Assembly (NCBI RefSeq): GCF_011801125.1
Contig: NZ_CP046171.1
Coordinates: 1,612,001 to 1,676,000, forward strand
From: Nocardia brasiliensis
Lineage (GTDB): Bacteria; Actinomycetota; Actinomycetes; Mycobacteriales; Mycobacteriaceae
DNA length: 64,000 nt
Reading direction: 5' to 3'
Below the pieces are notes generated by a model. That model was not told where the DNA came from. It saw only the letters and a list, made by a program, of their open reading frames with translations, and made no database searches. Both the position numbers and the translations under genes were made by a program. This document shows, one piece after another, positions 1 to 64,000 of the stretch (positions within the stretch are counted from its first letter, which is position 1; each line of letters begins with the position of its first letter).

Positions 1-96
1 CTCTTCGCAGAACTCCAGTGTGCGCGCGTAGTGGTCGGCCCACGGCCGCTGCCACTGGCTGGGGTTGCGGAGATCGAAGACGAGTCCGACGTCCAT
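1..96 (-). CDS. LLM-class flavin-dependent oxidoreductase, N-terminal fragment
   Basis: Only the first 32 codons are inside the window; the gene runs off the left edge. The ATG at 96 is preceded by a GGAG ribosome site about 6 nt upstream. The peptide begins MDVGLVFDLRNP and continues with a Q-W-x-R-P-W-A-x-H-Y-A segment, which resembles the N-terminus of luciferase-like (F420 or FMN dependent) monooxygenases and reductases. It is the last visible member of the minus-strand sugar/glycosyltransferase operon, 66 nt after the ketoreductase stop. It may act as a tailoring reductase or oxygenase of the polyketide. The family call rests on a short stretch and is moderate. Confidence 0.55.
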   Translation of the reverse strand, partial: MDVGLVFDLRNPSQWQRPWADHYARTLEFCEE

Positions 97-162
97 GTGT
101 GCTCCATTCTTCAGCTGTGCCACCGCATTTCACGCGAGCCGCGATGGCATCGTTGCTCCGGC

Positions 163-1167
163 TCAGCCGGTCGCTGTTTCGGTGCCGACCTGCTCGGCCG
201 CGCAGACCTCGATGGTCCGGCGCAGTGCGGTCTGCAGTGACACGGTCGGCTGCCAGCCGGTGACCGCGCGGAAGGCCGTGGAGTCGATGGTGATGTGCAC
301 CAGATCGCCCGCCTCGGCATGGGTGGGCGGCGGCACCGAGACGACGGGCACCCGCTCCCCGGTGCGCTCGGCGACCAGGTCCGCGATCGTGGCGAACAGC
401 TGCCCCAGCGGGATGCCGTGACCGGACCCGAGTACCCAGGCGCGCCCGGCCAATTCGGTGGTGTGCTCGGTCGCGGCCACCAGCGCCCTCGCGATGTCCT
501 CGACATAGACGACGTCGCGCTTGACGGTGCCGTCGTGCCACATGGTCAGCGGGTCGCCGGCCAGCGCGCGCCGGATCATCATCGAGACGACGCCTTTGTC
601 CCGCGCGGTCGCGCGCGGGCCACTGCCGAAGACCGTCGGCAGCCGGACCGAGACCGCCCGATGCGGTCCGGTCGCAAGCGAGTCGAGCAACAGTCGTTCC
701 GCTCGGAGCTTCTGCCGGTCGTATTCGCCTGAGGGAGCGTCGATCTCGGTGCCGTCGATGATCGCGCCCGCGCCCTTGCCGACCTGTGAGACGGCGCCTG
801 CGAAGACCACGCCGACCGGGTCGGTGCGCGGCTCGAGCGCCGCGACCAAGTCGGCGACGATGCCGACGTTGACCCGCTCGGCGGCGTCGTCGCCCTCGGC
901 GATCCGCCAGGTCGACGGGCCGTCGTTGATGTAGGCGACGCAGTGCACGACGATGTCGGCGTCGGCGACCACGCGGGCCACCACGCCTGGCGCGGTGAGG
1001 TCGGCGGTGCACACCTCGACCGTGGCCCGCGCGTCCTGCGGAATCGGGGCCGGATGCCGGGCGACCACGCGCAGCCGGATCGGGCGCGCGGCGAGTTCAC
1101 GCAGCACCGCCGAGCCGACGAAGCCGGTCGCGCCGAGCAGGGTGACCAGGGGAGGTGTCAGTGCCAC
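163..1167 (-). CDS. NAD-dependent sugar epimerase/dehydratase family, probable dTDP-hexose 4-ketoreductase
   Basis: This is a 334-residue extended short-chain dehydrogenase. Near the N-terminus a Rossmann motif (LLGATGFVGSAVLRELA) binds NAD(P), and the YDRQKL segment supplies the Tyr-x-x-x-Lys pair. The GTG start at 1167 overlaps the stop of the upstream epimerase gene, and the frame reads further upstream only as a shadow of that gene. In deoxysugar pathways such enzymes reduce the C-4 ketone as the last step before glycosyl transfer, like DnmV or UrdZ3. The neighbouring epimerase, glycosyltransferase, aminotransferase and 2,3-dehydratase support this role. The family is secure; the exact substrate is inferred. 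Confidence 0.8.
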   Translation of the reverse strand: MALTPPLVTLLGATGFVGSAVLRELAARPIRLRVVARHPAPIPQDARATVEVCTADLTAPGVVARVVADADIVVHCVAYINDGPSTWRIAEGDDAAERVNVGIVADLVAALEPRTDPVGVVFAGAVSQVGKGAGAIIDGTEIDAPSGEYDRQKLRAERLLLDSLATGPHRAVSVRLPTVFGSGPRATARDKGVVSMMIRRALAGDPLTMWHDGTVKRDVVYVEDIARALVAATEHTTELAGRAWVLGSGHGIPLGQLFATIADLVAERTGERVPVVSVPPPTHAEAGDLVHITIDSTAFRAVTGWQPTVSLQTALRRTIEVCAAEQVGTETATG

Positions 1168-1775
1168 AGCTTGGCCTCCAGCTCGAGGCAGGTCGCGTAG
1201 TCGGGCAGCAGGCCGCGTTCGCCCGCCTCCGCGAGAGTCAGGGCAGCTTGGTCTCTTTCGGATTGTTCGGGGCGCGGTATGCGGGGGATCGGCAGCCCGA
1301 TCTCCGGGTCGAGTGGGGAGACGGCCAGCTCGTTGGCGGCCTCGTATCCCTCCGACATCACGTAGACCACGATCGAATCGTCTTCCTGCGCGAGGAAGGC
1401 GTGACCGACCCCCATCGGAATGAACAGCGCCTTTGCCGTAGCGCCCGCGCTGCCCAATTCCGTTTGCTCCCAACGCCCGAAGGTCGGTGAGCCGACGCGC
1501 AGGTCGACCAGGTAGTCGGTGACGCGACCGTACGGGACGTAGACGTACTTCGAGCGCCCCGGCGGGGTGGTCGTGTAGTGGATGCCGCGCAGCACCCCGC
1601 GGGCCGAGACGTTGTGGCTGATGTCGCGGACCGGGAACAGGCCGTGGCCGAGCGCCGAGTCGAACGCGTCGATCTGGAACGGACTGGTGAAAAGCCCACG
1701 GCTGTCCCGATATACCGGCACGGAGAACTCCACCGCGCCCGCGATGCCGAGCTTTCTGACCTCGACCGGGCTCAT
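1158..1775 (-). CDS. dTDP-4-keto-6-deoxyhexose 3,5-epimerase (RmlC-like cupin)
   Basis: The 205-residue protein has the usual RmlC length and carries the family signature: the early VPVYRDSRGLF segment, HNVSARGVLRGIHYTTTP around residue 55 with the catalytic His, and YVYVPYGRVTDYLVDLR. The late IPMGVGHAF motif closes the cupin. It would epimerise C-3 and/or C-5 of a dTDP-4-keto-6-deoxy sugar and so give an L-sugar. Its ATG overlaps the stop of the glycosyltransferase gene by four bases, and its stop overlaps the ketoreductase start, so the three are translationally coupled. Some relatives epimerise only C-5; the sequence alone does not decide. Confidence 0.88.
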   Translation of the reverse strand: MSPVEVRKLGIAGAVEFSVPVYRDSRGLFTSPFQIDAFDSALGHGLFPVRDISHNVSARGVLRGIHYTTTPPGRSKYVYVPYGRVTDYLVDLRVGSPTFGRWEQTELGSAGATAKALFIPMGVGHAFLAQEDDSIVVYVMSEGYEAANELAVSPLDPEIGLPIPRIPRPEQSERDQAALTLAEAGERGLLPDYATCLELEAKLWH

Positions 1776-2962
1776 CGCGCACCCGCCTGCGCCGCGGTGA
1801 TCGCGGCCGCGATCCGTTCGATGACTGTGCTGGGGGAAGGCATGTCGTGCATCTCCTGAGCTACCTCGGTGCAGGCGTCGTGCTGGGATTCGGAGTCGAG
1901 CAGCTTGCCGAGCGACTGTTCGATGCTGCTCGCGCCGATCTCACCGGCGTCGAGCCGCAGCGCAACGCCGCGGGTCGTGGCGATCTGGGCGTTGGTATCG
2001 CTGTCGGTGCCGCGATCCGGGAGGACCAGCTGGGGGACACCGGCATCCAGCGCCGCGTACATGCTGCCCGCCCCGCCGTGATGGACAACGGCCGCACAGG
2101 ATTCCAGCACGGCGCGCAAGGGCAGCCACGGCACCGGGCGCACATACTCGGGCAACGGGCCGGGCAGGGTGGCATCGCCGGTCATCAGGATGATCTCGAC
2201 GTCCAGGTCCGCGGCGCCCTTGATGATGTGGCGCAGCAGCGTGCCGTCCCCATAGGTCGCGGTCAGCGAGCCGAGGGTGACCGCGACCCGGCGGCGCCCG
2301 GTGCGCGGCGCACGCACCCAGGCAGGCAGTTCCCCGCCGCCGTTGTAGGGCAGGTAGCGCATGGCCTCGATGCGGTCCGCGTAGGTTTCCGTCGGCGCGG
2401 GTGTGCTGCGCTGGTGGATGGCCTCGAGCGAGGGTGGGCTGACGTCGATCTCGATATCGGCCTCGACGCATTCGGCGACGCCGAGATCGGTTGCGGCGCT
2501 GTGCAGATGGGCCAGCGCGGGGCCATAGGTGGGCCAGCGCGTGCCGAGGCCGTGCATGACGGCCGTCGTGCCCGTCGCGCGCGCCGCGACCAGACCGGCG
2601 ACCGCCATGGGCGTGTACACCACGGCGTCGGCGGCCCATTCCCGGACGGCCTCGACCAGCCCGCCGAGCATGAGATTGCCGGTCTCGCCGAACGCCGCCG
2701 CGAACTGGGCGTGCAGCTGCGCCGGCGACAAGGTCTCGGTCATGTCGGTCTCGCCGATCCGGCGCACGATCTCCTCGTACGGCCGCGCCGATGCGCCGTC
2801 GTCCACGGCGACCGCGTGCAATCCGGCCGCCACCGCGGCGGGCAGCGCCGGACCGGTACAGGCCACCCGCACCTCGTGTCCGGCGGCGAGTGCCGCCCGC
2901 GCGAAGGGCACCAGCGGCAACAGATGTGATGTGCCGGGCAATGTCGTGAGCAGGAATCGCAT
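1772..2962 (-). CDS. Glycosyltransferase, GT1 family (macrolide/aromatic polyketide type)
   Basis: The chosen start is the ATG at 2962, preceded by GAAAGG; it gives 396 residues beginning MRFLLTTLPGTSHLLPL, typical of EryCIII/UrdGT-like enzymes. The frame is open for a further 78 codons upstream, but those are not family-like and cover the promoter region. The C-terminal nucleotide-sugar site is clear: PWLPLRAVLESCAAVVHHGG followed by AGSMYAALDAGVPQLVLP. It should move a dTDP-deoxysugar onto the polyketide aglycone. It is first in the minus-strand operon and divergent from the polyketide genes. No EryCII/DnmQ-like auxiliary protein is in the window. Confidence 0.88.
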   Translation of the reverse strand: MRFLLTTLPGTSHLLPLVPFARAALAAGHEVRVACTGPALPAAVAAGLHAVAVDDGASARPYEEIVRRIGETDMTETLSPAQLHAQFAAAFGETGNLMLGGLVEAVREWAADAVVYTPMAVAGLVAARATGTTAVMHGLGTRWPTYGPALAHLHSAATDLGVAECVEADIEIDVSPPSLEAIHQRSTPAPTETYADRIEAMRYLPYNGGGELPAWVRAPRTGRRRVAVTLGSLTATYGDGTLLRHIIKGAADLDVEIILMTGDATLPGPLPEYVRPVPWLPLRAVLESCAAVVHHGGAGSMYAALDAGVPQLVLPDRGTDSDTNAQIATTRGVALRLDAGEIGASSIEQSLGKLLDSESQHDACTEVAQEMHDMPSPSTVIERIAAAITAAQAGAR

Positions 2963-3479
2963 CGCGATCGGTACCTTTCGGATATGTCGTGGGTCTGGCC
3001 TGCGGCTGTCGCGGCGGGTCCGACGAATGAGACCGCGGGCCGCATATTCGCCGGTGCGCGGAAAAACCTCGCGACGGCGCAGCGCGCGGCGGCGAGTCGG
3101 CGGTATCGAACTCAGCACCATAATCTCCAGCGCGCCACTGAAAGGGCAATACCGAGTTCTGCATATTTGTGTCAATTCTTGGTCAAATCCGAGCATGTGC
3201 CCGCCGGCCGGCGGGCGGAGCGAATTGACAGTTCGCTGACACTCCCTGTGCTCTACCGGATTTCGGCTATACGGAGTGGCGTCGAAAGTTTGACAATGTC
3301 CTGACCGATTCGAATCTTGATTATTGTCGGCGCCTTCAAGATCATGGAAGCCGGGGTCGAAATCGCTACCCGCCGCGTGGAGTAACGAATCCTCGCCAGT
3401 GCAGTCCGCAGTCCGCTCGCCGCGATCGGCGATTTTCTGGGATTGCGAGCGTCGAATCTAGTAGAAGGAGACAACTCCG
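2963..3479. promoter_or_regulatory. Divergent promoter region between sugar operon and type II PKS operon
   Basis: These 517 bases hold no gene and separate two outward-reading operons. Three TTGACA hexamers are visible: 3225-3230 and 3290-3295 on the plus strand, and 3170-3175 read on the minus strand. The minus one has a TATTGC about 18 bases downstream, a fair -10 for the glycosyltransferase operon. The plus ones have only weak -10 matches. The region is more AT-rich than its flanks. The two OmpR-type regulators of this cluster are the obvious candidates to bind here, as JadR1/LanI-type proteins do in related clusters, but no specific site could be assigned. Confidence 0.5.
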
Positions 3480-3806
3480 ATGCACAGCACATTGATTGTG
3501 GCGCGGATGGATCCCGGATCACATCGGCAGGTCGCGGACCTGTTCGCCGAATTCGATGGCACGGAGATGCCGCACCGCATGGGTACCCGTCGCAGGCAGC
3601 TGTTCTATTACCGCGGACTCTATTTCCACCTGCAGGATTTCGACGCCGCGGACGGCGGCGAGCGGATCGAGGAGGCCAAGACCGATCCGCGCTTCGTCGG
3701 CATCAGCGCCGACCTGAAGCCGTTCATCGAGGCCTACGACCCGCAGTGGCGCACCCCCTCCGACGCCATGGCCACCCGGTTCTACAGCTGGGCAGCCGAA
3801 TCGTGA
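3480..3806 (+). CDS. TcmI/JadI-family polyketide cyclase
   Basis: The 108-residue protein starts [14 protein letters not shown] and contains [20 protein letters not shown] and YFHLQDFD, the hallmark of the small ferredoxin-like-fold cyclases JadI, LanF and UrdF. These close a later ring of the aromatic polyketide, giving the angular fourth ring in angucyclines. The ATG has a strong AGAAGGAGA ribosome site. It is the first gene of the polyketide operon and its stop overlaps the KS-alpha GTG. A cyclase placed directly before KS-alpha is the order in landomycin and urdamycin clusters, which favours an angucycline-type product. Confidence 0.9.
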
Positions 3807-5074
3807 ACGAGCGAAGAGTCGTCGTCACCGGCATGGAGGTGCTCGCACCCGGCGGCGTCGGTCGCGACGCGTTCTGGGATCTGCTGAGCGCGGGCCGCAC
3901 GGCGACCCGGGGCATCACCTTCTTCGATCCGGCGCCGTTCCGGTCCAAGATCGCCGCGGAGGTCGACTTCGATCCCGAGGCCAACGGCCTCAGCCCGCAG
4001 CAGGTCCGGCGGATGGACCGGGCCGCGCAGTTCGTCGCCGTCGCGGCACGTGATGCGGTGTGCGACAGTGGGATCGACCTCAACCGCTATGACCCGTACC
4101 GGGTCGGTGTCACGATCGGCACCGCGGTCGGCGCGGCCACCAGCCTGGACTGGGAATACCGCGTGGTCAGCGATGCCGGCCGGCTGCATCTGGTCGACCA
4201 CGAATACGCCGTGCCGCACCTGTACAACTGCCTGGTGCCGAGCTCGTTCGCCGCGGAGGTGGCCGAGCTGGTCGGGGCGCGCGGAGCTACCACGGTGATC
4301 TCGACCGGCTGCACCTCCGGCCTCGACTCGGTCGGCTACGCGGTGGATCTGATCCGCGAGGGCACCGCCGATGTCATGGTGGCGGGCGCCACCGACGCGC
4401 CGATCTCCCCGATCACCGTCGCCAGCTTCGACGCGATCAAGGCGACCTCGCCGCGCAACGACGAGCCTGGCACCGCTTCGCGTCCGTTCGACGGCACCCG
4501 CAACGGCTTCGTGCTCGGCGAGGGCGCCGCGGTGTTCGTGCTCGAGGAGCTCGAGTCGGCCAAGCGGCGCGGCGCGCGCATCTATGCCGAGATCGCGGGC
4601 TACGCGACCCGCAGCAACGCCTACCACATGACCGGACTGCGGCCCGACGGCGTCGAGATGGCCGAGGCCATCCGGGTCGCCATGCACGAGGCCGAGATGA
4701 ACCCGGACGAGATCGACTACATCAACGCGCACGGCTCGGGCACCAAGCAGAACGACCGGCACGAGACCGCGGCCTTCAAGCGCAGCCTCGGGCAGCGGGC
4801 CTACGAGGTGCCGGTGAGCTCGATCAAATCGATGGTCGGGCATTCGCTCGGCGCGATCGGCTCGATCGAGATCGCCGCCTCGATTCTGGCGATGACGCAC
4901 AACACCGTGCCGCCGACGGCGAACCTGCACACCCCGGACCCGGAGTGCGATCTGGACTATGTGCCGCTGACAGCGCGCGAGCACGTGACCGACGCGGTGC
5001 TGACCGTGGGTAGCGGGTTCGGCGGTTTCCAGAGCGCGATGGTGCTGGCCCGCGCCGAACGGAGCGCGGCATGA
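3803..5074 (+). CDS. Type II PKS ketosynthase KS-alpha
   Basis: The 423-residue protein has the normal KS-alpha length from the GTG at 3803, which overlaps the cyclase stop; the longer open frame upstream is a shadow of the cyclase. The catalytic Cys170 lies in [12 protein letters not shown], and the two histidines in INAHGSGT and [10 protein letters not shown]. With KS-beta it forms the heterodimer that decarboxylates malonyl-ACP and extends the poly-beta-ketone chain in the cytoplasm. It overlaps the KS-beta start by four bases, as expected for subunits made in equal amounts. All catalytic residues are present. Confidence 0.97.
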
Positions 5075-6270
5075 CGCGGGCGGTGGTCACCGGATTCGGC
5101 GTCGCGGCACCGAACGGCCTTGGTGCGGAGCAGTATTGGGCCGCGACCGTGGCGGGTAAGTCGGGCATCGCCAGGGTGTCCCGGTTCGACCCGAGCGGAT
5201 ATCCGTCCCAGCTCGCCGGTGAGGTCCCCGGCTTCGAGGCCGCCGAGCATCTGCCGGGCAGGCTGCTGCCGCAGACGGATCGGATGACCCAGCTGGCCTT
5301 GGCCGCGACGGACTGGGCGTTCGCCGATGCCGGACTGACGCCGGACCGGTTGCCGGAATTCGACATGGGCGTGATCACCGCCAGCTCGGCCGGTGGGTTC
5401 GAGTTCGGTCAGCGCGAGCTGCGCAACCTCTGGCAGCGCGGCGGCCAGTACGTCAGCGCGTACCAGTCCTTCGCCTGGTTCTACGCCGTGAACAGCGGCC
5501 AGATCGCGATTCGCAACGGCATGAAGGGACCGGCCAGCGTGCTGGTCAGCGATCAGGCGGGCGGACTGGACGCCGTCGCCGCGGCCCGGCGCGCGATTCG
5601 CAAGGGCACCAGCACCATCGTGACGGGCGCGATCGACTCGTCGCTGTGCCCGTGGGGCTGGATCGGGCAGCAGGCGAGCGGGCGATTGAGCACCAGCGAC
5701 GACCCGGCCGACGCCTACCTGCCCTTCGATGCCCGCGCGAACGGGCACGTGCCCGGCGAGGGCGGCGCGATCCTGCTCGTCGAGTCCGATGCGCACGCGC
5801 GGGCCCGCGGTGCCCGCGCCTACGGCGAGATCGCCGGCTACGCGGCGACTTTCGATCCGGCGGGGCCGGGCTTGCGCAAGGCGATCGAGGCGGCGCTGGC
5901 CGATGCCGGGCGGACACCGGCGGACATCGACGTGGTGTTCGCCGACGCGGCCGGCTTGCCGGAACTCGATCGCGATGAGGCGCGGGCGATTTCGGAAGTA
6001 TTCGGGGCCGGCGCCGTGCCGGTCACCGCGCCGAAGACGATGACCGGCCGGTTGTACTCCGGTGCCGGGCCGCTCGATCTCGTCGCCGCGCTGCTGACCA
6101 TGCGCCACGGCCTGATCCCACCGACGGTCAACATCGAGGCCGATCCCGAGGCGCGGATGGACCTGGTGCTCGGCCAGGCCCGCCCGGCCGAGGTGCGCAC
6201 CGCGCTGGTCCTGGCGCGGGGCTACGGCGGATTCAACTCCGCGCTCGTGCTGAGCAACGAAAACTCATGA
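5071..6270 (+). CDS. Type II PKS chain length factor KS-beta
   Basis: This 399-residue ketosynthase homologue has Gln162 ([11 protein letters not shown]) where KS-alpha has its cysteine, the diagnostic exchange of chain length factors. The C-terminal histidine motifs are also degenerate, while the [11 protein letters not shown] ending is kept. It pairs with KS-alpha, primes the chain by malonyl decarboxylation and sets the number of extensions. Together with the cyclase and aromatase types, a decaketide is expected, but length cannot be read directly from this sequence. The gene starts at an ATGA overlap with KS-alpha. Confidence 0.96.
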
Positions 6271-6282
6271 AGGAGAACAACA

Positions 6283-6540
6283 ATGGCTGACGGATTCACA
6301 CTCACCGACCTGGGCCGGATCATGCTCGAGGCCGCGGGCGACGACGGGGTCGACTTCACCGAGCCCGTGCTCGACGTGCTCTTCGACGACCTCGGTTACG
6401 ACTCGCTCGCGCTGCTCGAGGCCAGCGGCCGGATCGAGCGCGAGTTCGACATCTCGCTGGACGAGGACACCCTGCTCGCCGCCACCACGCCGCGGGCACT
6501 GATCGGTGCCGTCAACGCGCGGCTCGCGAACGCGGCCTGA
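6283..6540 (+). CDS. Type II PKS acyl carrier protein
   Basis: The 85-residue acidic protein carries the phosphopantetheine site at Ser41 in DDLGYDSLALLE. The ATG follows an AAGGAG ribosome site 12 bases after the KS-beta stop. It tethers malonyl units and the growing polyketide to the KS-alpha/beta pair. No phosphopantetheinyl transferase or malonyl transferase of the type II kind is visible in the window, so these are presumably borrowed from fatty acid metabolism, as is common for such clusters. Confidence 0.96.
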   Translation: MADGFTLTDLGRIMLEAAGDDGVDFTEPVLDVLFDDLGYDSLALLEASGRIEREFDISLDEDTLLAATTPRALIGAVNARLANAA

Positions 6541-6552
6541 GGAGGAGCACAG

Positions 6553-7338
6553 ATGTCGAAGATCGAAGCGCCCGTCGCCCTGGTGACCGGGGCGACCAGC
6601 GGTATCGGACTGGCCGTCGCCCGCCTGCTCGGCGGCTCGGGACACCGGGTGTTCATCGGCGCGCGCACCGAGGAGAACGTGATCGCCACGGTGAAACAGA
6701 TGCGCTCGGAAGGACTTACGGTGGACGGCGCCGCGGTGGATGTGCGCTCCGACGCCGAGGTGCAGCAGTTCGTCCAGGCCGCTGTCGACGCGTTCGGGTC
6801 GATCGATGTGCTGGTGAACAACGCGGGCCGCAGCGGCGGCGGCGTCACCGCCGATCTCACCGCCGAACTCTGGAACGACGTCATCGAGACCAATCTGACC
6901 AGCGTATTCCGGCTGACCCGCGAGGTGCTCAACACCGGCGGCATGCGCACGAAGAACCGCGGCCGGATCGTCAACATCGCCTCCACCGCGGGCAAGCAGG
7001 GCGTGGTGCTCGGCGCGCCGTACTCGGCGTCGAAGCACGGCGTCGTCGGCTTCACCAAGGCGCTCGGTAATGAGCTGGCCCCCACCGGCATCACGGTCAA
7101 CGCCGTGTGCCCCGGTTACGTGGAGACGCCTATGGCGGCGCGGGTCCGGCAGGGATACGCCGACGCCTACGGCAAGAGCGAGGCCGAGATCCTGGAGAAG
7201 TTCCAGGCCAAGATCCCACTCGGGCGCTACTCCACCCCGGAGGAGGTGGCCGGATTGGTCGGCTACCTGACCACCGACACGGCCGCATCCATCACGGCGC
7301 AAGCGTTGAACGTCTGCGGCGGACTTGGCAATTTCTGA
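6553..7338 (+). CDS. Polyketide C-9 ketoreductase (ActIII-type SDR)
   Basis: The 261-residue classical short-chain dehydrogenase has the NADP motif TGATSGIG near residue 12, NNAG, and the catalytic Ser plus Tyr157/Lys161 in PYSASKHG. It ends ALNVCGGLGNF, typical of ActIII/UrdD reductases. It reduces the C-9 carbonyl of the nascent polyketide, which fixes the first-ring fold. A ribosome site GAGGAG lies just upstream, 12 bases after the ACP gene. The position between ACP and the didomain aromatase is the conserved angucycline order. Confidence 0.94.
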   Translation: MSKIEAPVALVTGATSGIGLAVARLLGGSGHRVFIGARTEENVIATVKQMRSEGLTVDGAAVDVRSDAEVQQFVQAAVDAFGSIDVLVNNAGRSGGGVTADLTAELWNDVIETNLTSVFRLTREVLNTGGMRTKNRGRIVNIASTAGKQGVVLGAPYSASKHGVVGFTKALGNELAPTGITVNAVCPGYVETPMAARVRQGYADAYGKSEAEILEKFQAKIPLGRYSTPEEVAGLVGYLTTDTAASITAQALNVCGGLGNF

Positions 7339-7359
7339 GCTCGAGGAGTAGGTAATTCG

Positions 7360-8307
7360 ATGACCACCAGCAGCACCATGCGCGAGGTCGAGCACGAGAT
7401 CGAGATCGCCGCACCCGCCGACACGGTGTACGCGCTGATCGCCGATGTCGGCAGCTGGCCGCGCATCTTCGGTCCGACGATCTACGTCGAGCACCTGGAG
7501 CAGACCGAGGGCAGCGAGCGGATCCGGGTCTGGGCCACCGCCAACGGCACCGCGAAGAACTGGACCTCACGCCGCACGCTCGATCCGACGGCCCGGAAAA
7601 TCACCTTCCAGCAAGAGGTTTCGGCGCCGCCGGTGGCCTTCATGAGCGGCGCGTGGCTGATCGAGGCGCGTTCGGCGAACTCCGCCCTGGTCCGGCTGCA
7701 ACACACCTACCGCGCCGTGGACGATGATCCGGACGGTCTCGCCTGGATCGACGAGGCGGTCGACCGCAATTCGCGCAGTGAACTGGAGGGGCTGCGGGTC
7801 GAGCTCGAATTCGCTTATGCCGCGACGGAGGCCACCTTCTCCTTCGAGGACTCGGTGCAGATCGCCGGGTCGGCCACACGGGCATACGAATTCATCGATC
7901 AGGCACAGCTGTGGACCGAGCGGCTGCCGCACGTCGCCGCGGCGCGGCTGGAAGAACCCGCACCCGGCTTGCAGACACTCGAGATGGACACCAAGACGCG
8001 CGACGGCTCGGTGCACACCACGAAGTCCTATCGGGTCACCTGCCCGCACCACTCGATCGTCTACAAGCAGGTGACCCTGCCGGCGCTGATGTCGTTGCAC
8101 ACGGGGCGGTGGACCTTCGCCGAGAACGCCGACGGCGTGCTGGCGACCTCGCAGCACACCGTCACGATCAACACCGAGCGGATCGCCTCGATCCTCGGCG
8201 CGGACAAGACGCTAGAGGATGCCAAGGATTTCGTGCGGAACGCGTTGAGCACCAACAGCATGACCACTTTGCGGCACGCGAAGTCCTTCGCCGAGCGACG
8301 CGACTGA
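7360..8307 (+). CDS. Didomain aromatase/cyclase (SRPBCC fold)
   Basis: The 315-residue protein consists of two Bet v1-like (SRPBCC) halves: residues about 5-150 beginning HEIEIAAPADTVYALIADVGSWP, and about 160-310 beginning FEDSVQIAGSATRAYEFIDQ. This is the layout of ActVII, UrdL and LanL, which bind the C-9 reduced polyketide and catalyse first-ring cyclisation and aromatisation. Didomain forms go with reducing pathways, in agreement with the adjacent ketoreductase. It is followed three bases later by the first hydroxylase gene. Confidence 0.93.
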   Translation: MTTSSTMREVEHEIEIAAPADTVYALIADVGSWPRIFGPTIYVEHLEQTEGSERIRVWATANGTAKNWTSRRTLDPTARKITFQQEVSAPPVAFMSGAWLIEARSANSALVRLQHTYRAVDDDPDGLAWIDEAVDRNSRSELEGLRVELEFAYAATEATFSFEDSVQIAGSATRAYEFIDQAQLWTERLPHVAAARLEEPAPGLQTLEMDTKTRDGSVHTTKSYRVTCPHHSIVYKQVTLPALMSLHTGRWTFAENADGVLATSQHTVTINTERIASILGADKTLEDAKDFVRNALSTNSMTTLRHAKSFAERRD

Positions 8308-8310
8308 CAG

Positions 8311-9765
8311 ATGATCGAACAGACGCAGGTAGTCGTCGTCGGCGCGGGCCCGGTCGGGCTCATGCTGGCGGGTGAGTTGCGCCTCGGCGGCGTCGAGGTG
8401 GTGGTGCTGGAGGCGCGTGCGACGCCGTCGACGGAGTCGCGGGCCTCGACCCTGCACGCGCGGACGATGGAGATCTTCGACGCCCGCGGCCTGGTCGACG
8501 CGCTCGGCACCGTGCCGAACGAACCGCGCGGCCACTTCGGGGGCATCGCGCTCGATCTCACCATGCCGAGCCGGTTTCCCGGACAGTGGAAGGTACCGCA
8601 GACCAGAACCGTTGAGTTGTTGCATGATTGGGCCGTCGCGCTGGGGGCCGAGGTCCGGCGCGGCTGGTCGGTGTCGGCGGTGCGCGACGACGGTGCCTTC
8701 GTCGAGGTTCACGCGCGGACCACGGCCGGTACCCGAGTGCTGCGTGCGGACTTCGTCGTCGGCTGCGACGGCGCGGACAGCACGGTGCGCGCGTGTACCG
8801 GCATGGCGTTCGAGGGCAGGGCGGCGACCCGCGAACTGCTGCGCGCGGACGTGGCGGGACTGGCCGTCGAGGACCGGCGATTCCAGCGCTACGAGCACGG
8901 ATTCGCCACGGCGGTCACGAATCCCGCCGGCATCACCCGGGTGATGGTGCATCGCTTCGGTACCGGTGGCGCCGAGCGGGTGGGCGAGCCGTCCTTCGAT
9001 GCGGTCGTCGCGGCGTGGCAGCAGGTCACCGGTGAGGCGATCGGGCATGGAAAGCCGCTGTGGGTGAACGCCTTCGACGATGCGAGCAAACAGGTGCGGG
9101 CCTACCGCGCCGGGCGCGTGCTGTTCGCGGGCGATGCCGCGCATCAGCAGATGCCCAGCGGCGGTCAAGCGCTGAACCTAGGCCTGCAGGATGCCGTGAA
9201 CCTGGGTTGGAAGCTGGCCCGCGCCATCGACGCGCGGGCCGAGCACCTGCTCGATACCTATCACGCCGAACGCAGTGCGGTCGGCGCGCGAATCTTGTCG
9301 AACATCCGGGTGCAAACCGAATTGTTGCTCGGCGGGCCGGAAGTCGAGTCGCTGCGGACCATGCTGCGGGACCTGATCGCGGCGGAGCCGGTGCGTGCGC
9401 ACCTAGCCGGGATGGTCAGCGGATTGGACGTGCGCTATCCCGCGGAACCGGGGGAGCACCCCTGGCTCGGCCTCCGGCTGCCCGAAGTGCGGCTGCGCGA
9501 GCCCGCCGGGACGAGCGGCGCGGCACTGCGCACCGGGGCCGGCCTCGTGCTCGGCTTCGGCCCCGCACAGGTCGAGGCGCTGGCGAAGGTGGTGGCGCCC
9601 TGGTCCAAGCGGGTCGTCGTGGCCGAGGTCGCCGCCGGTGCCGAGATCGGCACCGAGGCGGTGCTGGTACGGCCGGACGGCTATGTGAGCTGGGCGGGTT
9701 CCGCGGACGCGGACCTCGACGGCCGGCTGCGCCACTGGTTCGGGCCGCCCGGTGCCGAGCACTGA
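8311..9765 (+). CDS. FAD-dependent aromatic polyketide hydroxylase (PgaE/UrdE/LanE-type)
   Basis: This 484-residue flavoprotein monooxygenase has the FAD dinucleotide motif VVVGAGPVGLMLAGELRLGG at the N-terminus, the DG motif VGCDGADSTVR near residue 150, and the GD motif RVLFAGDAAHQQMPSGGQ near residue 270. The C-terminal thioredoxin-like domain of this family is present (LVRPDGYVSWAG). Relatives hydroxylate C-12 of angucyclinone intermediates using NADPH and oxygen. It sits where urdE/lanE-type genes occur and ends 28 bases before a second, similar hydroxylase. Assignment to a particular ring position is inference. Confidence 0.9.
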   Translation: MIEQTQVVVVGAGPVGLMLAGELRLGGVEVVVLEARATPSTESRASTLHARTMEIFDARGLVDALGTVPNEPRGHFGGIALDLTMPSRFPGQWKVPQTRTVELLHDWAVALGAEVRRGWSVSAVRDDGAFVEVHARTTAGTRVLRADFVVGCDGADSTVRACTGMAFEGRAATRELLRADVAGLAVEDRRFQRYEHGFATAVTNPAGITRVMVHRFGTGGAERVGEPSFDAVVAAWQQVTGEAIGHGKPLWVNAFDDASKQVRAYRAGRVLFAGDAAHQQMPSGGQALNLGLQDAVNLGWKLARAIDARAEHLLDTYHAERSAVGARILSNIRVQTELLLGGPEVESLRTMLRDLIAAEPVRAHLAGMVSGLDVRYPAEPGEHPWLGLRLPEVRLREPAGTSGAALRTGAGLVLGFGPAQVEALAKVVAPWSKRVVVAEVAAGAEIGTEAVLVRPDGYVSWAGSADADLDGRLRHWFGPPGAEH

Positions 9766-9793
9766 CCGCGCCGTGCAGACAAGGAGAGCGAAC

Positions 9794-11305
9794 GTGGACA
9801 CCGATGTGATCGTGGTCGGCGCGGGTCCGACCGGCCTGCTGCTAGCCGGCGAATTACGGCTGGCCGGTGCCGATGTCGTGGTGCTGGAACAACTGCCGGA
9901 ACCGACAGGCCAGTCCCGCGGCCTCGGCTTCACCGCCCGCGCGATGGAGACCTTCGACCAGCGCGGCCTGCTCGCGGCCGTCGGCGGGCTGGAGCAGAGC
10001 CCGATGGGCCACTTCGGCGGCCTGCTGTTCGACTACACGGTGCTGGAGGACTGTCATTTCGGGGCGCGCGGGGTGCCGCAATCGCAGACCGAGGCGGCGC
10101 TGGAGCGGTGGGCGGGCGGGCTCGGCGCGGACATCCGGCGGGGCTGGACAGTGACCGGTCTGGATGACGACGGGACCGGCGTCGCGGTAACCGCGCGACT
10201 CTGCGGCGGTGAAAAGGTCTTGCGCGCAAGGTATCTCGTCGGCTGCGACGGCGGGCACAGCATCGTGCGCAAACTCGCCGGCTTCGAGTTTCCCGGCACG
10301 GCAGGCACTCTCGGCATGTATCTGGCCGACGTGGTCGGTTGCGACATCGCCCCGCGCCCGTTCGGCGAGCGCCTGCCCGGCGGGATGATCATGGCCATGC
10401 CGCTGGCGCCCGGCGTGGATCGGGTCGTGGTCTGCGAGCACGAGACACCGGTGGTGCAGCGCGGCACCGAGATCGGCTTCGCCGAGCTCGCCGCGGCGTG
10501 GGAACGCATCACGGGGCAGTCGATCGCCCACGGCCGCGCGGCGTGGGCCAGTTCGTTCTCCGACGCCACCCGGCAGGCGGCGGAATACCGCAGGGGCCGC
10601 GTGTTCTTGGCGGGCGACGCGGCACATATCCACCTCCCGGCGGGCGGTCAGGGGTTGAGCACCGGTGTTCAGGACGCGGCCAATCTCGGGTGGAAACTCG
10701 GCGCCGTGGTGCGCGGATCGGCCGGGCCGGAGCTGCTCGACACCTACCACGACGAACGTCATCCGGTCGGCGCCCGGCTGCTGGACAACACCCGGGTGCA
10801 AGGGATGCTCTATATCACCGGGGCCGAGGCGGATCCGCTGCGCGAGCTGTTCACGGAGCTGATCGCCTACGACGACACCAAGCGCTACCTCGCGGGCGCG
10901 GTGAGCGGGCTCGACATCCGATACGAGTCGAATCCTTCCGCACATCCGTTGCAGGGCAGGCGGATTCCGCCACGGCCGGTGCGCACGTCGAATGGCCCGA
11001 CCACGACCACCGAACTGCTGCATCCGGCGCGCGGTGTGCTGCTGGACCTTGTCGGCGACAGCGCGTTGCAGGACGCCGCGGCACCGTGGCGGGACCGGGT
11101 CACCGCCGTCGGCGCCGAGCTGTCCGAGCGGCGCGGTCTCGAGGACGTGACCGCCGTGCTGATCCGCCCGGACGGCTACGTGGCGTGGGCGGCGGCCGAA
11201 CAGCGGGATCGCACGGCGTTGACGGCGGCCCTGCGCCGCTGGTTCGGTCCGGCGGACGGGGTGGCCCGTGCCGGGGCCGCCACGGTCGGCGAGGCGCTGC
11301 GGTGA
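9794..11305 (+). CDS. Second FAD-dependent aromatic polyketide hydroxylase
   Basis: The 503-residue homologue of the preceding gene carries the same three FAD motifs: VGAGPTGLLLAGELRLAG, VGCDGGHSIVR and RVFLAGDAAHIHLPAGGQGL. The start is set at the GTG of 9794, seven bases after an AAGGAG; the open frame extends 14 codons further back into the previous gene. Angucycline clusters often have two such enzymes acting in turn, for hydroxylation and for ring oxidation or cleavage of Baeyer-Villiger type. The two genes probably arose by duplication. The stop overlaps the start of the hydrolase gene. Confidence 0.88.
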   Translation: MDTDVIVVGAGPTGLLLAGELRLAGADVVVLEQLPEPTGQSRGLGFTARAMETFDQRGLLAAVGGLEQSPMGHFGGLLFDYTVLEDCHFGARGVPQSQTEAALERWAGGLGADIRRGWTVTGLDDDGTGVAVTARLCGGEKVLRARYLVGCDGGHSIVRKLAGFEFPGTAGTLGMYLADVVGCDIAPRPFGERLPGGMIMAMPLAPGVDRVVVCEHETPVVQRGTEIGFAELAAAWERITGQSIAHGRAAWASSFSDATRQAAEYRRGRVFLAGDAAHIHLPAGGQGLSTGVQDAANLGWKLGAVVRGSAGPELLDTYHDERHPVGARLLDNTRVQGMLYITGAEADPLRELFTELIAYDDTKRYLAGAVSGLDIRYESNPSAHPLQGRRIPPRPVRTSNGPTTTTELLHPARGVLLDLVGDSALQDAAAPWRDRVTAVGAELSERRGLEDVTAVLIRPDGYVAWAAAEQRDRTALTAALRRWFGPADGVARAGAATVGEALR

Positions 11306-12213
11306 CGACCACGGAACTAGCCCGTTCCAGCGGCGTGCGGCCGGTGCTGCTGGATGGCGGCGGGATCACGTTGTCCGCGCTACTCGCTCAGCCCTACGAA
11401 GCGCCGCGCGCGACGATCGTGGCGCTGCACGGGGCCGGGATGAGTGCGGGCTACTTCGACGGGCAGGCGACGGCCGAGGTATCGCTGCTCAGTCTCGGTG
11501 CGCGCCTCGGCTATACGGTGCTGGCGGTGGACCGGCCGGGCTACGGCCATTCGAGTGCGCAACTGCGCGAAGGACAATCGCAGGCGGCGCAGGCGCGCAC
11601 CGTGCGGCATGCGCTCGCCGGATTCGCCGCCGAGAACGACCTCGGTGCCGGGATACTGCTGCTGGGACATTCTTTCGGCGGCATGCTCGCGCTGCGGCTG
11701 GCCGCCGTGGCATTCGGTACGGCCCGCCTGCTCGGCGTGGACATCTCCGGGTGCGGGCATCGATACGCGCGGCAGCTGTTTCAGCTCGGCGACGCGCGCA
11801 GGCGGTCGCTGCGTGGGTGGGGACCGCCGCGGTTGTACCCGCTTGCCACCTTTCGCGCCAGCGCGGCCATCGTCGCGCCGACGCCGGTCCTCGAGCTGGC
11901 CGAGGCGCCGCGTTGGCCCATGGTGTTCCCGCGCGTCGCGGCCAAGGTGGCGGTGCCGGTCCGGTGCACCTTCGCCGAACACGAGGGACTGTGGCGCCAG
12001 GACCCGAACACGGTGCGGGACATGGCCGCGCGCTTCACCGGTGCGCCGTGCGTGGCGGTGGAGCGGCAGGCGGGCGCCGGGCACAACATCAGCCTGAGTT
12101 GGGCCGCACGCGCCTATCACCTGCGGGTGCTCGGATTCCTCGAGGACTGTCTGCACGCCGACGACCGGCAGGCATCCGATCGTCCGATACCGCGCGTCGG
12201 GACCGAAGTATGA
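11302..12213 (+). CDS. Alpha/beta hydrolase, probable polyketide tailoring enzyme
   Basis: The GTG start overlaps the upstream hydroxylase stop and gives 303 residues; the larger open frame upstream is a shadow. The fold markers are the oxyanion segment VALHGAGMSAGYFDG, the nucleophile elbow GHSFGG with Ser124, and a late His in AGHNISL. No signal peptide is present, so it acts in the cytoplasm. Because it is translationally coupled to an FAD oxygenase, it may hydrolyse a lactone or ester formed by oxygenation, or release a thioester-bound intermediate. The fold is certain; the substrate is unknown. Confidence 0.78.
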   Translation: MTTTELARSSGVRPVLLDGGGITLSALLAQPYEAPRATIVALHGAGMSAGYFDGQATAEVSLLSLGARLGYTVLAVDRPGYGHSSAQLREGQSQAAQARTVRHALAGFAAENDLGAGILLLGHSFGGMLALRLAAVAFGTARLLGVDISGCGHRYARQLFQLGDARRRSLRGWGPPRLYPLATFRASAAIVAPTPVLELAEAPRWPMVFPRVAAKVAVPVRCTFAEHEGLWRQDPNTVRDMAARFTGAPCVAVERQAGAGHNISLSWAARAYHLRVLGFLEDCLHADDRQASDRPIPRVGTEV

Positions 12214-12244
12214 GGCCGCACAAGCAATCCCGGAGGAGTTGGCG

Positions 12245-13114
12245 GTGAAGGGGATAATTCTCGCAGGCGGCAGCGGCACCCGCTTGCAACCGGTCACCCG
12301 GGCGGTGTCGAAGCAGCTGCTGCCGGTCTACGACAAGCCGATGATCTACTACCCGCTCTCGGTGCTGATGCTGGCCGGTATCACCGATATCGAGATCATC
12401 GCAACGCCGGACGATCTGCCGCGGTTCCAGCGGTTGCTCGGTGACGGATCGGCGCTCGGGTTGTGCCTGACCTACGCCGAGCAGGACAAGCCGCGCGGGC
12501 TGGCCGACGCGTTCCTGGTCTCCGAGCGGCACATCGGCAACGAGCCGGTGGCCCTGGTGCTGGGAGACAACATCTTTCACGGGCCGGGCTTCGTCGAGGT
12601 CCTGCAGCAGAGCAGCCATGAGGTCGACGGATGCGTCCTGTTCGGCTATCCGGTGCTCGACCCGCAACGCTACGGGGTCGCTGAGGTGGATACCGCGGGC
12701 AACCTGCTCGATCTGGTGGAGAAGCCCGCCAGGCCGCAGTCGAACCTCGCCGTCACCGGGCTGTACTTCTATCACAACGACGTCGTCGCGATCGCCAAGG
12801 AGCTACAGCCCTCCGCGCGTGGCGAATTGGAGATCACCGATGTGAACCGGACCTTCCTGGCACAGGACCGGGCGCGGCTGGTGCGGCTCGGCCGCGGCTT
12901 CGTCTGGCTCGACGCGGGCACCCACGAGGCCCTGCTGGAGGCGGGGCAGTACGTGGAGATCATGGAGCGCCGCCAAGGCGTACGGATCGCCTGCATCGAG
13001 GAGATCGCCTTGCGCATGGGCTTCATCGACCAGGAGTCGTGCCACCGGCTCGGCCGCAAACTCGCGAAATCACCCTACGGCCGATACGTCATGGACATCG
13101 CGGCAGCCGTGTGA
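12245..13114 (+). CDS. rfbA: Glucose-1-phosphate thymidylyltransferase
   Basis: The 289-residue enzyme makes dTDP-glucose from glucose-1-phosphate and dTTP, the entry to deoxysugar biosynthesis. It begins with the signature [13 protein letters not shown], followed by [19 protein letters not shown] and LGDNIFHG. I prefer the GTG at 12245, seven bases after GGAGGA; a TTG at 12239 would add two residues but leaves too little room for the ribosome site. It begins 31 bases after the hydrolase stop. The matching dTDP-glucose 4,6-dehydratase is not in the window. Confidence 0.94.
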
Positions 13115-13170
13115 GCTGCCCCGGACCGACGACGTTCGTTCCGATCATTCGAATCACCAAGGGAGCATTC

Positions 13171-14292
13171 ATGACCACCCGTGTATGGGACTACCTGCCC
13201 GAGTACGAGAAGGAACGGACCGACATCCTCGACGCGGTGCAGACCGTGTTCGGGTCGGGGCAGCTTATTCTCGGCGAGAGCGTGCGCGGCTTCGAGCGCG
13301 AATTCGCGGCCTACCACGGGCTCGCGCACTGCACCGGCGTCGACAACGGCACCAACGCACTGAAACTCGGCCTCGAGGCGCTCGGCGTCGGTCCCGGTGA
13401 CGAGGTGATCACCGTCGCGAACACCGCGGCGCCCACCGTGGTGGCGATCGTCGGCGCGGGCGCGACACCGGTTTTCGTCGATGTGCGCGCCGATGACTTC
13501 CTCATGGACACCGATCAGGTGGCAGCGGCGATCACACCGCGTACCAAAGCGATTGTGCCCGTGCATCTTTACGGTCAGTGCGTCGACATGGCGCCGCTGC
13601 GGCGGCTGGCCGCCGAACACGGTCTGCAGATCCTGGAGGACTGTGCTCAGGCACACGGCGCACGCCACGGGGACCGCCTGGCGGGCACCATGTCGAACGC
13701 CGCGGCATTCTCCTTCTATCCGACCAAGGTGCTCGGCGCCTACGGGGACGGCGGCGCGGTGATCACCGCCGACGAGGTCGTGCAGCGAAATATGCGGCAG
13801 CTGCGCTACTACGGCATGGACAAGGTCTACTACGTGATGCGCACGCCGGGCCACAATTCCCGGCTCGACGAGGTGCAGGCGGAGATCCTGCGCCGCAAGC
13901 TCGGTCGGCTCGACGAATACATCGCGGGCCGCAATACCGTGGCGCGGCGCTACGAGCAAGGCCTCGGCGACCTGGCCGATTCGCACGGGTTGCTGCTGCC
14001 CGCGACGAATCCCGGCAATACCCATGTCTATTACGTGTACGTGGTGCGGCACCCGAAGCGCGACGCGATCATCGAGGCGATGCGCGAGCACGACATTCTG
14101 CTCAACATCAGCTACCCGTGGCCGGTGCACACGATGACCGGGTTCGAGCATCTCGGTTGGCGTGCAGGGTCGTTGCCGGTCACCGAGCGGCTGGCGGAGG
14201 AGATCTTCTCGCTGCCGATGTATCCGGCGTTGGGCGAGGCCGAGCAGGACCGTGTCATCGAGGTGTTGCGCACCGTCGTGGCGGGGCTGTGA
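13171..14292 (+). CDS. PLP-dependent dTDP-sugar aminotransferase (DegT/DnrJ/EryC1 family)
   Basis: The 373-residue protein starts at the ATG at 13171 after GGGAG and opens [19 protein letters not shown]. The PLP-binding lysine lies in [16 protein letters not shown], and EDCAQAHGA supplies the cofactor-ring residue. Family members such as DesV, TylB and DnmJ transfer an amino group from glutamate to C-3 (or C-4) of a keto sugar. Next to a 2,3-dehydratase gene, C-3 amination of a 2,6-dideoxy-3-keto sugar is the likely step. The stop overlaps the dehydratase start. Confidence 0.9.
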
Positions 14293-15671
14293 GCGTGCGC
14301 TCCGTTCGGACCCGCTCCGACGAGGATCTGTCGGAGCGGCTCGCGCTCTCGGCCGCGGCCACCGAAGCCGGTGCGTGGCTGCGCACCGCGGACTTCCCGG
14401 GGTGGCTCGCGCAGCGGGCGGCGGCTAACCGATTCGAGGTGCGGCGCATCCCGTTTCTCGAGATGGATGCCTGGTCCTTCGCGCCGGACACCGGGAACAT
14501 GCGCCACCGCACCGGAAAGTTCTTCAGCGTCGAGGGGCTCTCGGTGCAGGTGGACGAGGGGGCGGTGCGCGCGTGGCAGCAGCCGATCATCCTGCAACCC
14601 GAGGTCGGGATACTCGGCATCCTCGCCAAGGAATTCGACGGTGTGCTGCACTTTCTCATGCAGGCCAAGATGGAGCCGGGCAACCGCAATCTGCTCCAGC
14701 TCTCGCCGACGGTGCAGGCCACCCGCAGCAACTACACCGGCGTGCATCGGGGGAGCACCGTCCGATACCTGTCCTACTTCGCCGATCTCGGCGCGGGCCG
14801 GGTGCTCGCCGACGTACTGCAGTCCGAACACGGTGCCTGGTTCTATCGCAAGTCGAACCGGAACATGCTGGTGGAGACCACCGATGAGGTCGCGGTGCAT
14901 CCGGACTTCTGCTGGCTGACCCTCGGCCAGATCGGTGCGCTGCTGCGGGCGGACAACGTGGTGAACATGGACTCGCGCACCGTCATCGCGACCTTTCCGA
15001 TGCACGGAACCAGCGCTGTCGCACTGCGTTCGGATGCCGAGCTGCAATCGTGGTTCACCGTCGAGCGCGCCAGGCACGACGTGGAGATCTCGCTGATGCC
15101 GCTGGCCGAGGTCGCGGGATGGCACCGCGGTGAGTCCCACCTCGGTCGTGCCGACGACAGGTTCTTCCGGCTCATCGCGGTCGAGGTGGCGGCGGGCAGC
15201 AGGGAGGTCACCTCGTGGACCCAGCCGCTGTTCGAGCCGCACGGCCAGGGCATCGCCGCCTTCGTCTTCCGTCGGATCGACGGTCTGCCACATCTTTTGG
15301 TGCAGGCGAAAGTGGAGGCCGGGTTCCTCGACACCGTCGAGCTGGCGCCGACCGTGCAGTGCGTGCCAGCGAACTGGGACCAGCACCCGCCGTTCCTGGA
15401 CGTGATCCGTGCCGCCAGTCCGGAGCAGATCCGTTATGACGTAGTGCATTCGGAGGAGGGCGGGCGGTTTCTCAACGCGGAGAGCCGCTACATGTTCGTC
15501 GAGGCCGATCTGCCGCTGGCGGTGCCGCGCAACTACTGCTGGGCCACCCCCGCGCAATTGAACTGGCTGGCCGGCCACGGTCACTATCTCAACGTGCAGG
15601 CCAGGACGTTGCTGTCGTGCCTCAATGCCGGGGCCGTTTCGCTGAATCAGGATTTCGCACACTATGGTTGA
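14289..15671 (+). CDS. dTDP-4-keto-6-deoxyglucose 2,3-dehydratase
   Basis: The 460-residue protein has the double-module layout of NDP-hexose 2,3-dehydratases (DnmT, TylX3, UrdS). Two related halves contain paired motifs: [16 protein letters not shown] in the first, [15 protein letters not shown] in the second, with [17 protein letters not shown] answered by [15 protein letters not shown]. It removes the C-2 hydroxyl to give a 3,4-diketo-2,6-dideoxy sugar. The GTG at 14289 overlaps the aminotransferase stop; a GTG six bases later is also possible. It is the committing step to a 2-deoxysugar, which narrows the product to a 2,3,6-trideoxy-3-amino hexose. Confidence 0.92.
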
Positions 15672-16095
15672 CGTTTCAGAGCGCCTGCGGGCAGTCCTCG
15701 ACCGCGCCGAGCTGGTCGAGCTCTTCGATCGCTACGTGCACCATCTCGACTTCGACCGGGACAACGACGCCTGGCTCGGCGACGTGTTCACAGAAGACGC
15801 CGAGCTCGTGTTCCCGCACGGCACCTTTCGCGGCATGGCCGAGCTGCGCGAGTTCCAGCGCATGGCCTACGCGAAGTACCCGCGCTCGCACCATCTCGGC
15901 GGCAATCATCGGGTGCTGCGCGACGGCGACACCGCGACCGTGACAGCACATCTCACCGCGGTGCACATCGGCGCGGCGGTGGGCCCGACCGGGCAGATGT
16001 CCTTCGGCGGGTTCGGCACGGCCGCCGCGGTGCGTACCGCGGCGGGCTGGCGGATGCGCCGCTTCACCTTCACCTCGGCGTGGACGCGCCCATAA
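15664..16095 (+). CDS. SnoaL-like NTF2-fold protein
   Basis: The 143-residue protein has the SnoaL_4-like pattern: an N-terminal helix RAELVELFDRYVHHLDFDRDNDAWLGDVFTEDAEL split by acidic turns, then a cone-shaped barrel ending RRFTFTSAWT. Proteins of this fold in aromatic polyketide clusters act as ring cyclases, hydroxylase partners (SnoaL2/AclR) or dehydratases. It overlaps the end of the dehydratase gene by eight bases and is last in the operon. It converges with the regulator gene five bases further on. The exact reaction cannot be inferred. Confidence 0.72.
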   Translation: MVDVSERLRAVLDRAELVELFDRYVHHLDFDRDNDAWLGDVFTEDAELVFPHGTFRGMAELREFQRMAYAKYPRSHHLGGNHRVLRDGDTATVTAHLTAVHIGAAVGPTGQMSFGGFGTAAAVRTAAGWRMRRFTFTSAWTRP

Positions 16096-16100
16096 CGGTG

Positions 16101-16832
16101 CTACGCGTGCTGTGCGTCGTATCGGTGACCGATGAAGCGGAAGCCGATACCGCGCACGGTGACGATCCACTCGCTCGCACCGAGCTTCTTGCGGAGGCTG
16201 TTGATGTGGGTGTCCACCGTCCGGCTCGACAACGTGCCGTCCCAGATCTCCTCGGTGATCGTGCTGCGCTCGATCACCTTGCCCGGATTGGAGGCGAGCA
16301 GGTAGAGCAGGTCGAATTCCTTTCTCGTCGTCTTGACGAGATCTCCGGCCAATTCGACCCTTCTGGCGTCGGCGTCGACCGAGAGTGGACCGTGCCGGAT
16401 CGAGGTCGCGGGCACCGGGGTGGGCGCCAGACATTCCTCGGGCACGAAGCGGCGCAATACGGCTTGGATCCGCGCGATCAATTCGCGGGCGCCGTATGGC
16501 TTCGTGATGTAGTCGTCGGCGCCGGAACGTAATCCGAGCACCCGATCCAGCACCGAGTCCCGCGCGGTCACAATGATGATCGGGACCGCGCTGGTGTCGC
16601 GGATGGCGCGGCAGACCTCGATGCCGTCCAGGTCGGACAGATCGACGTCGAGCAACACCAGATCGGCATTGTGGTAACACTCCAGCGCACTGCCCGCGGT
16701 GTCGACCGCGGTCACCGAGTAGCCGTGTCGGACGAGGCGCTCGGTCAGCGACCGACGTTCTGCCTCATTGCTTTCCACCAATAGGATGTGGTGGCTCGCC
16801 GACCGGTCGGCGTCGAAATTTTGTAGCTCCAT
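16101..16832 (-). CDS. OmpR/JadR1-type response regulator, orphan, atypical receiver pocket
   Basis: The 243-residue protein has a receiver domain (about 15-130) and a winged-helix DNA-binding domain (about 145-240, with RKEFDLLYLLASN and SEWIVTVRGIGFRF). The phospho-acceptor Asp62 is kept in LVLLDVDL, as are the Thr and Lys (ITKPYG). The acidic pair that normally binds magnesium is Glu20-Ser21 rather than Asp-Asp. JadR1, LanI and UrdK in angucycline clusters are similarly atypical and are controlled by ligand rather than a kinase. No kinase gene is nearby. The ATG at 16832 follows GGGGGA; a GTG at 16850 would add six residues. Confidence 0.85.
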   Translation of the reverse strand: MELQNFDADRSASHHILLVESNEAERRSLTERLVRHGYSVTAVDTAGSALECYHNADLVLLDVDLSDLDGIEVCRAIRDTSAVPIIIVTARDSVLDRVLGLRSGADDYITKPYGARELIARIQAVLRRFVPEECLAPTPVPATSIRHGPLSVDADARRVELAGDLVKTTRKEFDLLYLLASNPGKVIERSTITEEIWDGTLSSRTVDTHINSLRKKLGASEWIVTVRGIGFRFIGHRYDAQHA

Positions 16833-17509
16833 ATTCCCCCGATAGATCACAGCTCGTACTGCGGATTGCGGTGGGTGAGCGCATTACTCCGACGGGTGCG
16901 CCGTCGGGGCTGGGCTGCCCGGTCTTTCTGGAATTACTTCGGCGCGCGGACTTTTCCTTGCCGGGTGGCACACGTGGTGCCCCGTGACCGGAAAGTGATA
17001 CGCGACAGCCGGGCTGCTCGACGCTGGGCAGCTGGGCTGAGGTAGACTGAAGACGGTCGAATTATGTTGTCGCAGTGCTGATTTGGATGTGCCCTCCATT
17101 CCACTCGATGCTGCCCGGAGATCCTATCAGATGGGATGATCCCAGGCCTCTTTATTGTCATGTGACACAACATATGTCGATTGCATCGCCCGATTCCCGC
17201 GGGCCGCGGATAGTAGATGACAAGCTAATGATCCAATCTTCGAACAATACGAACTAAACTTGTCGATTCGCGTATCACATAGTGGTGCCCACACTTTCGT
17301 GGTCACGATCTGATGAAGCCGCTGTGGTACTGTCGGGTTTGCCGTCGGAGGGCGACCTCCGGTCCGACGGACGCCCAGCTCAGGGCGTGTTTTAACGGTC
17401 GCCGTGCTCCAATGCGGGAAAGTTTGGGGGGTATTTCGACGTGCAGTCCGGTCAGCGGAAGTCGACACATGGCCCGATTACTCACCAGGGTGAACGAAGT
17501 GCCGCCGCG
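16833..17509. promoter_or_regulatory. Shared upstream region of two divergent regulators
   Basis: About 680 bases carry no convincing gene. Visible elements are a stem-loop at 16889-16907 (CCGACGG, five bases, CCGTCGG) and a perfect 13-base palindrome TGGGATGATCCCA at 17132-17144. An AT-rich stretch from about 17145 to 17285 stands out against the GC-rich surroundings. The regulator genes read outward on both sides, so promoters for both must lie here. The palindrome is a candidate operator; whether either regulator binds it is unknown. Confidence 0.4.
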
Positions 17510-18223
17510 ATGACGAGATGGTCTGTTGGACAACGAATCCTGATTGTCGATGGTAACCCGGCGGCGCGGGCCGAACTCGCGAAATACATGATCAGGCATG
17601 GCTATGCGGTTGCCGAGGCGGATTCCGGCCTCGCCGCCGTGGACGCGTGCACCGCGTACGACCTGGTTATCGTGAGTCTCGAACTGCCCGATATGGATGG
17701 GCTTTATGTATGCCGGAGTGTCGCTGAGTGCGGCGTACCGATAATCGTCACCGCGGAACGGAAGTCCGAGCTGGACTGCGTGCTCGCGCTGCAGGCCGGG
17801 GCGGACGACTATATCGCCAAGCCCTATCACTTCCGTGAACTCGCGGCCAGGGTCGAAGCGCTGATGTGGCGCAGGTCGGCCCGGGTCCGCCGGGCCGAGC
17901 CCGCGCTGGAGCACGGGCCGCTGCGCATCGACGCGCTGGCTCGCGAGGTCACCGTGTTCGGCCGCCGGATCGCGCTCACCCGCAAGGAGTTCGACCTGCT
18001 GGTACTGCTGGCGGAGAACAGCGGACGGGTGGTGCCCCGGGCCGAGATCATGCGCGCGGTGTGGGGCCACAACTGGTCGCGGCGCACCGCCGATACCCAC
18101 GTCAGCAGCCTGCGCGCCAAGCTCGGCGCCAGTGAGTGGATCATCTCGGTCCGCGGTGTCGGCTTCAAACTCGTCAGTGACGCCTACCCCGCCACGCACC
18201 ACCCGATGGTCGATACGGGCTGA
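17510..18223 (+). CDS. Pseudo-response regulator, OmpR-type, phospho-Asp replaced by Ser
   Basis: The protein (237 residues from the ATG at 17510) is a paralogue of the divergent regulator, with a receiver at about 8-122 and a winged helix at about 140-230 (LTRKEFDLLVLLAEN, SEWIISVRGVGFKLV). In the receiver the strand LVIVSLELPDMDG has Ser56 where the phosphorylated aspartate should be, and the acidic pair reads Asp14-Gly15. It therefore cannot be phosphorylated in the normal way and probably responds to a small molecule or acts constitutively. A GTG at 17441, ten bases after a G-run, could add 23 residues. It is likely a pathway activator. Confidence 0.83.
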   Translation: MTRWSVGQRILIVDGNPAARAELAKYMIRHGYAVAEADSGLAAVDACTAYDLVIVSLELPDMDGLYVCRSVAECGVPIIVTAERKSELDCVLALQAGADDYIAKPYHFRELAARVEALMWRRSARVRRAEPALEHGPLRIDALAREVTVFGRRIALTRKEFDLLVLLAENSGRVVPRAEIMRAVWGHNWSRRTADTHVSSLRAKLGASEWIISVRGVGFKLVSDAYPATHHPMVDTG

Positions 18224-18256
18224 CGGTGCGCCGGCTCCCCTTGCCATCGGCGCGTG

Positions 18257-18940
18257 CTATTTCTGTCCGCGCTTGAAGACGTCGGTCAATCGTGGGACAC
18301 CCTCGGTGGTCACCACGTCGACCGACGCGTTGACGTTGCGGTTCTCGATGACCTCGCGCAGCAGTGCGTCCGCGAGGTCGGCGCGTGCGGTGTAGCGGCC
18401 GGGGATGCCCGAGGGACCGATGGTGTAGTCGCTGATCCGGTCGGTGTCGAACAGTCCGGAGGCACGCACGATCGTCCAGTCCAGGCCGCTGTTCTTGACG
18501 ATGTCCTCCATGCGGCCCATGTCGAAGTACGCCGTGCGGCCCAGGGTGAGCAGGATCGGCAGCAGGACCGTGCGGAAGAGGAAGGTCTCGCCCGGCGCTG
18601 CCTTGCCCGCGACGCAGACCGAGCTGACGCACACCAGCCGCCGGACGCCGTGTGTCGCCATGGCGGGCAAGATATTTCCCAGGCCTTCGGAGAAGATCGT
18701 CACCGGCTTCATCGTGTATTTCCCGCCGAGGATGGAGATCACCGCATCCTGGCCCGCTATCGCCTGCTTCACCGATTCGGCATCGAGCGCATCCACCTGG
18801 ACCACCCGCAAATTCGGTGCGGTGAGCGGGAATTCGCCGGGGCGGCGCACCGCGGCGGTGACGGCATAACCTTTGTCGATTGCCTGCTGGATGACCTGTA
18901 ATCCGGTCGGCCCGCTGGCCCCGAATACAACAAACCTCAC
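18257..18940 (-). CDS. NAD(P)-binding oxidoreductase, NmrA/atypical SDR type
   Basis: The 227-residue protein begins FVVFGASGPTGLQVIQQA, an atypical SDR Rossmann motif, and shows the FDMGRMEDIVKNSGLDWTIVRASGLFD pattern of NmrA-like NAD(P)H-binding proteins. It lacks the Tyr-x-x-x-Lys pair of classical dehydrogenases. Members act as flavin or quinone reductases or as redox sensors. It lies on the same strand as the TetR gene, whose start is upstream of it, with a 26-base gap, so the two are probably co-transcribed. The substrate is unknown. Confidence 0.75.
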   Translation of the reverse strand: MRFVVFGASGPTGLQVIQQAIDKGYAVTAAVRRPGEFPLTAPNLRVVQVDALDAESVKQAIAGQDAVISILGGKYTMKPVTIFSEGLGNILPAMATHGVRRLVCVSSVCVAGKAAPGETFLFRTVLLPILLTLGRTAYFDMGRMEDIVKNSGLDWTIVRASGLFDTDRISDYTIGPSGIPGRYTARADLADALLREVIENRNVNASVDVVTTEGVPRLTDVFKRGQK

Positions 18941-18966
18941 CTTGCTTCTCCCACCAGCCGATACAG

Positions 18967-19611
18967 CTAATTGTCGGTTTTCTCGGTCGCGCCGTGCGGT
19001 CGTGTGTCCGCATATCCCGTGAGCAGCGGAATGACCAAAGCGTCGATCACCCGCTCGAAATACGCGCCCTCCATGGGTTCTTCCTTGTCGAGCAGGCGAT
19101 AGAAGATCATCGCGGGCACGACGTCGGCGATGAGTTCGGTGTCGGCGCCCGGCGCGATTTCGCCGCGTTCGCGCGCCCGGTCCACAATGGCGGCATAGGC
19201 CGCGCGGCGGGGCTGCGAGATGACCCGCTCGACGGTTTCGCGCAATTGCTGATCGCGTTTGATCGCCGAGGCGATCGCGGACAGGATCGAATCCCGTTGG
19301 CTGCTCGGGTCCAGATACATGGCGCCGACGGCGATCAGGTCCGAACGCAGGCTGCCGGTATCCGGTAGCGGCTCGTCCCAGCTCAGCGCCTGGATCGCGT
19401 CGCGCACCAGTTCCGACTTGTCCTTCCAGCGTCGATACACCGTGGCTCGGCCCGCGCCCGCCCTGGCCGCGACGGCGTCCATGGTCAGCCGGTCGTAGCC
19501 GACCTCGGGCAGAATCTCGCTGACGGCGGCCAGCAGTGCGCGGTCGCGGTCCGGATCCCGTGGCCTGCCACCGGGTTTCGTCTTTGCCCCGCCGCTCTGT
19601 GGTGTCGACAC
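18967..19611 (-). CDS. TetR-family transcriptional repressor
   Basis: The 214-residue protein has an N-terminal helix-turn-helix (about 25-75) with the classic segments YDRLTMDAVAARAGAG and RATVYRRWKDKSELVRDA. A C-terminal ligand/dimer domain follows, with RRAAYAAIVDRARERGEI of the TetR_C type. The GTG start at 19611 is chosen because the open frame above it is a shadow. The intergenic space to the divergent FAD oxidase holds two palindromes that are likely its operators, so it probably represses itself, the downstream oxidoreductase and the oxidase. Confidence 0.88.
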   Translation of the reverse strand: MSTPQSGGAKTKPGGRPRDPDRDRALLAAVSEILPEVGYDRLTMDAVAARAGAGRATVYRRWKDKSELVRDAIQALSWDEPLPDTGSLRSDLIAVGAMYLDPSSQRDSILSAIASAIKRDQQLRETVERVISQPRRAAYAAIVDRARERGEIAPGADTELIADVVPAMIFYRLLDKEEPMEGAYFERVIDALVIPLLTGYADTRPHGATEKTDN

Positions 19612-19634
19612 ACGGACAGCGTAGCGGTCGAGGA

Positions 19635-19695
19635 GATACGAAACAAGCGTGTTCTGTATCGCATCTCCATTTATGAAACGAGTGCGTATCGTTTC
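19635..19695. promoter_or_regulatory. Two palindromic operators, probable TetR binding sites
   Basis: Site 1 (19635-19660) has half-sites GATACGAAAC and GTTCTGTATC around a six-base centre, with eight of ten positions paired. Site 2 (19675-19695) has GAAACGA and TCGTTTC around seven bases, perfectly paired. Both share GAAAC and GATACG/CGTATC elements. They lie 15 bases apart between the divergent TetR and oxidase starts, and site 2 is within 30 bases of the oxidase ATG, where bound repressor would block transcription. Confidence 0.6.
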
Positions 19696-19721
19696 GTAAT
19701 GAACCTCTCGGAAGGAATGGA

Positions 19722-21170
19722 ATGAGCGCAGGTCAGGACGGTAAGGGCGGGTCGTTCGAGCTGAGCCGCCGCCGTTTGCTGGTGGTCGGCAGCGGGCTCG
19801 CGGTGGCGGCGTGCACGACCGACGGGTCTGGAACGCAGGCGGCCGCGGCCGACGATTCGAAGCTGCGCTCCGCGGTGCGCGGGCGGGTGCTGCTGCCCGG
19901 TGACGATGGTTTCGACCTGGCCCGCAAGCCGTGGAACCTGACGGTGGACCAGTCGGTGCGCGCCGTCGTCGAACTCGCCGATGCCGAGGACGCCACGGCG
20001 CTGGTGCGCTACGCCAAGGATGCGGGCGCCACGTTGGCGGTTCAGCCGAACGGGCACAATCCCTCGCCCGCGGTGAACGGAACGATCCTCGTACGTACCA
20101 AGCGCTTCGACGAGATCCTGGTCGATCCCGTCGCCCGCACCGCGCGGGTGGGGTCCGGCGTTTCCTGGGGGCAGGTGCAGGAGATCGCGAGCGCGCACGG
20201 GCTGACCGGCGTTGCGGGCAGCGCACCGGGCGTCGGCATCACCGGATACACCCTCGGCGGCGGATTGAGCTGGTTCGCACGCAAATTCGGCTGGGCCGCC
20301 GACAGCGTCACGGCGTTGGAGATCATCGATGCCGACGGTCGCGGCCGCCGGGTCACGGCCGCGTCGGAGCCGGATCTGTTCTGGGCCTTGCGCGGTGGTG
20401 GCGGCGACTACGCGCTGGTCACCACCATCGAGTTCACGCTGCACTCGATTCCCGGCCTGTACGGCGGCAAAGTGGTCTGGCCTGCCGAGCGGGCACCGCA
20501 GGTGATGGCCGCCTTCCGCGAGGTGACCGCGACGGCGCCGGAGGAACTGACGATCTGGTGGAGTCTGCTGCAATTCGACGGCGCCCCACCGATGGTCGGC
20601 ATTGATGTCACCTATCTCGGCGACGAGGCGGCCGGTCAGGCACTGCTGCGCCCGTTCGACGGCATCGAGGGCAAGATGCGCGACACCCGCCGCGTGTTGC
20701 CGATCGCCGAATTGGGCACCATCACCGGCGAACCTGCCGAGCCGAGCCCGATCCGCTCGCGGATCGAACTGCTCGATGGGCTCACCGATGCCGACGTGGC
20801 AGGTCTGCTGGACAAGCCGATGGCGCCGGTGGCCGCGGTGCAGGTCCGCCATCTCGGTGGCCGCCTCGCCGGGCCGTCGGACACCCCGGCGGGCGCGGTC
20901 GCCAGTCCCTACTACATCGGCCTGATCGCACCCGAGGTCACGCCGGACATGGCCGCCGCCAACACGACTCGGATGGAGGAGTATCTCACCGCCCTGGGCG
21001 CCTCGCGCAGCCGCCGGACACCGCTGACCCTGCTGGGCCCCGGTCAGTCCGCTGCCGACGCCTTCACACCCGACACCCTGGCCCGGCTGCGCGGTATCAA
21101 GCGCAGCGTGGACCCACACGGCTTGTTCCGCAGCAACTTCCCGGTCCTCGACCCGAAGTCCGGCCGCTGA
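19722..21170 (+). CDS. Exported FAD-linked oxidase (PCMH/VAO fold)
   Basis: The 482-residue protein has a twin-arginine-like leader with a lipobox (SRRRLLVVGSG then AACT), so it is probably exported and lipid-anchored. The FAD domain (about 60-240) includes LAVQPNGHNPSPA, whose His is placed for covalent flavin attachment, and GVGITGYTLGGGLSWFARKFG. The second covalent Cys of berberine-bridge enzymes is missing there. The end HGLFRSNFPV is the usual BBE-like C-terminus. It is divergent from the TetR gene and probably repressed by it. The substrate could be an alcohol, sugar or phenolic compound. Confidence 0.8.
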   Translation: MSAGQDGKGGSFELSRRRLLVVGSGLAVAACTTDGSGTQAAAADDSKLRSAVRGRVLLPGDDGFDLARKPWNLTVDQSVRAVVELADAEDATALVRYAKDAGATLAVQPNGHNPSPAVNGTILVRTKRFDEILVDPVARTARVGSGVSWGQVQEIASAHGLTGVAGSAPGVGITGYTLGGGLSWFARKFGWAADSVTALEIIDADGRGRRVTAASEPDLFWALRGGGGDYALVTTIEFTLHSIPGLYGGKVVWPAERAPQVMAAFREVTATAPEELTIWWSLLQFDGAPPMVGIDVTYLGDEAAGQALLRPFDGIEGKMRDTRRVLPIAELGTITGEPAEPSPIRSRIELLDGLTDADVAGLLDKPMAPVAAVQVRHLGGRLAGPSDTPAGAVASPYYIGLIAPEVTPDMAAANTTRMEEYLTALGASRSRRTPLTLLGPGQSAADAFTPDTLARLRGIKRSVDPHGLFRSNFPVLDPKSGR

Positions 21171-21183
21171 GCAACCGGCCGCA

Positions 21184-21213
21184 CGTGGCCGCGGCCCCTC
21201 GGTCGCGGCCACG
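21184..21213 (+). terminator. Perfect hairpin, probable terminator after the FAD oxidase gene
   Basis: CGTGGCCGCG at 21184-21193 pairs perfectly with CGCGGCCACG at 21204-21213 across a ten-base loop. It lies 13 bases after the oxidase stop. There is no T-run, as usual in GC-rich actinomycetes. Confidence 0.6.
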
Positions 21214-21264
21214 CCGGTACTGGAGAGAAGTGCCGAATTACCGTTCGAACAGGGGGATTACGCC

Positions 21265-22236
21265 ATGTTGCGTGCTCTCGACAGCAATGATCGTGCCACG
21301 GCAGGGGTGGTGAGCTGGCCGGACGAGATCGATGACATCCTGGCCGGCGATCTGACCTGCGGTCTCGTCTACTCCACCCCGGCCGGTGGTGCGGTGGTGA
21401 CCGCGGTCTCGCCCATCGGTCTGCGCGATCGGGCAACGGGGACAATCGGATTCACCACCTCGCTCGGCATGGGCCGGAAGCTGGATCGGATCGCGCGCGA
21501 GCCGAAGGTGGCCCTGGCCTACCACAGCCGCGCGCACGGTCTCGGCGATCCCGCGAACCGTCGTTACGTGCTGGTGCAGGGGACGGCCCGTTTCGATCCC
21601 GAGCCGGACCGCGGCGTGCTCGACGAGATCGGCGCCAAGTCCGCGCCGTTCATGGGTGAGCGACGGCGGGGCGTCTTCTGGGATCGCTGGCTCAGCGCCT
21701 ATTACGACGATCGCGTGCTCGTGCAGGTCACCGTGACCCGCATCGTGTGCTGGCCCGATCTGCACGCCGCCGAGTCGCCGGTGGTCTACGGCGCGCCACT
21801 GCCGGTCCACCATGTGCCCCCGCAGGTCCGTCCGGCGAAGGGCATCGTGCCCAGGGGGGACGTGACGAAGTCCGCGAATCAGATTGCGCGACTGCCTTAT
21901 CGGCTCCTCGGCTATCGCGACGACGACGGCTATCCGATGGTGCTTCCGGTGCAGGTGATCGGATCGAGCGATGCCGGTATCCGGTTGTTCACCCCGCGCG
22001 GCCTGCCGCCGGGCGGTCGGCGGGCAGGCCTGCTCGCCCACTCCTACCACCCGAAGCTGGTCGGCGTCGAGGTCGGGCAATACACCGGCTGGCTGGAGTC
22101 CGATGGCACCGAGGCGGGCTACGCGCCGCACACCCGCTCGGTCATCAAGACCCCGGCGAGCGACACGGTGATGATGCTGGTGTTCGGCTTCCTGGCCCGG
22201 CACCGGTTGAAAGCGCGCAGGCGAAGGCAGGCGTAA
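21265..22236 (+). CDS. Pyridoxamine 5'-phosphate oxidase-like (FMN split-barrel) protein
   Basis: The 323-residue protein shows split-barrel features: GGAVVTAVSPIGLRDRATGTIGF resembles the substrate/flavin strand, and KLDRIAREPKVALAYHSRAHG the following helix. A second related half follows from about residue 195 (YRDDDGYPMVLPVQV), so two tandem split-barrel repeats are likely. It is not close to PdxH itself. No signal peptide is seen. A flavin- or F420-dependent reductase role is possible. It stands alone between a terminator and the mannosidase gene. Confidence 0.55.
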   Translation: MLRALDSNDRATAGVVSWPDEIDDILAGDLTCGLVYSTPAGGAVVTAVSPIGLRDRATGTIGFTTSLGMGRKLDRIAREPKVALAYHSRAHGLGDPANRRYVLVQGTARFDPEPDRGVLDEIGAKSAPFMGERRRGVFWDRWLSAYYDDRVLVQVTVTRIVCWPDLHAAESPVVYGAPLPVHHVPPQVRPAKGIVPRGDVTKSANQIARLPYRLLGYRDDDGYPMVLPVQVIGSSDAGIRLFTPRGLPPGGRRAGLLAHSYHPKLVGVEVGQYTGWLESDGTEAGYAPHTRSVIKTPASDTVMMLVFGFLARHRLKARRRRQA

Positions 22237-22351
22237 CGGCTCGGCCGGTCCGCCGAACCGCCGTTTCCCGGGAATCCACGGCAGGTACGGCACCGTCACG
22301 GAGAATGGGGCAGATCGATGATCAGCGCCTGATCCGATGGGAGCCACCGCC

Positions 22352-25300
22352 ATGCACGACGACCGTCGATTGATCGAAGATCGCCTCGGGCGAGTTCTCG
22401 GCGAACGGATCGTACCCGCGATCTACGGCGCGTCGGTGCCGATGCAGGTGTCGATCTGGGGCGCACCGGATGAACCGGTGCCGGTCGCCGATGGCCTTGC
22501 CGCGCCGCGCACCCCCACCGCCGCGGGCGCGGCCTGGGGCGCCCCGTGGGGCACCAGCTGGCTCACGGTCGAGGGCACGGTACCCGCCGCGTGGGCGGGC
22601 AAGACCGTGGAGGCGATCATCGACCTCGGCTTTGATCGGAACATGCCCGGCTTCCAGTGTGAAGGGCTGGTGTATCTGCCGGACGGATCACCGGTGAAGG
22701 GACTGCACCCGCGCAATCAATGGGTGCGGGTGGGGTCTCCGGCGGTGGGCGGCGAGCACGTGCTGCTGCATGTCGAGGCGGCGTCGAACCCGATCATTCC
22801 GTTCTTCGGGCCGACGCCGCTCGGCGACAAGTCGACCGCGGGCACCGAGCCGCAATACCGGCTCGGCCGAATGGATCTCGCGGTCTTTCACGACGAGGTC
22901 TGGCACCTGGTGCAGGACCTCGAGGTGCTCGGCGAACTGATGCACGAGATGCCGGAGGATCCCGCCCGCCGCTACGACATCGTGCGGGCGATCGAGCGCG
23001 CGCTCGACGCCATTGATCTGCAGGACGTGCCCGCCACCGCCGCCGCGGCGCGCGCGTGCCTGGCCGACGCGCTGGCCGCGCCCGCGGTACCGTCGGCACA
23101 CCGGATTTCGGCGGTCGGGCACGCGCACATCGACTCGGCCTGGCTCTGGCCGCTGCGCGAGACCGTCCGCAAGGTGGCCCGCACCACCGCGAACATGACC
23201 GCGCTGCTGGCCGATGATCCCGAGTTCGTCTACGCGATGTCGCAAGCGGCACAGTACGACTTCGTCAAACAGCATCGCCCCGAGGTCTACGCGAAGGTGA
23301 AAGCGGCGGTGGCGCAGGGGCGTTTCGTGCCGACGGGCGGGATGTGGGTCGAGGCGGACACGAACATGCCGGGCTCCGAGGCGATGGCACGGCAATTCGT
23401 GCACGGCAAGCGGTTCTTCCTCGAGGAGTTCGGGATCGAGAACGAAGAAGCGTGGTTGCCGGACACGTTCGGCTTCGCCGCGGGGCTGCCCCAGATCATC
23501 AAGGCGGCGGGCTCCAAATGGCTGCTCACGCAGAAGATCTCCTGGAGCCAGATCAACAAGTTCCCGCATCACACCTTCCTGTGGGAGGGCATCGACGGCA
23601 CCCGCGTCTTCACCCACTTCCCGCCGGTCGACACCTACAACTGCTCCATGCAGGGCCGTGAGATCGCCCATGCCGCAAGAAATTTCAAAGACAAGGGGCG
23701 TGCGTCGATGTCGCTCGCGCCGACCGGCTGGGGTGACGGCGGCGGCGGGACCACGCGGGAGATGATCGCCAAGGCCGCCCGGATGAAGGATCTCGAAGGC
23801 TCGCCGAAGGTGGTGTGGGACAAGCCCGTCGACTTCTTCGCGCGGGCGCAGGCGGAGTACGCGAACCCGCCGGTGTGGGTGGGGGAGCTGTACCTCGAAC
23901 TGCACCGCGCCACCCTGACCAGCCAGGCCAAGACCAAACAGGGTAATCGGCGCAACGAGCACCTGCTGCGCGAAGCCGAGCTGTGGGCCGCGACGGCCGC
24001 GGTGCGCAAGGGCGCGCGGTACCCGTACGACGCGCTCGACCGGCTCTGGAAAACGGTGCTGCTGCACCAATTCCACGACATTCTGCCGGGCTCCTCGATC
24101 GCCTGGGTGCATCGGGAAGCCGAGCGTACGCACGCGGCGGTGACCGAGGAGCTGACCGCGCTCATCGAAAAGGCGCACCGGCTGCTCGGCGGCGAACAGC
24201 CGGGGCCGAATGTGTTCAACCCGGCGCCGCATGCCTGGCGCGGGGTGGCCGCGGGCGGTGCCGGACCCGAACAGTCGGGCCCGCCGTGCGCGGTGGACGA
24301 GCGCGCCGACGGCGGATTCGTGCTCGACAACGGTCTGCTGCGGGTGGAGATCGACGCACGCGGTCTCGTGGTGTCCGTGGTCGACCTCGCCAACCAACGC
24401 GAGACAGTGCCGCCCGGAGCGGCCGCGAATCTGCTGCAGCTGCACCCCGATCTGCCCAACTCATGGGACGCCTGGGATGTCGATCTGTTCTACCGTAACC
24501 GGGTCACTGACCTCACCGAGGCGGACTTCGTTGTGGCGGAAACTGATGCGCCGACCGGTGCCGTGGTGCGAGTCGGCCGGTCGTTCGGTTCGTCCAAGAT
24601 CGAGCAGACGCTCACGCTGTGTGCGGGCGCGCGCAGCCTCGACATCGATACCAGGGTCGACTGGTACGAGACCGAGAAGTTCCTCAAACTCGCCTTCCCC
24701 CTGGACATCCACGCCGATCGCTACGCATCGGAGACCCAGTTCGGGCATCTGTACCGGCCGACGCACACGAATACCAGTTGGGAGTACGCGAAGTTCGAGG
24801 CCTGCAATCATCGCTTCGTCCACTTCGCCGAGCCTGGTTGGGGTGTCGGGCTGGTCAACGATGCCACCTACGGCCACGACGTGACCCGCACCGTCCGGCC
24901 GGACGGTGGCACGACGACAACGGTGCGGGCTTCGCTGCTGCGCGCCCCGCGCTTCCCCGATCCCGAGACCGATCACGGCACCCACGACTTCCGGCACGCG
25001 TTGCTGCCGGGCGCCTCGATCGGGGACGCGGTCGCTGCGGGCTATCGGATCAACCTCGCCCGTCCGACCGCGGGCGTCGCCGATCCGGTCGCACCCCTGT
25101 TCACCGTGGACAACGACGCGGTGGTGACCAGCGCGGTGAAACTCGCCGACGACGGCAGTGGCGATGTCGTGCTGCGCGTCTACGAGGCGCACGGCGGCCG
25201 GGCGACGGCCTTGGTGACTCCGGATTTCGAGACCGTGCGGCATCAGGTGTGCGATCTGCTGGAGCGGCCGCTGTCCGGTGAGGTTCCGGTGGTCGCGGAG

Positions 25301-25372
25301 TCCGGCGGAGTTCGGGTGCGGCTGCGCCCTTTTCAGCTCGTCACGCTCCGTTTCGCCCGTGCCGCCGGGTAG
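22352..25372 (+). CDS. Alpha-mannosidase, glycoside hydrolase family 38
   Basis: The 1006-residue protein has an N-terminal beta domain, then the GH38 catalytic domain from about residue 250: zinc-binding HAHID at 257-261 (AVGHAHIDSAWLWP), the EADTNMPG segment with the nucleophile Asp, and LPDTFGFAAGLPQI. Beta-sandwich domains fill the C-terminal half. It cleaves alpha-linked mannose, in actinomycetes probably from glycoproteins, lipomannan-type glycans or host glycans. No signal peptide is evident. The ATG at 22352 follows GGGAG; an in-frame ATG 15 bases upstream is less well placed. Confidence 0.92.
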   Translation: MHDDRRLIEDRLGRVLGERIVPAIYGASVPMQVSIWGAPDEPVPVADGLAAPRTPTAAGAAWGAPWGTSWLTVEGTVPAAWAGKTVEAIIDLGFDRNMPGFQCEGLVYLPDGSPVKGLHPRNQWVRVGSPAVGGEHVLLHVEAASNPIIPFFGPTPLGDKSTAGTEPQYRLGRMDLAVFHDEVWHLVQDLEVLGELMHEMPEDPARRYDIVRAIERALDAIDLQDVPATAAAARACLADALAAPAVPSAHRISAVGHAHIDSAWLWPLRETVRKVARTTANMTALLADDPEFVYAMSQAAQYDFVKQHRPEVYAKVKAAVAQGRFVPTGGMWVEADTNMPGSEAMARQFVHGKRFFLEEFGIENEEAWLPDTFGFAAGLPQIIKAAGSKWLLTQKISWSQINKFPHHTFLWEGIDGTRVFTHFPPVDTYNCSMQGREIAHAARNFKDKGRASMSLAPTGWGDGGGGTTREMIAKAARMKDLEGSPKVVWDKPVDFFARAQAEYANPPVWVGELYLELHRATLTSQAKTKQGNRRNEHLLREAELWAATAAVRKGARYPYDALDRLWKTVLLHQFHDILPGSSIAWVHREAERTHAAVTEELTALIEKAHRLLGGEQPGPNVFNPAPHAWRGVAAGGAGPEQSGPPCAVDERADGGFVLDNGLLRVEIDARGLVVSVVDLANQRETVPPGAAANLLQLHPDLPNSWDAWDVDLFYRNRVTDLTEADFVVAETDAPTGAVVRVGRSFGSSKIEQTLTLCAGARSLDIDTRVDWYETEKFLKLAFPLDIHADRYASETQFGHLYRPTHTNTSWEYAKFEACNHRFVHFAEPGWGVGLVNDATYGHDVTRTVRPDGGTTTTVRASLLRAPRFPDPETDHGTHDFRHALLPGASIGDAVAAGYRINLARPTAGVADPVAPLFTVDNDAVVTSAVKLADDGSGDVVLRVYEAHGGRATALVTPDFETVRHQVCDLLERPLSGEVPVVAESGGVRVRLRPFQLVTLRFARAAG

Positions 25373-25389
25373 TGCGAGCCCGTTGCGGG

Positions 25390-25423
25390 TGGCCCCGCGC
25401 CGGGGTGTAGCGGCGCGGGGCCA
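25390..25423 (+). terminator. Strong hairpin terminator after the mannosidase gene
   Basis: TGGCCCCGCGCCG (25390-25402) pairs with CGGCGCGGGGCCA (25411-25423), a perfect 13-base stem with an eight-base loop, 17 bases after the mannosidase stop. It isolates that gene from the riboswitch-controlled operon. Confidence 0.75.
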
Positions 25424-25462
25424 TCGTGGCTGCCGGTACACGCTCCGGCGCGTCCACGGTAA

Positions 25463-25482
25463 CCCTAAATAAATTATTAGGG
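25463..25482. promoter_or_regulatory. AT-rich palindrome upstream of the cobalamin riboswitch
   Basis: CCCTAA at 25463-25468 and TTAGGG at 25477-25482 flank an eight-base AT-only centre. In this GC-rich window such an island is conspicuous. It lies about 50-70 bases before the riboswitch, where the promoter of the transporter operon must be, so it may be the promoter core itself or a metal-regulator operator. Confidence 0.4.
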
Positions 25483-25529
25483 AAGCCGAACTCGCCGGGT
25501 GTCGACGAAACCCGAGGTGAAGCGACGGT

Positions 25530-25700
25530 TCCGCGCTCGGGGCCTTGTACTGTTCTCGTCGGCGTAGGGAACACCGGTGCGAATCCGGGGCTGTCCCGCA
25601 ACTGTCACCGAGGAGCAAACCGCCAGTTCATGGCCACGACCTGCCCAGGTTGGAAGGCCGGCGGTGCGCGTCGAATCGGGAGCCAGGATACCTGCGCCGC
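25530..25700 (+). promoter_or_regulatory. Cobalamin (vitamin B12) riboswitch
   Basis: The conserved core is plain: from 25567 GGGAACACCGGTGCGAATCC, then GGGGCTGTCCCGCAACTGT ending at 25605, matching the invariant box of cobalamin riboswitches. About 75 bases later AGCCAGGATACCTGC at 25681-25695 supplies the 3' conserved arm. The aptamer ends about 30 bases before the start codon of the transporter-binding protein. Binding of adenosylcobalamin would fold the leader and hide the ribosome site, lowering expression when B12 is plentiful. The outer limits given are approximate. Confidence 0.92.
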
Positions 25701-25729
25701 GGCAAGGGACGAACACCACGAGGATGGCG

Positions 25730-27316
25730 ATGCACAACTCCACATCGACCGCGCCCGCATTCGGGCGGCGGCGGTTATTGGCCGGCGCGACCGCGCTGGT
25801 CGCGTTCGGCGGCGCGTGGGCGCTGACCGGCTGCGGCACCGACGCGAACCCCGGCAACGCACCCGACGGGCCACCCCGGCCCGGCGGACGGTTGCGCACC
25901 GCGATCGCGGGCCGCTCGGCGACCGCGGACGTGCTCGACCCGCACCAGGCGGGCAGCTCGGCCGGTGGCGCGGTCTCGAAGAACGTGTGGGACAAGCTGG
26001 TCGCCTACAACAACGACCTCACCCTGCGCTATCGCTTGGCGGAGTCGTTGCAGCCCAACGCCGACGGCAGCGAGTGGCGGATCGTCCTGCGGCCCGGTGT
26101 GCTCTTCAGCGACGGAACCCCGCTCACCGCGCGGGACGTGCTGTGGAGCTTCGCGCGCATGCTGGACCCGGCGCGGAAGTCCTCCGGTGACCTCGCCATG
26201 GTCGACATGGCACGGACCCGCGCCGACGGCGATCTCGGCGTGGTGGTGGCGATGAAAACGCCGCTCGCGGACTTCGGTTCGGTGCTTGCCGGTTGGTACT
26301 GCTACATCGTCAAGGACGGCACGACCACCTTCGACGAGCACACCCTGCCGGTGGGCACCGGGCCCTTCGTGCTGGAGCGCTGGTCGCCGGGCGATCGAAC
26401 GCTGTTGCGGCGCAACGAGCGGCACTGGGACGGTCCGGCGCTGCTGGACGAGGTGGAGATCATCCAGATCGCCGAGACCGAGGCCAGGGTGAACGCCTTC
26501 CTTTCCGATCAGGCCGATGTGGTGCACGAGATCTCGTACCTGCAGGCCAGCAATCTGTCCGGCGATCCGGATGTCTCGGTGATCGTGCCGCCCGCCGGGT
26601 TGATGGGCGCGTTCCAGATGCGCGTGGATCTCCCACCGTTCGACGACGTGCGAGTGCGGCAGGCGATGCGGTTGGCGGTGGACCGCCAGGCCATGGTCGA
26701 CTCGGTGTACTACGGCTACGGCGAGGTCGGCAACGACGTGTACGGCAAGGGCGCGCCGTTCTATGCCGATTCGCTGCCGCAACGCACCTACGACCCGCAG
26801 CGGGCGCGCGAGCTGCTGCGTGCGGCAGGCCAGGAAAACCTCACGGTCGCACTGCAAACCGCCGACGGCATGCCGGGCATGCTCGAATCCGCGACCCTCT
26901 TCGCCGAGCAGGCCAAGGCGGCGGGTATCACGATCCGGCTCGAGTCCGTGCCGGCCGATACCTACTTCTCTCAGGTCAGCGGCAAGTTCCCGCTGACCCA
27001 CATCGGTTGGTGGAACTACAGTCTCGACTATTTCTACGGCCAGACCATGACCAGCACCTCGCCGAGCAACGGCACCGGGTGGCAGCGGCCGGAATGGGAC
27101 GCCAAGTTCGCGGCGGCGCGCGCGGCGATGGACCCGCGGCGCCGCCGTCAGCTCTACCTGGAACTGCAGCAATCCCTGTGGGACGAGGGCGGTTACATCC
27201 TGCACAGCTTCGCGAAACGACCCGACGCGGCGCGGACGTTCGTGGGCGGGGTGCGCAATGGTGTACCCGGCACGGACGATTGGGCGAACTACGCCACCAC
27301 CTGGCTGGCTCGCTGA
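25730..27316 (+). CDS. ABC transporter substrate-binding lipoprotein, peptide/nickel/opine type (SBP_bac_5)
   Basis: The 528-residue protein has a twin-arginine-type leader with lipobox (GRRRLLAGATALV then LTGC), so it is anchored outside the membrane. The family-5 fold shows in FSDGTPLTARDVLWSFARMLDP and DDVRVRQAMRLAVDRQAMVD. It delivers a ligand to the permease pair encoded next. Because the leader is a cobalamin riboswitch, the cargo is probably cobalt, a cobalt chelate or a corrinoid rather than a peptide; that is inference. ATG 25730 is preferred, with CGAGGA upstream; an in-frame ATG lies six bases earlier. Confidence 0.85.
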   Translation: MHNSTSTAPAFGRRRLLAGATALVAFGGAWALTGCGTDANPGNAPDGPPRPGGRLRTAIAGRSATADVLDPHQAGSSAGGAVSKNVWDKLVAYNNDLTLRYRLAESLQPNADGSEWRIVLRPGVLFSDGTPLTARDVLWSFARMLDPARKSSGDLAMVDMARTRADGDLGVVVAMKTPLADFGSVLAGWYCYIVKDGTTTFDEHTLPVGTGPFVLERWSPGDRTLLRRNERHWDGPALLDEVEIIQIAETEARVNAFLSDQADVVHEISYLQASNLSGDPDVSVIVPPAGLMGAFQMRVDLPPFDDVRVRQAMRLAVDRQAMVDSVYYGYGEVGNDVYGKGAPFYADSLPQRTYDPQRARELLRAAGQENLTVALQTADGMPGMLESATLFAEQAKAAGITIRLESVPADTYFSQVSGKFPLTHIGWWNYSLDYFYGQTMTSTSPSNGTGWQRPEWDAKFAAARAAMDPRRRRQLYLELQQSLWDEGGYILHSFAKRPDAARTFVGGVRNGVPGTDDWANYATTWLAR

Positions 27317-27321
27317 CCATC

Positions 27322-28293
27322 GTGGTCCGCTATGTCGCACTCCGGGTCTGCGCGGGCATCGCCGTACTGCTCGGCGTGGCTCTGCTGGTGTTCGGGTTGT
27401 TCGAGACGCTGGATTCCGATGCCGCCACCGTCATCCTGTCCAGGGAGGGCGGCGGCGATCCGGCGCCTGCCCAAGTGGCCGCGCTGCGTGCGCAATTGGG
27501 CCTGGACCGGCCCGCGCCCCTTCGATTCGCGGAATGGGCGGGCGATTTCGCGCGCGGCGAGTTCGGCGATTCGCTGATCTCCGGACGTCCGGTGCGCGAC
27601 GTGCTGTTCGGCAGGTTCGCCAACAGCGCGACGCTGGCGCTGATCACCGCGGCGCTGCTGGTGCCGCTGTCCATCGGGCTCGGCCTTGCGGCGGGCGCGC
27701 GGGCCGGTTCGCGGACCGACCGGGTGATCAGCGTCGCCGCGCTCACCGCGGAGTCGGTGCCCTCGTTCGTCTCCGGTGTGCTGCTGGTCGCGACCGTCTC
27801 GTTGACATTGCGTCTGCTGCCCGCGGTCTCGCTCCTGCCGACCGGAACCAGCGTGTGGGACCGGCCGGAGATCCTCGTGCTGCCGGTGACCTGTCTGCTG
27901 ATCGGCTTGTCACCGCACCCGGTGCGGATGGTGCGCGCGCAGACCGCCGAGGTGATGGCGGGTGAGTACATTCTGACCGCGCGGCTCAACGGCGTCGGCG
28001 GCGCGCGGCTGTTCCTGCGCCACGTCGCGCCCAACGCGGTGTCGGCGTCGATCCATCCGCTGGCCGGGTCGGTGGTCGGATTGATCGGTGGCGTGGCGGT
28101 GGTCGAGACGCTGTTCGGCTATCCGGGCCTGTCCCAGGAACTGTTGCGCGCCATCTCCGCTCGTGACTTTCCGTTCGTCCAATCGACGGCCGTTCTGCTC
28201 GCGGCCTTCGGCATCGGGGTCTACCTGCTCGCCGATCTGCTCGCTTTGCTGGTGAGTCCGCTTGCGCGGCAACAGATCGTGGCGGACCGATGA
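27322..28293 (+). CDS. ABC transporter permease, DppB/NikB type
   Basis: The 323-residue integral membrane protein starts at the GTG at 27322, five bases after the binding-protein gene; the long upstream open frame is a shadow. A first membrane segment (YVALRVCAGIAVLLGVALLVF) and several later ones are clear. The coupling motif EYILTARLNGVGGARLFLRHVAPN matches the EAA loop that contacts the ATPase. ETLFGYPGLSQELLRAISARDFP is typical of DppB-type permeases. Its stop overlaps the next ATG, so the two transporter parts are made together. Confidence 0.9.
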   Translation: MVRYVALRVCAGIAVLLGVALLVFGLFETLDSDAATVILSREGGGDPAPAQVAALRAQLGLDRPAPLRFAEWAGDFARGEFGDSLISGRPVRDVLFGRFANSATLALITAALLVPLSIGLGLAAGARAGSRTDRVISVAALTAESVPSFVSGVLLVATVSLTLRLLPAVSLLPTGTSVWDRPEILVLPVTCLLIGLSPHPVRMVRAQTAEVMAGEYILTARLNGVGGARLFLRHVAPNAVSASIHPLAGSVVGLIGGVAVVETLFGYPGLSQELLRAISARDFPFVQSTAVLLAAFGIGVYLLADLLALLVSPLARQQIVADR

Positions 28294-30548
28294 GGCGGCG
28301 GCTGCGGACCCCGTGGACGGTGGCCGCCCTGCTCGTGCTGCTTGTGGCCCTGGCCGGACCGTTCTTCGCACCGTACGCGCCGACCACCGCGCACGGGCGC
28401 CCGTTCCAACCGCCGAGCGCGCGTCATCTGCTCGGCACCGATGTGGTCGGCCGGGACGTGCTCGCGCGCGTGCTGCACGGGGGACTGTCGCTGGTCGCGA
28501 TCGCGGGGCTGGCCCTGTTCGTCGCCTACGTCATGGGCCTCGGGCTCGGCTTGCTCGCGGGGCTGCGCCGCGGTGCCGACCGGTGGATCATGCGGCCGGT
28601 CGACGCGATCGTCGTCGTGCCGTGGTTCCTGCTGCTCGCGGTGATCGCGACGGCGATCGGCGCGGGGCCCGCCGCGATCGTCGCCGCGACCACTCTGGCG
28701 TCGGTACCGTGGATCATCCGCATCGTGCGCACCGCCGTGCTCGAACTCGCGGGCACCGGCTATGTCGAGTCGGCGCGGGCCAGAGGCGAACCGCTGTGGC
28801 GGCTCGCGCTGGTCGAGGTGCTGCCGAATCTGCGTGCGGTGCTCCTGGCCGACGCGGGCGTGCGCCTGTCGGCGACCATCTCGATGGTCGCGGTGAGCGG
28901 CTTCCTCGGGCTCGGACTGCGTCCGCCCGCGCCGGACTGGGCGCTGATGATCACCGAGAACCGGCCGGGCTTCGGCCGCCAGCCGTTGGCGGTGCTCGCA
29001 CCCGCGTTGCTGATCATGGTGCTCGTGGTGTCGATCAACCTGGTGGTCGATCGCGTGCTGGGCGCGCACCGGGCGGTGCGGGGCAAGTCGGTGTCGCCTG
29101 CGCGGACCGGTGCTTCCGGCGTGCTGGTGCAGCGGCTCACGGTCGTGGATCGGGCGGGTGCTCGAGTGCTGCACGATGTCTCGGTTCACCTGCGGGCCGG
29201 TCGCGGCGTCGCGGTCGTCGGCCCGTCCGGCGCGGGCAAGACGACGTTCGTCCGCGCGGTGCTCGGGGCGCTGCCCGCCGGTCTGTGCGCCGAGGGAACG
29301 ATCGAAGTCGGTGCGGTACCGGGGGATCGGCGTACGGTCGGCTACGTACCGCAGGATCCGGCGGCCGGGCTCAATCCCTCGATGCGGATCGGCACCGCGA
29401 TCGGTGAGATCGCGCGGCTGCATGAGGACGGCGGCGACAGTGTCGGGCGGGCGCTACGCCGGGTCGGATTACCGGAGGACCGCGGCTTCCGTCGCCGGTT
29501 CCCGCACCAGCTCTCGGGCGGCCAGCAGCAACGGGTGCTGCTGGCGATGGCGCTGCTCGGCGAGCCCGCACTGCTCGTGCTGGACGAGCCGACCACCGGG
29601 CTCGACGTGCGCACCCGCGACGAACTGGTGGCGACGCTGCGCCGGATCAAGCAGGACGGCACGACCACCCTGCTCGTGATCACCCATGAGATCTCGACCC
29701 TGGCCGAGCTGATCGACGACGTGCTCGAATTCGATCAGGGTCGAGTGCGTTCGTTCGCGCCGCTGCAAGACGAAATGCTCTCTTCCGCAACGAGTTCCAG
29801 GGCGACGAGAGTGAGCGGTGCGGTGCCGGCGGTGCTGCGGGTCGAGCGGCTGACGACCGGACACGGTCGGCGGCGACGCTTCCGCGCCGCCGCCACCGAC
29901 CTGTCTTTCACGCTGCACCCTGGCGAATGTCTTGCCCTGACCGGCCGTTCGGGCGCGGGGAAGACCACGGTGGCCCGGGTGCTTGCGGGTCTGCATCCGC
30001 CGGTGCGCGGACTTCTCGAACTCGACGGCATGCCCCTGGCGCCCGACGTGGATCGGCGCACCGCCGAGCAGCGTCGCGCGATCCAGTTGATCTATCAGAA
30101 TCCGGCGACGTCGCTGAATCCGAACTACCGTATCGGGTTCCAGATCGGCAGGCCGCTGCGGCTGCTGCGCGGGCTGTCGGCCGATGCCGCCGAGCGCGAG
30201 ACGACCCGACTGCTGGAATCCGTTCGGCTCGAACCGAAGCTGGCCGCACGTCGTCCCGGCGAACTCTCCGGCGGGCAACAGCAACGGGTCGCCATCGCGC
30301 GCGCCCTCGCCGCCCACCCCAGAATCCTGATCTGCGACGAGATCACCTCGGCGCTGGACGCGGGCGCGCGCGCAACCGTGCTGGAGCTGCTCGACGAACT
30401 GCGCCGAGATGGCCTGTCCCTCCTCGTGATCAGTCACCAGTCCGAGGTGCTCGACCGTTTGGCCGACACCACCCTCGCACTGGCCGCCGCGGACCGGCCG
30501 CACGACGATCAGGCGAGCTGGTCCTTGTCCCTCGGGAGCCAGACCTGA
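28290..30548 (+). CDS. ABC transporter fusion: DppC/NikC-type permease plus two ATPase domains
   Basis: The 752-residue protein joins three parts usually encoded separately. Residues about 1-265 form the second permease (LLGTDVVGRDVLARVLHGG and the EAA-like GYVESARARGEPLWRLALVEVLPN). Residues about 275-500 are the first ATPase, with Walker A GPSGAGKTT, signature LSGGQQQRV and Walker B LLVLDEPT. Residues about 510-745 are the second ATPase, with GRSGAGKTT, LSGGQQQRV and ILICDEIT. In the last, Asp-Glu-Ile replaces the usual Asp-Glu-Pro. One polypeptide thus supplies half the membrane channel and both motors. It completes a three-gene riboswitch-controlled importer. Confidence 0.92.
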   Translation: MRRRLRTPWTVAALLVLLVALAGPFFAPYAPTTAHGRPFQPPSARHLLGTDVVGRDVLARVLHGGLSLVAIAGLALFVAYVMGLGLGLLAGLRRGADRWIMRPVDAIVVVPWFLLLAVIATAIGAGPAAIVAATTLASVPWIIRIVRTAVLELAGTGYVESARARGEPLWRLALVEVLPNLRAVLLADAGVRLSATISMVAVSGFLGLGLRPPAPDWALMITENRPGFGRQPLAVLAPALLIMVLVVSINLVVDRVLGAHRAVRGKSVSPARTGASGVLVQRLTVVDRAGARVLHDVSVHLRAGRGVAVVGPSGAGKTTFVRAVLGALPAGLCAEGTIEVGAVPGDRRTVGYVPQDPAAGLNPSMRIGTAIGEIARLHEDGGDSVGRALRRVGLPEDRGFRRRFPHQLSGGQQQRVLLAMALLGEPALLVLDEPTTGLDVRTRDELVATLRRIKQDGTTTLLVITHEISTLAELIDDVLEFDQGRVRSFAPLQDEMLSSATSSRATRVSGAVPAVLRVERLTTGHGRRRRFRAAATDLSFTLHPGECLALTGRSGAGKTTVARVLAGLHPPVRGLLELDGMPLAPDVDRRTAEQRRAIQLIYQNPATSLNPNYRIGFQIGRPLRLLRGLSADAAERETTRLLESVRLEPKLAARRPGELSGGQQQRVAIARALAAHPRILICDEITSALDAGARATVLELLDELRRDGLSLLVISHQSEVLDRLADTTLALAAADRPHDDQASWSLSLGSQT

Positions 30549-30830
30549 AGATTCGCCGGATCGAACGGAATCGAGATGTGCTCGTGGGTGACCAGCCGCC
30601 TGCTCGACTCGCGGCGCAGGCAGTGATGGGGACGGACGGCCCGCAGTTCTTGCCTCGATCAGCGCGGTGAGCCGGGCCGAGACCGGGGCCGCGCGACAGT
30701 TGTCGATCACGGCTGGCGTCGCAGGTGGCAGGTACCACGGGGTGAGCTGGGGGCCGGGATTCGATACCGGAGAGGGATCTCGTCTTGTGGACCGCGCGGA
30801 TAGATTGTCGCGGATTCGAGAGGGGACGCG

Positions 30831-31979
30831 ATGCGGTCAACGATGGTGGCGGTGCTGGCACTGGCTCTGGTGGTCGGTGGGTGTGGAGGTAGCGCGGAAA
30901 GTACTGTGCTGCAACAGGATGTCGATGCGATCGTCGCCGTGGGCACCACCGGCGTGCAGGCCAGGGTGGTCGACACCGAGGCAAGCACCGATCGGTTCGC
31001 GGTGGGTGGTCGCGCGGATATCGATGTCACGGAACCGGTTTCGCCGGAGGGATATTTCCGGATCGGGAGCCTGACGAAGACGATGGTCGCGACCGTGGTG
31101 CTGATGCTGGTCGGCGAAGGACGTCTCGGGCTCGACGACCCGGTGCAGCGATGGCTGCCGGATATGTTGTACGGCAACGGTTACGACGGGAACCGGATCA
31201 CCATCCGGCATCTGCTCCAGCACACCAGCGGCCTGCACGATGCCCCGCTGGACATGCGCACCGCCGAGGACTATCAACGCCTCCGCTATCAGGCGCGCAC
31301 TCCGCAGCAGGCGGTGGCCGCCGCCCTGCGGCACGCACCCGATTTCGCCCCGGGCGATGGCTGGTCGTACTCCAACACCGGCTACGTCGTGCTGGGTCTG
31401 ATCATCGAACAGGTGGCGCACCGCCCTTGGCATGCGGAGGTCGGCGCGCGGATTCTCGAACCCCTCGGGCTGCGTGCCACTCGGTGGCCGGGCGACGAGC
31501 CGACGCTGCCCGACCCACATGCCAAGGGCTACCAGCAATTCGAGGTGGACGGCCCGATGGTGGAGGTCACCGAACTGGTGGACGCCGACGCCTCCGGCGG
31601 TTACCTGTCGACCACTGCGGATGTCGGTACCTTCTATCGAAGCCTGTTGGGCGGCAAACTGTTACGACCTGAGCAGCTCGCGCAGATGCGCACCACGGTG
31701 CCGGTCGGGGGCGTCATAGCCGAAGCGTGGCCTGGCGTGCGTTACGGACTCGGTCTGTTCTCGGTTCCGCTGTCCTGCGGTGGTGTCTACTGGATGCACA
31801 ACGGCGGCCAGACAGGCTATCTCACCAATGCCGGCGTCACCGAGATGGGTGCCCGCAGTGTCGTCGTCTCCCTCACCGGCCTCCTGGCCGCCGGTGACGA
31901 AGACATCACGCGCAGTGCGGGTTTCGCGCAGTTGCAGGCCGCCAACACGCTGACCGATCACGCACTCTGTGCGGGATGA
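30831..31979 (+). CDS. Serine hydrolase lipoprotein, beta-lactamase/DD-peptidase (class C-like) family
   Basis: The 382-residue protein has a lipoprotein leader (MVAVLALALVVGGCGG) placing it outside the membrane. The active-site triad of the class C beta-lactamase-like family is visible: Ser-x-x-Lys in IGSLTKTM, Tyr-x-Asn in GWSYSNTGYV, and a terminal HNGGQTG in place of the KTG box. RHLLQHTSGLHD is also typical. It may be a D-alanyl-D-alanine carboxypeptidase or esterase rather than a true beta-lactamase. The 282 bases upstream hold no gene or clear signal. Confidence 0.87.
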   Translation: MRSTMVAVLALALVVGGCGGSAESTVLQQDVDAIVAVGTTGVQARVVDTEASTDRFAVGGRADIDVTEPVSPEGYFRIGSLTKTMVATVVLMLVGEGRLGLDDPVQRWLPDMLYGNGYDGNRITIRHLLQHTSGLHDAPLDMRTAEDYQRLRYQARTPQQAVAAALRHAPDFAPGDGWSYSNTGYVVLGLIIEQVAHRPWHAEVGARILEPLGLRATRWPGDEPTLPDPHAKGYQQFEVDGPMVEVTELVDADASGGYLSTTADVGTFYRSLLGGKLLRPEQLAQMRTTVPVGGVIAEAWPGVRYGLGLFSVPLSCGGVYWMHNGGQTGYLTNAGVTEMGARSVVVSLTGLLAAGDEDITRSAGFAQLQAANTLTDHALCAG

Positions 31980-32012
31980 GCCGGGAGTCGGCGGCCGCAA
32001 CTGTCTGGACAC

Positions 32013-32681
32013 TCAGCGGAAGTTCAAGATGAAGTCGAAGGTGCCCTCCTTGCCCGTCGGCACCGTGCGCACCGTCATCAGCAGGCGCCGGTCGAAGATG
32101 GAGTCGGTGTTGTTGCGCGGCTCACCGGGGAAGTAGAGCTGGGTGGTCAAGATGCGCTGGTTGGGCGCCTGTACCTTCACGTGGATGTGGCGGGTGCGGC
32201 CGGGGTAGAGGCCGGGCACGATGGTCGACAGGCTGAAATGGCCGTTCGCGTCGGTGAATTGGTGTCCGCGCCAGTTGAATCCAGAATTGTCGTAGGCGCC
32301 CGCGTTGTCGGCCTGCCAGAAGTCCAGCAGGGTCTGGGCCACCGGACGGCAGGAACGGGTGAACACGTAACCGCTGACCGTCAAGCGAGTGCCCGGTGCG
32401 CCGGGGAGCACCAGGTCGCTGCGCCTCGGCGAATTCGGTTTGAAGTAGGGGCCTTCGGTCTGCGCGATGGTGGCGGCATCCCCGTCGTGGCAGGCGGGGG
32501 TCGGCGCCAGGTCGTCCGGGACGGCCTGGACATTCGGGGCGGCGTTACCGCTGGTCGCCGTGGTCGCGGCGGTTACGGCCGCCGCGGCGGGTACCGCGAG
32601 CAGGCCCAGTTGCAGTAGGCGTTTGCGGGTGATCGCCTGGGGGATCTCGGCGTCGTCGTTCGAGTCGGGTCGAGTGGTCAT
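32013..32681 (-). CDS. Exported intradiol ring-cleavage dioxygenase-like protein
   Basis: The 222-residue protein starts with a Tat-like leader (RKRLLQLGLLAVPAAAA). The dioxygenase core has TEGPYFKPN, DFWQADNAGAYDNSGF with a likely iron-ligand Tyr, and GLYPGRTRHIHVKV with the two histidine ligands. A second ligand Tyr may be in TTQLYFPGE. Cytoplasmic catechol 1,2- and protocatechuate 3,4-dioxygenases lack a leader; this belongs to the exported actinobacterial branch, whose substrate is uncertain. It converges with the serine hydrolase gene. Confidence 0.85.
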   Translation of the reverse strand: MTTRPDSNDDAEIPQAITRKRLLQLGLLAVPAAAAVTAATTATSGNAAPNVQAVPDDLAPTPACHDGDAATIAQTEGPYFKPNSPRRSDLVLPGAPGTRLTVSGYVFTRSCRPVAQTLLDFWQADNAGAYDNSGFNWRGHQFTDANGHFSLSTIVPGLYPGRTRHIHVKVQAPNQRILTTQLYFPGEPRNNTDSIFDRRLLMTVRTVPTGKEGTFDFILNFR

Positions 32682-32990
32682 GATCTGTCATCTCCTCGCG
32701 GGAACGGAGGGGCCGACGGGTGCGGCGGTCCTCCGGCGTCGCCGACGGCCTCGATCATGGCGCGCTTCGCCGACCCGGGCCGGGGGTGCGGGCGCATCGG
32801 CTGATGAGCGAAGACTTTGTCGGTGAATGTATTTCAAATTTGAACGCAAGAAAACGATAGGTCGGCGCCTGGGGAGCGAACAAGAAGTGCCGGGCGGGGG
32901 AGTCGCGACGGCCGTGATATAGATGCGGAAATGCTCTGTGCTGCAAGCATTTTCATCGGACGAGGGAGCCTGCGTTCGGTGCGTCCCCAG
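32682..32990. other. Intergenic region upstream of the dioxygenase gene
   Basis: No gene was recognised in these 309 bases. The dioxygenase promoter must lie here, reading leftward; the AT-rich stretch around 32815-32865 is the best candidate. Short open frames in it have no recognisable content. Confidence 0.5.
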
Positions 32991-33014
32991 TGACCCCCAG
33001 TTGTCCTGGGGTCA
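32991..33014 (-). terminator. Hairpin at the 3' end of the quinone oxidoreductase gene
   Basis: TGACCCC at 32991-32997 pairs with GGGGTCA at 33008-33014; the hairpin overlaps the stop codon of the leftward-reading oxidoreductase gene. The central bases pair only partly. No T-run follows. Confidence 0.45.
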
Positions 33015-33905
33015 GACGAGAAGCACCCGGCGTCCGCGGGTGTGTCCGGACTGGCTGTCCGCGTGTGCCGCCGCGGCGTCCGCGAGCGAATATGACTGGG
33101 CTACCGGGATATACAGCTTCTTGCGTGCGATCAGATCGACGGCAACCGCCAGCGCATCCGGCATGCTGCCGCCGACGCCGGCGAACCGGATGCCGAGCAT
33201 CGGCGCCTCCAGGTCGGCTATGGTGACCACCTTGTCCGGGCTACCGGTCAGGTCCAGGAGCCCGCGCAGCACGCCCGTGCCGTTCAGGTCGAGCGCGGCG
33301 TCGACGCGGCCGAGTCGGCGTACCCGTTCGACCCAGCCGTCGCCGTAGGTGGTGGCAAGGGCGCCCAGGCCGCGCACGTAGTCCAGATTCGCCGCCCCGG
33401 CGGTGCCGATCACGGTGATGCCGCGCTCGCGGGCGATCTGCAGCACCGCGGAACCGACGCCGCCCGCCGCGCCGCTGACCAGTAGCGTCTGCCCGGCACG
33501 GACATCGACCATGCGCAGGGTGCGCAGCGCGGTCTCGACCACGGACGGATATCCGGCCGCCTCGGCGAAGCCGACGCCGTCCGGGATGCGCGCCCACGAC
33601 GACAGCACCGCGAACTCGGCGTAGGTATTCGTGCCACGGCCGAGTACCTGCGTGCCGATCTCGACGTCGGTCACGCCGTCGCCGACCTCGTCCACCACGC
33701 CCGCGGCATCCTGCCCGACGCCCGAGGGCAGGTCGATCGGCCGGATGCGCCGGAACTGACCCGCGCGGGTCCGCCAATCGTGCGGATTCACCCCTGCCGC
33801 TCGCACGGCGATGCGGACCTGGCCCGGACCCGGGTGTGGTTCGGCTATTTCGGTCAGGTCCAGAACTTCCGGGCCGCCGTACTCGGCGAAGCGCACTGCT
33901 TTCAT
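33012..33905 (-). CDS. Zinc-free medium-chain NADP-dependent quinone oxidoreductase-like protein
   Basis: The 297-residue protein begins MKAVRFAEYGGPEVL and has the GroES-like domain followed by a Rossmann domain with SGAAGGVGSAVLQIARERG at about 150-168. The zinc-ligand cysteines of alcohol dehydrogenases are absent, as in quinone oxidoreductases. It probably reduces quinones or enones with NADPH, possibly as a detoxifying enzyme. The upstream DNA carries two palindromes, suggesting a dedicated repressor, but no regulator gene is adjacent. Confidence 0.85.
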   Translation of the reverse strand: MKAVRFAEYGGPEVLDLTEIAEPHPGPGQVRIAVRAAGVNPHDWRTRAGQFRRIRPIDLPSGVGQDAAGVVDEVGDGVTDVEIGTQVLGRGTNTYAEFAVLSSWARIPDGVGFAEAAGYPSVVETALRTLRMVDVRAGQTLLVSGAAGGVGSAVLQIARERGITVIGTAGAANLDYVRGLGALATTYGDGWVERVRRLGRVDAALDLNGTGVLRGLLDLTGSPDKVVTIADLEAPMLGIRFAGVGGSMPDALAVAVDLIARKKLYIPVAQSYSLADAAAAHADSQSGHTRGRRVLLV

Positions 33906-33920
33906 GATCCGAATATAGGG

Positions 33921-33960
33921 CTAACTGTTAGTGTTTTGCAATCGGTATTGTTTAGTACCG
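33921..33960. promoter_or_regulatory. Two palindromes upstream of the quinone oxidoreductase
   Basis: CTAACTGTTAG at 33921-33931 is a perfect 11-base palindrome; CGGTA at 33943-33947 and TACCG at 33956-33960 form a second inverted repeat. Both lie within 55 bases of the oxidoreductase start, as expected for an operator/promoter. The binding protein is unknown; TetR-, MarR- or HxlR-type repressors often control such enzymes. Confidence 0.45.
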
Positions 33961-34003
33961 AATGCGATTTGTAACTGGTGGATCGGGAACAGCGCCGAGT
34001 CCG

Positions 34004-34270
34004 CTAGCGGCCGATCGGCCAGGACCAGCTGTAGCGCAGCGGTCCGACGTGCCCGAAACCCAGTGTGGCCCGGCAGATCTGCTCCTTCACTGTGGCGGCG
34101 ACACGGCCGATGACCACCGGGGCCGCGGTCGGTCGGCCAGGTTCGAGGACTGGATCAGGGCGTTGTCCCGGCGTAGATCAGGTAGTCGTATTCGAACTCC
34201 GCCCGCGGATTGACCAGCGTGACCTCCGTATTCCCGCGAGCCGGCCGGGTAGCGGCCGCGACCCCCGCCC
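34004..34270 (-). pseudogene. Remnant of a pyridine nucleotide-disulfide (NDH-2-like) FAD oxidoreductase
   Basis: Two short pieces in different minus-strand frames look like the same family. At about 34270-34155 a piece reads GNTEVTLVNPRA joined directly to EFEYDYLIYAG, that is, the second NAD-domain strand spliced to the DYLIYAxGS strand that normally lies far downstream. At about 34110-34004 another reads GRVAATVKEQICRATLG followed by a Tyr/Trp-rich end and a stop, resembling the C-terminus. An internal deletion plus a frameshift would explain this. The match is from memory of family patterns and is tentative. Confidence 0.4.
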
Positions 34271-34445
34271 CATCCTTCCCCGGGGACAAGGTCCAGCGTG
34301 TGGGTGGTCGGTGCCGAAGACATCGGTCGTGGTCCTGCACGGCGCGGCGAACCGCGCCGGATATGAACCATCTAGTTGTTGATCATGGCGTTTTCCTGCA
34401 TCTTTCCCGCATGGTGGTAGCAGTCCAGGAAAGGAATCCATAACC

Positions 34446-34583
34446 ATGTCCAGCCTCCTTGTGCCCGTCGCCAGCAGCCTCGAGTATTGGAATGATCCGG
34501 CTCGGATGTTCGGTGCGCTGGTCCAGAGCATCGGGCAGCTCCTGTCGGTGCTGCCGTCTGCCTTCGGCAGCTCCGCCCGCTGA
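34446..34583 (+). CDS. Small ORF, 45-residue peptide of unknown function
   Basis: The ATG at 34446 has an AGGAAAGGA purine run about ten bases upstream, and the frame ends 11 bases before the next gene. The peptide reads MSSLLVPVASSLEYWNDPAR and then a hydrophobic LVQSIGQLLSVLPSAFG segment that could form an amphipathic helix. It is too short to assign. Its position directly before a gene for an exported protein suggests co-transcription. It could also be an upstream leader or a chance frame. Confidence 0.4.
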   Translation: MSSLLVPVASSLEYWNDPARMFGALVQSIGQLLSVLPSAFGSSAR

Positions 34584-34594
34584 CGGGCCGGGTA

Positions 34595-35518
34595 GTGGTG
34601 CGCACCGTGTTGGCGTGGCGGTCCGTGCGGGCGGCGCTCGCCGGTTTGACCCTCGCCGCGCTGCTCCTGCCCGCGGCCGCGCCGGTGTCGGCCACACCGG
34701 TGTCGCCCGCGCCCGCGGTCGCACCGGCGGTGTGCGGGACCGCGCTGTCGGCCGCCGAGCTGGATACTGTTGCGCGGCTGTCGGATACGTCGCGGCTGAC
34801 CGGTGACTCGCTGACCCGGCTGGAGTCGGCGACCGCGGGACTGCGCGAGATCACCGCCATCCTGGTGGCGCACCGGGACCGGCGTGGACTGTTCGGTGTC
34901 GGCCTGGACGGGGTGGAGCAGGTCGTCGTCATGCCGTTGCAGCGCGACCCGGCGGCGTTCGAGGACCGCGAGTACGCGCATCGGATCAGCCTCGACCTGT
35001 TGACCCGCTATCTGGACAACCTGCACGCCGAATTCACCGGCGGCGTCGTCGCACCGCACTGGGCGCGTTACTTCGCGCTGGCGCGTCAGTGCGAGGTTTC
35101 CGGTGCGCGCGCGGCGATGGAGGGATACTCCGCGCATCTGGCGGTCGATCTGGCGTATTCCGTTGCCGCGGTGGGTAGTACGTGGGGCAACGCACGCGAC
35201 TACTTCAAGATCGTCGCCGCCATCGCCGACGCGGGCGCGGTCATCATCGACCGTACCAACCAGGTGTACGGAGCGGACCTGGGTCCGCTGTGGCGGTTCT
35301 ACTTCGTCGGTGCGGGGCTGGACCTGCTGGTCGGCCGAGGTGTGGCGACCCGGCCGTTGCTGGTGCTGGCCGACCTCGGCGCCAATGTGGTCGTATTCGG
35401 CAACGGTCTCGCGCTGCAGGATCCGGCACTGCACGACGCCGCCGCGGCCGAGATCACCGCGCTGTCCGACGCGGCGAGCGTCGCGTTCGAGGTACTGGCC
35501 GCGGCCAACGCGCTGTAG
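34595..35518 (+). CDS. Exported protein, DUF5995-like
   Basis: The 307-residue protein has an N-terminal signal peptide (LAGLTLAALLLPAAAPVSA, cleavage near residue 33) and a largely helical mature part. Segments such as EDREYAHRISLDLLTRYLDNLHAEF and YSAHLAVDLAYSVAAVG with an RDYFKIVAA helix resemble DUF5995 proteins, which have no known biochemical role. It begins with two consecutive GTG codons; the first is taken. It converges with the STAND gene nine bases further on. Confidence 0.6.
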   Translation: MVRTVLAWRSVRAALAGLTLAALLLPAAAPVSATPVSPAPAVAPAVCGTALSAAELDTVARLSDTSRLTGDSLTRLESATAGLREITAILVAHRDRRGLFGVGLDGVEQVVVMPLQRDPAAFEDREYAHRISLDLLTRYLDNLHAEFTGGVVAPHWARYFALARQCEVSGARAAMEGYSAHLAVDLAYSVAAVGSTWGNARDYFKIVAAIADAGAVIIDRTNQVYGADLGPLWRFYFVGAGLDLLVGRGVATRPLLVLADLGANVVVFGNGLALQDPALHDAAAAEITALSDAASVAFEVLAAANAL

Positions 35519-35527
35519 TCGGCGCCG

Positions 35528-38500
35528 TCACTTCCGGCGCGAGTCCTGGCCCGGGCACAGCTCCATGGTGGGGTCGAATTCCGGTACGTCATAGGTTGGT
35601 TCGCTGTCGAAACCGGATCTGGCGGCCTCGCACAGTGTGTCGGCCACCTTGGCCGGGTCGGTGGTCCAGCGTTCGGAGGCCACGTTCGAGATGCCGAAGA
35701 CCCGGTCGTCGCCGGTGCGGTCGAACCGGACGAACCAGCGCGCGCCGAGGTCGAGGGAGATCGACCGGCCCAGCGGTCGCGGTTGCGTCGGATCGTCGAC
35801 GTCCCAGATCCGCACCGACTGATCCACGCCGGAGGACACCAGCCTGCGGCCGGTCCGGTCGAGCGAGAGGCCGACAACCGTGGCGGTGCGCACGGAGGTC
35901 GTCTCGACTCGACCGTTCGAGTCGAGCGTCGCGAGATCCCAGGTGCGGATGGTTTCGTCCTCGGCGCTGCTGAACAGATGCCGTCCGTCGGCCGCGAACG
36001 CGAGGGCCGATAACGGCCCCCCGTGCCCGGTGAGCCGGGCGCGCAATACCGGGTTGCGTCGGTCGCTGATGTCCCACAGATAGATCACGCTGTCGCGGGA
36101 GCCGACCGCGACCAGCGACGAGTCCGGTGACAGTGCCAGGACTCGGAAGGCGCGGGCGGAGTCGATCGACGCACCGCCGAGCGCGTGCGGCGCGGCCGGG
36201 TCGGTGACGTCCCACAACCGGATCGACGCGTCGTCGTCGCCGGTGACGAGCAGCCGGTTGTCCGCACTGAACGCGGTGGCCGTGAAATACCTGGTGCGGG
36301 TGGGCAGCGGCGGGCCGAGCGGTACCGGCCGGTCGGGGTCGCGCAGATCCCACAGCTCCACGCTGCCGCCGCCGTCGTCGGCGGCCGCGAGCACGGTGCC
36401 GTCGGGGCGAACCTGCACGACCACACCGTGATACGGCTGCACCGTCGCCCGTGTGTCCGACGCGGGCGTGACACTATCCGCGCTGACCCGCCACACCTGG
36501 AAACGGCCGTCGTCACTACCGGTGACCATTCGGCTTCCCGCGTCATCGACCTCCACGGAGGTGAACGGCGCGGTCGAGGAGACCGGGATGTCGGCGGACG
36601 GACGGGTCCATACGCGTACCCTGCCGTCATTGCCCGCGGTGAGTACGCGCGCGTCGCTGGTCACCGCGAGACGCGATACCGGCCCGCGGTTGCCGCCGAA
36701 GGGCCTGCCGAAGGGCTGGAACCCGGAAACCGTTTGCTGCCAGAGACAAACCTTGCCGTCCCCGCTACCCGAGATCATCTGCCCTTGCGGCCCGAAGGCG
36801 AGGGCGTTGATCGGACCGCTGTGCACTGCCTGGGGCGTGCCGAACTGCTGCGGCGCGGCCCGGTCGGTGAGTGTCCACATGTGCAGTGCGCCGCTCGCGG
36901 TGCCGGCCATCAGACGATCGTTCGGACCGAGCGCCACCGACCGGACTGCGGTGTCGGTGCGCAGCGGTGCGCCGATCGGGGTGAATTCGGCGGGATCCCA
37001 GATCCGGACGGTGCGATCGTCGCTCGCACTCACCAGCGTGGCGCCGTCGGCGCTGATCGCCAGGGCGTTGATCGTGTCCTCGTGCGCGCGCACCTGGTGG
37101 CGCACCCGCGGTGCCGCGGGATCGGCGACATCCACCGAGGTCAGCTGCCCGTCATCGGTGGCGGCCACGATCGAACGGCCGTCCGGTGCGTAGGCCAGAG
37201 CTCGCACCGGGGCCGAGAGTTCCACTGCGCCAAGGGCGCGCGGCTGTTTCGGGTCCCGAACATCCCACAGCTGGGCCCTGCGGTCATAGCCCGCGCTGGC
37301 CAGTATCCGCCCGTCGGGTGCGAACGCGGCCGAGGTGACCGAGCGCTGATGGCCGCGCAGGCTGTCGCCGATGGCGACGGCGCGCGCACTACCCGCCAGC
37401 TCCCACAGCCGGATCAGTCCGTCCTCACCTGTGCTGGCCAACAGGTTGCCCGGCGCGTAATAGGACAGCCCGAGGATCCGGCCCGCGTGCCGTGCGTCGG
37501 AGGCGTTGATCACCGGATAGACCTGGGTGGACACCAGGTGCGCCCTGGTCTCCGCGTCGTCGGGCCGCATCCGGTAGGCCTGCAACGCCATTCGCTCGGA
37601 CAGCTGCGGATCGAAGTCGACGGTCCGCCTGGCGTTGTGGATCAGCGCGTCGACCTGGGCGGCGATCCGCTCCCGCTCGATCGCTCGATGTTGCTGGGTC
37701 GCCAAGGCGCCCGCGAACAGTGCGACCACACCGAGCAGCGCAGCCGCCGAGCGCAGCACCCGCCGCCGTGCGGACACGCGGAGCTGATGGCGCACCGACT
37801 CCGCGACGAACTCCTTGGCGATGCGATTGACCGAGCCACCGTTGCCGGTCACCACATCGACGGTCTCGAGTCGTTTGGCTTCGTACAGCAGGCTTTTCGG
37901 CCGGCCTGCCGCCGACCAGGCCCTGGCGTCCTCCTCGATTCGATGCCGGGCAGGCCCGAATTCCTTTTCCTCCGCGACCCATTCGGCCATGCGCGGCCAC
38001 ACGCGGGGTACGGCGTCGTGCAGCAACTGGACCGTGTCGCTGTCGACGACGATCAGGCGTGCGTCGACGAGCCGGGCGACCACGTCGGCGGCCAGTTCGG
38101 GATCGGTCGACTCGTCGACGAGCGCGGTGTAGGCGATGTGGTTGCGGGTGACCGAACGCGGTCCGATCACCGTGAGCGTCATAAGGATCGAGCGTGCGAA
38201 GCTCTGCTGTCGTGGGGTGAGCGCGTGCCAGGCCTGTTCAGCCGTGGTCGAGACCGAGCCCGCCATCCCACCGGCCGCCCGGTATGCCTCCAGGGTGAGC
38301 GTGCGGCCGCGGCGGCGGGCCCACGTGGCGTGCAACACGTGGGAGAGCAGCGGCAGCAGCGCCGCCCGGCCGTCGTCGGAGGCCGCGGCGTCCAGGTCGC
38401 GCAGCACGATATCGACGAGCGCGGGCTCGACGTTCAACCCGCAGGCGCGGGCCGGGCCGACGATGGCCTCGCGCAGCTCGGGCTCGGTCATCGCGCCGAT

Positions 38501-39382
38501 GATCACCGAGGCGTCCCGCATCGCGCCGGCCAGCACCGGATACTGGATCAGGTCGTTGAAGAAATCGGACCGAATCGCCAGCACCGCGGTGACTTTGCGG
38601 GCGGCGTCCGGCGCGGTGAGTTCGGCAAGCTCGTCGACGAAGACCCGGCGCTCGGCGGTGTCGGAACAGAGGGTGAACAGTTCCTCGCCCTGATCGATGA
38701 GCAGCAGCAACTCGGCGTCGGCGGGTGCGTCGTCGATACCGGCCCGCAGTGTCTTACCGGGGTGGGCGCCGGGACAGATGAGTATCGGGGTTCGGTGCCC
38801 GGCGTGGGCTTGCAGGCCCGCGGCCAGCAGGGAGGACTTGCCCACGCCCGAGACGCCGACGACGAGCACGAGCCGGGCAACGTTCGGGTCGGCTTCGACG
38901 GCCGCGATCGCCTGGACGACGCTCTCGCGGGCGCTGTCGCGGCCGAAGTACAGATCGTGATCCTCGGCGCGATAGGGCGAGAGCCCGCGGTACGGAGGAT
39001 GACCTGGATCGCGTACCCGCAGGCCGGAGAGCCCGGGGTCGTTCTTTGCCTGCCGCCAGTAGACCCGCCAGCGCGGCAGGTCGAGCAGGCTGTGGTCGAC
39101 GGTCTCCGGTAGCGGCTGCGCCTTGGCGTCACCGATGAGCACCGCGAGAACGGGCAGCACGGCGTCGAAACTGGCGGGCACCGTCTTGCCGCGGCGCCAA
39201 TCACTGAATCGCTGTCCGGTCACGTTGACCGCACCGGGCACACCGCGCGCGTTCGCGCGTCGCAGCAGCGACTTCACCACGGGTGAACCCGCGAGTTCGT
39301 ACAGCGCGGTCAGCCGTTCGGCGAAGCGCTCACGGGCACCTACTACCACCGGGCTGACTCCTGGAGATTCGACGAACAGCAC
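35528..39382 (-). CDS. STAND-type NTPase with WD40 beta-propellers and N-terminal HTH-like domain
   Basis: The 1284-residue protein has four parts. Residues about 1-100 contain an XRE-like segment (VTGQRFSDWRRGKTVPASF). A linker with YRGLSPYRAEDHDLYFGRD leads to an nSTAND-type NTPase with Walker A GVSGVGKSS and Walker B LLLLIDQGEELF. A predicted membrane segment (AALLGVVALFAGALATQ) at about 550-570 follows. The rest is about 14 WD40 repeats, recognisable by VRIWD/IRLWD ends. Such proteins are signalling switches, where propellers sense a ligand and the NTPase oligomerises. Targets are unknown. It is divergent from the AraC gene. Confidence 0.88.
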   Translation of the reverse strand: MLFVESPGVSPVVVGARERFAERLTALYELAGSPVVKSLLRRANARGVPGAVNVTGQRFSDWRRGKTVPASFDAVLPVLAVLIGDAKAQPLPETVDHSLLDLPRWRVYWRQAKNDPGLSGLRVRDPGHPPYRGLSPYRAEDHDLYFGRDSARESVVQAIAAVEADPNVARLVLVVGVSGVGKSSLLAAGLQAHAGHRTPILICPGAHPGKTLRAGIDDAPADAELLLLIDQGEELFTLCSDTAERRVFVDELAELTAPDAARKVTAVLAIRSDFFNDLIQYPVLAGAMRDASVIIGAMTEPELREAIVGPARACGLNVEPALVDIVLRDLDAAASDDGRAALLPLLSHVLHATWARRRGRTLTLEAYRAAGGMAGSVSTTAEQAWHALTPRQQSFARSILMTLTVIGPRSVTRNHIAYTALVDESTDPELAADVVARLVDARLIVVDSDTVQLLHDAVPRVWPRMAEWVAEEKEFGPARHRIEEDARAWSAAGRPKSLLYEAKRLETVDVVTGNGGSVNRIAKEFVAESVRHQLRVSARRRVLRSAAALLGVVALFAGALATQQHRAIERERIAAQVDALIHNARRTVDFDPQLSERMALQAYRMRPDDAETRAHLVSTQVYPVINASDARHAGRILGLSYYAPGNLLASTGEDGLIRLWELAGSARAVAIGDSLRGHQRSVTSAAFAPDGRILASAGYDRRAQLWDVRDPKQPRALGAVELSAPVRALAYAPDGRSIVAATDDGQLTSVDVADPAAPRVRHQVRAHEDTINALAISADGATLVSASDDRTVRIWDPAEFTPIGAPLRTDTAVRSVALGPNDRLMAGTASGALHMWTLTDRAAPQQFGTPQAVHSGPINALAFGPQGQMISGSGDGKVCLWQQTVSGFQPFGRPFGGNRGPVSRLAVTSDARVLTAGNDGRVRVWTRPSADIPVSSTAPFTSVEVDDAGSRMVTGSDDGRFQVWRVSADSVTPASDTRATVQPYHGVVVQVRPDGTVLAAADDGGGSVELWDLRDPDRPVPLGPPLPTRTRYFTATAFSADNRLLVTGDDDASIRLWDVTDPAAPHALGGASIDSARAFRVLALSPDSSLVAVGSRDSVIYLWDISDRRNPVLRARLTGHGGPLSALAFAADGRHLFSSAEDETIRTWDLATLDSNGRVETTSVRTATVVGLSLDRTGRRLVSSGVDQSVRIWDVDDPTQPRPLGRSISLDLGARWFVRFDRTGDDRVFGISNVASERWTTDPAKVADTLCEAARSGFDSEPTYDVPEFDPTMELCPGQDSRRK

Positions 39383-39679
39383 AAGGGTTTCTTGTGCACA
39401 GTGACAGATTGAAGGTAGCAGTGCCGCGCGGGTCAGCGAATCGCCAGCAACAAAAAGTGACGGTTGTCATGTTTGAGAGCTGCCTGTCATTGCGGCGTAG
39501 ATGTTTTTGCATCCGTCAAGAGGTAATCCTGTTACGTTTGAGTTAAATATCTCCGTGCCGGAATATCCGTTCACCGCATCTGCCTGCATAGATTCCGGAT
39601 CATGTGCTGACGAGATTGGTTGTGAATCAGCTTCAGGAAATGATTGATCCGTTCGGAAGACACGTGAGGAGCAATCTGA
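39383..39679. promoter_or_regulatory. Divergent promoter region between STAND and AraC genes
   Basis: About 300 bases without a gene; the middle (39460-39600) is clearly AT-richer than the flanks, including TTTTTGC and GTTAAATAT stretches. Promoters for both outward-reading genes must lie here. No specific hexamers or operators could be assigned with confidence. Confidence 0.4.
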
Positions 39680-40756
39680 ATGGATAGTCTCGATCCCGAG
39701 TTCACGACCGCCAGCATTCCACCAGCTATCTTGGTGCGACTGCTGGCCGTCGCGGCCGACCGCGGCGTCGATGCCGGGCCGTGGTTCACCGGAACCGGAA
39801 TCTCGCCTGCCCAGCTCGACGCACCGGACGCCAGGGTGTCCTATCGACAGGCGACCATGATCCTGCGGCGCGCACTGCGGGCGATGCCCGCCGGGCCGAC
39901 CGGGCTCGCCGTCGGGACCCGCAACGCGGTGGTCGGCTACGGGCTCGTCGGCTTCGCCATGCGGTCGTCGAGAACGGTCGGCGACGCGGTCACGCTCGGT
40001 CTGGAACTGCATCGGCTGGCGGGCAGCCTGGTCGACCCCGAGTTCGTCCGCCGCGGCGACCACGCGGTGCTGCGGGTCTTCGAGCGGCTGCCAGATCAGG
40101 AGCTGAGCCGGTTCCTGGCCGAGGAGGCGATGGCCGCGATGCTGGCGTTCGCCCGCTCGCTGGTCAACGCGGAGATAGACCCGATCGCGCTGCGACTGAG
40201 CTTCCCCGCGCCCGAGCACGCCGCGGAGTATCGCCGCTACTTCCGCTGTCCCGTCGAATTCGGCTGTGCGGAAACCGAGATGGTCTTCTGCAGCAAGATC
40301 CTCGACTGGCCGTTGCCGACCTACAGCGAAGCCAACCTGACGCTCGCGCGCGAGGCCTGCGAGCGGATGCGGGCGGGCCGCGACGCCAGGCCGGACAGTG
40401 TGGCCTCGGTCGAATCGATCCTGGGCGAGAACCTGCGCAGGTCGATGACCATGGCCGAGGTCGCCGAGCAGCTGTTCGTCACCGAGCGCACGCTGCGCAG
40501 GCATCTGCAGGCGGCGGGGGAGAAGTTCAGCGAAATCCGTGACCGGGTGCGCAGGCGACGCGCGCTGTTCCTGGTGCGCGAGACCGGGATGACGATCGCG
40601 CAGATCGCGGTCGAGACCGGATTCAGTGACGCCAGGGAGTTTCGGCGCGCTTACGTCCGGTGGAACGGTGAGCCGCCGAGTCGCACGCGCAGCGCCGCCG
40701 CGGTGCACTGGGGTGGGCCGCCGCGCGACCTGGAGAGCGAACTCATCGCTTCCTGA
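39680..40756 (+). CDS. AraC-family transcriptional regulator
   Basis: The 358-residue protein has an N-terminal ligand-binding domain of the Arabinose_bd type (about 15-200) and a C-terminal double helix-turn-helix. The latter shows MTMAEVAEQLFVTERTLRRHLQAAG and MTIAQIAVETGFSDAREFRRAYVRW with the usual G-F-S-D core. This is the OruR/ArgR-like branch, often a regulator of catabolic or lipid genes. Its target is unknown; neither neighbour is an obvious enzyme operon. Confidence 0.9.
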   Translation: MDSLDPEFTTASIPPAILVRLLAVAADRGVDAGPWFTGTGISPAQLDAPDARVSYRQATMILRRALRAMPAGPTGLAVGTRNAVVGYGLVGFAMRSSRTVGDAVTLGLELHRLAGSLVDPEFVRRGDHAVLRVFERLPDQELSRFLAEEAMAAMLAFARSLVNAEIDPIALRLSFPAPEHAAEYRRYFRCPVEFGCAETEMVFCSKILDWPLPTYSEANLTLAREACERMRAGRDARPDSVASVESILGENLRRSMTMAEVAEQLFVTERTLRRHLQAAGEKFSEIRDRVRRRRALFLVRETGMTIAQIAVETGFSDAREFRRAYVRWNGEPPSRTRSAAAVHWGGPPRDLESELIAS

Positions 40757-40778
40757 CCGCATCGCGGGTGCGCACCGA

Positions 40779-41090
40779 TCACAATGGTTGGAGCGCACCC
40801 GCGCGCTGTGTCCGCACCGTCACCTCGCGCGAGGCGAGCAGTAGCGTGCGGGAACCGTCGCGCAGGGTGCGGCCGGCTTCGGTGAGTGCCACCCGGCGGG
40901 TCGTTCGTTCGAAAAGCGTGACACCGAGTTCTTTTTCGAGCCGGCGCACCGAGGTGCTCAGTGCCTGCTGGGTGATGTGCAGGCGCCGGGCGGCTCGGGT
41001 GAAACTGAGCTGCTCGGCCACCTCTAGAAACTGCGCGAGCCGATAGAGATTGAGCGGTTCGCTGGTGTTCGACAGTGGATCGGGTCGCAT
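40779..41090 (-). CDS. LysR-type HTH protein lacking the effector domain
   Basis: From the ATG at 41090 the protein has 103 residues. It consists of a LysR helix-turn-helix (LAQFLEVAEQLSFTRAARRLHITQQALSTSVRRLEKELG, split by turns) and the linker helix, then stops where the effector-binding domain would begin. The gene is tail-to-tail with the AraC gene, 22 bases away, so no room remains for the missing 200 residues. It is either a truncated remnant or a stand-alone DNA-binding protein. The frame is open for 82 codons upstream but this part is not LysR-like. Confidence 0.7.
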   Translation of the reverse strand: MRPDPLSNTSEPLNLYRLAQFLEVAEQLSFTRAARRLHITQQALSTSVRRLEKELGVTLFERTTRRVALTEAGRTLRDGSRTLLLASREVTVRTQRAGALQPL

Positions 41091-41280
41091 GGTCCCGCCT
41101 GTCTCAGACCCCGGCGCGCCGGTTCCCGCGCCGCCGACGCGCGCACCGATACCGCGCTCCGGGTGGCCGATACGATCACTGATCCCCATGCGTACCAGCG
41201 TATTTCGACTATTCGCCGGTCGGGTAGGGGATAGCTGGCCGAAAAGGTGCACTAGCCGGACGTTCGCGGCGAAACCGGCC

Positions 41281-41946
41281 TCAGATCGGTTGGAAACCCG
41301 CGCCCGCACCGCCGCGCGCGTCGAGGTCGCCGACAATGGCCGTCATGTTCGTGCCGAGCTCAGGGCCGAGGCAGCCCACGCCGAGATAGGCGTTCACCAT
41401 GCCGACGAGGGTGGTTCCCGCGACGACCGGAGCGCCCGAATCGCCCTCGATGACACACATCTGGGTCCAGGTCTCGGTACCGCTGCCCGCCAGGTCACCC
41501 CAGACGATGCCGCAGGTGGTGCCGGTGGTGCGGCCCTCCTTGCAGGTCACCGCGGGGAAGTCCGGTGGCGCGCCGATACCGGTGATGGTGAGGTTGCCGA
41601 TCCTGGACACCGGGACGATCGTCGCGGGATCGAACTCGATGAGCGCGTAGTCGAGATCGGTGTTGCGGAACGCGATGCGCCCGATCGGGCCTGCTCCCGG
41701 TGCGGCCTCAGCGGATATCGTCGCGCCCGGCTCGCCGCAGTGTCCGGCGGTCAGTCCGACCAGCCGCCCCTGCCGGTCGTGCCCCACCGTGGTCACGGTG
41801 CATTGCGCCGCGTCGTCGATGACGATTCCGGAGCCCCCGCCGATGACCGCGGGCCCGGGCTGGGCGTGGGCGGTGCTGCCGAGCGGGAAGCTCGCGAGCA
41901 CGCCGAGCACGAGCGCGGCGATGGCTTTGCGTGAGGTACCGATCAT
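41281..41946 (-). CDS. Secreted trypsin-like serine protease (S1 family)
   Basis: The 221-residue protein has a Sec signal peptide (AIAALVLGVLASFPLGSTAHA). The catalytic triad is recognisable: His in LTAGHCG, Asp in DLDYALIEF, Ser in IEGDSGAPV. Cysteine pairs around the His and Ser fit disulfides seen in actinobacterial S1 proteases. There is no long pro-region. It is expected to act outside the cell. It lies 28 bases downstream of the DsbA-like gene on the same strand, and that protein could help form its disulfides. Confidence 0.87.
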   Translation of the reverse strand: MIGTSRKAIAALVLGVLASFPLGSTAHAQPGPAVIGGGSGIVIDDAAQCTVTTVGHDRQGRLVGLTAGHCGEPGATISAEAAPGAGPIGRIAFRNTDLDYALIEFDPATIVPVSRIGNLTITGIGAPPDFPAVTCKEGRTTGTTCGIVWGDLAGSGTETWTQMCVIEGDSGAPVVAGTTLVGMVNAYLGVGCLGPELGTNMTAIVGDLDARGGAGAGFQPI

Positions 41947-41974
41947 CTGCGTTCCGATCTCTAGGTGTGATGGG

Positions 41975-42712
41975 CTATTCGGAGGTGGCCGTGCGGACGG
42001 CCGCGTCGAGGCCTTCCGGCGTCAGGTTGGTCACCGTGGTGGCGCCGACGCGCACGGTCGGTGCGTGGGTGAGCCCGGCCGCGACGGCGCGCTCAGTCCG
42101 ATGCGCGGTGTAAGCGCCGAAGCGACGCGTCGTGACGCACTCGCGGAACTGTGGTGTCGGGTCGATGCCCGCGCGGGACGCGAGTTCGATCAGCTCGTCG
42201 TCGGTGCGGCCGGGGGTGCCCGGTGCCGGAACCTCGTCGTACAGTTCGCGCTGCCACTGCGGCCACCGGCTGATATCGGCCTCGGCCACGCAGGCGCTCG
42301 CGTTCACGGCCCGGCTGGAGTAGCCGGTGGTCGAGTCGCGATCTCGGATGGCGACGAGGTCGTAGTCCACGGCAACGCGCCGCTGCGCGATCAGCGCGTC
42401 GAGCGCCGGGCCGGTCACTGTGACGAAAGAACGGCACAGTGCGCACTGGGGATCTTCGGTGACGGTGACAACGACCGGCGCCGCCGGGTCGCCGACGCGG
42501 ATCATGCCGTCCTCGGTCAGCGTGGCCGGGCCTGCGACGGCCGCGGCGGCCGCCGCGGCTGCCCGATCGCGATCTCGAACCTGGTTGGTCAGGCCGACGG
42601 TGATCGCGGCGGTGAGCAGGATCAGTACCGCCGCGGTGAACAGGCGACCGGCCAGGCCGATCCGATTCCATTGATCGGCGCGCGGCAGGTAGCCCTTCCG
42701 GGTCTTGCGCAT
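41975..42712 (-). CDS. DsbA-like thioredoxin-fold protein, membrane anchored
   Basis: The 245-residue protein has one N-terminal membrane segment (LFTAAVLILLTAAITVGLT) and an extracytoplasmic thioredoxin-like domain. The redox motif is Cys-Ala-Leu-Cys in EDPQCALCRSF, and a likely cis-proline follows in THAPTVRVG. It probably promotes disulfide formation in exported proteins. It is upstream of, and on the same strand as, the disulfide-containing secreted protease, so the two may form an operon. Confidence 0.82.
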   Translation of the reverse strand: MRKTRKGYLPRADQWNRIGLAGRLFTAAVLILLTAAITVGLTNQVRDRDRAAAAAAAAVAGPATLTEDGMIRVGDPAAPVVVTVTEDPQCALCRSFVTVTGPALDALIAQRRVAVDYDLVAIRDRDSTTGYSSRAVNASACVAEADISRWPQWQRELYDEVPAPGTPGRTDDELIELASRAGIDPTPQFRECVTTRRFGAYTAHRTERAVAAGLTHAPTVRVGATTVTNLTPEGLDAAVRTATSE

Positions 42713-42998
42713 CAGTGATTTCTCCCCAACGGATCTGGGCCAGAAGCCTCGGGCCGTGATCGACCCCGGCGAATGTGAGCCAAGCTAGCAAATCGGTAGC
42801 AACCATGCAATGGATGACGTCCGTCAAGGGGTTGGCGTGTTAATTCTGGGTAAGAAATTTCCGGACCGGAAAGGCGGCCCAGCCCGTTTCACCTGCCTTG
42901 ATGTCGCCGAACGGAAGTGGTTGGCATTGACCAAAACGTCGAGTGCCTTGAAATATGTCGGTTGGCAATCTGGCAGTTATCGGAAGAAGAGGATCGTC
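42713..42998. promoter_or_regulatory. Divergent intergenic region with a candidate plus-strand promoter
   Basis: TTGACC at 42927-42932 and AAATAT at 42951-42956, 18 bases apart, could be the promoter for the small-gene operon that starts at 42999. An AGAAGAGGA run precedes its ATG. The leftward promoter for the DsbA-like gene must also lie here but was not identified. Confidence 0.35.
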
Positions 42999-43529
42999 AT
43001 GAGTGATGCGGCAACGCTGCACCTGGAGTACCTGTACGGCCCGCAGTGGCGCGAGGTCGTGGCGATCGTTGAGCGGGCGGGCCAGCTGAGCGCGGAGGAA
43101 CGAGAGCGGCTGAACGCGGTCGCGGGCAAGAGTGCCGAGGCGCAGCTGAAGAACCTGCAGGGCGCCGCGCTGAACGGTGGCGGCGGGTTGTCGGCGCTGC
43201 TGTCGGGTCTCGGACAGTCGGGCACACCGCAGCCATTGCAGATCGCGACCCAGGCGGCCAAGGAATTCGGTCGATCCCGCAACGTGCAGATCGCCACCGC
43301 GGTCGCGGGTCAGGCGCTCTCGCCCGGCGCCGGGACCGGGGACCTGGCCGGCATTCTGCAGTCGCTGGGTTCGATCGGTGCCGTGACGGTGGTGTCGCAG
43401 GCGGTGAGCGCCGCGGTGCTCGGTGATCTGGTCGGGCGTGGCGAGTTCACCCAGGGGGTGTACGACGAGTTGGTCCGGTCGTGGCGTGAGGTCGTCGGAC
43501 CCGAGCGTGCTGAACCCGCCGAACGATGA
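42999..43529 (+). CDS. Hypothetical protein, helical, alanine/glycine-rich
   Basis: I set the start at the ATG at 42999, with AGAAGAGGA upstream; an open frame reaches back to 42810 but is not gene-like. The 176-residue protein has no leader. It opens with an alpha-helical part (LEYLYGPQWREVVAIVERAG) followed by Gly/Ala/Leu-rich stretches (LNGGGGLSALLSGLGQSG, GAVTVVSQAVSAAVLGDLVG). I do not recognise a family. Its stop overlaps the next ATG, so it belongs with the two following small genes. Confidence 0.65.
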   Translation: MSDAATLHLEYLYGPQWREVVAIVERAGQLSAEERERLNAVAGKSAEAQLKNLQGAALNGGGGLSALLSGLGQSGTPQPLQIATQAAKEFGRSRNVQIATAVAGQALSPGAGTGDLAGILQSLGSIGAVTVVSQAVSAAVLGDLVGRGEFTQGVYDELVRSWREVVGPERAEPAER

Positions 43530-43810
43530 ACATCACCTCGGGTCAGTTTCCGGCCAACGGGTCCGCGCCGTCGTTCACCGATATCGCGGAGTTGCGTTCG
43601 GCAGCGGTCAGTTTCGGCTACGAGCAGCACGACGTCGCCGAGGCGCGGGAGGCGTTCGAGCACAATCGGGCCGAGCGCCGCGGCCCGATCGGCTGGTGGA
43701 ATCGGCACAAACTGCTGACCACCGGTGTCAGCGCCGCCGTCGCGGCGAACCTCATGTTCGTGCCCATGGTCCAGAACGCGGCACTGACGGTGCTCGGGCA
43801 TGTGCTCTGA
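43526..43810 (+). CDS. Hypothetical single-pass membrane protein
   Basis: The 94-residue protein starts at an ATGA overlap with the previous gene. The first 65 residues are polar and helical (AEAREAFEHNRAERRG), followed by one hydrophobic segment near the C-terminus (LLTTGVSAAVAANLMFVPMV). This gives a cytoplasmic head with a tail anchor. No family was recognised. Its end overlaps the lipoprotein gene. Confidence 0.65.
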   Translation: MNITSGQFPANGSAPSFTDIAELRSAAVSFGYEQHDVAEAREAFEHNRAERRGPIGWWNRHKLLTTGVSAAVAANLMFVPMVQNAALTVLGHVL

Positions 43811-44393
43811 GCGGCGTCGTGTCGCGCCCCGGTTGATCAGGCTAGGTGGTGCGGCACTGCTGGCGGGCGCCGTCGGGCTGGTCGCGGCGTGCGGCCCGCC
43901 AGGCGGCGCCGGCGCGGCAGCGCCGACGGCAGGTCCCGACAGCGCGGACTGCTCAGGCGGGGCCAGCACGACCAGCGGGCTGCAACCGGCCATGCGGCAG
44001 CTCACCGACAACCTCACCGCGCTCGGTCCCGCGGCAGAGCGCAACGACCTGTCCGAGGTGCGTTCCCGCCTGGACAGCGCGCGTGGCTCCGCGGCGCAGA
44101 TCAGCGGCGGATTGGCCGGCGCGGCGACGACGATGTCGCAGGGCTCGCTGATTCGCACCCAGTTCCAGGCGGCCGCCGACGCGGGCGGCGTCCTGCGCGA
44201 CACCCTCGACGACCTGAACGGCAAGCTCGGCGGCGCGCAGCCACCGGACGAGGAAGCGGGCGCTCGGCTGCAGCAGTCGGTGACCGAGTTCAACGCCGCG
44301 GTGGAGCGGGTGTCGCTGGCGTGCTCAAACCATTTCTCCGCCGCGGTGGTGGAACCGACGACATCGGTCCCGCCGACGCGGACCACGCGATAG
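43800..44393 (+). CDS. Putative lipoprotein of unknown function
   Basis: The 197-residue protein has a leader with lipobox (LIRLGGAALLAGAVGLVAAC), so it is probably attached to the outer face of the membrane. The mature part is helical with heptad-like stretches (LTDNLTALGPAAERNDLSEVRSRLDSAR) split by glycines, suggesting a coiled-coil or helical hairpin. Overlap with the preceding membrane-protein gene suggests that the three products act together at the cell envelope. No family was recognised. Confidence 0.65.
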   Translation: MCSERRRVAPRLIRLGGAALLAGAVGLVAACGPPGGAGAAAPTAGPDSADCSGGASTTSGLQPAMRQLTDNLTALGPAAERNDLSEVRSRLDSARGSAAQISGGLAGAATTMSQGSLIRTQFQAAADAGGVLRDTLDDLNGKLGGAQPPDEEAGARLQQSVTEFNAAVERVSLACSNHFSAAVVEPTTSVPPTRTTR

Positions 44394-44416
44394 ACGACAT
44401 CAGTCGGAGGGCAATG

Positions 44417-44608
44417 ATGTTGGCACCCAAGGCCTCGCGACAATCGGATTCGCCACCGGTATTCCGATCAACGCGCTATCCGCCCCCGGAATCGAAGCGT
44501 TCGATTCCGGTGGTGGTCGTACTCGCCCTGCTGCTGGTCTATGTCGTGCTGTGGATCGGCTGTGCGGCCATTGTCGTCGGGTGGTGGTGGAATTACCTCA
44601 CCCCGTGA
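44417..44608 (+). CDS. Small single-pass membrane protein
   Basis: The ATG at 44417 lies six bases after GGAGG; an ATG three bases earlier is also in frame. The 63-residue product has a polar, proline-rich start and one strong hydrophobic segment (VVVVLALLLVYVVLWIGCAA) ending in a Trp-rich tail (VVGWWWNYLTP). It is 23 bases after the lipoprotein gene and may be part of the same operon. Function unknown. Confidence 0.5.
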   Translation: MLAPKASRQSDSPPVFRSTRYPPPESKRSIPVVVVLALLLVYVVLWIGCAAIVVGWWWNYLTP

Positions 44609-44684
44609 GAAATTTTCGGGATCGACTATTCGTATCGGCGTGTTTTTCGGTGCCCGCGAAATAACTGCGACGATGGTGTCCTGG

Positions 44685-45080
44685 TTATCTGGGCGCGATC
44701 GTGCGGTGCGGTAGTTCCCGGATCAGCGTGCAGACCGTCAGCAGCACGATGACGACCAGTATCAGTGCGAAGTCCGGATAGCGGGCCGCGAACACGACGC
44801 TGTCGACCCCGCTGACGGCGACCGCGGCGACGCCGACCGGATAGGCGCTCGGCCTGCGGCTGAGCAGGTAGCCGCCGCAGCAGATGATCAGTATCGCAAC
44901 GACGAACAGGTACCAGCCGGGCCGGGTCGAGGTCGATGGCTGGGTCACCGTCTGCCGCATGAAGCAGATCTTCCGGTCGGTGAGTGCGGCAGTGGCGGCG
45001 AGCAGTTGCACGAACCCGGCGGAGATGGCGAGCGCGCCCGAGTAGCGGGGTGCGTTCGCGCTGTGCCGAATTCTTCGCAT
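44685..45080 (-). CDS. Hypothetical membrane protein
   Basis: The 131-residue protein has three or four hydrophobic segments: an N-terminal one (SGALAISAGFVQLLAATAAL), WYLFVVAILIICCGGYLLS, VGVAAVAVSGVDSVVFAARY and DFALILVVIVLLTVCTLI. Short polar loops separate them. No motif was recognised. It is divergent from the large hydrophobic-protein gene. Confidence 0.55.
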   Translation of the reverse strand: MRRIRHSANAPRYSGALAISAGFVQLLAATAALTDRKICFMRQTVTQPSTSTRPGWYLFVVAILIICCGGYLLSRRPSAYPVGVAAVAVSGVDSVVFAARYPDFALILVVIVLLTVCTLIRELPHRTIAPR

Positions 45081-45327
45081 CGGATCACTCCTCGCCGAAA
45101 CGGTGGTGATATCCCTCGTCGGGCATATCCGACGATTTACCGCATTCCCGTGGTACGGGCGGGCGGGCTTTCATCACTACTATTTGTATGGAAACCGAGA
45201 TCACACCGCATATTTCATCCAAACCTTTTTTCAAAGCGACCGATTCTCGATAGCGCTTGTGGTCGATTATTGCCATATTCTCCCGATGCGAAGTATTCGA
45301 AATCCTCAGTGAAAGGCATAGCGAGCC

Positions 45328-48300
45328 GTGGAAACGTCGAACAGCTATATGCCCGATGTCAGATCGCGAGTCACCAAAGCCTCGAACCGGCATCGGAAGA
45401 AGATCGCCAGAAACCGCCGCGGGCTGTACGCGGCCGCCGCCTTCGCCTCGGTCGCGACCGCGTCCCTCGGCGCGGGTGGCCTCGCCCACGCCGATACCGC
45501 CCCGCCCATCGACAACGGGCTGATCACCCAGTTCGGGACCAGCGTGGGGTCGGTGCTCGATCCCGGCACCCGGACCCAGGTGGAGTCGGCGCTGACCGGG
45601 GTCGCGTCGCTGACCCAGGGAACTCCGCTGGCCGACTCCGTCGACAGCTTCGCCACCGCGGTGCGCGGACCCGCGCCGGCGTCCGCACCGACACCCGAGG
45701 CCGTATCGGCCCCGGATTCGCCTGCGCCGCTGCTTCATTCGGCGGTGCGCAGCACCGACGCCGGTAACGCCGGGATCGCGGTCAACGGCGGCACCGGCCG
45801 AGCACCCGCCGCGGTCGAGGAGATCGCGGGCGCGGTCGGTCAGATCGCCGGCTCGGGCCTGGACCTGCGGCAGATCGGGGCATGGGCGGAGCAGCTGCCC
45901 GCCGGGCCGTTGCAGCAGCCGGTGCAGGATCTGCTGGCCTTCGTCCGCGATGCCACCGAGCAGGCGGGTGCGCGCCGGACCGACCCGGCCGCCAACGCGC
46001 TGGACACCCTGATCACGCAGGCTCGCGCGGTCTTCGACTTCCCGGAGGCGGGCGAGGATCCGACCAAGGCACTGCGCGAGCTGGTCGAACCGGTCATCGC
46101 CACGGCCTCCGGTGCGGACTGGTCGCCGGTGCTCGCCGCGATCGCTCCCGCGGTGCAGCAGGTGGCATCGGGTGCCGACATCACGACGGTGCTCACCGAG
46201 CACCTGACGCCGCTGTTGCAGTCGGGGCCGCTCGCCGACGTGGTCCGCCCGATCATCGTGCACTTCGCGCCCGTGCTGCAGGAGATGGCGCCCACCCTCA
46301 CCGCCGTTTCCCAGGGCTCGTTGCCGACGACCGCACTGCTCGGCGCCCTCGAACAGGTGCTGCGCTCCGGGACGCTGACCACCGTGCTGGCCCCGTTCAC
46401 CGGGTTCCTGACACCGGTGCTCGCGGCGTTCGCCGATCCCGGCTCGGCGTTCGCGCCCATCCGCGACACGCTGCTGCAGGTGGTGCGCGGGCTGCTCCCC
46501 GGCCAGCTGCACCAATCCGCGCTGGCGCTGCCGATCGTGCTGCCGCTGGTCGCCATTCCGATCTTCCTGGCGATCCTCGCCATGCCGGTGGTCGGCGTGG
46601 TCGTGCTCGGTCTCGCGGCGGCGGCGCTGGTGGCCGCCGTGGTCGGGGTCGTGGTCGTCGGCGGCCTGATCGCCGCGGCGGTGGTCGGCGCGCTCGTGGT
46701 CGGGGCGATCGTGCTGGCACCGGTGCTGGTGGTCGTCGGCATCATCGCGCTGCCGGTCGTCATCGCCGGACTGATCGCCTTCCAGTTCGTCGCGCCGTTC
46801 GTGCTCGCCGGCCTGCTCGCGGCGATCGTGGTGGTCGGCGTCGGCGCGGTGCTGGCCGCCGCGGCGGCGCTGGTCATCGGCATCGTGCTGACCGCGATCG
46901 CCTTCGTGGTGGCAGGCCTCTTCGCCGTCGTGGTGACGGCGTTGCTGCCGCCGCTGGCCCTGATCGTCGGTCCGCTGCTGTTCACGGGTGCGCTCGCGGT
47001 GCTGGTGGGTGGCCTGCTGCTCACCGCCGCGGCGGTTCTCGGCGTGCTGTTGCTCGGCGCGATCGGGATCGCGGTTCTGGCGGCGATCACCGGTCTGGCT
47101 TCGCTGCTGACCCCGTTCGGGCTGATCGCCCTGCCGATCCTGGTGGTGCTGCTCGTGCTCGCCGTCGCAGTGCTCGGCGCCGCCGCCGTGCTCGCGCTCG
47201 GTGTGCTGGTGGTGGCGGGCATCGCCGGTCTGGTGCTGCTCGGTATCGCGGCGGGCATCACCGTCACCTGGCTGCTCGCGCTGGCGCTGGTCGCGCTCGG
47301 CCTGGGCTGGGTCGCCGGTGTGATCCTCGGCTTCTTGGTCGGCACTGCCGCCAAGCTGCTTGCCCTCGGTGGTGTGCTGGCCGCGGCCGTGGCCGTGGTC
47401 TTCGGCACCATCGCCGCGGGACTGCTGATCCTGGCATTGCCGATCATCGGGCCGATCCTCGCGCCGCTGCTGTTCCTCGGACTGGTTGCGCTGCCCGTGG
47501 CACTGGCGCTGGCGTTCGCGCTCGGCGGGTTGGCGCTGGGTGTGGTGCTCACCGTGCTCTGCGTCTCCTCCGGTCTCGCGCTGCTGGCCGGGCTGTCGGC
47601 CGCGGTCCTCGTCGGTGCGGTGATCCTGATGGCGCTCATGCCGTACGCGATTCCGATCATCCTGCCCGCGGCGATCATCTTCGCGGCGATCATGGCCGGA
47701 TTGCTCACCCTGGTGACCGCCAGTGCCACCGTGCTGATCCTGATCGAGGGTGGCCTGTACACGCTGCTGGCGTTCGCCGCGGCGATCATCGGCGCCGGCC
47801 TGCTGTTCGTCAGCGGGTTCCTGTTGACGGTGGTCGCGTTCGTCGGCTTCGTGATCGCCGCCGCCCTGCTGATTCTGTTCTGCCCGCCGCTGGCGCTGCT
47901 GGCCTCGCCGCTGATCTTCGGCGGCATCCTGGCGGTGCTGCTGGGCACGATCGGGGTCACCATGGCGGTCGGTAGTGCGGTCGCGATCGGGATCGCGGCG
48001 GCCGCGCTCGGCTTCTTCGCCCTCTGGGCGACGGCGATCGTCGCGCTGGCCGCGACCTTCGTGCTGGTGTCGTCGCTGTTCCCGCCGCTGTGGCTGGTGA
48101 CGATTCCGATCGCGCTCGCGGCCATCGCGGTCGTGCTCGTCCTGTCCGCCATCGGTTTCGGTGCGGCGGTGCTGTTGGCGGCCGCGGTGTTCCTGATCGG
48201 CAACGCTATCGGTGTCGCTCTGGGTGTGCTCGCGATCGTCGCGGTGGCGGCGCTGGCGATCATCGGTGTGGCGCTCGCGGCCGTGCTCTCGGTGCCGTAC

Positions 48301-48774
48301 CTGCTGTTCTTCCCGGTCGCGGTCTTCGCGTTCCCGCTGGTGGCGCTCGCGCTGCTGGTGATCGCGTCGCCGTTCCTGCTGGTCGGGCTGGCGGTGGCGG
48401 CACTCGCGGCGCTCATCACCGCCGTGGGCGCCATCGGCATTCCGGTGCTCGCGGTGATCGGCGCGGTGGCGATGGCGGTCGGTGGCTGCGTGCTGTTCTT
48501 CGGTGCGATCGCGCTCGGCGTGCCGCTCAGCCTCTCGGCACCGCTGATCCTGGTCTCCAAGCCGATGGGCGCGACGGCCCGCTCCGGTCGCCGGGACGAG
48601 GCGGGTGACATCACCACGGCGGAGGTGGTGTCCGGGTTGCAGCACCTGCTGCGCCCCGAACCCGCTGCGGCGCAGCCGGTCTCGGCCACTTCGGCGGTTC
48701 CGACCGTCGGCACCGGTGTGACCGAGGGCCCGGTGCGGGCCAGCGAGAACCGTCTGGTGTCGGTCTCGTTGTGA
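45328..48774 (+). CDS. Giant exported hydrophobic protein of unknown function
   Basis: The 1148-residue protein has a long leader with an RR motif (RRGLYAAAAFASVATASLGAGGLAHA, split by context) and a soluble Ala/Leu/Gln-rich part to about residue 395. Then come about 680 residues made almost only of Ala, Val, Leu, Ile, Gly, Phe and Pro. In that block I find just one Lys and one Glu. A polar tail of about 70 residues follows (SKPMGATARSGRRDEAG). This would be 25-30 membrane spans with almost no charged loops. Third-position GC supports this strand. No family was recognised. Confidence 0.8.
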   Translation: METSNSYMPDVRSRVTKASNRHRKKIARNRRGLYAAAAFASVATASLGAGGLAHADTAPPIDNGLITQFGTSVGSVLDPGTRTQVESALTGVASLTQGTPLADSVDSFATAVRGPAPASAPTPEAVSAPDSPAPLLHSAVRSTDAGNAGIAVNGGTGRAPAAVEEIAGAVGQIAGSGLDLRQIGAWAEQLPAGPLQQPVQDLLAFVRDATEQAGARRTDPAANALDTLITQARAVFDFPEAGEDPTKALRELVEPVIATASGADWSPVLAAIAPAVQQVASGADITTVLTEHLTPLLQSGPLADVVRPIIVHFAPVLQEMAPTLTAVSQGSLPTTALLGALEQVLRSGTLTTVLAPFTGFLTPVLAAFADPGSAFAPIRDTLLQVVRGLLPGQLHQSALALPIVLPLVAIPIFLAILAMPVVGVVVLGLAAAALVAAVVGVVVVGGLIAAAVVGALVVGAIVLAPVLVVVGIIALPVVIAGLIAFQFVAPFVLAGLLAAIVVVGVGAVLAAAAALVIGIVLTAIAFVVAGLFAVVVTALLPPLALIVGPLLFTGALAVLVGGLLLTAAAVLGVLLLGAIGIAVLAAITGLASLLTPFGLIALPILVVLLVLAVAVLGAAAVLALGVLVVAGIAGLVLLGIAAGITVTWLLALALVALGLGWVAGVILGFLVGTAAKLLALGGVLAAAVAVVFGTIAAGLLILALPIIGPILAPLLFLGLVALPVALALAFALGGLALGVVLTVLCVSSGLALLAGLSAAVLVGAVILMALMPYAIPIILPAAIIFAAIMAGLLTLVTASATVLILIEGGLYTLLAFAAAIIGAGLLFVSGFLLTVVAFVGFVIAAALLILFCPPLALLASPLIFGGILAVLLGTIGVTMAVGSAVAIGIAAAALGFFALWATAIVALAATFVLVSSLFPPLWLVTIPIALAAIAVVLVLSAIGFGAAVLLAAAVFLIGNAIGVALGVLAIVAVAALAIIGVALAAVLSVPYLLFFPVAVFAFPLVALALLVIASPFLLVGLAVAALAALITAVGAIGIPVLAVIGAVAMAVGGCVLFFGAIALGVPLSLSAPLILVSKPMGATARSGRRDEAGDITTAEVVSGLQHLLRPEPAAAQPVSATSAVPTVGTGVTEGPVRASENRLVSVSL

Positions 48775-48789
48775 CGCTGTGAAACACGT

Positions 48790-48827
48790 GCCGGGGTCGG
48801 GCCGCGACAGTGCGGCCCGGCCCCGGC
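48790..48827 (+). terminator. Long hairpin terminator after the hydrophobic-protein gene
   Basis: A 16-base arm at 48790-48805 (GCCGGGGTCGGGCCGC) pairs with 48812-48827 across a six-base loop, with a single T-G pair. It starts 16 bases after the stop codon. It separates this gene from the lipase gene, which therefore needs its own promoter or read-through. Confidence 0.7.
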
Positions 48828-48855
48828 CCGATCCGAAAACCTCCAGGAAGTAGCG

Positions 48856-50079
48856 ATGTTCGGTATCAAGACCCGCGCGACGGCGCGACTGCTCTTTCCC
48901 GTTGTGCTCGTGGCCGCGGTGTCGGTCTGCGGTATCGGCCCGGCGGTGGCGTTGCCCCCGCTGCCCGGTGCGCCTGCCGCGCCCGCGCAGGACGAGTTCT
49001 ACACCCAGCCGGACGATCTGACGGGCCGCGGGATGGGCGAGGTGCTCGACAGCCGACCGGTCACGCTGCGCGATGTGCCCGCGCGCGTGCCGTTGACGGC
49101 CTGGCAGGTGAAATACGTGAGCCAGGATACGAAGGGGGTGCCCTGGACCACGGTGGCGACGATCATCCAGCCCGTCGGCGGCGCCCGGCTGGACCGGCTG
49201 GTCGCCTACGACCCGTGGATCGACGCTCTTGATCCACGCTGCAATCCCTCCTACCAGCTGCGCGCAGGCGCGCCCTTCATGGCGGGCTCGGGCATGCTCA
49301 CCGAGGTGATCAATCTCGCGGTGCTGCTCGACCGCGGTTACACCGTCGTCGTGCCCGACTATCTCGGTCCGCGAAACCATTTCACGGCCGCCTACGTCGA
49401 GGGCCGCAACACCCTCGACGGTATCCGCGCCGCGCTCGGCTTCGCGCCCGCGGGACTGGCGCGCTCGGCCCCGGTGGGCATGTTCGGATACTCCGGCGGA
49501 GCGCGCGGCACCGAGTTCGCGGCTGAGCTGGCCGCGGAATACGCGCCCGAACTCAATCTTGTCGGTACCGTCGCCATCGGCCTGCCCGTCGACCTGCGGG
49601 CGTCCGGGTGGCGGATGAACAAGACCCTGTTCGCCGGCCTGGACGTGGCATCGGCATTGGGTCTCGCCCGCGCCTACCCGGAGCTCGGCTTGGCCGCGAT
49701 GTTCACCGATCCACAGCTGGAACAACGGATTTCGGATCTGTGCAACGTCGAGATCCAGGCACGCTATGCCTTCGCCGACGGCCACGACATGACATTCGGC
49801 CGACGGTGGCCCCTCGACGAACCCGCGGTGGTGGCGGCGGTGGATTCCATCCGAGCCGGACAGCTGGGCACACCCGCGGCGCCGCTGTATCTGGCGGTCG
49901 CGGAGAACGACCAGGTGGCGCTGCCGGCGGACAACGATCGATTGGCTGCGGATTACCGTGCGCGCGGCGTCGCGCTGACCTACGTCAAAGTGCCGTTGGC
50001 CGACCATGTCTCGTCCATCTCGGTGGCGGGCCCGCCCGCCATGACGTGGTTGTCCGAGCGCTTGGACGGTGCCGCGTAG
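48856..50079 (+). CDS. Secretory triacylglycerol lipase (LIP family)
   Basis: The 407-residue protein carries a signal peptide (LLFPVVLVAAVSVCGIGPAVA). The core matches secretory lipases of mycolic actinomycetes and fungi: FYTQPDDLTGRGMGEVLDSR near the mature start, VPDYLGPRNHF, and the nucleophile elbow GMFGYSGGARG. A late ADHVSS supplies the likely catalytic His, with the Asp in AENDQV. It would hydrolyse lipids outside the cytoplasm. A GGAAG site precedes the ATG. Confidence 0.9.
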   Translation: MFGIKTRATARLLFPVVLVAAVSVCGIGPAVALPPLPGAPAAPAQDEFYTQPDDLTGRGMGEVLDSRPVTLRDVPARVPLTAWQVKYVSQDTKGVPWTTVATIIQPVGGARLDRLVAYDPWIDALDPRCNPSYQLRAGAPFMAGSGMLTEVINLAVLLDRGYTVVVPDYLGPRNHFTAAYVEGRNTLDGIRAALGFAPAGLARSAPVGMFGYSGGARGTEFAAELAAEYAPELNLVGTVAIGLPVDLRASGWRMNKTLFAGLDVASALGLARAYPELGLAAMFTDPQLEQRISDLCNVEIQARYAFADGHDMTFGRRWPLDEPAVVAAVDSIRAGQLGTPAAPLYLAVAENDQVALPADNDRLAADYRARGVALTYVKVPLADHVSSISVAGPPAMTWLSERLDGAA

Positions 50080-50253
50080 GCGATCGCGCGTCTTGGTGGT
50101 GCCCCGCTGTCGAACCGGGGTCTGCGCGGACATTGAGGTCTTTGACCTGGTGTATTAACTGGAAAGTTGCTCTAATTTCCTCGTGGTCACTCGGCGTGTC
50201 GCATTGCTGCCGGGTGCCGATGATGGGAACGGTCTAGCTCGCAAGGGGTTTCG
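50080..50253 (+). promoter_or_regulatory. Upstream region of the PUFA-like synthase operon
   Basis: This 174-base gap is the only non-coding space before the five-gene operon. TTGACC at 50142-50147, TATTAA at 50153-50158 and TCTAAT at 50171-50176 lie in an AT-richer patch; none of the pairs has ideal spacing. A CCCCG/CGGGG inverted repeat at about 50103-50120 may end the lipase transcript. An AAGGGG run precedes the first ATG. Confidence 0.35.
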
Positions 50254-51807
50254 ATGACGGTCCACACGACAGCCGCGCTCTTCCCGGGGCAGGGCGCCTA
50301 TTTCGCCGGTGCGCTGGCCGGGGTGCGTGACGTTCCCGAGGTTCGGGAGCTGGTGCGCGAGATCGACGAGGTGGCTGTCCGGCACGCGGGCGGCTCGGTG
50401 TCGGAACCCCTCTTCGCAACGGACGGTCCCGCCATCGATGAGCTGCTCGGTTCGGCGCCGGATCTGTTGCAGCTGGCGATATACACCGCCTCGGTGGCCG
50501 CCCATCGACTCCTGTTGAACCGAGGAGTACGACCGGATGTGCTGGTGGGGCACAGTTTTGGTGAGATAGCGGCACTGGTCGGCGCGGGCGCGTTCACCCC
50601 CGCCGACGGTGCGCGGATCGTATGTCACCGCGATGCCGCACTCCGGGAATCGGCTGAGCCGGACGGATATCTGCTCGCGGTGCGCGCCGATGCGGCGCGG
50701 GCCGAACGGATACTCGGCTTGATCGGCGACGCGCGGGCCGTCGTGGCCGCCGAAAACCATGACCAGCAAACGATTCTCGCCGGACCGCAGTCGGCGATGG
50801 ATACCGCGGTCGCGGTCGCGGCCGCACTCGGTCTCGGCGCACTGGCGCTACGTGCGCCGTACCCGTTCCACAGCCCGCTGGTGCACGAGGCCGCCTTCGA
50901 CTTCGCCGATCGGATCCGGGATATCCCGCAGGCGCCGCTGGGTGCGCGGGTCTATTCGCCGATCCTCGGTCGGGTCTATCGGGATGTCGACCGATTGACC
51001 GCGCTGTTGGCCGGGCACCTGATCCGGCCGGTGCGATTCGCCCCCGCGCTGCGGGAGCTACGGGCCGCCGGGGTCGGCGTCTTCGTCGAGTGCGGTCCGC
51101 TCGACGGCTTGACCAAGATCGCCCGCGCGGTGCTCGGCTCCGACGCGGAGTACGTCGCGCCCCTGACACCGGCGGCCGCCACTGTCGAAGTCATCGCCGA
51201 ACTGGCCGGGGTGCCGCATAATTCGTCCGGCGCGGACGAACAGGACGCGGTCCACCAGGCCCTGGCCCCAGGACTGTCCGCGGCGGAGTTCAAGCGACGG
51301 TGGCGCGAGCACGTCGAGCGCATCATGCACCGCACGATCGCCGAGTTCGATGCCGAGGTCGATCCGAGAGCAAGTGTCGCGAAGAGTGCCTCGACCGACG
51401 CACTGGACACCGAGGACTACGACTGGATCGCCCCGGCGCCCGTTCCGCGGGCGTCCGCGCCCACCGCACTACCCGCGGCACCCGCTGCGCCCGCACCGGC
51501 ATTCGCGCTGTCTTCGCCGGAACGCGCGGAATTGCTGCCCGGCGGGCCCGACATCGACGCGGTACCACCGCGTGCGGAACTCCTGCGGGAACTGGTGGTT
51601 CTGTACGCCGACGCGTTGGAGTACCCGCCCGAGGTGTTCGACGAGGACACCGATCTGGAATCCGAACTCGGTGTCGATTCGGTCAAGCAGACCGAACTGC
51701 TGCGCCGCGTCGGGGACAACTACCGGCTCGGGCCGCTGCCAACGGATTTCAAGCTCGGCGAGCACAATACGCTCGGGCGCATCGCCGACCTGATCAACTC
51801 TGGGTAG
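50254..51807 (+). CDS. Acyltransferase-acyl carrier protein didomain
   Basis: The 517-residue protein has an acyltransferase domain (about 5-300) with FPGQGAY, the Ser101 nucleophile in VGHSFGE and His206 in PYPFHSPL. A linker rich in Ala and Pro (about 395-425) leads to one carrier domain (about 435-517) with Ser476 in ESELGVDSVKQTELL. The D-S-V-K form of the carrier site is typical of PUFA-synthase and related carriers. It loads the extender unit, presumably malonyl, and holds the growing chain for the next gene's domains. Only one carrier domain is present, whereas PUFA synthases use several in a row. Confidence 0.9.
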   Translation: MTVHTTAALFPGQGAYFAGALAGVRDVPEVRELVREIDEVAVRHAGGSVSEPLFATDGPAIDELLGSAPDLLQLAIYTASVAAHRLLLNRGVRPDVLVGHSFGEIAALVGAGAFTPADGARIVCHRDAALRESAEPDGYLLAVRADAARAERILGLIGDARAVVAAENHDQQTILAGPQSAMDTAVAVAAALGLGALALRAPYPFHSPLVHEAAFDFADRIRDIPQAPLGARVYSPILGRVYRDVDRLTALLAGHLIRPVRFAPALRELRAAGVGVFVECGPLDGLTKIARAVLGSDAEYVAPLTPAAATVEVIAELAGVPHNSSGADEQDAVHQALAPGLSAAEFKRRWREHVERIMHRTIAEFDAEVDPRASVAKSASTDALDTEDYDWIAPAPVPRASAPTALPAAPAAPAPAFALSSPERAELLPGGPDIDAVPPRAELLRELVVLYADALEYPPEVFDEDTDLESELGVDSVKQTELLRRVGDNYRLGPLPTDFKLGEHNTLGRIADLINSG

Positions 51808-51816
51808 GCAGCCGCG

Positions 51817-54800
51817 ATGACCGGACCTCTCGACGGCAAGATCGCGTTGGTCACCGGTGGCGCCCGCGCGGTAGGCCGGGCGATCGCGCTGCGGCTGGCG
51901 GCCGATGGCGCGCTGGTGATCATCAACCATTTCCGCTCGCCCGCCGACGCGCGCGCGACCAAAGCCGAGATCGAGGCCGCGGGTGGCCGGGCGCACATCA
52001 TCCGCGCCTCGGTGGCCGACGCCGGCCAGCGCGATCGCATGTTCGACGAGATCGCCGCGACATTCGGTGCGCTCGACATCCTGGTCAACAGCGCGGCCAA
52101 CGGCAGGCTCGCCGCGGGCCCCGCAGTGGACGAGGCCATGATCGATCTCGCGATCGACACGAATCTCAAAGGCGGACTGGGCTGTTCGCGCCGGGCCCGG
52201 GAGCTGATGCGGGGCAGGGCAGGCGCGAGCATCGTCAACATCTCCACCCTCGGCGGTGGCCAGTTCGTGCTCTCGGACTACCTGGCCTGCGGGCCGGCCA
52301 AGGCCGCGGTCGAGGCGATGACCCGTTATCTCGCCGTCGAATTCGCCCCGGACGGCATCCGAGTGAACACCGCCGCCGCCGGACTGCTGGAAAGTCCGGT
52401 AGCACACCAGTTCCCGCAGGCCGAGGCGCTGCGGCAGGCGACGGTGGCCGCGACGCCGCTCGGCAGGCTCGGTACACCGGAGGAACTGGCCGCGATCGTG
52501 GCGTTTCTCGTGTCAGCGGATGCGAGCTGGGTGACCGGGCAGGTCTTGCTCGCCGACGGCGGGCTGTCCACCGGCGCGGCCATGTTGTCGCCGCCACTGC
52601 AACCGGCCGCGCCGAGGGACGATCGGACGGAGTCGATCGGCACACTGGCGGCGCACGATACCGACGATCTCGACGCCGAGGAAACGGTGGTGGTCGTCGG
52701 TATGGGGATCACCGTGTCGGGGGCCAACGACCCGGCGGAGTTCTGGCGTGAACTGCATACCGGCGCCGAGCGTTTCATGCCCGTGCCACCGGATCGGTGG
52801 GACAACACCAACTTTCACGATCCGGACCCGACCGCCGCGGACAAGTCGTACTCCGAGCATTCGGCCTTCATCACCGATTTCGTGCCGCACCCCCGGCTGG
52901 CTGCCGAACTCGCCGCCGCCGGGCAGACCCAGGACCAATGCGAATCCACCACACTGTGGTTGCGCAATTCGGTGCTGCAGGCCATGGACTCGGTGACAAC
53001 GCGTCCCACAGATCGCTGTGGATTCCTGGTCGGCTATACCGCTGATGGCAACCAGCACGCCGAGGAGGCGACGGTCGTGGCCGGGGCGCTGCGGCTGGCG
53101 CGAAATGCCGTGCGAAAACGCGGTATCGAGCACCAGGATGAGGGGCTCGCGGCCATCGAGGCGGCGCTGCGCGCCCGCTACCCGCGCAGCGTCACCGACC
53201 CGCAGCGGGTGTTTCCGCATCAGGTCGGTGCAGGCGCGATGGCGGGCATTCTGCCCGCGGACACCGAACTGCTGATGCTCGATACCGCGTGCTCGTCCTC
53301 GCTCTACGCCGTCGATCTCGGCCTGCGTGGGTTGCTGGACGGGCACTACGACGTGGCGGTCTGCGGTGGCGCGTTCGCGGTCGGGCCGCGCGGCTCGGTG
53401 CTGTTCGCCAAACTCAACGGCCTGTCCGCGCGCGGCGAGGTGCGCAGTTTCGACCGCACCAGCGACGGTGTGCTGTTCTCCGACGGTGCGGCCACGGTGG
53501 TGCTCAAGACCCTGCGCCGGGCGCGCGCGGACGGTGACCGAATCCTCGGTGTGCTGCGCGGGTTCGGCGCCTCCTCCGACGGCCGGGGCAAGGCGATCTA
53601 CGCACCGAACGCGGATGGCCAGGAGCTGGCCATCCGGCGCGCACAGGCGCGTCCCACTATGCGCGGGGTGCGTCCCGGCTGGGTGCTCGCCCATGCGACC
53701 GGCACCCAGGCCGGGGACAGCGCCGAGTTCGGCACTCTGCGCAAGACTCTGGCCGGTAGTGAGCCGGTACGGGTGACGTCCAACAAATCGGTGATCGGGC
53801 ACACCGGTTGGGCGGCGGGCACCGTGTCACTGGTGCAGGCGCTGCTCGGTTTCAGCAATGAGCTGATCCCACCGCAGCACCGATTCGACCAGCCCCCAGC
53901 GGAATTCATGATCGACGGGAGCAACCTGGAGATCCCGAAGGCGGCCGTGCGCTGGCCCGCTGGCGGTGACAAGCCGCGCGTCGCCGCGGTGTCGAGCTTC
54001 GGATTCGGCGGGACGAACGCACATCTCGTCGTCGAGGAGCCGCCGACTGTCGACTGGCGCGGACGCGGTGTGCCGACACCGCGATCGCAGCTCCAGGCCG
54101 CGCCTGCCCGATTGGCGGTGGTGGCGGTGGCCGCGCAGCTGCCCGGCACGACGCGGCCGCACGAGTGGCTCGCCGCCGAGCATCCGGTGACCACCTTCGG
54201 CGCGCGGTATCCGCTGCCGAGTGTCGCGGAGGTCAAGCTGCCGCCGGGGCTGCTGCGTGCGATCGATCGGTGCCAGCTGATGATCTTGGCCTGCGCCCGC
54301 GCGATCCATGCTGACCTCGGTGCCTTCTGGACCGCGAACAGCGCCGAAACCGGCGTCATAGTCGGTCATTTCGGTGAGACGCACAATGCCATGCATTACG
54401 CGACCCGTTCCTACCTCGACGACGTCGCGGCGACGTTGCGCGCCGATCCCGCACTGGCACGGGCGCCCTGGTTGCACGACTTGATCGCCGACTTGACGGC
54501 CGAGGTCGATGCGCTGGTTCCGCCCGCGACGGAGAACACCTTTCCGGGCATGATGCCCAACGTCATTCCCGCCAGGGTCGCGAACTACTTCGGGCTCAAC
54601 GGCTTGAACATGACGGTGGACACCGGGTTCACCGCCGCGCTTAGCGCCGTCGACGTGGCCGCCCGCTATCTGCGTTCCGGCGAACTGCGCATGGCACTGG
54701 TCGGCGGCATCAACGGCAACAGCACCGAGGAACAGCGCACGCTGCTCGGTGCGCTGCTGCCCGACGCGGCGCGGCTGGCCGAGGGCGCGTTCCTGCTGGC

Positions 54801-57702
54801 CCTCACCACGGAGCAGACGGCGCGCGAGTCGAGCTTGCGGGTGCTCGGCTACCTGGATCCGCTCACGGCGGCGGCCGCGCGCGGCAGCGCGGAAGAAATA
54901 GAATGTGGTGCCCCGCAGTCGGATTCGCGGCCGAACCTGCTCGGTGCGGAGGGCGCGCTCGGCATCTTGACGGCGCTGGACACCGTCGGTGCCGACCGCT
55001 CGGTGATGGTGCGGTGCCGTGGCGGGAACGGCGGCGCGGACGCCGCGATCCGGGTGACCGGACCGGAATTCCGGGAAGAGGCGGGCACCGCGGCAGCGCC
55101 CGCGGTGTCGGTGGGTGAGCGCGACGCGACGGTACCCGTGGGCGAAACTGTGACGCTCCCCGTCGAATCGGCTACTGACATGCCGGAAAACCGTGGTGGG
55201 GACACGATCTCGGACAGCCGCGTCGACGTGCACACGTGGGCGTTGACCGCGGACCCCGGCGTGGCGGTCCGCCCGCCGATCGAATTCCTGCCCGAGGCCG
55301 CGACATTGCTGCTGATCGATGATCCCCGGGCGCTGCGCGGCCACGTCATACCGCGCCGTACGACGGTGCTCTCATTGCAGCAGGGTGACGGCGTCGTGTG
55401 GGTGCCGCGGGTGACCCCCGAGGCCGTCGGCGAGCTGCTGGAGCGGCTGGATCCACGGGGCGAGGTCCGGCATCTGCGCCTGGTCGTCGATCTGTCGGCT
55501 GACGTCGGCACCGAACGCACGGAAACGCTACGCGCGCTGCATGATCTGTGGTTCCTCGCGGCACGACAGCGCGCGGCCGCCCTAGCGAAGCCCGAGTCAT
55601 CCACCGTGGCACTGCTGCTGCGCGCGATGGACGGTACCGCGCCGCGTCCGTACACGGGCCTGTTCACCGGCGCGATCAAGGTCGCGGCCCTCGAATGGCC
55701 GCGAAGTGCGGTGTTCGCCCTGGCGAGCGACGGTGACCTGCCTGCGGCCATCGACCTCGTCGCGTCGGAATCGATGCTGTCGCGGTCCCTGCCGGTCGCC
55801 TACTACCGTGATGCGGTCCGGTATCGGGCGACCTTGACGGTGTCGGCCGACTCGAATCCGGACGGCTATCGGCTCACGCGGGATTCGGTGGTGGTCGCGG
55901 CCGGTGGTGGCCGGGGTATCACCGCCGAAGTGCTGCTCGGCTTGGCCCGCGGCTCCGGTGGCCGGTTCTATATCCTCGGCAGCAGTGACCTCGATGCGCT
56001 GCCCGCACGCTACCGGGACTGCGACGACGCCGAATTCGCCGGCGCCAGGAAGGAATATCTGCGCCGGCGGCGGGCCGAGGACCCGACCGTCGCGCCGCGC
56101 GTGCTGAACGCGGAATTCGAGCGGTTCGCCAACGCGCGTCGAACGGCGCGCACGCTGCGCAGGCTCGAGGAGGCCGGGGCCACCAGCGTGGCGTATCTGT
56201 CGTGTGACGTCGAGGACCCTGCGGCGGTCGAGCGGGCCATGGCGTGCGTGCACGCCGCCGAGGACCGGATCGATCTGCTGATCAATGCCGCGGGCCGCAA
56301 TCGGTCCGCGCCGATCGCGACGAAGGACTTCGACGAGTTCCGGCGGGTGCGCGATCTCAAACTGCTCGCCTACACCAATCTCGTTGCCGCGCTTGCCGGC
56401 AGGCCGCCGCGCCGGTGGTGCAACTTCGGCTCGCTACTCGGCGTCACCGGTCAGGTCGGCGAGGTGGACTACGCCTCGGCCAACGACTTTCTCGGCACCG
56501 CCGCGGTGGCGGGCGCGGCCGCGGGCCGCGACGAGCTCACCATCGGCTGGACGCTGTGGGGTGAGGTCGGCCTCGGTGCGAACCCCTTGACCAAGGCCTA
56601 TTTCGACAAGACGGGGCAGTACTCGAACATGTCCACCGCGGAAGGCATCCAGCACTTCCTCGGCCAGGTGCGCGCCGCGCATCCGCATCCCTACACCGCG
56701 CATCTCGGCGTCGCGGAGTACGGGGCGGTCGACGCGTTGCTGCCCGGCTTCCTCGGGCCGAGCCCGCGACCGTTCTATCTCGATCGGCAGGTGGCCGCGG
56801 GCCAGGTGGACGGCCGTCCGTGGGCGGTGTACGAGCGCGACTTCGACCTGGATCGGGACGCCTATCTCGCCGACCACCTGGTCAACGGGGTGGCCACCCT
56901 GCCGGGCGCGTTCGCCGCGGAGCTGGCGTTGCAGGCGGCCACCGCGTTGCTGCCCGGCTGGCGTGGATATGCCATGGAGGAGTTGACCTTTCACCACTTC
57001 CTCAAGGTGCACCGTCCGGATCGTCCCGTGCGCAAGCGCATTCGTGCCGAGTTGCTCGACGAGCGAACCGATCCCGCGCACGCGCGGGTCCGTGTCGAGG
57101 TGACCGAGGACGTGATCGCGCCGAACGGAACGGTGCTCGTCCGCGACCGGCCGCACGTCAGCGTGATCGTATTGCTGGCGCCGACGTTGTCGCCCGCGCC
57201 GCGCTGGACGCCCTGGTATCCGGCCACCGAACAGCCTGTTGTCGATCCGTACCATCGCGCGGACGCGCCGATCCGGTTGACCGGTGTCTTCGAAACGACG
57301 TCGAACCCCAGGCTGCACCCACTCGGCAAGCGGTCGACCTACTGCCTGGAGCTGGCGCCGAGCCACCCGGTGTTCTCCCGGTTCCGCGTGCCGGTGCTGC
57401 TCATCGACGGCCTGCTCCGGACTGGTGTGCTCGCGGCGGGCGACGAGCTGGACCGGGCGCCCGTCGCCGCACCGCTGCGCATCGCGCGCCTCGACCTGTA
57501 CGAGTACACCAACGACGCCCGCCTGGGCGACGGCGGCCCGATCGAGCTGTACGCGATGGTGCCGGACACGGCGACGGCGGGGGATGGCGCGGGCAATCTG
57601 TTCGTCGCGGTCCGCCCGGATGGGCGAATCATCCTGGCACTCAAGGGACTCGAAGCGATAACCACCGGCCTCGCACGGGTCGCGGTAGAAGGAGACGATT
57701 GA
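51817..57702 (+). CDS. Iterative PKS/fatty synthase: FabL-like ER, KS, CLF-like KS, KR, DH
   Basis: The 1961-residue protein reads, in order, as follows. An SDR domain (1-255) with Y-x6-K spacing (DYLACGPAKAA) and TRYLAVEF resembles FabL enoyl reductases. The KS (about 287-745) has Cys492, His626 and His662. A second KS-like domain (about 765-1020) lacks the cysteine (DTGFTAAL, Phe938), like a chain length factor. An uncharacterised linker follows. The KR (about 1355-1640) has GGGRGIT and Tyr1552. The DH (about 1650-1961) has His1687 in DHLVNGVATLPG. The set resembles PUFA synthase parts in one chain and would make a reduced or partly reduced acyl chain. It begins nine bases after the AT-ACP gene. 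Confidence 0.88.
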   Translation: MTGPLDGKIALVTGGARAVGRAIALRLAADGALVIINHFRSPADARATKAEIEAAGGRAHIIRASVADAGQRDRMFDEIAATFGALDILVNSAANGRLAAGPAVDEAMIDLAIDTNLKGGLGCSRRARELMRGRAGASIVNISTLGGGQFVLSDYLACGPAKAAVEAMTRYLAVEFAPDGIRVNTAAAGLLESPVAHQFPQAEALRQATVAATPLGRLGTPEELAAIVAFLVSADASWVTGQVLLADGGLSTGAAMLSPPLQPAAPRDDRTESIGTLAAHDTDDLDAEETVVVVGMGITVSGANDPAEFWRELHTGAERFMPVPPDRWDNTNFHDPDPTAADKSYSEHSAFITDFVPHPRLAAELAAAGQTQDQCESTTLWLRNSVLQAMDSVTTRPTDRCGFLVGYTADGNQHAEEATVVAGALRLARNAVRKRGIEHQDEGLAAIEAALRARYPRSVTDPQRVFPHQVGAGAMAGILPADTELLMLDTACSSSLYAVDLGLRGLLDGHYDVAVCGGAFAVGPRGSVLFAKLNGLSARGEVRSFDRTSDGVLFSDGAATVVLKTLRRARADGDRILGVLRGFGASSDGRGKAIYAPNADGQELAIRRAQARPTMRGVRPGWVLAHATGTQAGDSAEFGTLRKTLAGSEPVRVTSNKSVIGHTGWAAGTVSLVQALLGFSNELIPPQHRFDQPPAEFMIDGSNLEIPKAAVRWPAGGDKPRVAAVSSFGFGGTNAHLVVEEPPTVDWRGRGVPTPRSQLQAAPARLAVVAVAAQLPGTTRPHEWLAAEHPVTTFGARYPLPSVAEVKLPPGLLRAIDRCQLMILACARAIHADLGAFWTANSAETGVIVGHFGETHNAMHYATRSYLDDVAATLRADPALARAPWLHDLIADLTAEVDALVPPATENTFPGMMPNVIPARVANYFGLNGLNMTVDTGFTAALSAVDVAARYLRSGELRMALVGGINGNSTEEQRTLLGALLPDAARLAEGAFLLALTTEQTARESSLRVLGYLDPLTAAAARGSAEEIECGAPQSDSRPNLLGAEGALGILTALDTVGADRSVMVRCRGGNGGADAAIRVTGPEFREEAGTAAAPAVSVGERDATVPVGETVTLPVESATDMPENRGGDTISDSRVDVHTWALTADPGVAVRPPIEFLPEAATLLLIDDPRALRGHVIPRRTTVLSLQQGDGVVWVPRVTPEAVGELLERLDPRGEVRHLRLVVDLSADVGTERTETLRALHDLWFLAARQRAAALAKPESSTVALLLRAMDGTAPRPYTGLFTGAIKVAALEWPRSAVFALASDGDLPAAIDLVASESMLSRSLPVAYYRDAVRYRATLTVSADSNPDGYRLTRDSVVVAAGGGRGITAEVLLGLARGSGGRFYILGSSDLDALPARYRDCDDAEFAGARKEYLRRRRAEDPTVAPRVLNAEFERFANARRTARTLRRLEEAGATSVAYLSCDVEDPAAVERAMACVHAAEDRIDLLINAAGRNRSAPIATKDFDEFRRVRDLKLLAYTNLVAALAGRPPRRWCNFGSLLGVTGQVGEVDYASANDFLGTAAVAGAAAGRDELTIGWTLWGEVGLGANPLTKAYFDKTGQYSNMSTAEGIQHFLGQVRAAHPHPYTAHLGVAEYGAVDALLPGFLGPSPRPFYLDRQVAAGQVDGRPWAVYERDFDLDRDAYLADHLVNGVATLPGAFAAELALQAATALLPGWRGYAMEELTFHHFLKVHRPDRPVRKRIRAELLDERTDPAHARVRVEVTEDVIAPNGTVLVRDRPHVSVIVLLAPTLSPAPRWTPWYPATEQPVVDPYHRADAPIRLTGVFETTSNPRLHPLGKRSTYCLELAPSHPVFSRFRVPVLLIDGLLRTGVLAAGDELDRAPVAAPLRIARLDLYEYTNDARLGDGGPIELYAMVPDTATAGDGAGNLFVAVRPDGRIILALKGLEAITTGLARVAVEGDD

Positions 57703-57703
57703 C

Positions 57704-59077
57704 ATGGCGATCCTGGACGCGGATCTCGCACACCGACTGCCGCCGGGGCCGGTCGGGGCACATCGGCTGCTGCGCCATATTCGGGCGTTGCGCACCGACG
57801 CACCGACCCTGTTCGAGGCGCTGCGCCGCGGCTACGGCGATACCGTGCGGCTGCCACTCGGCCTGCTGACCGCGACACTGGTCTTCCACCCCGACGGCAT
57901 CAAGCATGTGCTGCAAGACAACAACGCCAACTACGTGCGAGGTATCGGCTACGAGCGCTTCAAGATCTTCATGGGCGACGGGCTGCTGACCACCGACGGT
58001 CCGCTCTGGCGGGAGCGCAGGCGCACGATCAACCCGATGTTCCATCGGATGGCCATCGGGGAGATGGTCGACACGATGGCGTCGGCGACCGCGGAGGCGA
58101 TCGGGCGCTGGGAAACCCTCGGACCCGATGGCTACGCCGGTGACGTCGTGCCCGAGATGATGGGCGTCACGCTGAGCGCGATGGGCCGCATCATGTTCGA
58201 CACCGACCTGGCCGCTGATCGGGAGCGGATCGGCGATGCCATGGACACGGCGGTGCGGGCGATGGTGTTTCGCGGCACCATGCCGGAACTGCTGCCCGCC
58301 TGGATGCCTTTCCCGTCGAATCGGCGGACCGTGGCGGCCCGCGACGTGCTGCACGAGGTGATCGACCGGATCATCGCCGCGCACCGCGACGGTAGCCACG
58401 GCAACCGGCCGGACCTGGTGAATTTGCTGCTCGCTGAGGCGGATTCCGGCGGACTGGACGACGTGGCGGTGCGCGACGAGCTGATGACGATCTTCATGGC
58501 CGGACACGAGACCACCGCCACGGCGCTGGCCTGGACCCTGTTCGAGGTCGCGCGCGACCCCGAGGTCCAGCAGCGCCTGTTCGAGGAGGCCCAGCGGGTC
58601 TTCGGTGGCAGCGGCGAACCGCACCTCGCGGACCTGGCAGAGCTGACCTACACCAGGATGGTGCTCGACGAGGCACTACGGCTGCATCCGCCCATCTGGG
58701 TGTTTCCGCGCGCGACGGTCGACGACGACGACATCGCGGGCAGCCACGTGCCCGCGGGGGAGTGCGTGTTCCTGAGCCCCTATGTGACGCACCGACATCC
58801 GGACCTGTGGGACGATCCGACCCGATTCGATCCGGAGCGGTTCACCGAGGCGGCCAAGCGCGAGCGCCCGCGCTACACCTACTTCCCGTTCGGCGGCGGC
58901 CAGCGCAAGTGCGTCGGCGAGTCGATGGCGCTCACCCAGATGACGCTGACCTTGGCGATGATGGTGTCGCGGTTCACCTTTCATGCCCTGCCTGGACTCG
59001 GCGAGGAACTGTCGACCGCTGTTTCCCTGCGGCCCGCCCGCGGCATCGGGCTGCGGATCGTGCCGAGGGACGCATGA
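57704..59077 (+). CDS. Cytochrome P450
   Basis: The 457-residue protein has all the P450 hallmarks: the I-helix AGHETTATA, the E-x-x-R of DEALRLHPP, the PERF segment and the heme loop FPFGGGQRKCVGE with Cys403. The long N-terminal part without a membrane anchor and the region LLTTDGPLWRERRRTINPMFH resemble fatty-acid-type and CYP110-like enzymes. It starts one base after the synthase stop and overlaps the next gene by four, so it is a fixed part of the pathway. It probably hydroxylates the acyl chain or product. Redox partners are not encoded nearby. Confidence 0.93.
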   Translation: MAILDADLAHRLPPGPVGAHRLLRHIRALRTDAPTLFEALRRGYGDTVRLPLGLLTATLVFHPDGIKHVLQDNNANYVRGIGYERFKIFMGDGLLTTDGPLWRERRRTINPMFHRMAIGEMVDTMASATAEAIGRWETLGPDGYAGDVVPEMMGVTLSAMGRIMFDTDLAADRERIGDAMDTAVRAMVFRGTMPELLPAWMPFPSNRRTVAARDVLHEVIDRIIAAHRDGSHGNRPDLVNLLLAEADSGGLDDVAVRDELMTIFMAGHETTATALAWTLFEVARDPEVQQRLFEEAQRVFGGSGEPHLADLAELTYTRMVLDEALRLHPPIWVFPRATVDDDDIAGSHVPAGECVFLSPYVTHRHPDLWDDPTRFDPERFTEAAKRERPRYTYFPFGGGQRKCVGESMALTQMTLTLAMMVSRFTFHALPGLGEELSTAVSLRPARGIGLRIVPRDA

Positions 59078-61524
59078 TCGACGTGCGCGAGGATCGCGCG
59101 ACGCCGCTCGGACCGCCCGGCGCCGGATCGGCCGCGCGCGAAACATCCGCTGGATCGGTGCAGCCGGTGCGCCGGTTCGTTTGGCGCCCAAGGGAGGTCG
59201 AGGCAGTACCGAACGAGCCGAGCCCACGATTGCTCGGCCGCCGGATCGCGGTGCTCGGCGGTAGCGGCGAGTCGGCCAGCCAGGTGATGTCGGCGCTGCG
59301 CGCGGCCGGTGCGGCGCCCGCACGGCTCGAGCCGCCGCACGAGGGCGGCCAGGTAGCCGCCTTCCTGTGGGACATGGGCCGGCTCGACGGCATCGTCGAC
59401 CTGAATCATGAACAGCCCTTCGACCTTTCCGACTCCGAGCGGTGGGGTGAGCAGCTGTGGCAGACGATCGAACTGCTGCGCGGCTGCTATGAGCGCTGGC
59501 GCGCCGAATCCGGCACCGAGCGCCTGTTCTACGTGGCGGTGACGCGGATGGACGGCACGCACGGCTACGGCTGCGGGCCGCTGGCCCAGCCCCTCGGTGG
59601 ACTGTGGGCCGGTCTGGCGAAAAGCCTGCCGCGCGAATTCGACAACGTTAACGTCCGGGTGCTCGACTTTCCCGCGGCCGCGACGCGGGTCGAACCGCTG
59701 GACGCGGCGATGGCCGCGCAACTGTGCCGGGAACTGTACCGCTGGGGGCCATTCGAGATCGGCCATGCCGACGGCAGGCGCTACACCTTGGTCGCCGAGC
59801 GTGCCGAGGTACCCGATCCCGTGCTCACGCTGGGGCCAGGCGATGTGGTGGTGCTGTCCGGTGGCGGCCGTGGCATCGGCTTCGCCCTGGCCCGGCAGCT
59901 GGCCGGGAAGTACGGCTGCCGGGTGCTCGTCAGCGGGCGCAGCCCACTGCCGGACCCCGGCGACGCGGTGAACACATTGTCGGAGGACGAGTTTCGGGCT
60001 TACCGTGAGAGAACCCTGGTCGCTGCGGCGAGGCAGCGCACCTTGGCCGCGGCCCGGGCCGCGCTCGAGCGGGCCACGCTGGCACGGGAGCTGCTCGCGC
60101 GGCTGGCCGCGGCCAAGGCCGAAGGGCTCGATATCGACTACTACCAGTGCGACGTGACCGAGCCGGACCAGGTGCGGGCGCTGCTGGCGGCGGCGGGACC
60201 CGGCCTTGCCGGTGTCGTGCACGACGCCGGTGTCGACGCGCCGGTCCGGCTGCCCGGAAAATCGGCCGAGGTCGTGCGCCGGACGACGGCCGTCAAAGTG
60301 ACGGGGTTGCTGAATCTGATTGCCGCCCTGCAGGATCGGCCCCCGGTCCGGTTCTTCAGCACGGCGGGCTCGCTCGCGGGCCGCTGGGGCGGAATGGTCG
60401 GCCAGTTGGAGTACGCCGCGGCGAACGAGGCGGCGAGCCGGATCGGGCGGTGGGCCGCGGGCACCGGATCCGGCCTGGCTCGCCCGGTACCGGTGGCGAC
60501 CATGTGCTGGCCGACCTGGGAACGGCTCGGCATCATCACGAATTACGAAGCGACGCTGGCGTATATGTCGGCGATGTCGGTGCCGGAAGGGTTGCGGCAT
60601 TGGGAGCGCGAGATTCTGGCCGGTAGCGCGGGCGAGTTCACCTTCGTCGGTGCGTTCGGTCAGGCGATCACGCCGGTCCTGCTGCGCGCCTACCCGCCCG
60701 CCGCGGGCCTGATCGGACTCGACCACTTGGCCGGGCGCCTGCTCTTCCTAGGGGCTCCGACTCGTTTCGTAGCCGGTTCGACGCTGGAGACCGAACTCGT
60801 CCTCGGCGACGAACTGGCACCGGCGTTCGCCGACTTCCGCGTCGACGGCAGCCCCGCGATGCCACTCGGCCTGCTGCTGGAATACCTACGGTCCCTGGCG
60901 GATTGGGTGCAGCCCGACGGTCCCGTACCGCCGCTGTCGGCCATAGGCGACATTCGCGTCAATCTGTCCGCGCTCCGGGAGGCAGGGATCGGCGCCCGGC
61001 TGCGGGCGGGCGTACTCCGGCAGCCGTCCGATCACCGCGCGTGGCAGGTGTCAGTCGAGATATGGTTCAGGGCAACGCAATTGGCGAGTGCGACACTGCA
61101 CTACGGCGACACCGGCGACGGGCCGGACGATGCGGGCCGCACCGAGGAGATACCGGTCGGGGGCGGCTCGGTGCGGCGGTTGCAGTGGAACGGGCAGGCC
61201 TTGCGGCTCGGGCGCTGGTCGGTGCGGGACGACGCGGCGACAGCCGGCTCGGCCGAGGTGGTCGCGGACCGCGGGCAAGATCTGGTGCTCGCGGTACCGG
61301 CCCCACGATCGGTGCTGCCGTTGAACCAGCTGGAAACGCTGTTGTGGCATGCGTATCGGCGGCAGGCGCCGACTGCGCTCGCGCACCTACGGATCGAGGC
61401 GATCGAGTTTCCCGGCCCGCTCAGCGGCTCTGCGGGCCGGGTGACGGCCGCGGGCGCGACCTCGACCGCCTACACGCCTGCCGGACAAGTACGACTGACC
61501 ATGCGAGGGATTCGTTATGCGTAA
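59074..61524 (+). CDS. Second PKS-like protein: ketoreductase with degenerate dehydratase-like domain
   Basis: The 816-residue protein starts at an ATGA overlap with the P450. Residues about 55-245 look like a non-catalytic SDR-like structural subdomain (IAVLGGSGESASQVMSALRA). A full KR lies at about 255-470, with VLSGGGRGIGFALA and Tyr447 in LEYAAANEAA. It has the long helical insert typical of PUFA-type KR domains. The C-terminal part (about 545-816) is hotdog-like, with FRVDGSPAMP in place of H-x-x-x-G-x-x-x-x-P: Phe588 replaces the catalytic His. It may be a structural or chain-shaping partner. No carrier or KS domain is present. Confidence 0.82.
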   Translation: MIDVREDRATPLGPPGAGSAARETSAGSVQPVRRFVWRPREVEAVPNEPSPRLLGRRIAVLGGSGESASQVMSALRAAGAAPARLEPPHEGGQVAAFLWDMGRLDGIVDLNHEQPFDLSDSERWGEQLWQTIELLRGCYERWRAESGTERLFYVAVTRMDGTHGYGCGPLAQPLGGLWAGLAKSLPREFDNVNVRVLDFPAAATRVEPLDAAMAAQLCRELYRWGPFEIGHADGRRYTLVAERAEVPDPVLTLGPGDVVVLSGGGRGIGFALARQLAGKYGCRVLVSGRSPLPDPGDAVNTLSEDEFRAYRERTLVAAARQRTLAAARAALERATLARELLARLAAAKAEGLDIDYYQCDVTEPDQVRALLAAAGPGLAGVVHDAGVDAPVRLPGKSAEVVRRTTAVKVTGLLNLIAALQDRPPVRFFSTAGSLAGRWGGMVGQLEYAAANEAASRIGRWAAGTGSGLARPVPVATMCWPTWERLGIITNYEATLAYMSAMSVPEGLRHWEREILAGSAGEFTFVGAFGQAITPVLLRAYPPAAGLIGLDHLAGRLLFLGAPTRFVAGSTLETELVLGDELAPAFADFRVDGSPAMPLGLLLEYLRSLADWVQPDGPVPPLSAIGDIRVNLSALREAGIGARLRAGVLRQPSDHRAWQVSVEIWFRATQLASATLHYGDTGDGPDDAGRTEEIPVGGGSVRRLQWNGQALRLGRWSVRDDAATAGSAEVVADRGQDLVLAVPAPRSVLPLNQLETLLWHAYRRQAPTALAHLRIEAIEFPGPLSGSAGRVTAAGATSTAYTPAGQVRLTMRGIRYA

Positions 61525-62890
61525 GGGTGATTCGGGTACGTCTACGCCGGTGGCGGCCGAGATCGAGGATCGCGGCGATCGATACTGCGTGATCGGTGCG
61601 GGCGCCGCGGGGCTGACCGCGGCCAAGAACCTGCTGGAGTACCGCATCCCGGTGGATGTGGTCGAGCGGGCGAGCGACGTAGGCGGCACCTGGAATCCGG
61701 ACTGCCCGACCAGTGGCGCCTATCCGTCGATCCATCTGATCACCTCGAAGCCCTACATCCGATACACGGACTTCCCGATTCCGGCGGAGTACCCCACCTA
61801 CCTCGGGCAGCGGCACATCATGTCCTATCTGCGCGCATATGCCGACCACTTCGGCGTGCGGGAGCACATCGAGTTCGACAGCTCGGTCGAATCGGTATGG
61901 CGGGCCGCCGATGGCACCGAGTGGCTGATCCGGGTTCGCACGGCCGCGGGCGTCGCTGTGCGCCGCTACCGCGGTGTGGTGATCGCGAACGGACACAACT
62001 GGGCCCCACGCCGCCCCGAATTGCCCGGCACCTTCGACGGGTTGTCCATGCACGCGGCCGACTACCGCGGCCCGGACGTGTTGCGCGGCAAGCGGGTACT
62101 CGTGATCGGCGCCGGTACCTCGGGCTGCGATATCGCGGTGGAGAGCAGCCAGGCGGCGGCGCGCACGCTGCTGAGTGTGCGGCGCGGCAATTACATCTGG
62201 CCGAAGTACATGTTCGGTATGCCGACTGACGCGTACTACGAGTTCGTGCTGAAGTTCCGGATGCCGCGAGCGTTGGTGCGCGCCATGGGCAAACCGCTGC
62301 TTCGGCTGAACAGCGCGGGCAACCCCGTGCGCTACGGCATGCCACGGCCGGAACACAAACTGCTGGAAGAGCATTTCGTGATGAACTCGACCCTGCTCTA
62401 CCAGCTCGGTCACGGCGAGATCGACGTCAAGCCGGAGGCCGTCGAATTGTGCGGTGACCATGTGCGTTTCGCGGACGGTTCGGTTGAGCACATCGATGCC
62501 ATCGTCTATGCCACCGGCTACCACCAGGCCGAGTTCCCGTTCATCGACCGCGCGTATCTGAACTGGTCCACCGGGCCCATCCCGGCGCTGCACCTGCACG
62601 CCTTCCACCCCGAGTTCGACAACCTCTTCGTTATCGGCTACTTCCAAATATCCACCGGCACTTGGCCGATCATGGACTACCAGGCGCAGATCATGGCGCG
62701 GTATCTGCACCTGCTCGACACCGACCCGCAGCGTGCCGCGGGGTTCCGGAAGGAAAAGGCGAATCCCGTCTACGGTCCGAAGCTCAACGGCGGCATCAAC
62801 TACTACGGTTCCGAGCGCCATTGGCTCCAGGTCGAACACGTCTCGTATCGCAGGCGATTGCGCAAGCTGGCACGACGCCTGGCCGCGTAA
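61517..62890 (+). CDS. Flavin-containing monooxygenase (FMO/BVMO-like)
   Basis: The 457-residue protein has two Rossmann motifs: FAD at about 25 (VIGAGAAGLTAAKNL) and NADPH at about 195 (VLVIGAGTSGCDIAVE). Between them lies the FMO fingerprint F-x-G-x-x-x-H-x-x-x-Y as FDGLSMHAADY, and later ATGYHQAEFPF. It should oxidise a nucleophilic nitrogen or sulfur, or insert oxygen next to a ketone. It overlaps the previous gene by eight bases and ends the operon, so it is probably a late tailoring step of the same product. Confidence 0.9.
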   Translation: MRKGDSGTSTPVAAEIEDRGDRYCVIGAGAAGLTAAKNLLEYRIPVDVVERASDVGGTWNPDCPTSGAYPSIHLITSKPYIRYTDFPIPAEYPTYLGQRHIMSYLRAYADHFGVREHIEFDSSVESVWRAADGTEWLIRVRTAAGVAVRRYRGVVIANGHNWAPRRPELPGTFDGLSMHAADYRGPDVLRGKRVLVIGAGTSGCDIAVESSQAAARTLLSVRRGNYIWPKYMFGMPTDAYYEFVLKFRMPRALVRAMGKPLLRLNSAGNPVRYGMPRPEHKLLEEHFVMNSTLLYQLGHGEIDVKPEAVELCGDHVRFADGSVEHIDAIVYATGYHQAEFPFIDRAYLNWSTGPIPALHLHAFHPEFDNLFVIGYFQISTGTWPIMDYQAQIMARYLHLLDTDPQRAAGFRKEKANPVYGPKLNGGINYYGSERHWLQVEHVSYRRRLRKLARRLAA

Positions 62891-62973
62891 CCCGCACTCC
62901 CGCACCCGTTCCGTGCTCGCATACCCAGGCTCACCGGGGGATACGCTCGGACGGGTGCGGGATGGGTGGTGAA

Positions 62974-64000
62974 CTACTCGGGGTAGACACCGGCGACGAA
63001 TGCGCCCTTGGTGGTGTAGGAGCGCAGCCGTTGCAGCGTAGCGGTGTCGTAGGCGACGAGCGAGGCATCCAGGTTCGCCAGATTCATCATGAACGGGTCC
63101 CAGGCCTGTTGTTTGGCGTGGTACCAGCCGGCGAGCGGGTTGAAGTAGGGCAGCGGGATACCGTCGGAAACGGTGGTCAGATACGCGGTCTTGCCGCCGT
63201 CGGAGAAGCCGACGTACACGGCGGCGCCGTCGGTCGGAAAGCGGTTGACCTCGGCCCCGGTCTGCGCGTCCAGGATGACGACCTGGTTGTCGTTGTAGAG
63301 GCACACCCACAGATGCTTGCCGTCCGGCGTCAGGGTCCCGGAGATCGGTTCGGACCAGAGCGGGAGGAACGTGGTGGCGCGCACGGTCCAGCTCGGTACG
63401 TCGACGAAGGCGACCCCGGCCCAGAAATTGACCGCGAAGAGCGTCCTTCCGTCCTCGGACATCCCGCCCCAGCCCGGCGTGACGCCGTTGAGGAACAGCG
63501 GCGGCGCCTTGACCGCGGCGGTGACCGCGTCGTACTCGGTCAGGGTGCCCGCCGCCGAGAAGACATAGAGCGACGAGGCGTCGAGCGAGACCTCGATGTG
63601 CGCGGCGCCCGGCGGCAGCAGCATCGGCAGGGTCCGCACGATCTCCAGGGTCTTGGTGTCGAGCACCTGCGTCACCGACAGCGAGGTGGGGATGAACAGG
63701 TAGCGTCCGTCGCTGGAGAGGATGATGGTCGCGTAGGGGGCGCCGAGGGTGGGGATCCGGTCGAGCACCTTCCCGGTCGGCACGTCGATCACGGAGACGT
63801 TCCAGGTGAACGGGTTCCCCGGGCCGAAGTTGCCGACGAACAGGCGTGAGCCGTCCGGCAGCGCCTTGATCACCATGGGGTGGTCGCCGACGTTGGGTAT
63901 CTCCTGCAGCACCGTCAGGGTGGCCGGGTCGAATTTCAGCACCGATCCGCTGCTGTAACTCGGGATCCAGATGGCGCCGTCGGGGCCGGTACTCGACCCC
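62974..64000 (-). CDS. YncE/YVTN-type beta-propeller protein, truncated at the window edge
   Basis: The minus-strand frame is open from the right edge to the stop at 62974, so the N-terminus is missing; a GTG at 63942 is internal. At least 342 residues are visible with repeated beta-propeller blades: VSVIDVPTGKVLDRI, TQVLDTKTLEIVRTL, GVAFVDVPSWTVRAT, VVILDAQTGAEVNRF and VAYDTATLQRLRSY. Such proteins are usually exported and may bind ligands or help electron-transfer enzymes. It converges with the PKS-like operon and is probably unrelated to it. Confidence 0.8.
   Translation of the reverse strand, partial: GSSTGPDGAIWIPSYSSGSVLKFDPATLTVLQEIPNVGDHPMVIKALPDGSRLFVGNFGPGNPFTWNVSVIDVPTGKVLDRIPTLGAPYATIILSSDGRYLFIPTSLSVTQVLDTKTLEIVRTLPMLLPPGAAHIEVSLDASSLYVFSAAGTLTEYDAVTAAVKAPPLFLNGVTPGWGGMSEDGRTLFAVNFWAGVAFVDVPSWTVRATTFLPLWSEPISGTLTPDGKHLWVCLYNDNQVVILDAQTGAEVNRFPTDGAAVYVGFSDGGKTAYLTTVSDGIPLPYFNPLAGWYHAKQQAWDPFMMNLANLDASLVAYDTATLQRLRSYTTKGAFVAGVYPE

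Follow-up and report, generated by a model that had tools for sequence, protein, structure and literature searches.

The Pfa or 'secondary lipid' synthases, grouped into Types A-T (Shulse and Allen, 2011, PMC3098273), are among the known systems closest to the gene set analyzed here. They are multi-domain iterative FAS/PKS systems with KS-CLF, AT, ACP, KR, DH and ER domains divided over few genes and with a patchy spread across phyla, and the family reported here shares these traits. It differed from them in having one ACP, an SDR enoyl reductase predicted to be of the FabL type instead of PfaD, a PKS-type DH and a KS clade of its own. A P450 and a KR2-pseudoDH protein were also usually present, whereas the word 'P450' occurred 0 times in PMC3098273. 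The hybrid PKS-NRPS-PUFA synthase-like clusters (PMC13291983) differ in containing NRPS and PKS genes, and 'P450' occurred 0 times in that paper. In Streptomyces globisporus C-1027 (L126), the enediyne PKS is of type I and has a P450 gene in its vicinity; however, its KS fell outside the family clade. We take this PKS to be SgcE, with an architecture that has neither a FabL-type ER nor a CLF.

The five-gene operon of Nocardia brasiliensis

The window, the whole stretch of 64,000 nucleotides that was analyzed, comes from a genome of 7.95 Mb in a single contig. Five open, densely packed plus-strand genes were identified at 50254-62890 from the open reading frames and translations. They are spaced by 9 and 1 nt or overlap by 4 and 8 nt, in agreement with the compact operon, with spacing of nine bases or less, proposed in the earlier note. 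The features are listed below, with the source of each assignment in brackets.

50254..51807, + strand: gene 1, AT-ACP, 517 aa (Pfam)
about 50278-51132, + strand: AT domain of gene 1 (Pfam)
about 51589-51795, + strand: single ACP of gene 1, GVDSVK (Pfam, translation)
51817..57702, + strand: gene 2, ER-KS-CLF-KR-DH, 1961 aa (translation, Pfam, NCBIfam)
51817..52569, + strand: predicted FabL-type (SDR) enoyl reductase domain, Y155-x6-K162 (Pfam, NCBIfam, PDB match)
52681..54054, + strand: active KS domain, C492, H626, H662 (Pfam, alignment, trees)
54094..54846, boundaries approximate, + strand: CLF, a second KS-like domain without the active Cys (alignment)
55384..56616, approximate, + strand: KR1, N-terminal half and long insert, K1515, S1539, Y1552, N1556 (Pfam, alignment)
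56782..57699, + strand: DH1, PKS-type dehydratase, H1687, D1864 (Pfam, alignment)
57704..59077, + strand: gene 3, cytochrome P450, 457 aa (Pfam, alignment, P450 tree)
59074..61524, + strand: gene 4, KR2-pseudoDH, 816 aa from the ATG at 59074 (translation, Pfam, NCBIfam)
59209..60591, boundaries approximate, + strand: KR2, intact K/S/Y/N tetrad (alignment)
60679..61521, + strand: pseudo-DH, catalytic His lost, Asp replaced by Glu (alignment, profile-profile match to DH1)
61517..62890, + strand: gene 5, class B flavin monooxygenase, 457 aa, FxGxxxHxxxYR (translation, Pfam)

The Pfam matches were AT and PP-binding in protein 1, adh_short_C2 (SDR), ketoacyl-synt N and C, KR and PKS_DH_N in protein 2, p450 in protein 3, KR in protein 4 and FMO-like in protein 5; the CLF and the degenerate DH gave no separate hits in this search. 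Together with the translations and the profile-profile match of the pseudo-DH, they confirmed the proposed series AT-ACP, ER-KS-CLF-KR-DH, P450, KR/degenerate DH and FMO. The reading frame of gene 4 as listed opens at a GTG at 58762; translation likely starts at the in-frame ATG at 59074, giving a 4-nt overlap with the stop of the P450 gene. Codon 59071 is CGC, and the gene 4 query holds one extra residue in its homologue alignment.

Catalytic residues and phylogeny of the synthase

The catalytic residues were kept almost always across the homologues. In these counts three genomes are doubled in rows (L014/L104, L039/L063 and L041/L119), with only L014/L104 doubled among the FMO rows. The AT Ser, Arg and His occurred in 73/73 rows and the ACP Ser in 72/73, the remaining row being a gap, while the KS Cys and both His were each found in 82/82. 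The corresponding CLF column held mostly F, L or H, with Cys in 1/82 rows, and the second KS of the window reads DTGFTAAL in translation; the pairing of a KS with a Cys-less KS in one chain, as first noticed, was thus upheld. The KR1 tetrad was complete wherever a letter was present (71 rows; the other 11 had gaps), and among rows with a letter the DH1 His was present in 71/71 and the Asp in 71/72. The patterns of the genome scan were derived from ER and KS, therefore the conservation of these two domains is partly by construction.

For the N-terminal SDR of gene 2, FabL was the best NCBIfam SDR model (211 bits, the cut-off of 328 not being reached), and the enoyl-ACP reductase 3oic/3oid was the sole PDB match at E<=1e-40. 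The Y-x6-K motif was found in 81/82 homologue rows, with the ER in another frame in the exceptional row. FabL similarity and motif argue for an enoyl reductase of the FabL type as the first domain of gene 2, and no other ER hit was obtained in the five proteins. With it, the AT, ACP, KS/CLF, KR1 and DH1 are predicted to form a complete reducing set. A thioesterase was not found among the core genes.

In gene 4, the KR2 tetrad was intact in 72/72 homologue rows. The pseudo-DH matched the intact DH1 in the profile-profile comparison with 95% probability (E 2.4e-8), with the catalytic His replaced in 72/72 rows and Glu in the Asp position in 71/72 (one gap), or 53/54 (one gap) in a second alignment. 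Its only invariant positions in a 28-row alignment were a Pro, a Trp and this Glu; a 25-row alignment of DH1, from a slightly different locus set, had 31 invariant columns. The pseudo-DH may be a retained structural domain or a repurposed one.

The operon had been called PUFA-synthase-like in the earlier note. A Pfa or hgl-type secondary lipid synthase producing a polyunsaturated or long-chain membrane lipid would account for the KS-CLF pair with a KR, for the PfaA-like KR and for the MMPL- or Lol-type genes in the neighbourhood of some relatives, and this part of the likeness stood: the best NCBIfam match of gene 4 was the KR stretch of omega_3_PfaA, with 68.7 bits and far under the cut-off. 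Other features argued against it. With TIGR02813, which has a cut-off of 1010 bits, the operon proteins scored 291, 123 and 69, low values being expected of split genes because the model spans the whole of PfaA. The ER is SDR/FabL-like and not of the PfaD type, and PKS_DH_N was the sole DH match in Pfam, whereas FabA-type DH domains are expected in Pfa synthases. A single carrier with the D-S-V-K motif (GVDSVK in the translation) had been noted before and was confirmed, one PP-binding domain being found in the five proteins instead of tandem ACPs; this is a weak criterion, since PMC3098273 accepts some single-ACP clusters.

The KS phylogeny was analyzed with two trees, the first of 56 rows and the second of 61, in which six further reference loci were added and the rows L018_9754_267, L135_2023_1 and the two copies of the type II KS from the window were left out. 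The family clustered with six more distant rows in a clade of 34 in the first tree (100/99), and with five more distant rows (L015 twice, L016, L017 and L044) in a clade of 33 in the second (100/99). Twelve PfaA-type KSs branched apart from it (97/95); three of their loci exceed the TIGR02813 cut-off, and the KS of Beijerinckia indica, Type P according to PMC3098273, sat among them. The four PfaC-type KSs, a type assigned from their place beside PfaA-type genes, were also separate (100/100), as were eight KSs (99/96) that we labelled modular-type, seven of them uncharacterised and from the genome of the window. The C-1027 enediyne KS, present as one row only, joined the PfaA-type rows at 86/85, outside the family. 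The family KSs therefore form a clade of their own, apart from the PfaA-, PfaC-, enediyne- and modular-type KSs sampled in a set of rows without Hgl KSs.

A KS inside a modular or mycocerosic-type PKS clade, the outcome named beforehand as speaking against the proposal, did not occur with the eight sampled rows, and the AT-ACP is encoded by a separate gene. AU clade tests, based on a quick tree that also leaves out L146_16919_474, gave p 0.43 for the family as sister to the PfaA-type and enediyne rows, which is compatible with a Pfa relationship, and p 0.36 for the family as sister to the modular-type rows, neither arrangement being rejected; the quick tree itself grouped the family with the PfaC-type rows with support 40. 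Given that the family separates from those PfaA-, PfaC- and Type P rows that were sampled, and given the domain differences, we regard the Pfa or hgl explanation as very unlikely, and the family is best seen as a FAS/PKS variant of its own rather than a PUFA synthase. The polyunsaturated product suggested earlier was not specifically indicated, because the core encodes a complete KR/DH/ER set.

Distribution and variation of the related loci

A scan of genome contigs using an alignment of three family members as query yielded 105 confirmed stretches, and 80 of these were kept, representing 79 loci; with the window, 80 distinct loci were available, and all locus counts rest on homology search. 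The 79 loci belonged to Actinomycetota (61), Pseudomonadota (16) and Bacillota (one, a MAG), with one unassigned. They were distributed over 22 named genera, mainly Streptomyces, Burkholderia and Nocardia, with three loci without a genus. A strong match was found in only 2 of 23 same-genus genomes (G012 and G017), therefore the operon is patchy within Nocardia. In viral contigs, no relative was found. As relatives occur in the Burkholderia cepacia complex, its afc cluster was weighed as a candidate; it was dropped because AFC-BC11 is described as an N-acyl-tetrapeptide of nonribosomal assembly (PMC12186527).

AT-ACP was detected in 76 of the 80 loci, the P450 in 71 and KR2 in 70. The four loci without AT-ACP (L050, L052, L074 and L108) all start at contig ends, and contig ends also cut four of the nine loci missing the P450 (L052, L092, L098 and L116) and four of the ten missing KR2 (L052, L092, L098 and L099). 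Both P450 and KR2 were apparently truly absent, with no cut at that place, from L070, L074, L084, L089 and L110, and L121 was uncut and without KR2; its sole P450, counted among the 71, sits upstream of the synthase genes and does not belong to the P450 clade. Since several uncut loci do without it, the P450 is not universal in the family. Neighbours of these loci included an amine-oxidase-like gene (L070), a FAD_binding_3 gene (L074), a carotenoid-oxygenase-like gene (L084) and class III aminotransferases (L110 and L121).

Several relatives resembled the window closely. On the Paraburkholderia ginsengisoli plasmid NZ_CP066077.1 (L014), components and order matched, including the FMO, and gene 2 was 44% identical over 2034 aligned positions. 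However, the P450 was fused to the KR2-pseudoDH, and ABC, FtsX-type and LolA-like genes and a PPTase followed. We know of no characterisation of this operon. Kitasatospora purpeofusca (L051), Streptomyces sp. NRRL F-6131 (L060) and Actinacidiphila epipremni (L057) had all components in the same order, with FMOs 64-67% identical, but the P450 was fused to the end of gene 2, and MMPL and SnoaL-like relatives were located near all three.

The gene set thus recurred in many genomes once others were searched, and the statement that it matched no known pathway has to be divided: the core set occurs in dozens of genomes, and none was found with a known product. A published product of some family member, which would make the operon a new member of a known pathway, is conceivable as the family is common in the well-studied Streptomycetaceae (33/79 loci). 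A search of the open-licence literature, with subscription journals and MIBiG outside its scope, retrieved no paper with this architecture, and we consider such a precedent unlikely. This is a real, conserved and apparently uncharacterised FAS/PKS family, usually accompanied by a P450 that is in places fused to it. It represents a conserved biosynthetic family of Actinomycetota and Pseudomonadota, with one Bacillota MAG, for which no product was found and which includes many named, culturable species.

The P450 and the proposed chain chemistry

The P450 heme Cys and I-helix Thr were found in 73/73 rows, as was ExxR (73/73); L016 and L121 are among these rows. One clade of the P450 tree (SH-aLRT 93, not starred) contained 50 of its 58 rows, that of the window among them. 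The family P450s were about 33-71% identical to that of the window, and the nearest other P450 of the same genome was 37% identical to gene 3, therefore identity alone does not set the family P450s apart.

P450 and KR2 were in one frame in 16 of 84 rows, from 15 distinct genomes of Burkholderiaceae and Methylocapsa, DH1 and P450 in 3/84 (L051, L057 and L060), and ACP and ER in 2/84 (L059 and L087). Each boundary between the four core genes (ACP-ER, DH-P450 and P450-KR2) was thereby erased somewhere, and the order was AT-ACP, ER-KS-CLF-KR-DH, P450, KR-pseudoDH in all fusions; in 9/84 rows CLF and KR1 were split apart. L051 and L057 were placed in a different supported part of the P450 tree from the Proteobacteria, suggesting that the DH1-P450 and P450-KR2 fusions were separate events. 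Mainly because of these fusions, the P450 is treated here as part of the synthase; its action on the carrier-bound chain is an inference.

From sequence comparison, we consider it moderately likely that the four core genes encode an iterative, fully reducing machine of the FAS/PKS type, with the FMO as an accessory and the P450 as a core component that probably oxidises the ACP-bound chain. Judging from domain identity and conserved residues, the AT would load the single ACP with malonyl units, the KS/CLF would condense them and set the length limit, and KR1, DH1 and the FabL-type ER would reduce the chain. The P450, as a core component and not a late addition, would most probably oxidise the chain on the ACP. 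The probable role of KR2 is reduction of a keto group that escapes KR1, for example one arising from oxidation or left at one position. The product may be further oxidised by the FMO in the window's branch and by a FAD_binding_3 enzyme in others, and would probably be an exported, oxygenated lipid-like or short reduced-polyketide metabolite.

Gene order bears on this reading as well. Among the 72 rows with both, the P450 preceded KR2 in 53 and followed it in 19, namely 18 Streptomyces and Allosalinactinospora, where it may act later or separately. This arrangement, the few loci without a P450, and the replacement of the FMO by another flavin enzyme in other groups, as is frequent for tailoring enzymes, would fit an unchanged synthase whose released product is tailored by P450 and FMO in the ordinary way after assembly, the fusions only balancing expression. 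Many actinomycete P450s act on free substrates. However, fusions join the P450 to synthase proteins at two different ends, in two distinct regions of the P450 tree, and we hold such post-assembly tailoring to be possible but rather doubtful. In a comparison of pairwise distances with gene 2, leaving out L014, L039, L041 and L016 and uncorrected for kinship, r was 0.95 for KR2, 0.89 for AT-ACP, 0.80 for the P450 and 0.97 for the FMO; the P450 follows the synthase more loosely than KR2 does.

A broader form of the P450-core proposal is a separate, widespread iterative FAS/PKS class in which a built-in P450 oxidises the carrier-bound chain during assembly and KR2 processes the oxygenated intermediate, so that oxygen insertion would belong to chain programming. 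We offer this only tentatively. If the P450 does act on the carrier-bound chain, this would be a bacterial synthase that oxidises its chain as a built-in step of assembly. The DH-P450 and P450-KR fusions found in nature are ready constructs for testing such a role.

The F, H and Y of the gene 5 motif were conserved in 25/25 homologue rows, and the closest PDB relatives were 8z12-8z17. We take FxGxxxHxxxYR as the sign of a class B FMO, as against the classical Baeyer-Villiger enzymes. FMO relatives occurred in 25/80 loci and FAD_binding_3 (F4) relatives in 26/80, absence being judged within the stretch analyzed for each locus. The two were never found at one locus (Fisher p 5e-6, kinship ignored), and much of this pattern follows the tree. 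A SnoaL-like family (F18) was present at 19 loci, every time together with F4.

Relatives of transport genes near the 80 loci included MMPL (12), MFS (17), FtsX-type (13) and LolA-like (9) genes. Proteins of the MMPL and Lol types are known to export lipids, and their genes near the loci weakly favour a lipid-like product. Transporter types vary from group to group, and some of these genes may have no connection with the synthase.

Upstream of the operon, the window encodes a secretory lipase (48856-50079) and a protein of about 670 hydrophobic residues. Relatives of the hydrophobic protein were found in the equivalent place at three Nocardia loci (L047, L048 and L049) and of the lipase at two (L047 and L048). 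Both were dropped as operon parts, a 61% identical relative of the hydrophobic protein being present in G008, which had no strong synthase match. A further KS is located at 1700801 of the genome, 25 kb beyond the window; its ORF in L046 is presumably a putative type I FAS, from its length and the AcpS-like next gene.

Genes upstream of the operon

The following genes were located 5' of the five-gene operon in the window:

45328-48774, + strand: 1148-aa protein with a signal-like N-terminus
48856-50079, + strand: secretory lipase (PF03583), immediately 5' of the operon

The 1148-aa protein displayed about 670 consecutive hydrophobic residues (residues 394-1063), and a Pfam search assigned it to no family. 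Its relatives were encoded 5' of the operon in three Nocardia loci of the synthase family (L047, L048 and L049), and its N-terminal part had matches in five of the 40 searched genomes, the window's own genome included. Relatives of the lipase occupied the equivalent position in L047 and L048.

In L067 (2208-7915), L099 and L109, three loci from Burkholderiaceae, the operon was preceded by genes encoding DUF2827, TPR and tryptophan-halogenase-like proteins. The families were assigned across all three loci, with a Pfam basis confined to the L067 and L099 members.

Neighbours and distant relatives of the synthase

The synthase locus of Embleya hyalina (L084) had neither the P450 nor the ketoreductase KR2, and a carotenoid-oxygenase-like gene (PF03055; 15954-17300) was located directly 3' of the synthase. 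KR2 was also absent from L110 and L121, where a class III aminotransferase gene adjoined the synthase (10699-12069 and 16853-18220, respectively). The aminotransferase could point to an amine end group at these two loci.

In addition to the orthologous operon, the Nocardia genome G017 encoded a second set of AT-ACP, KS-CLF and P450, which is more distant (L044, 4131-12476). Another distant relative, on an Azospirillum argentinense plasmid (L017, 9297-21296), encoded an AT-KS-CLF protein, with KR/DH-like and SDR genes separate from it, as well as two fatty acid desaturases, DUF4345 and a PPTase.

Type II polyketide-like region

3443-14292, + strand: putative aromatic type II polyketide cluster

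This region of the window encoded a KS pair, an SDR, a polyketide cyclase, two FAD aromatic hydroxylases and a DegT-type aminotransferase, a gene content resembling that of aromatic type II polyketide clusters.
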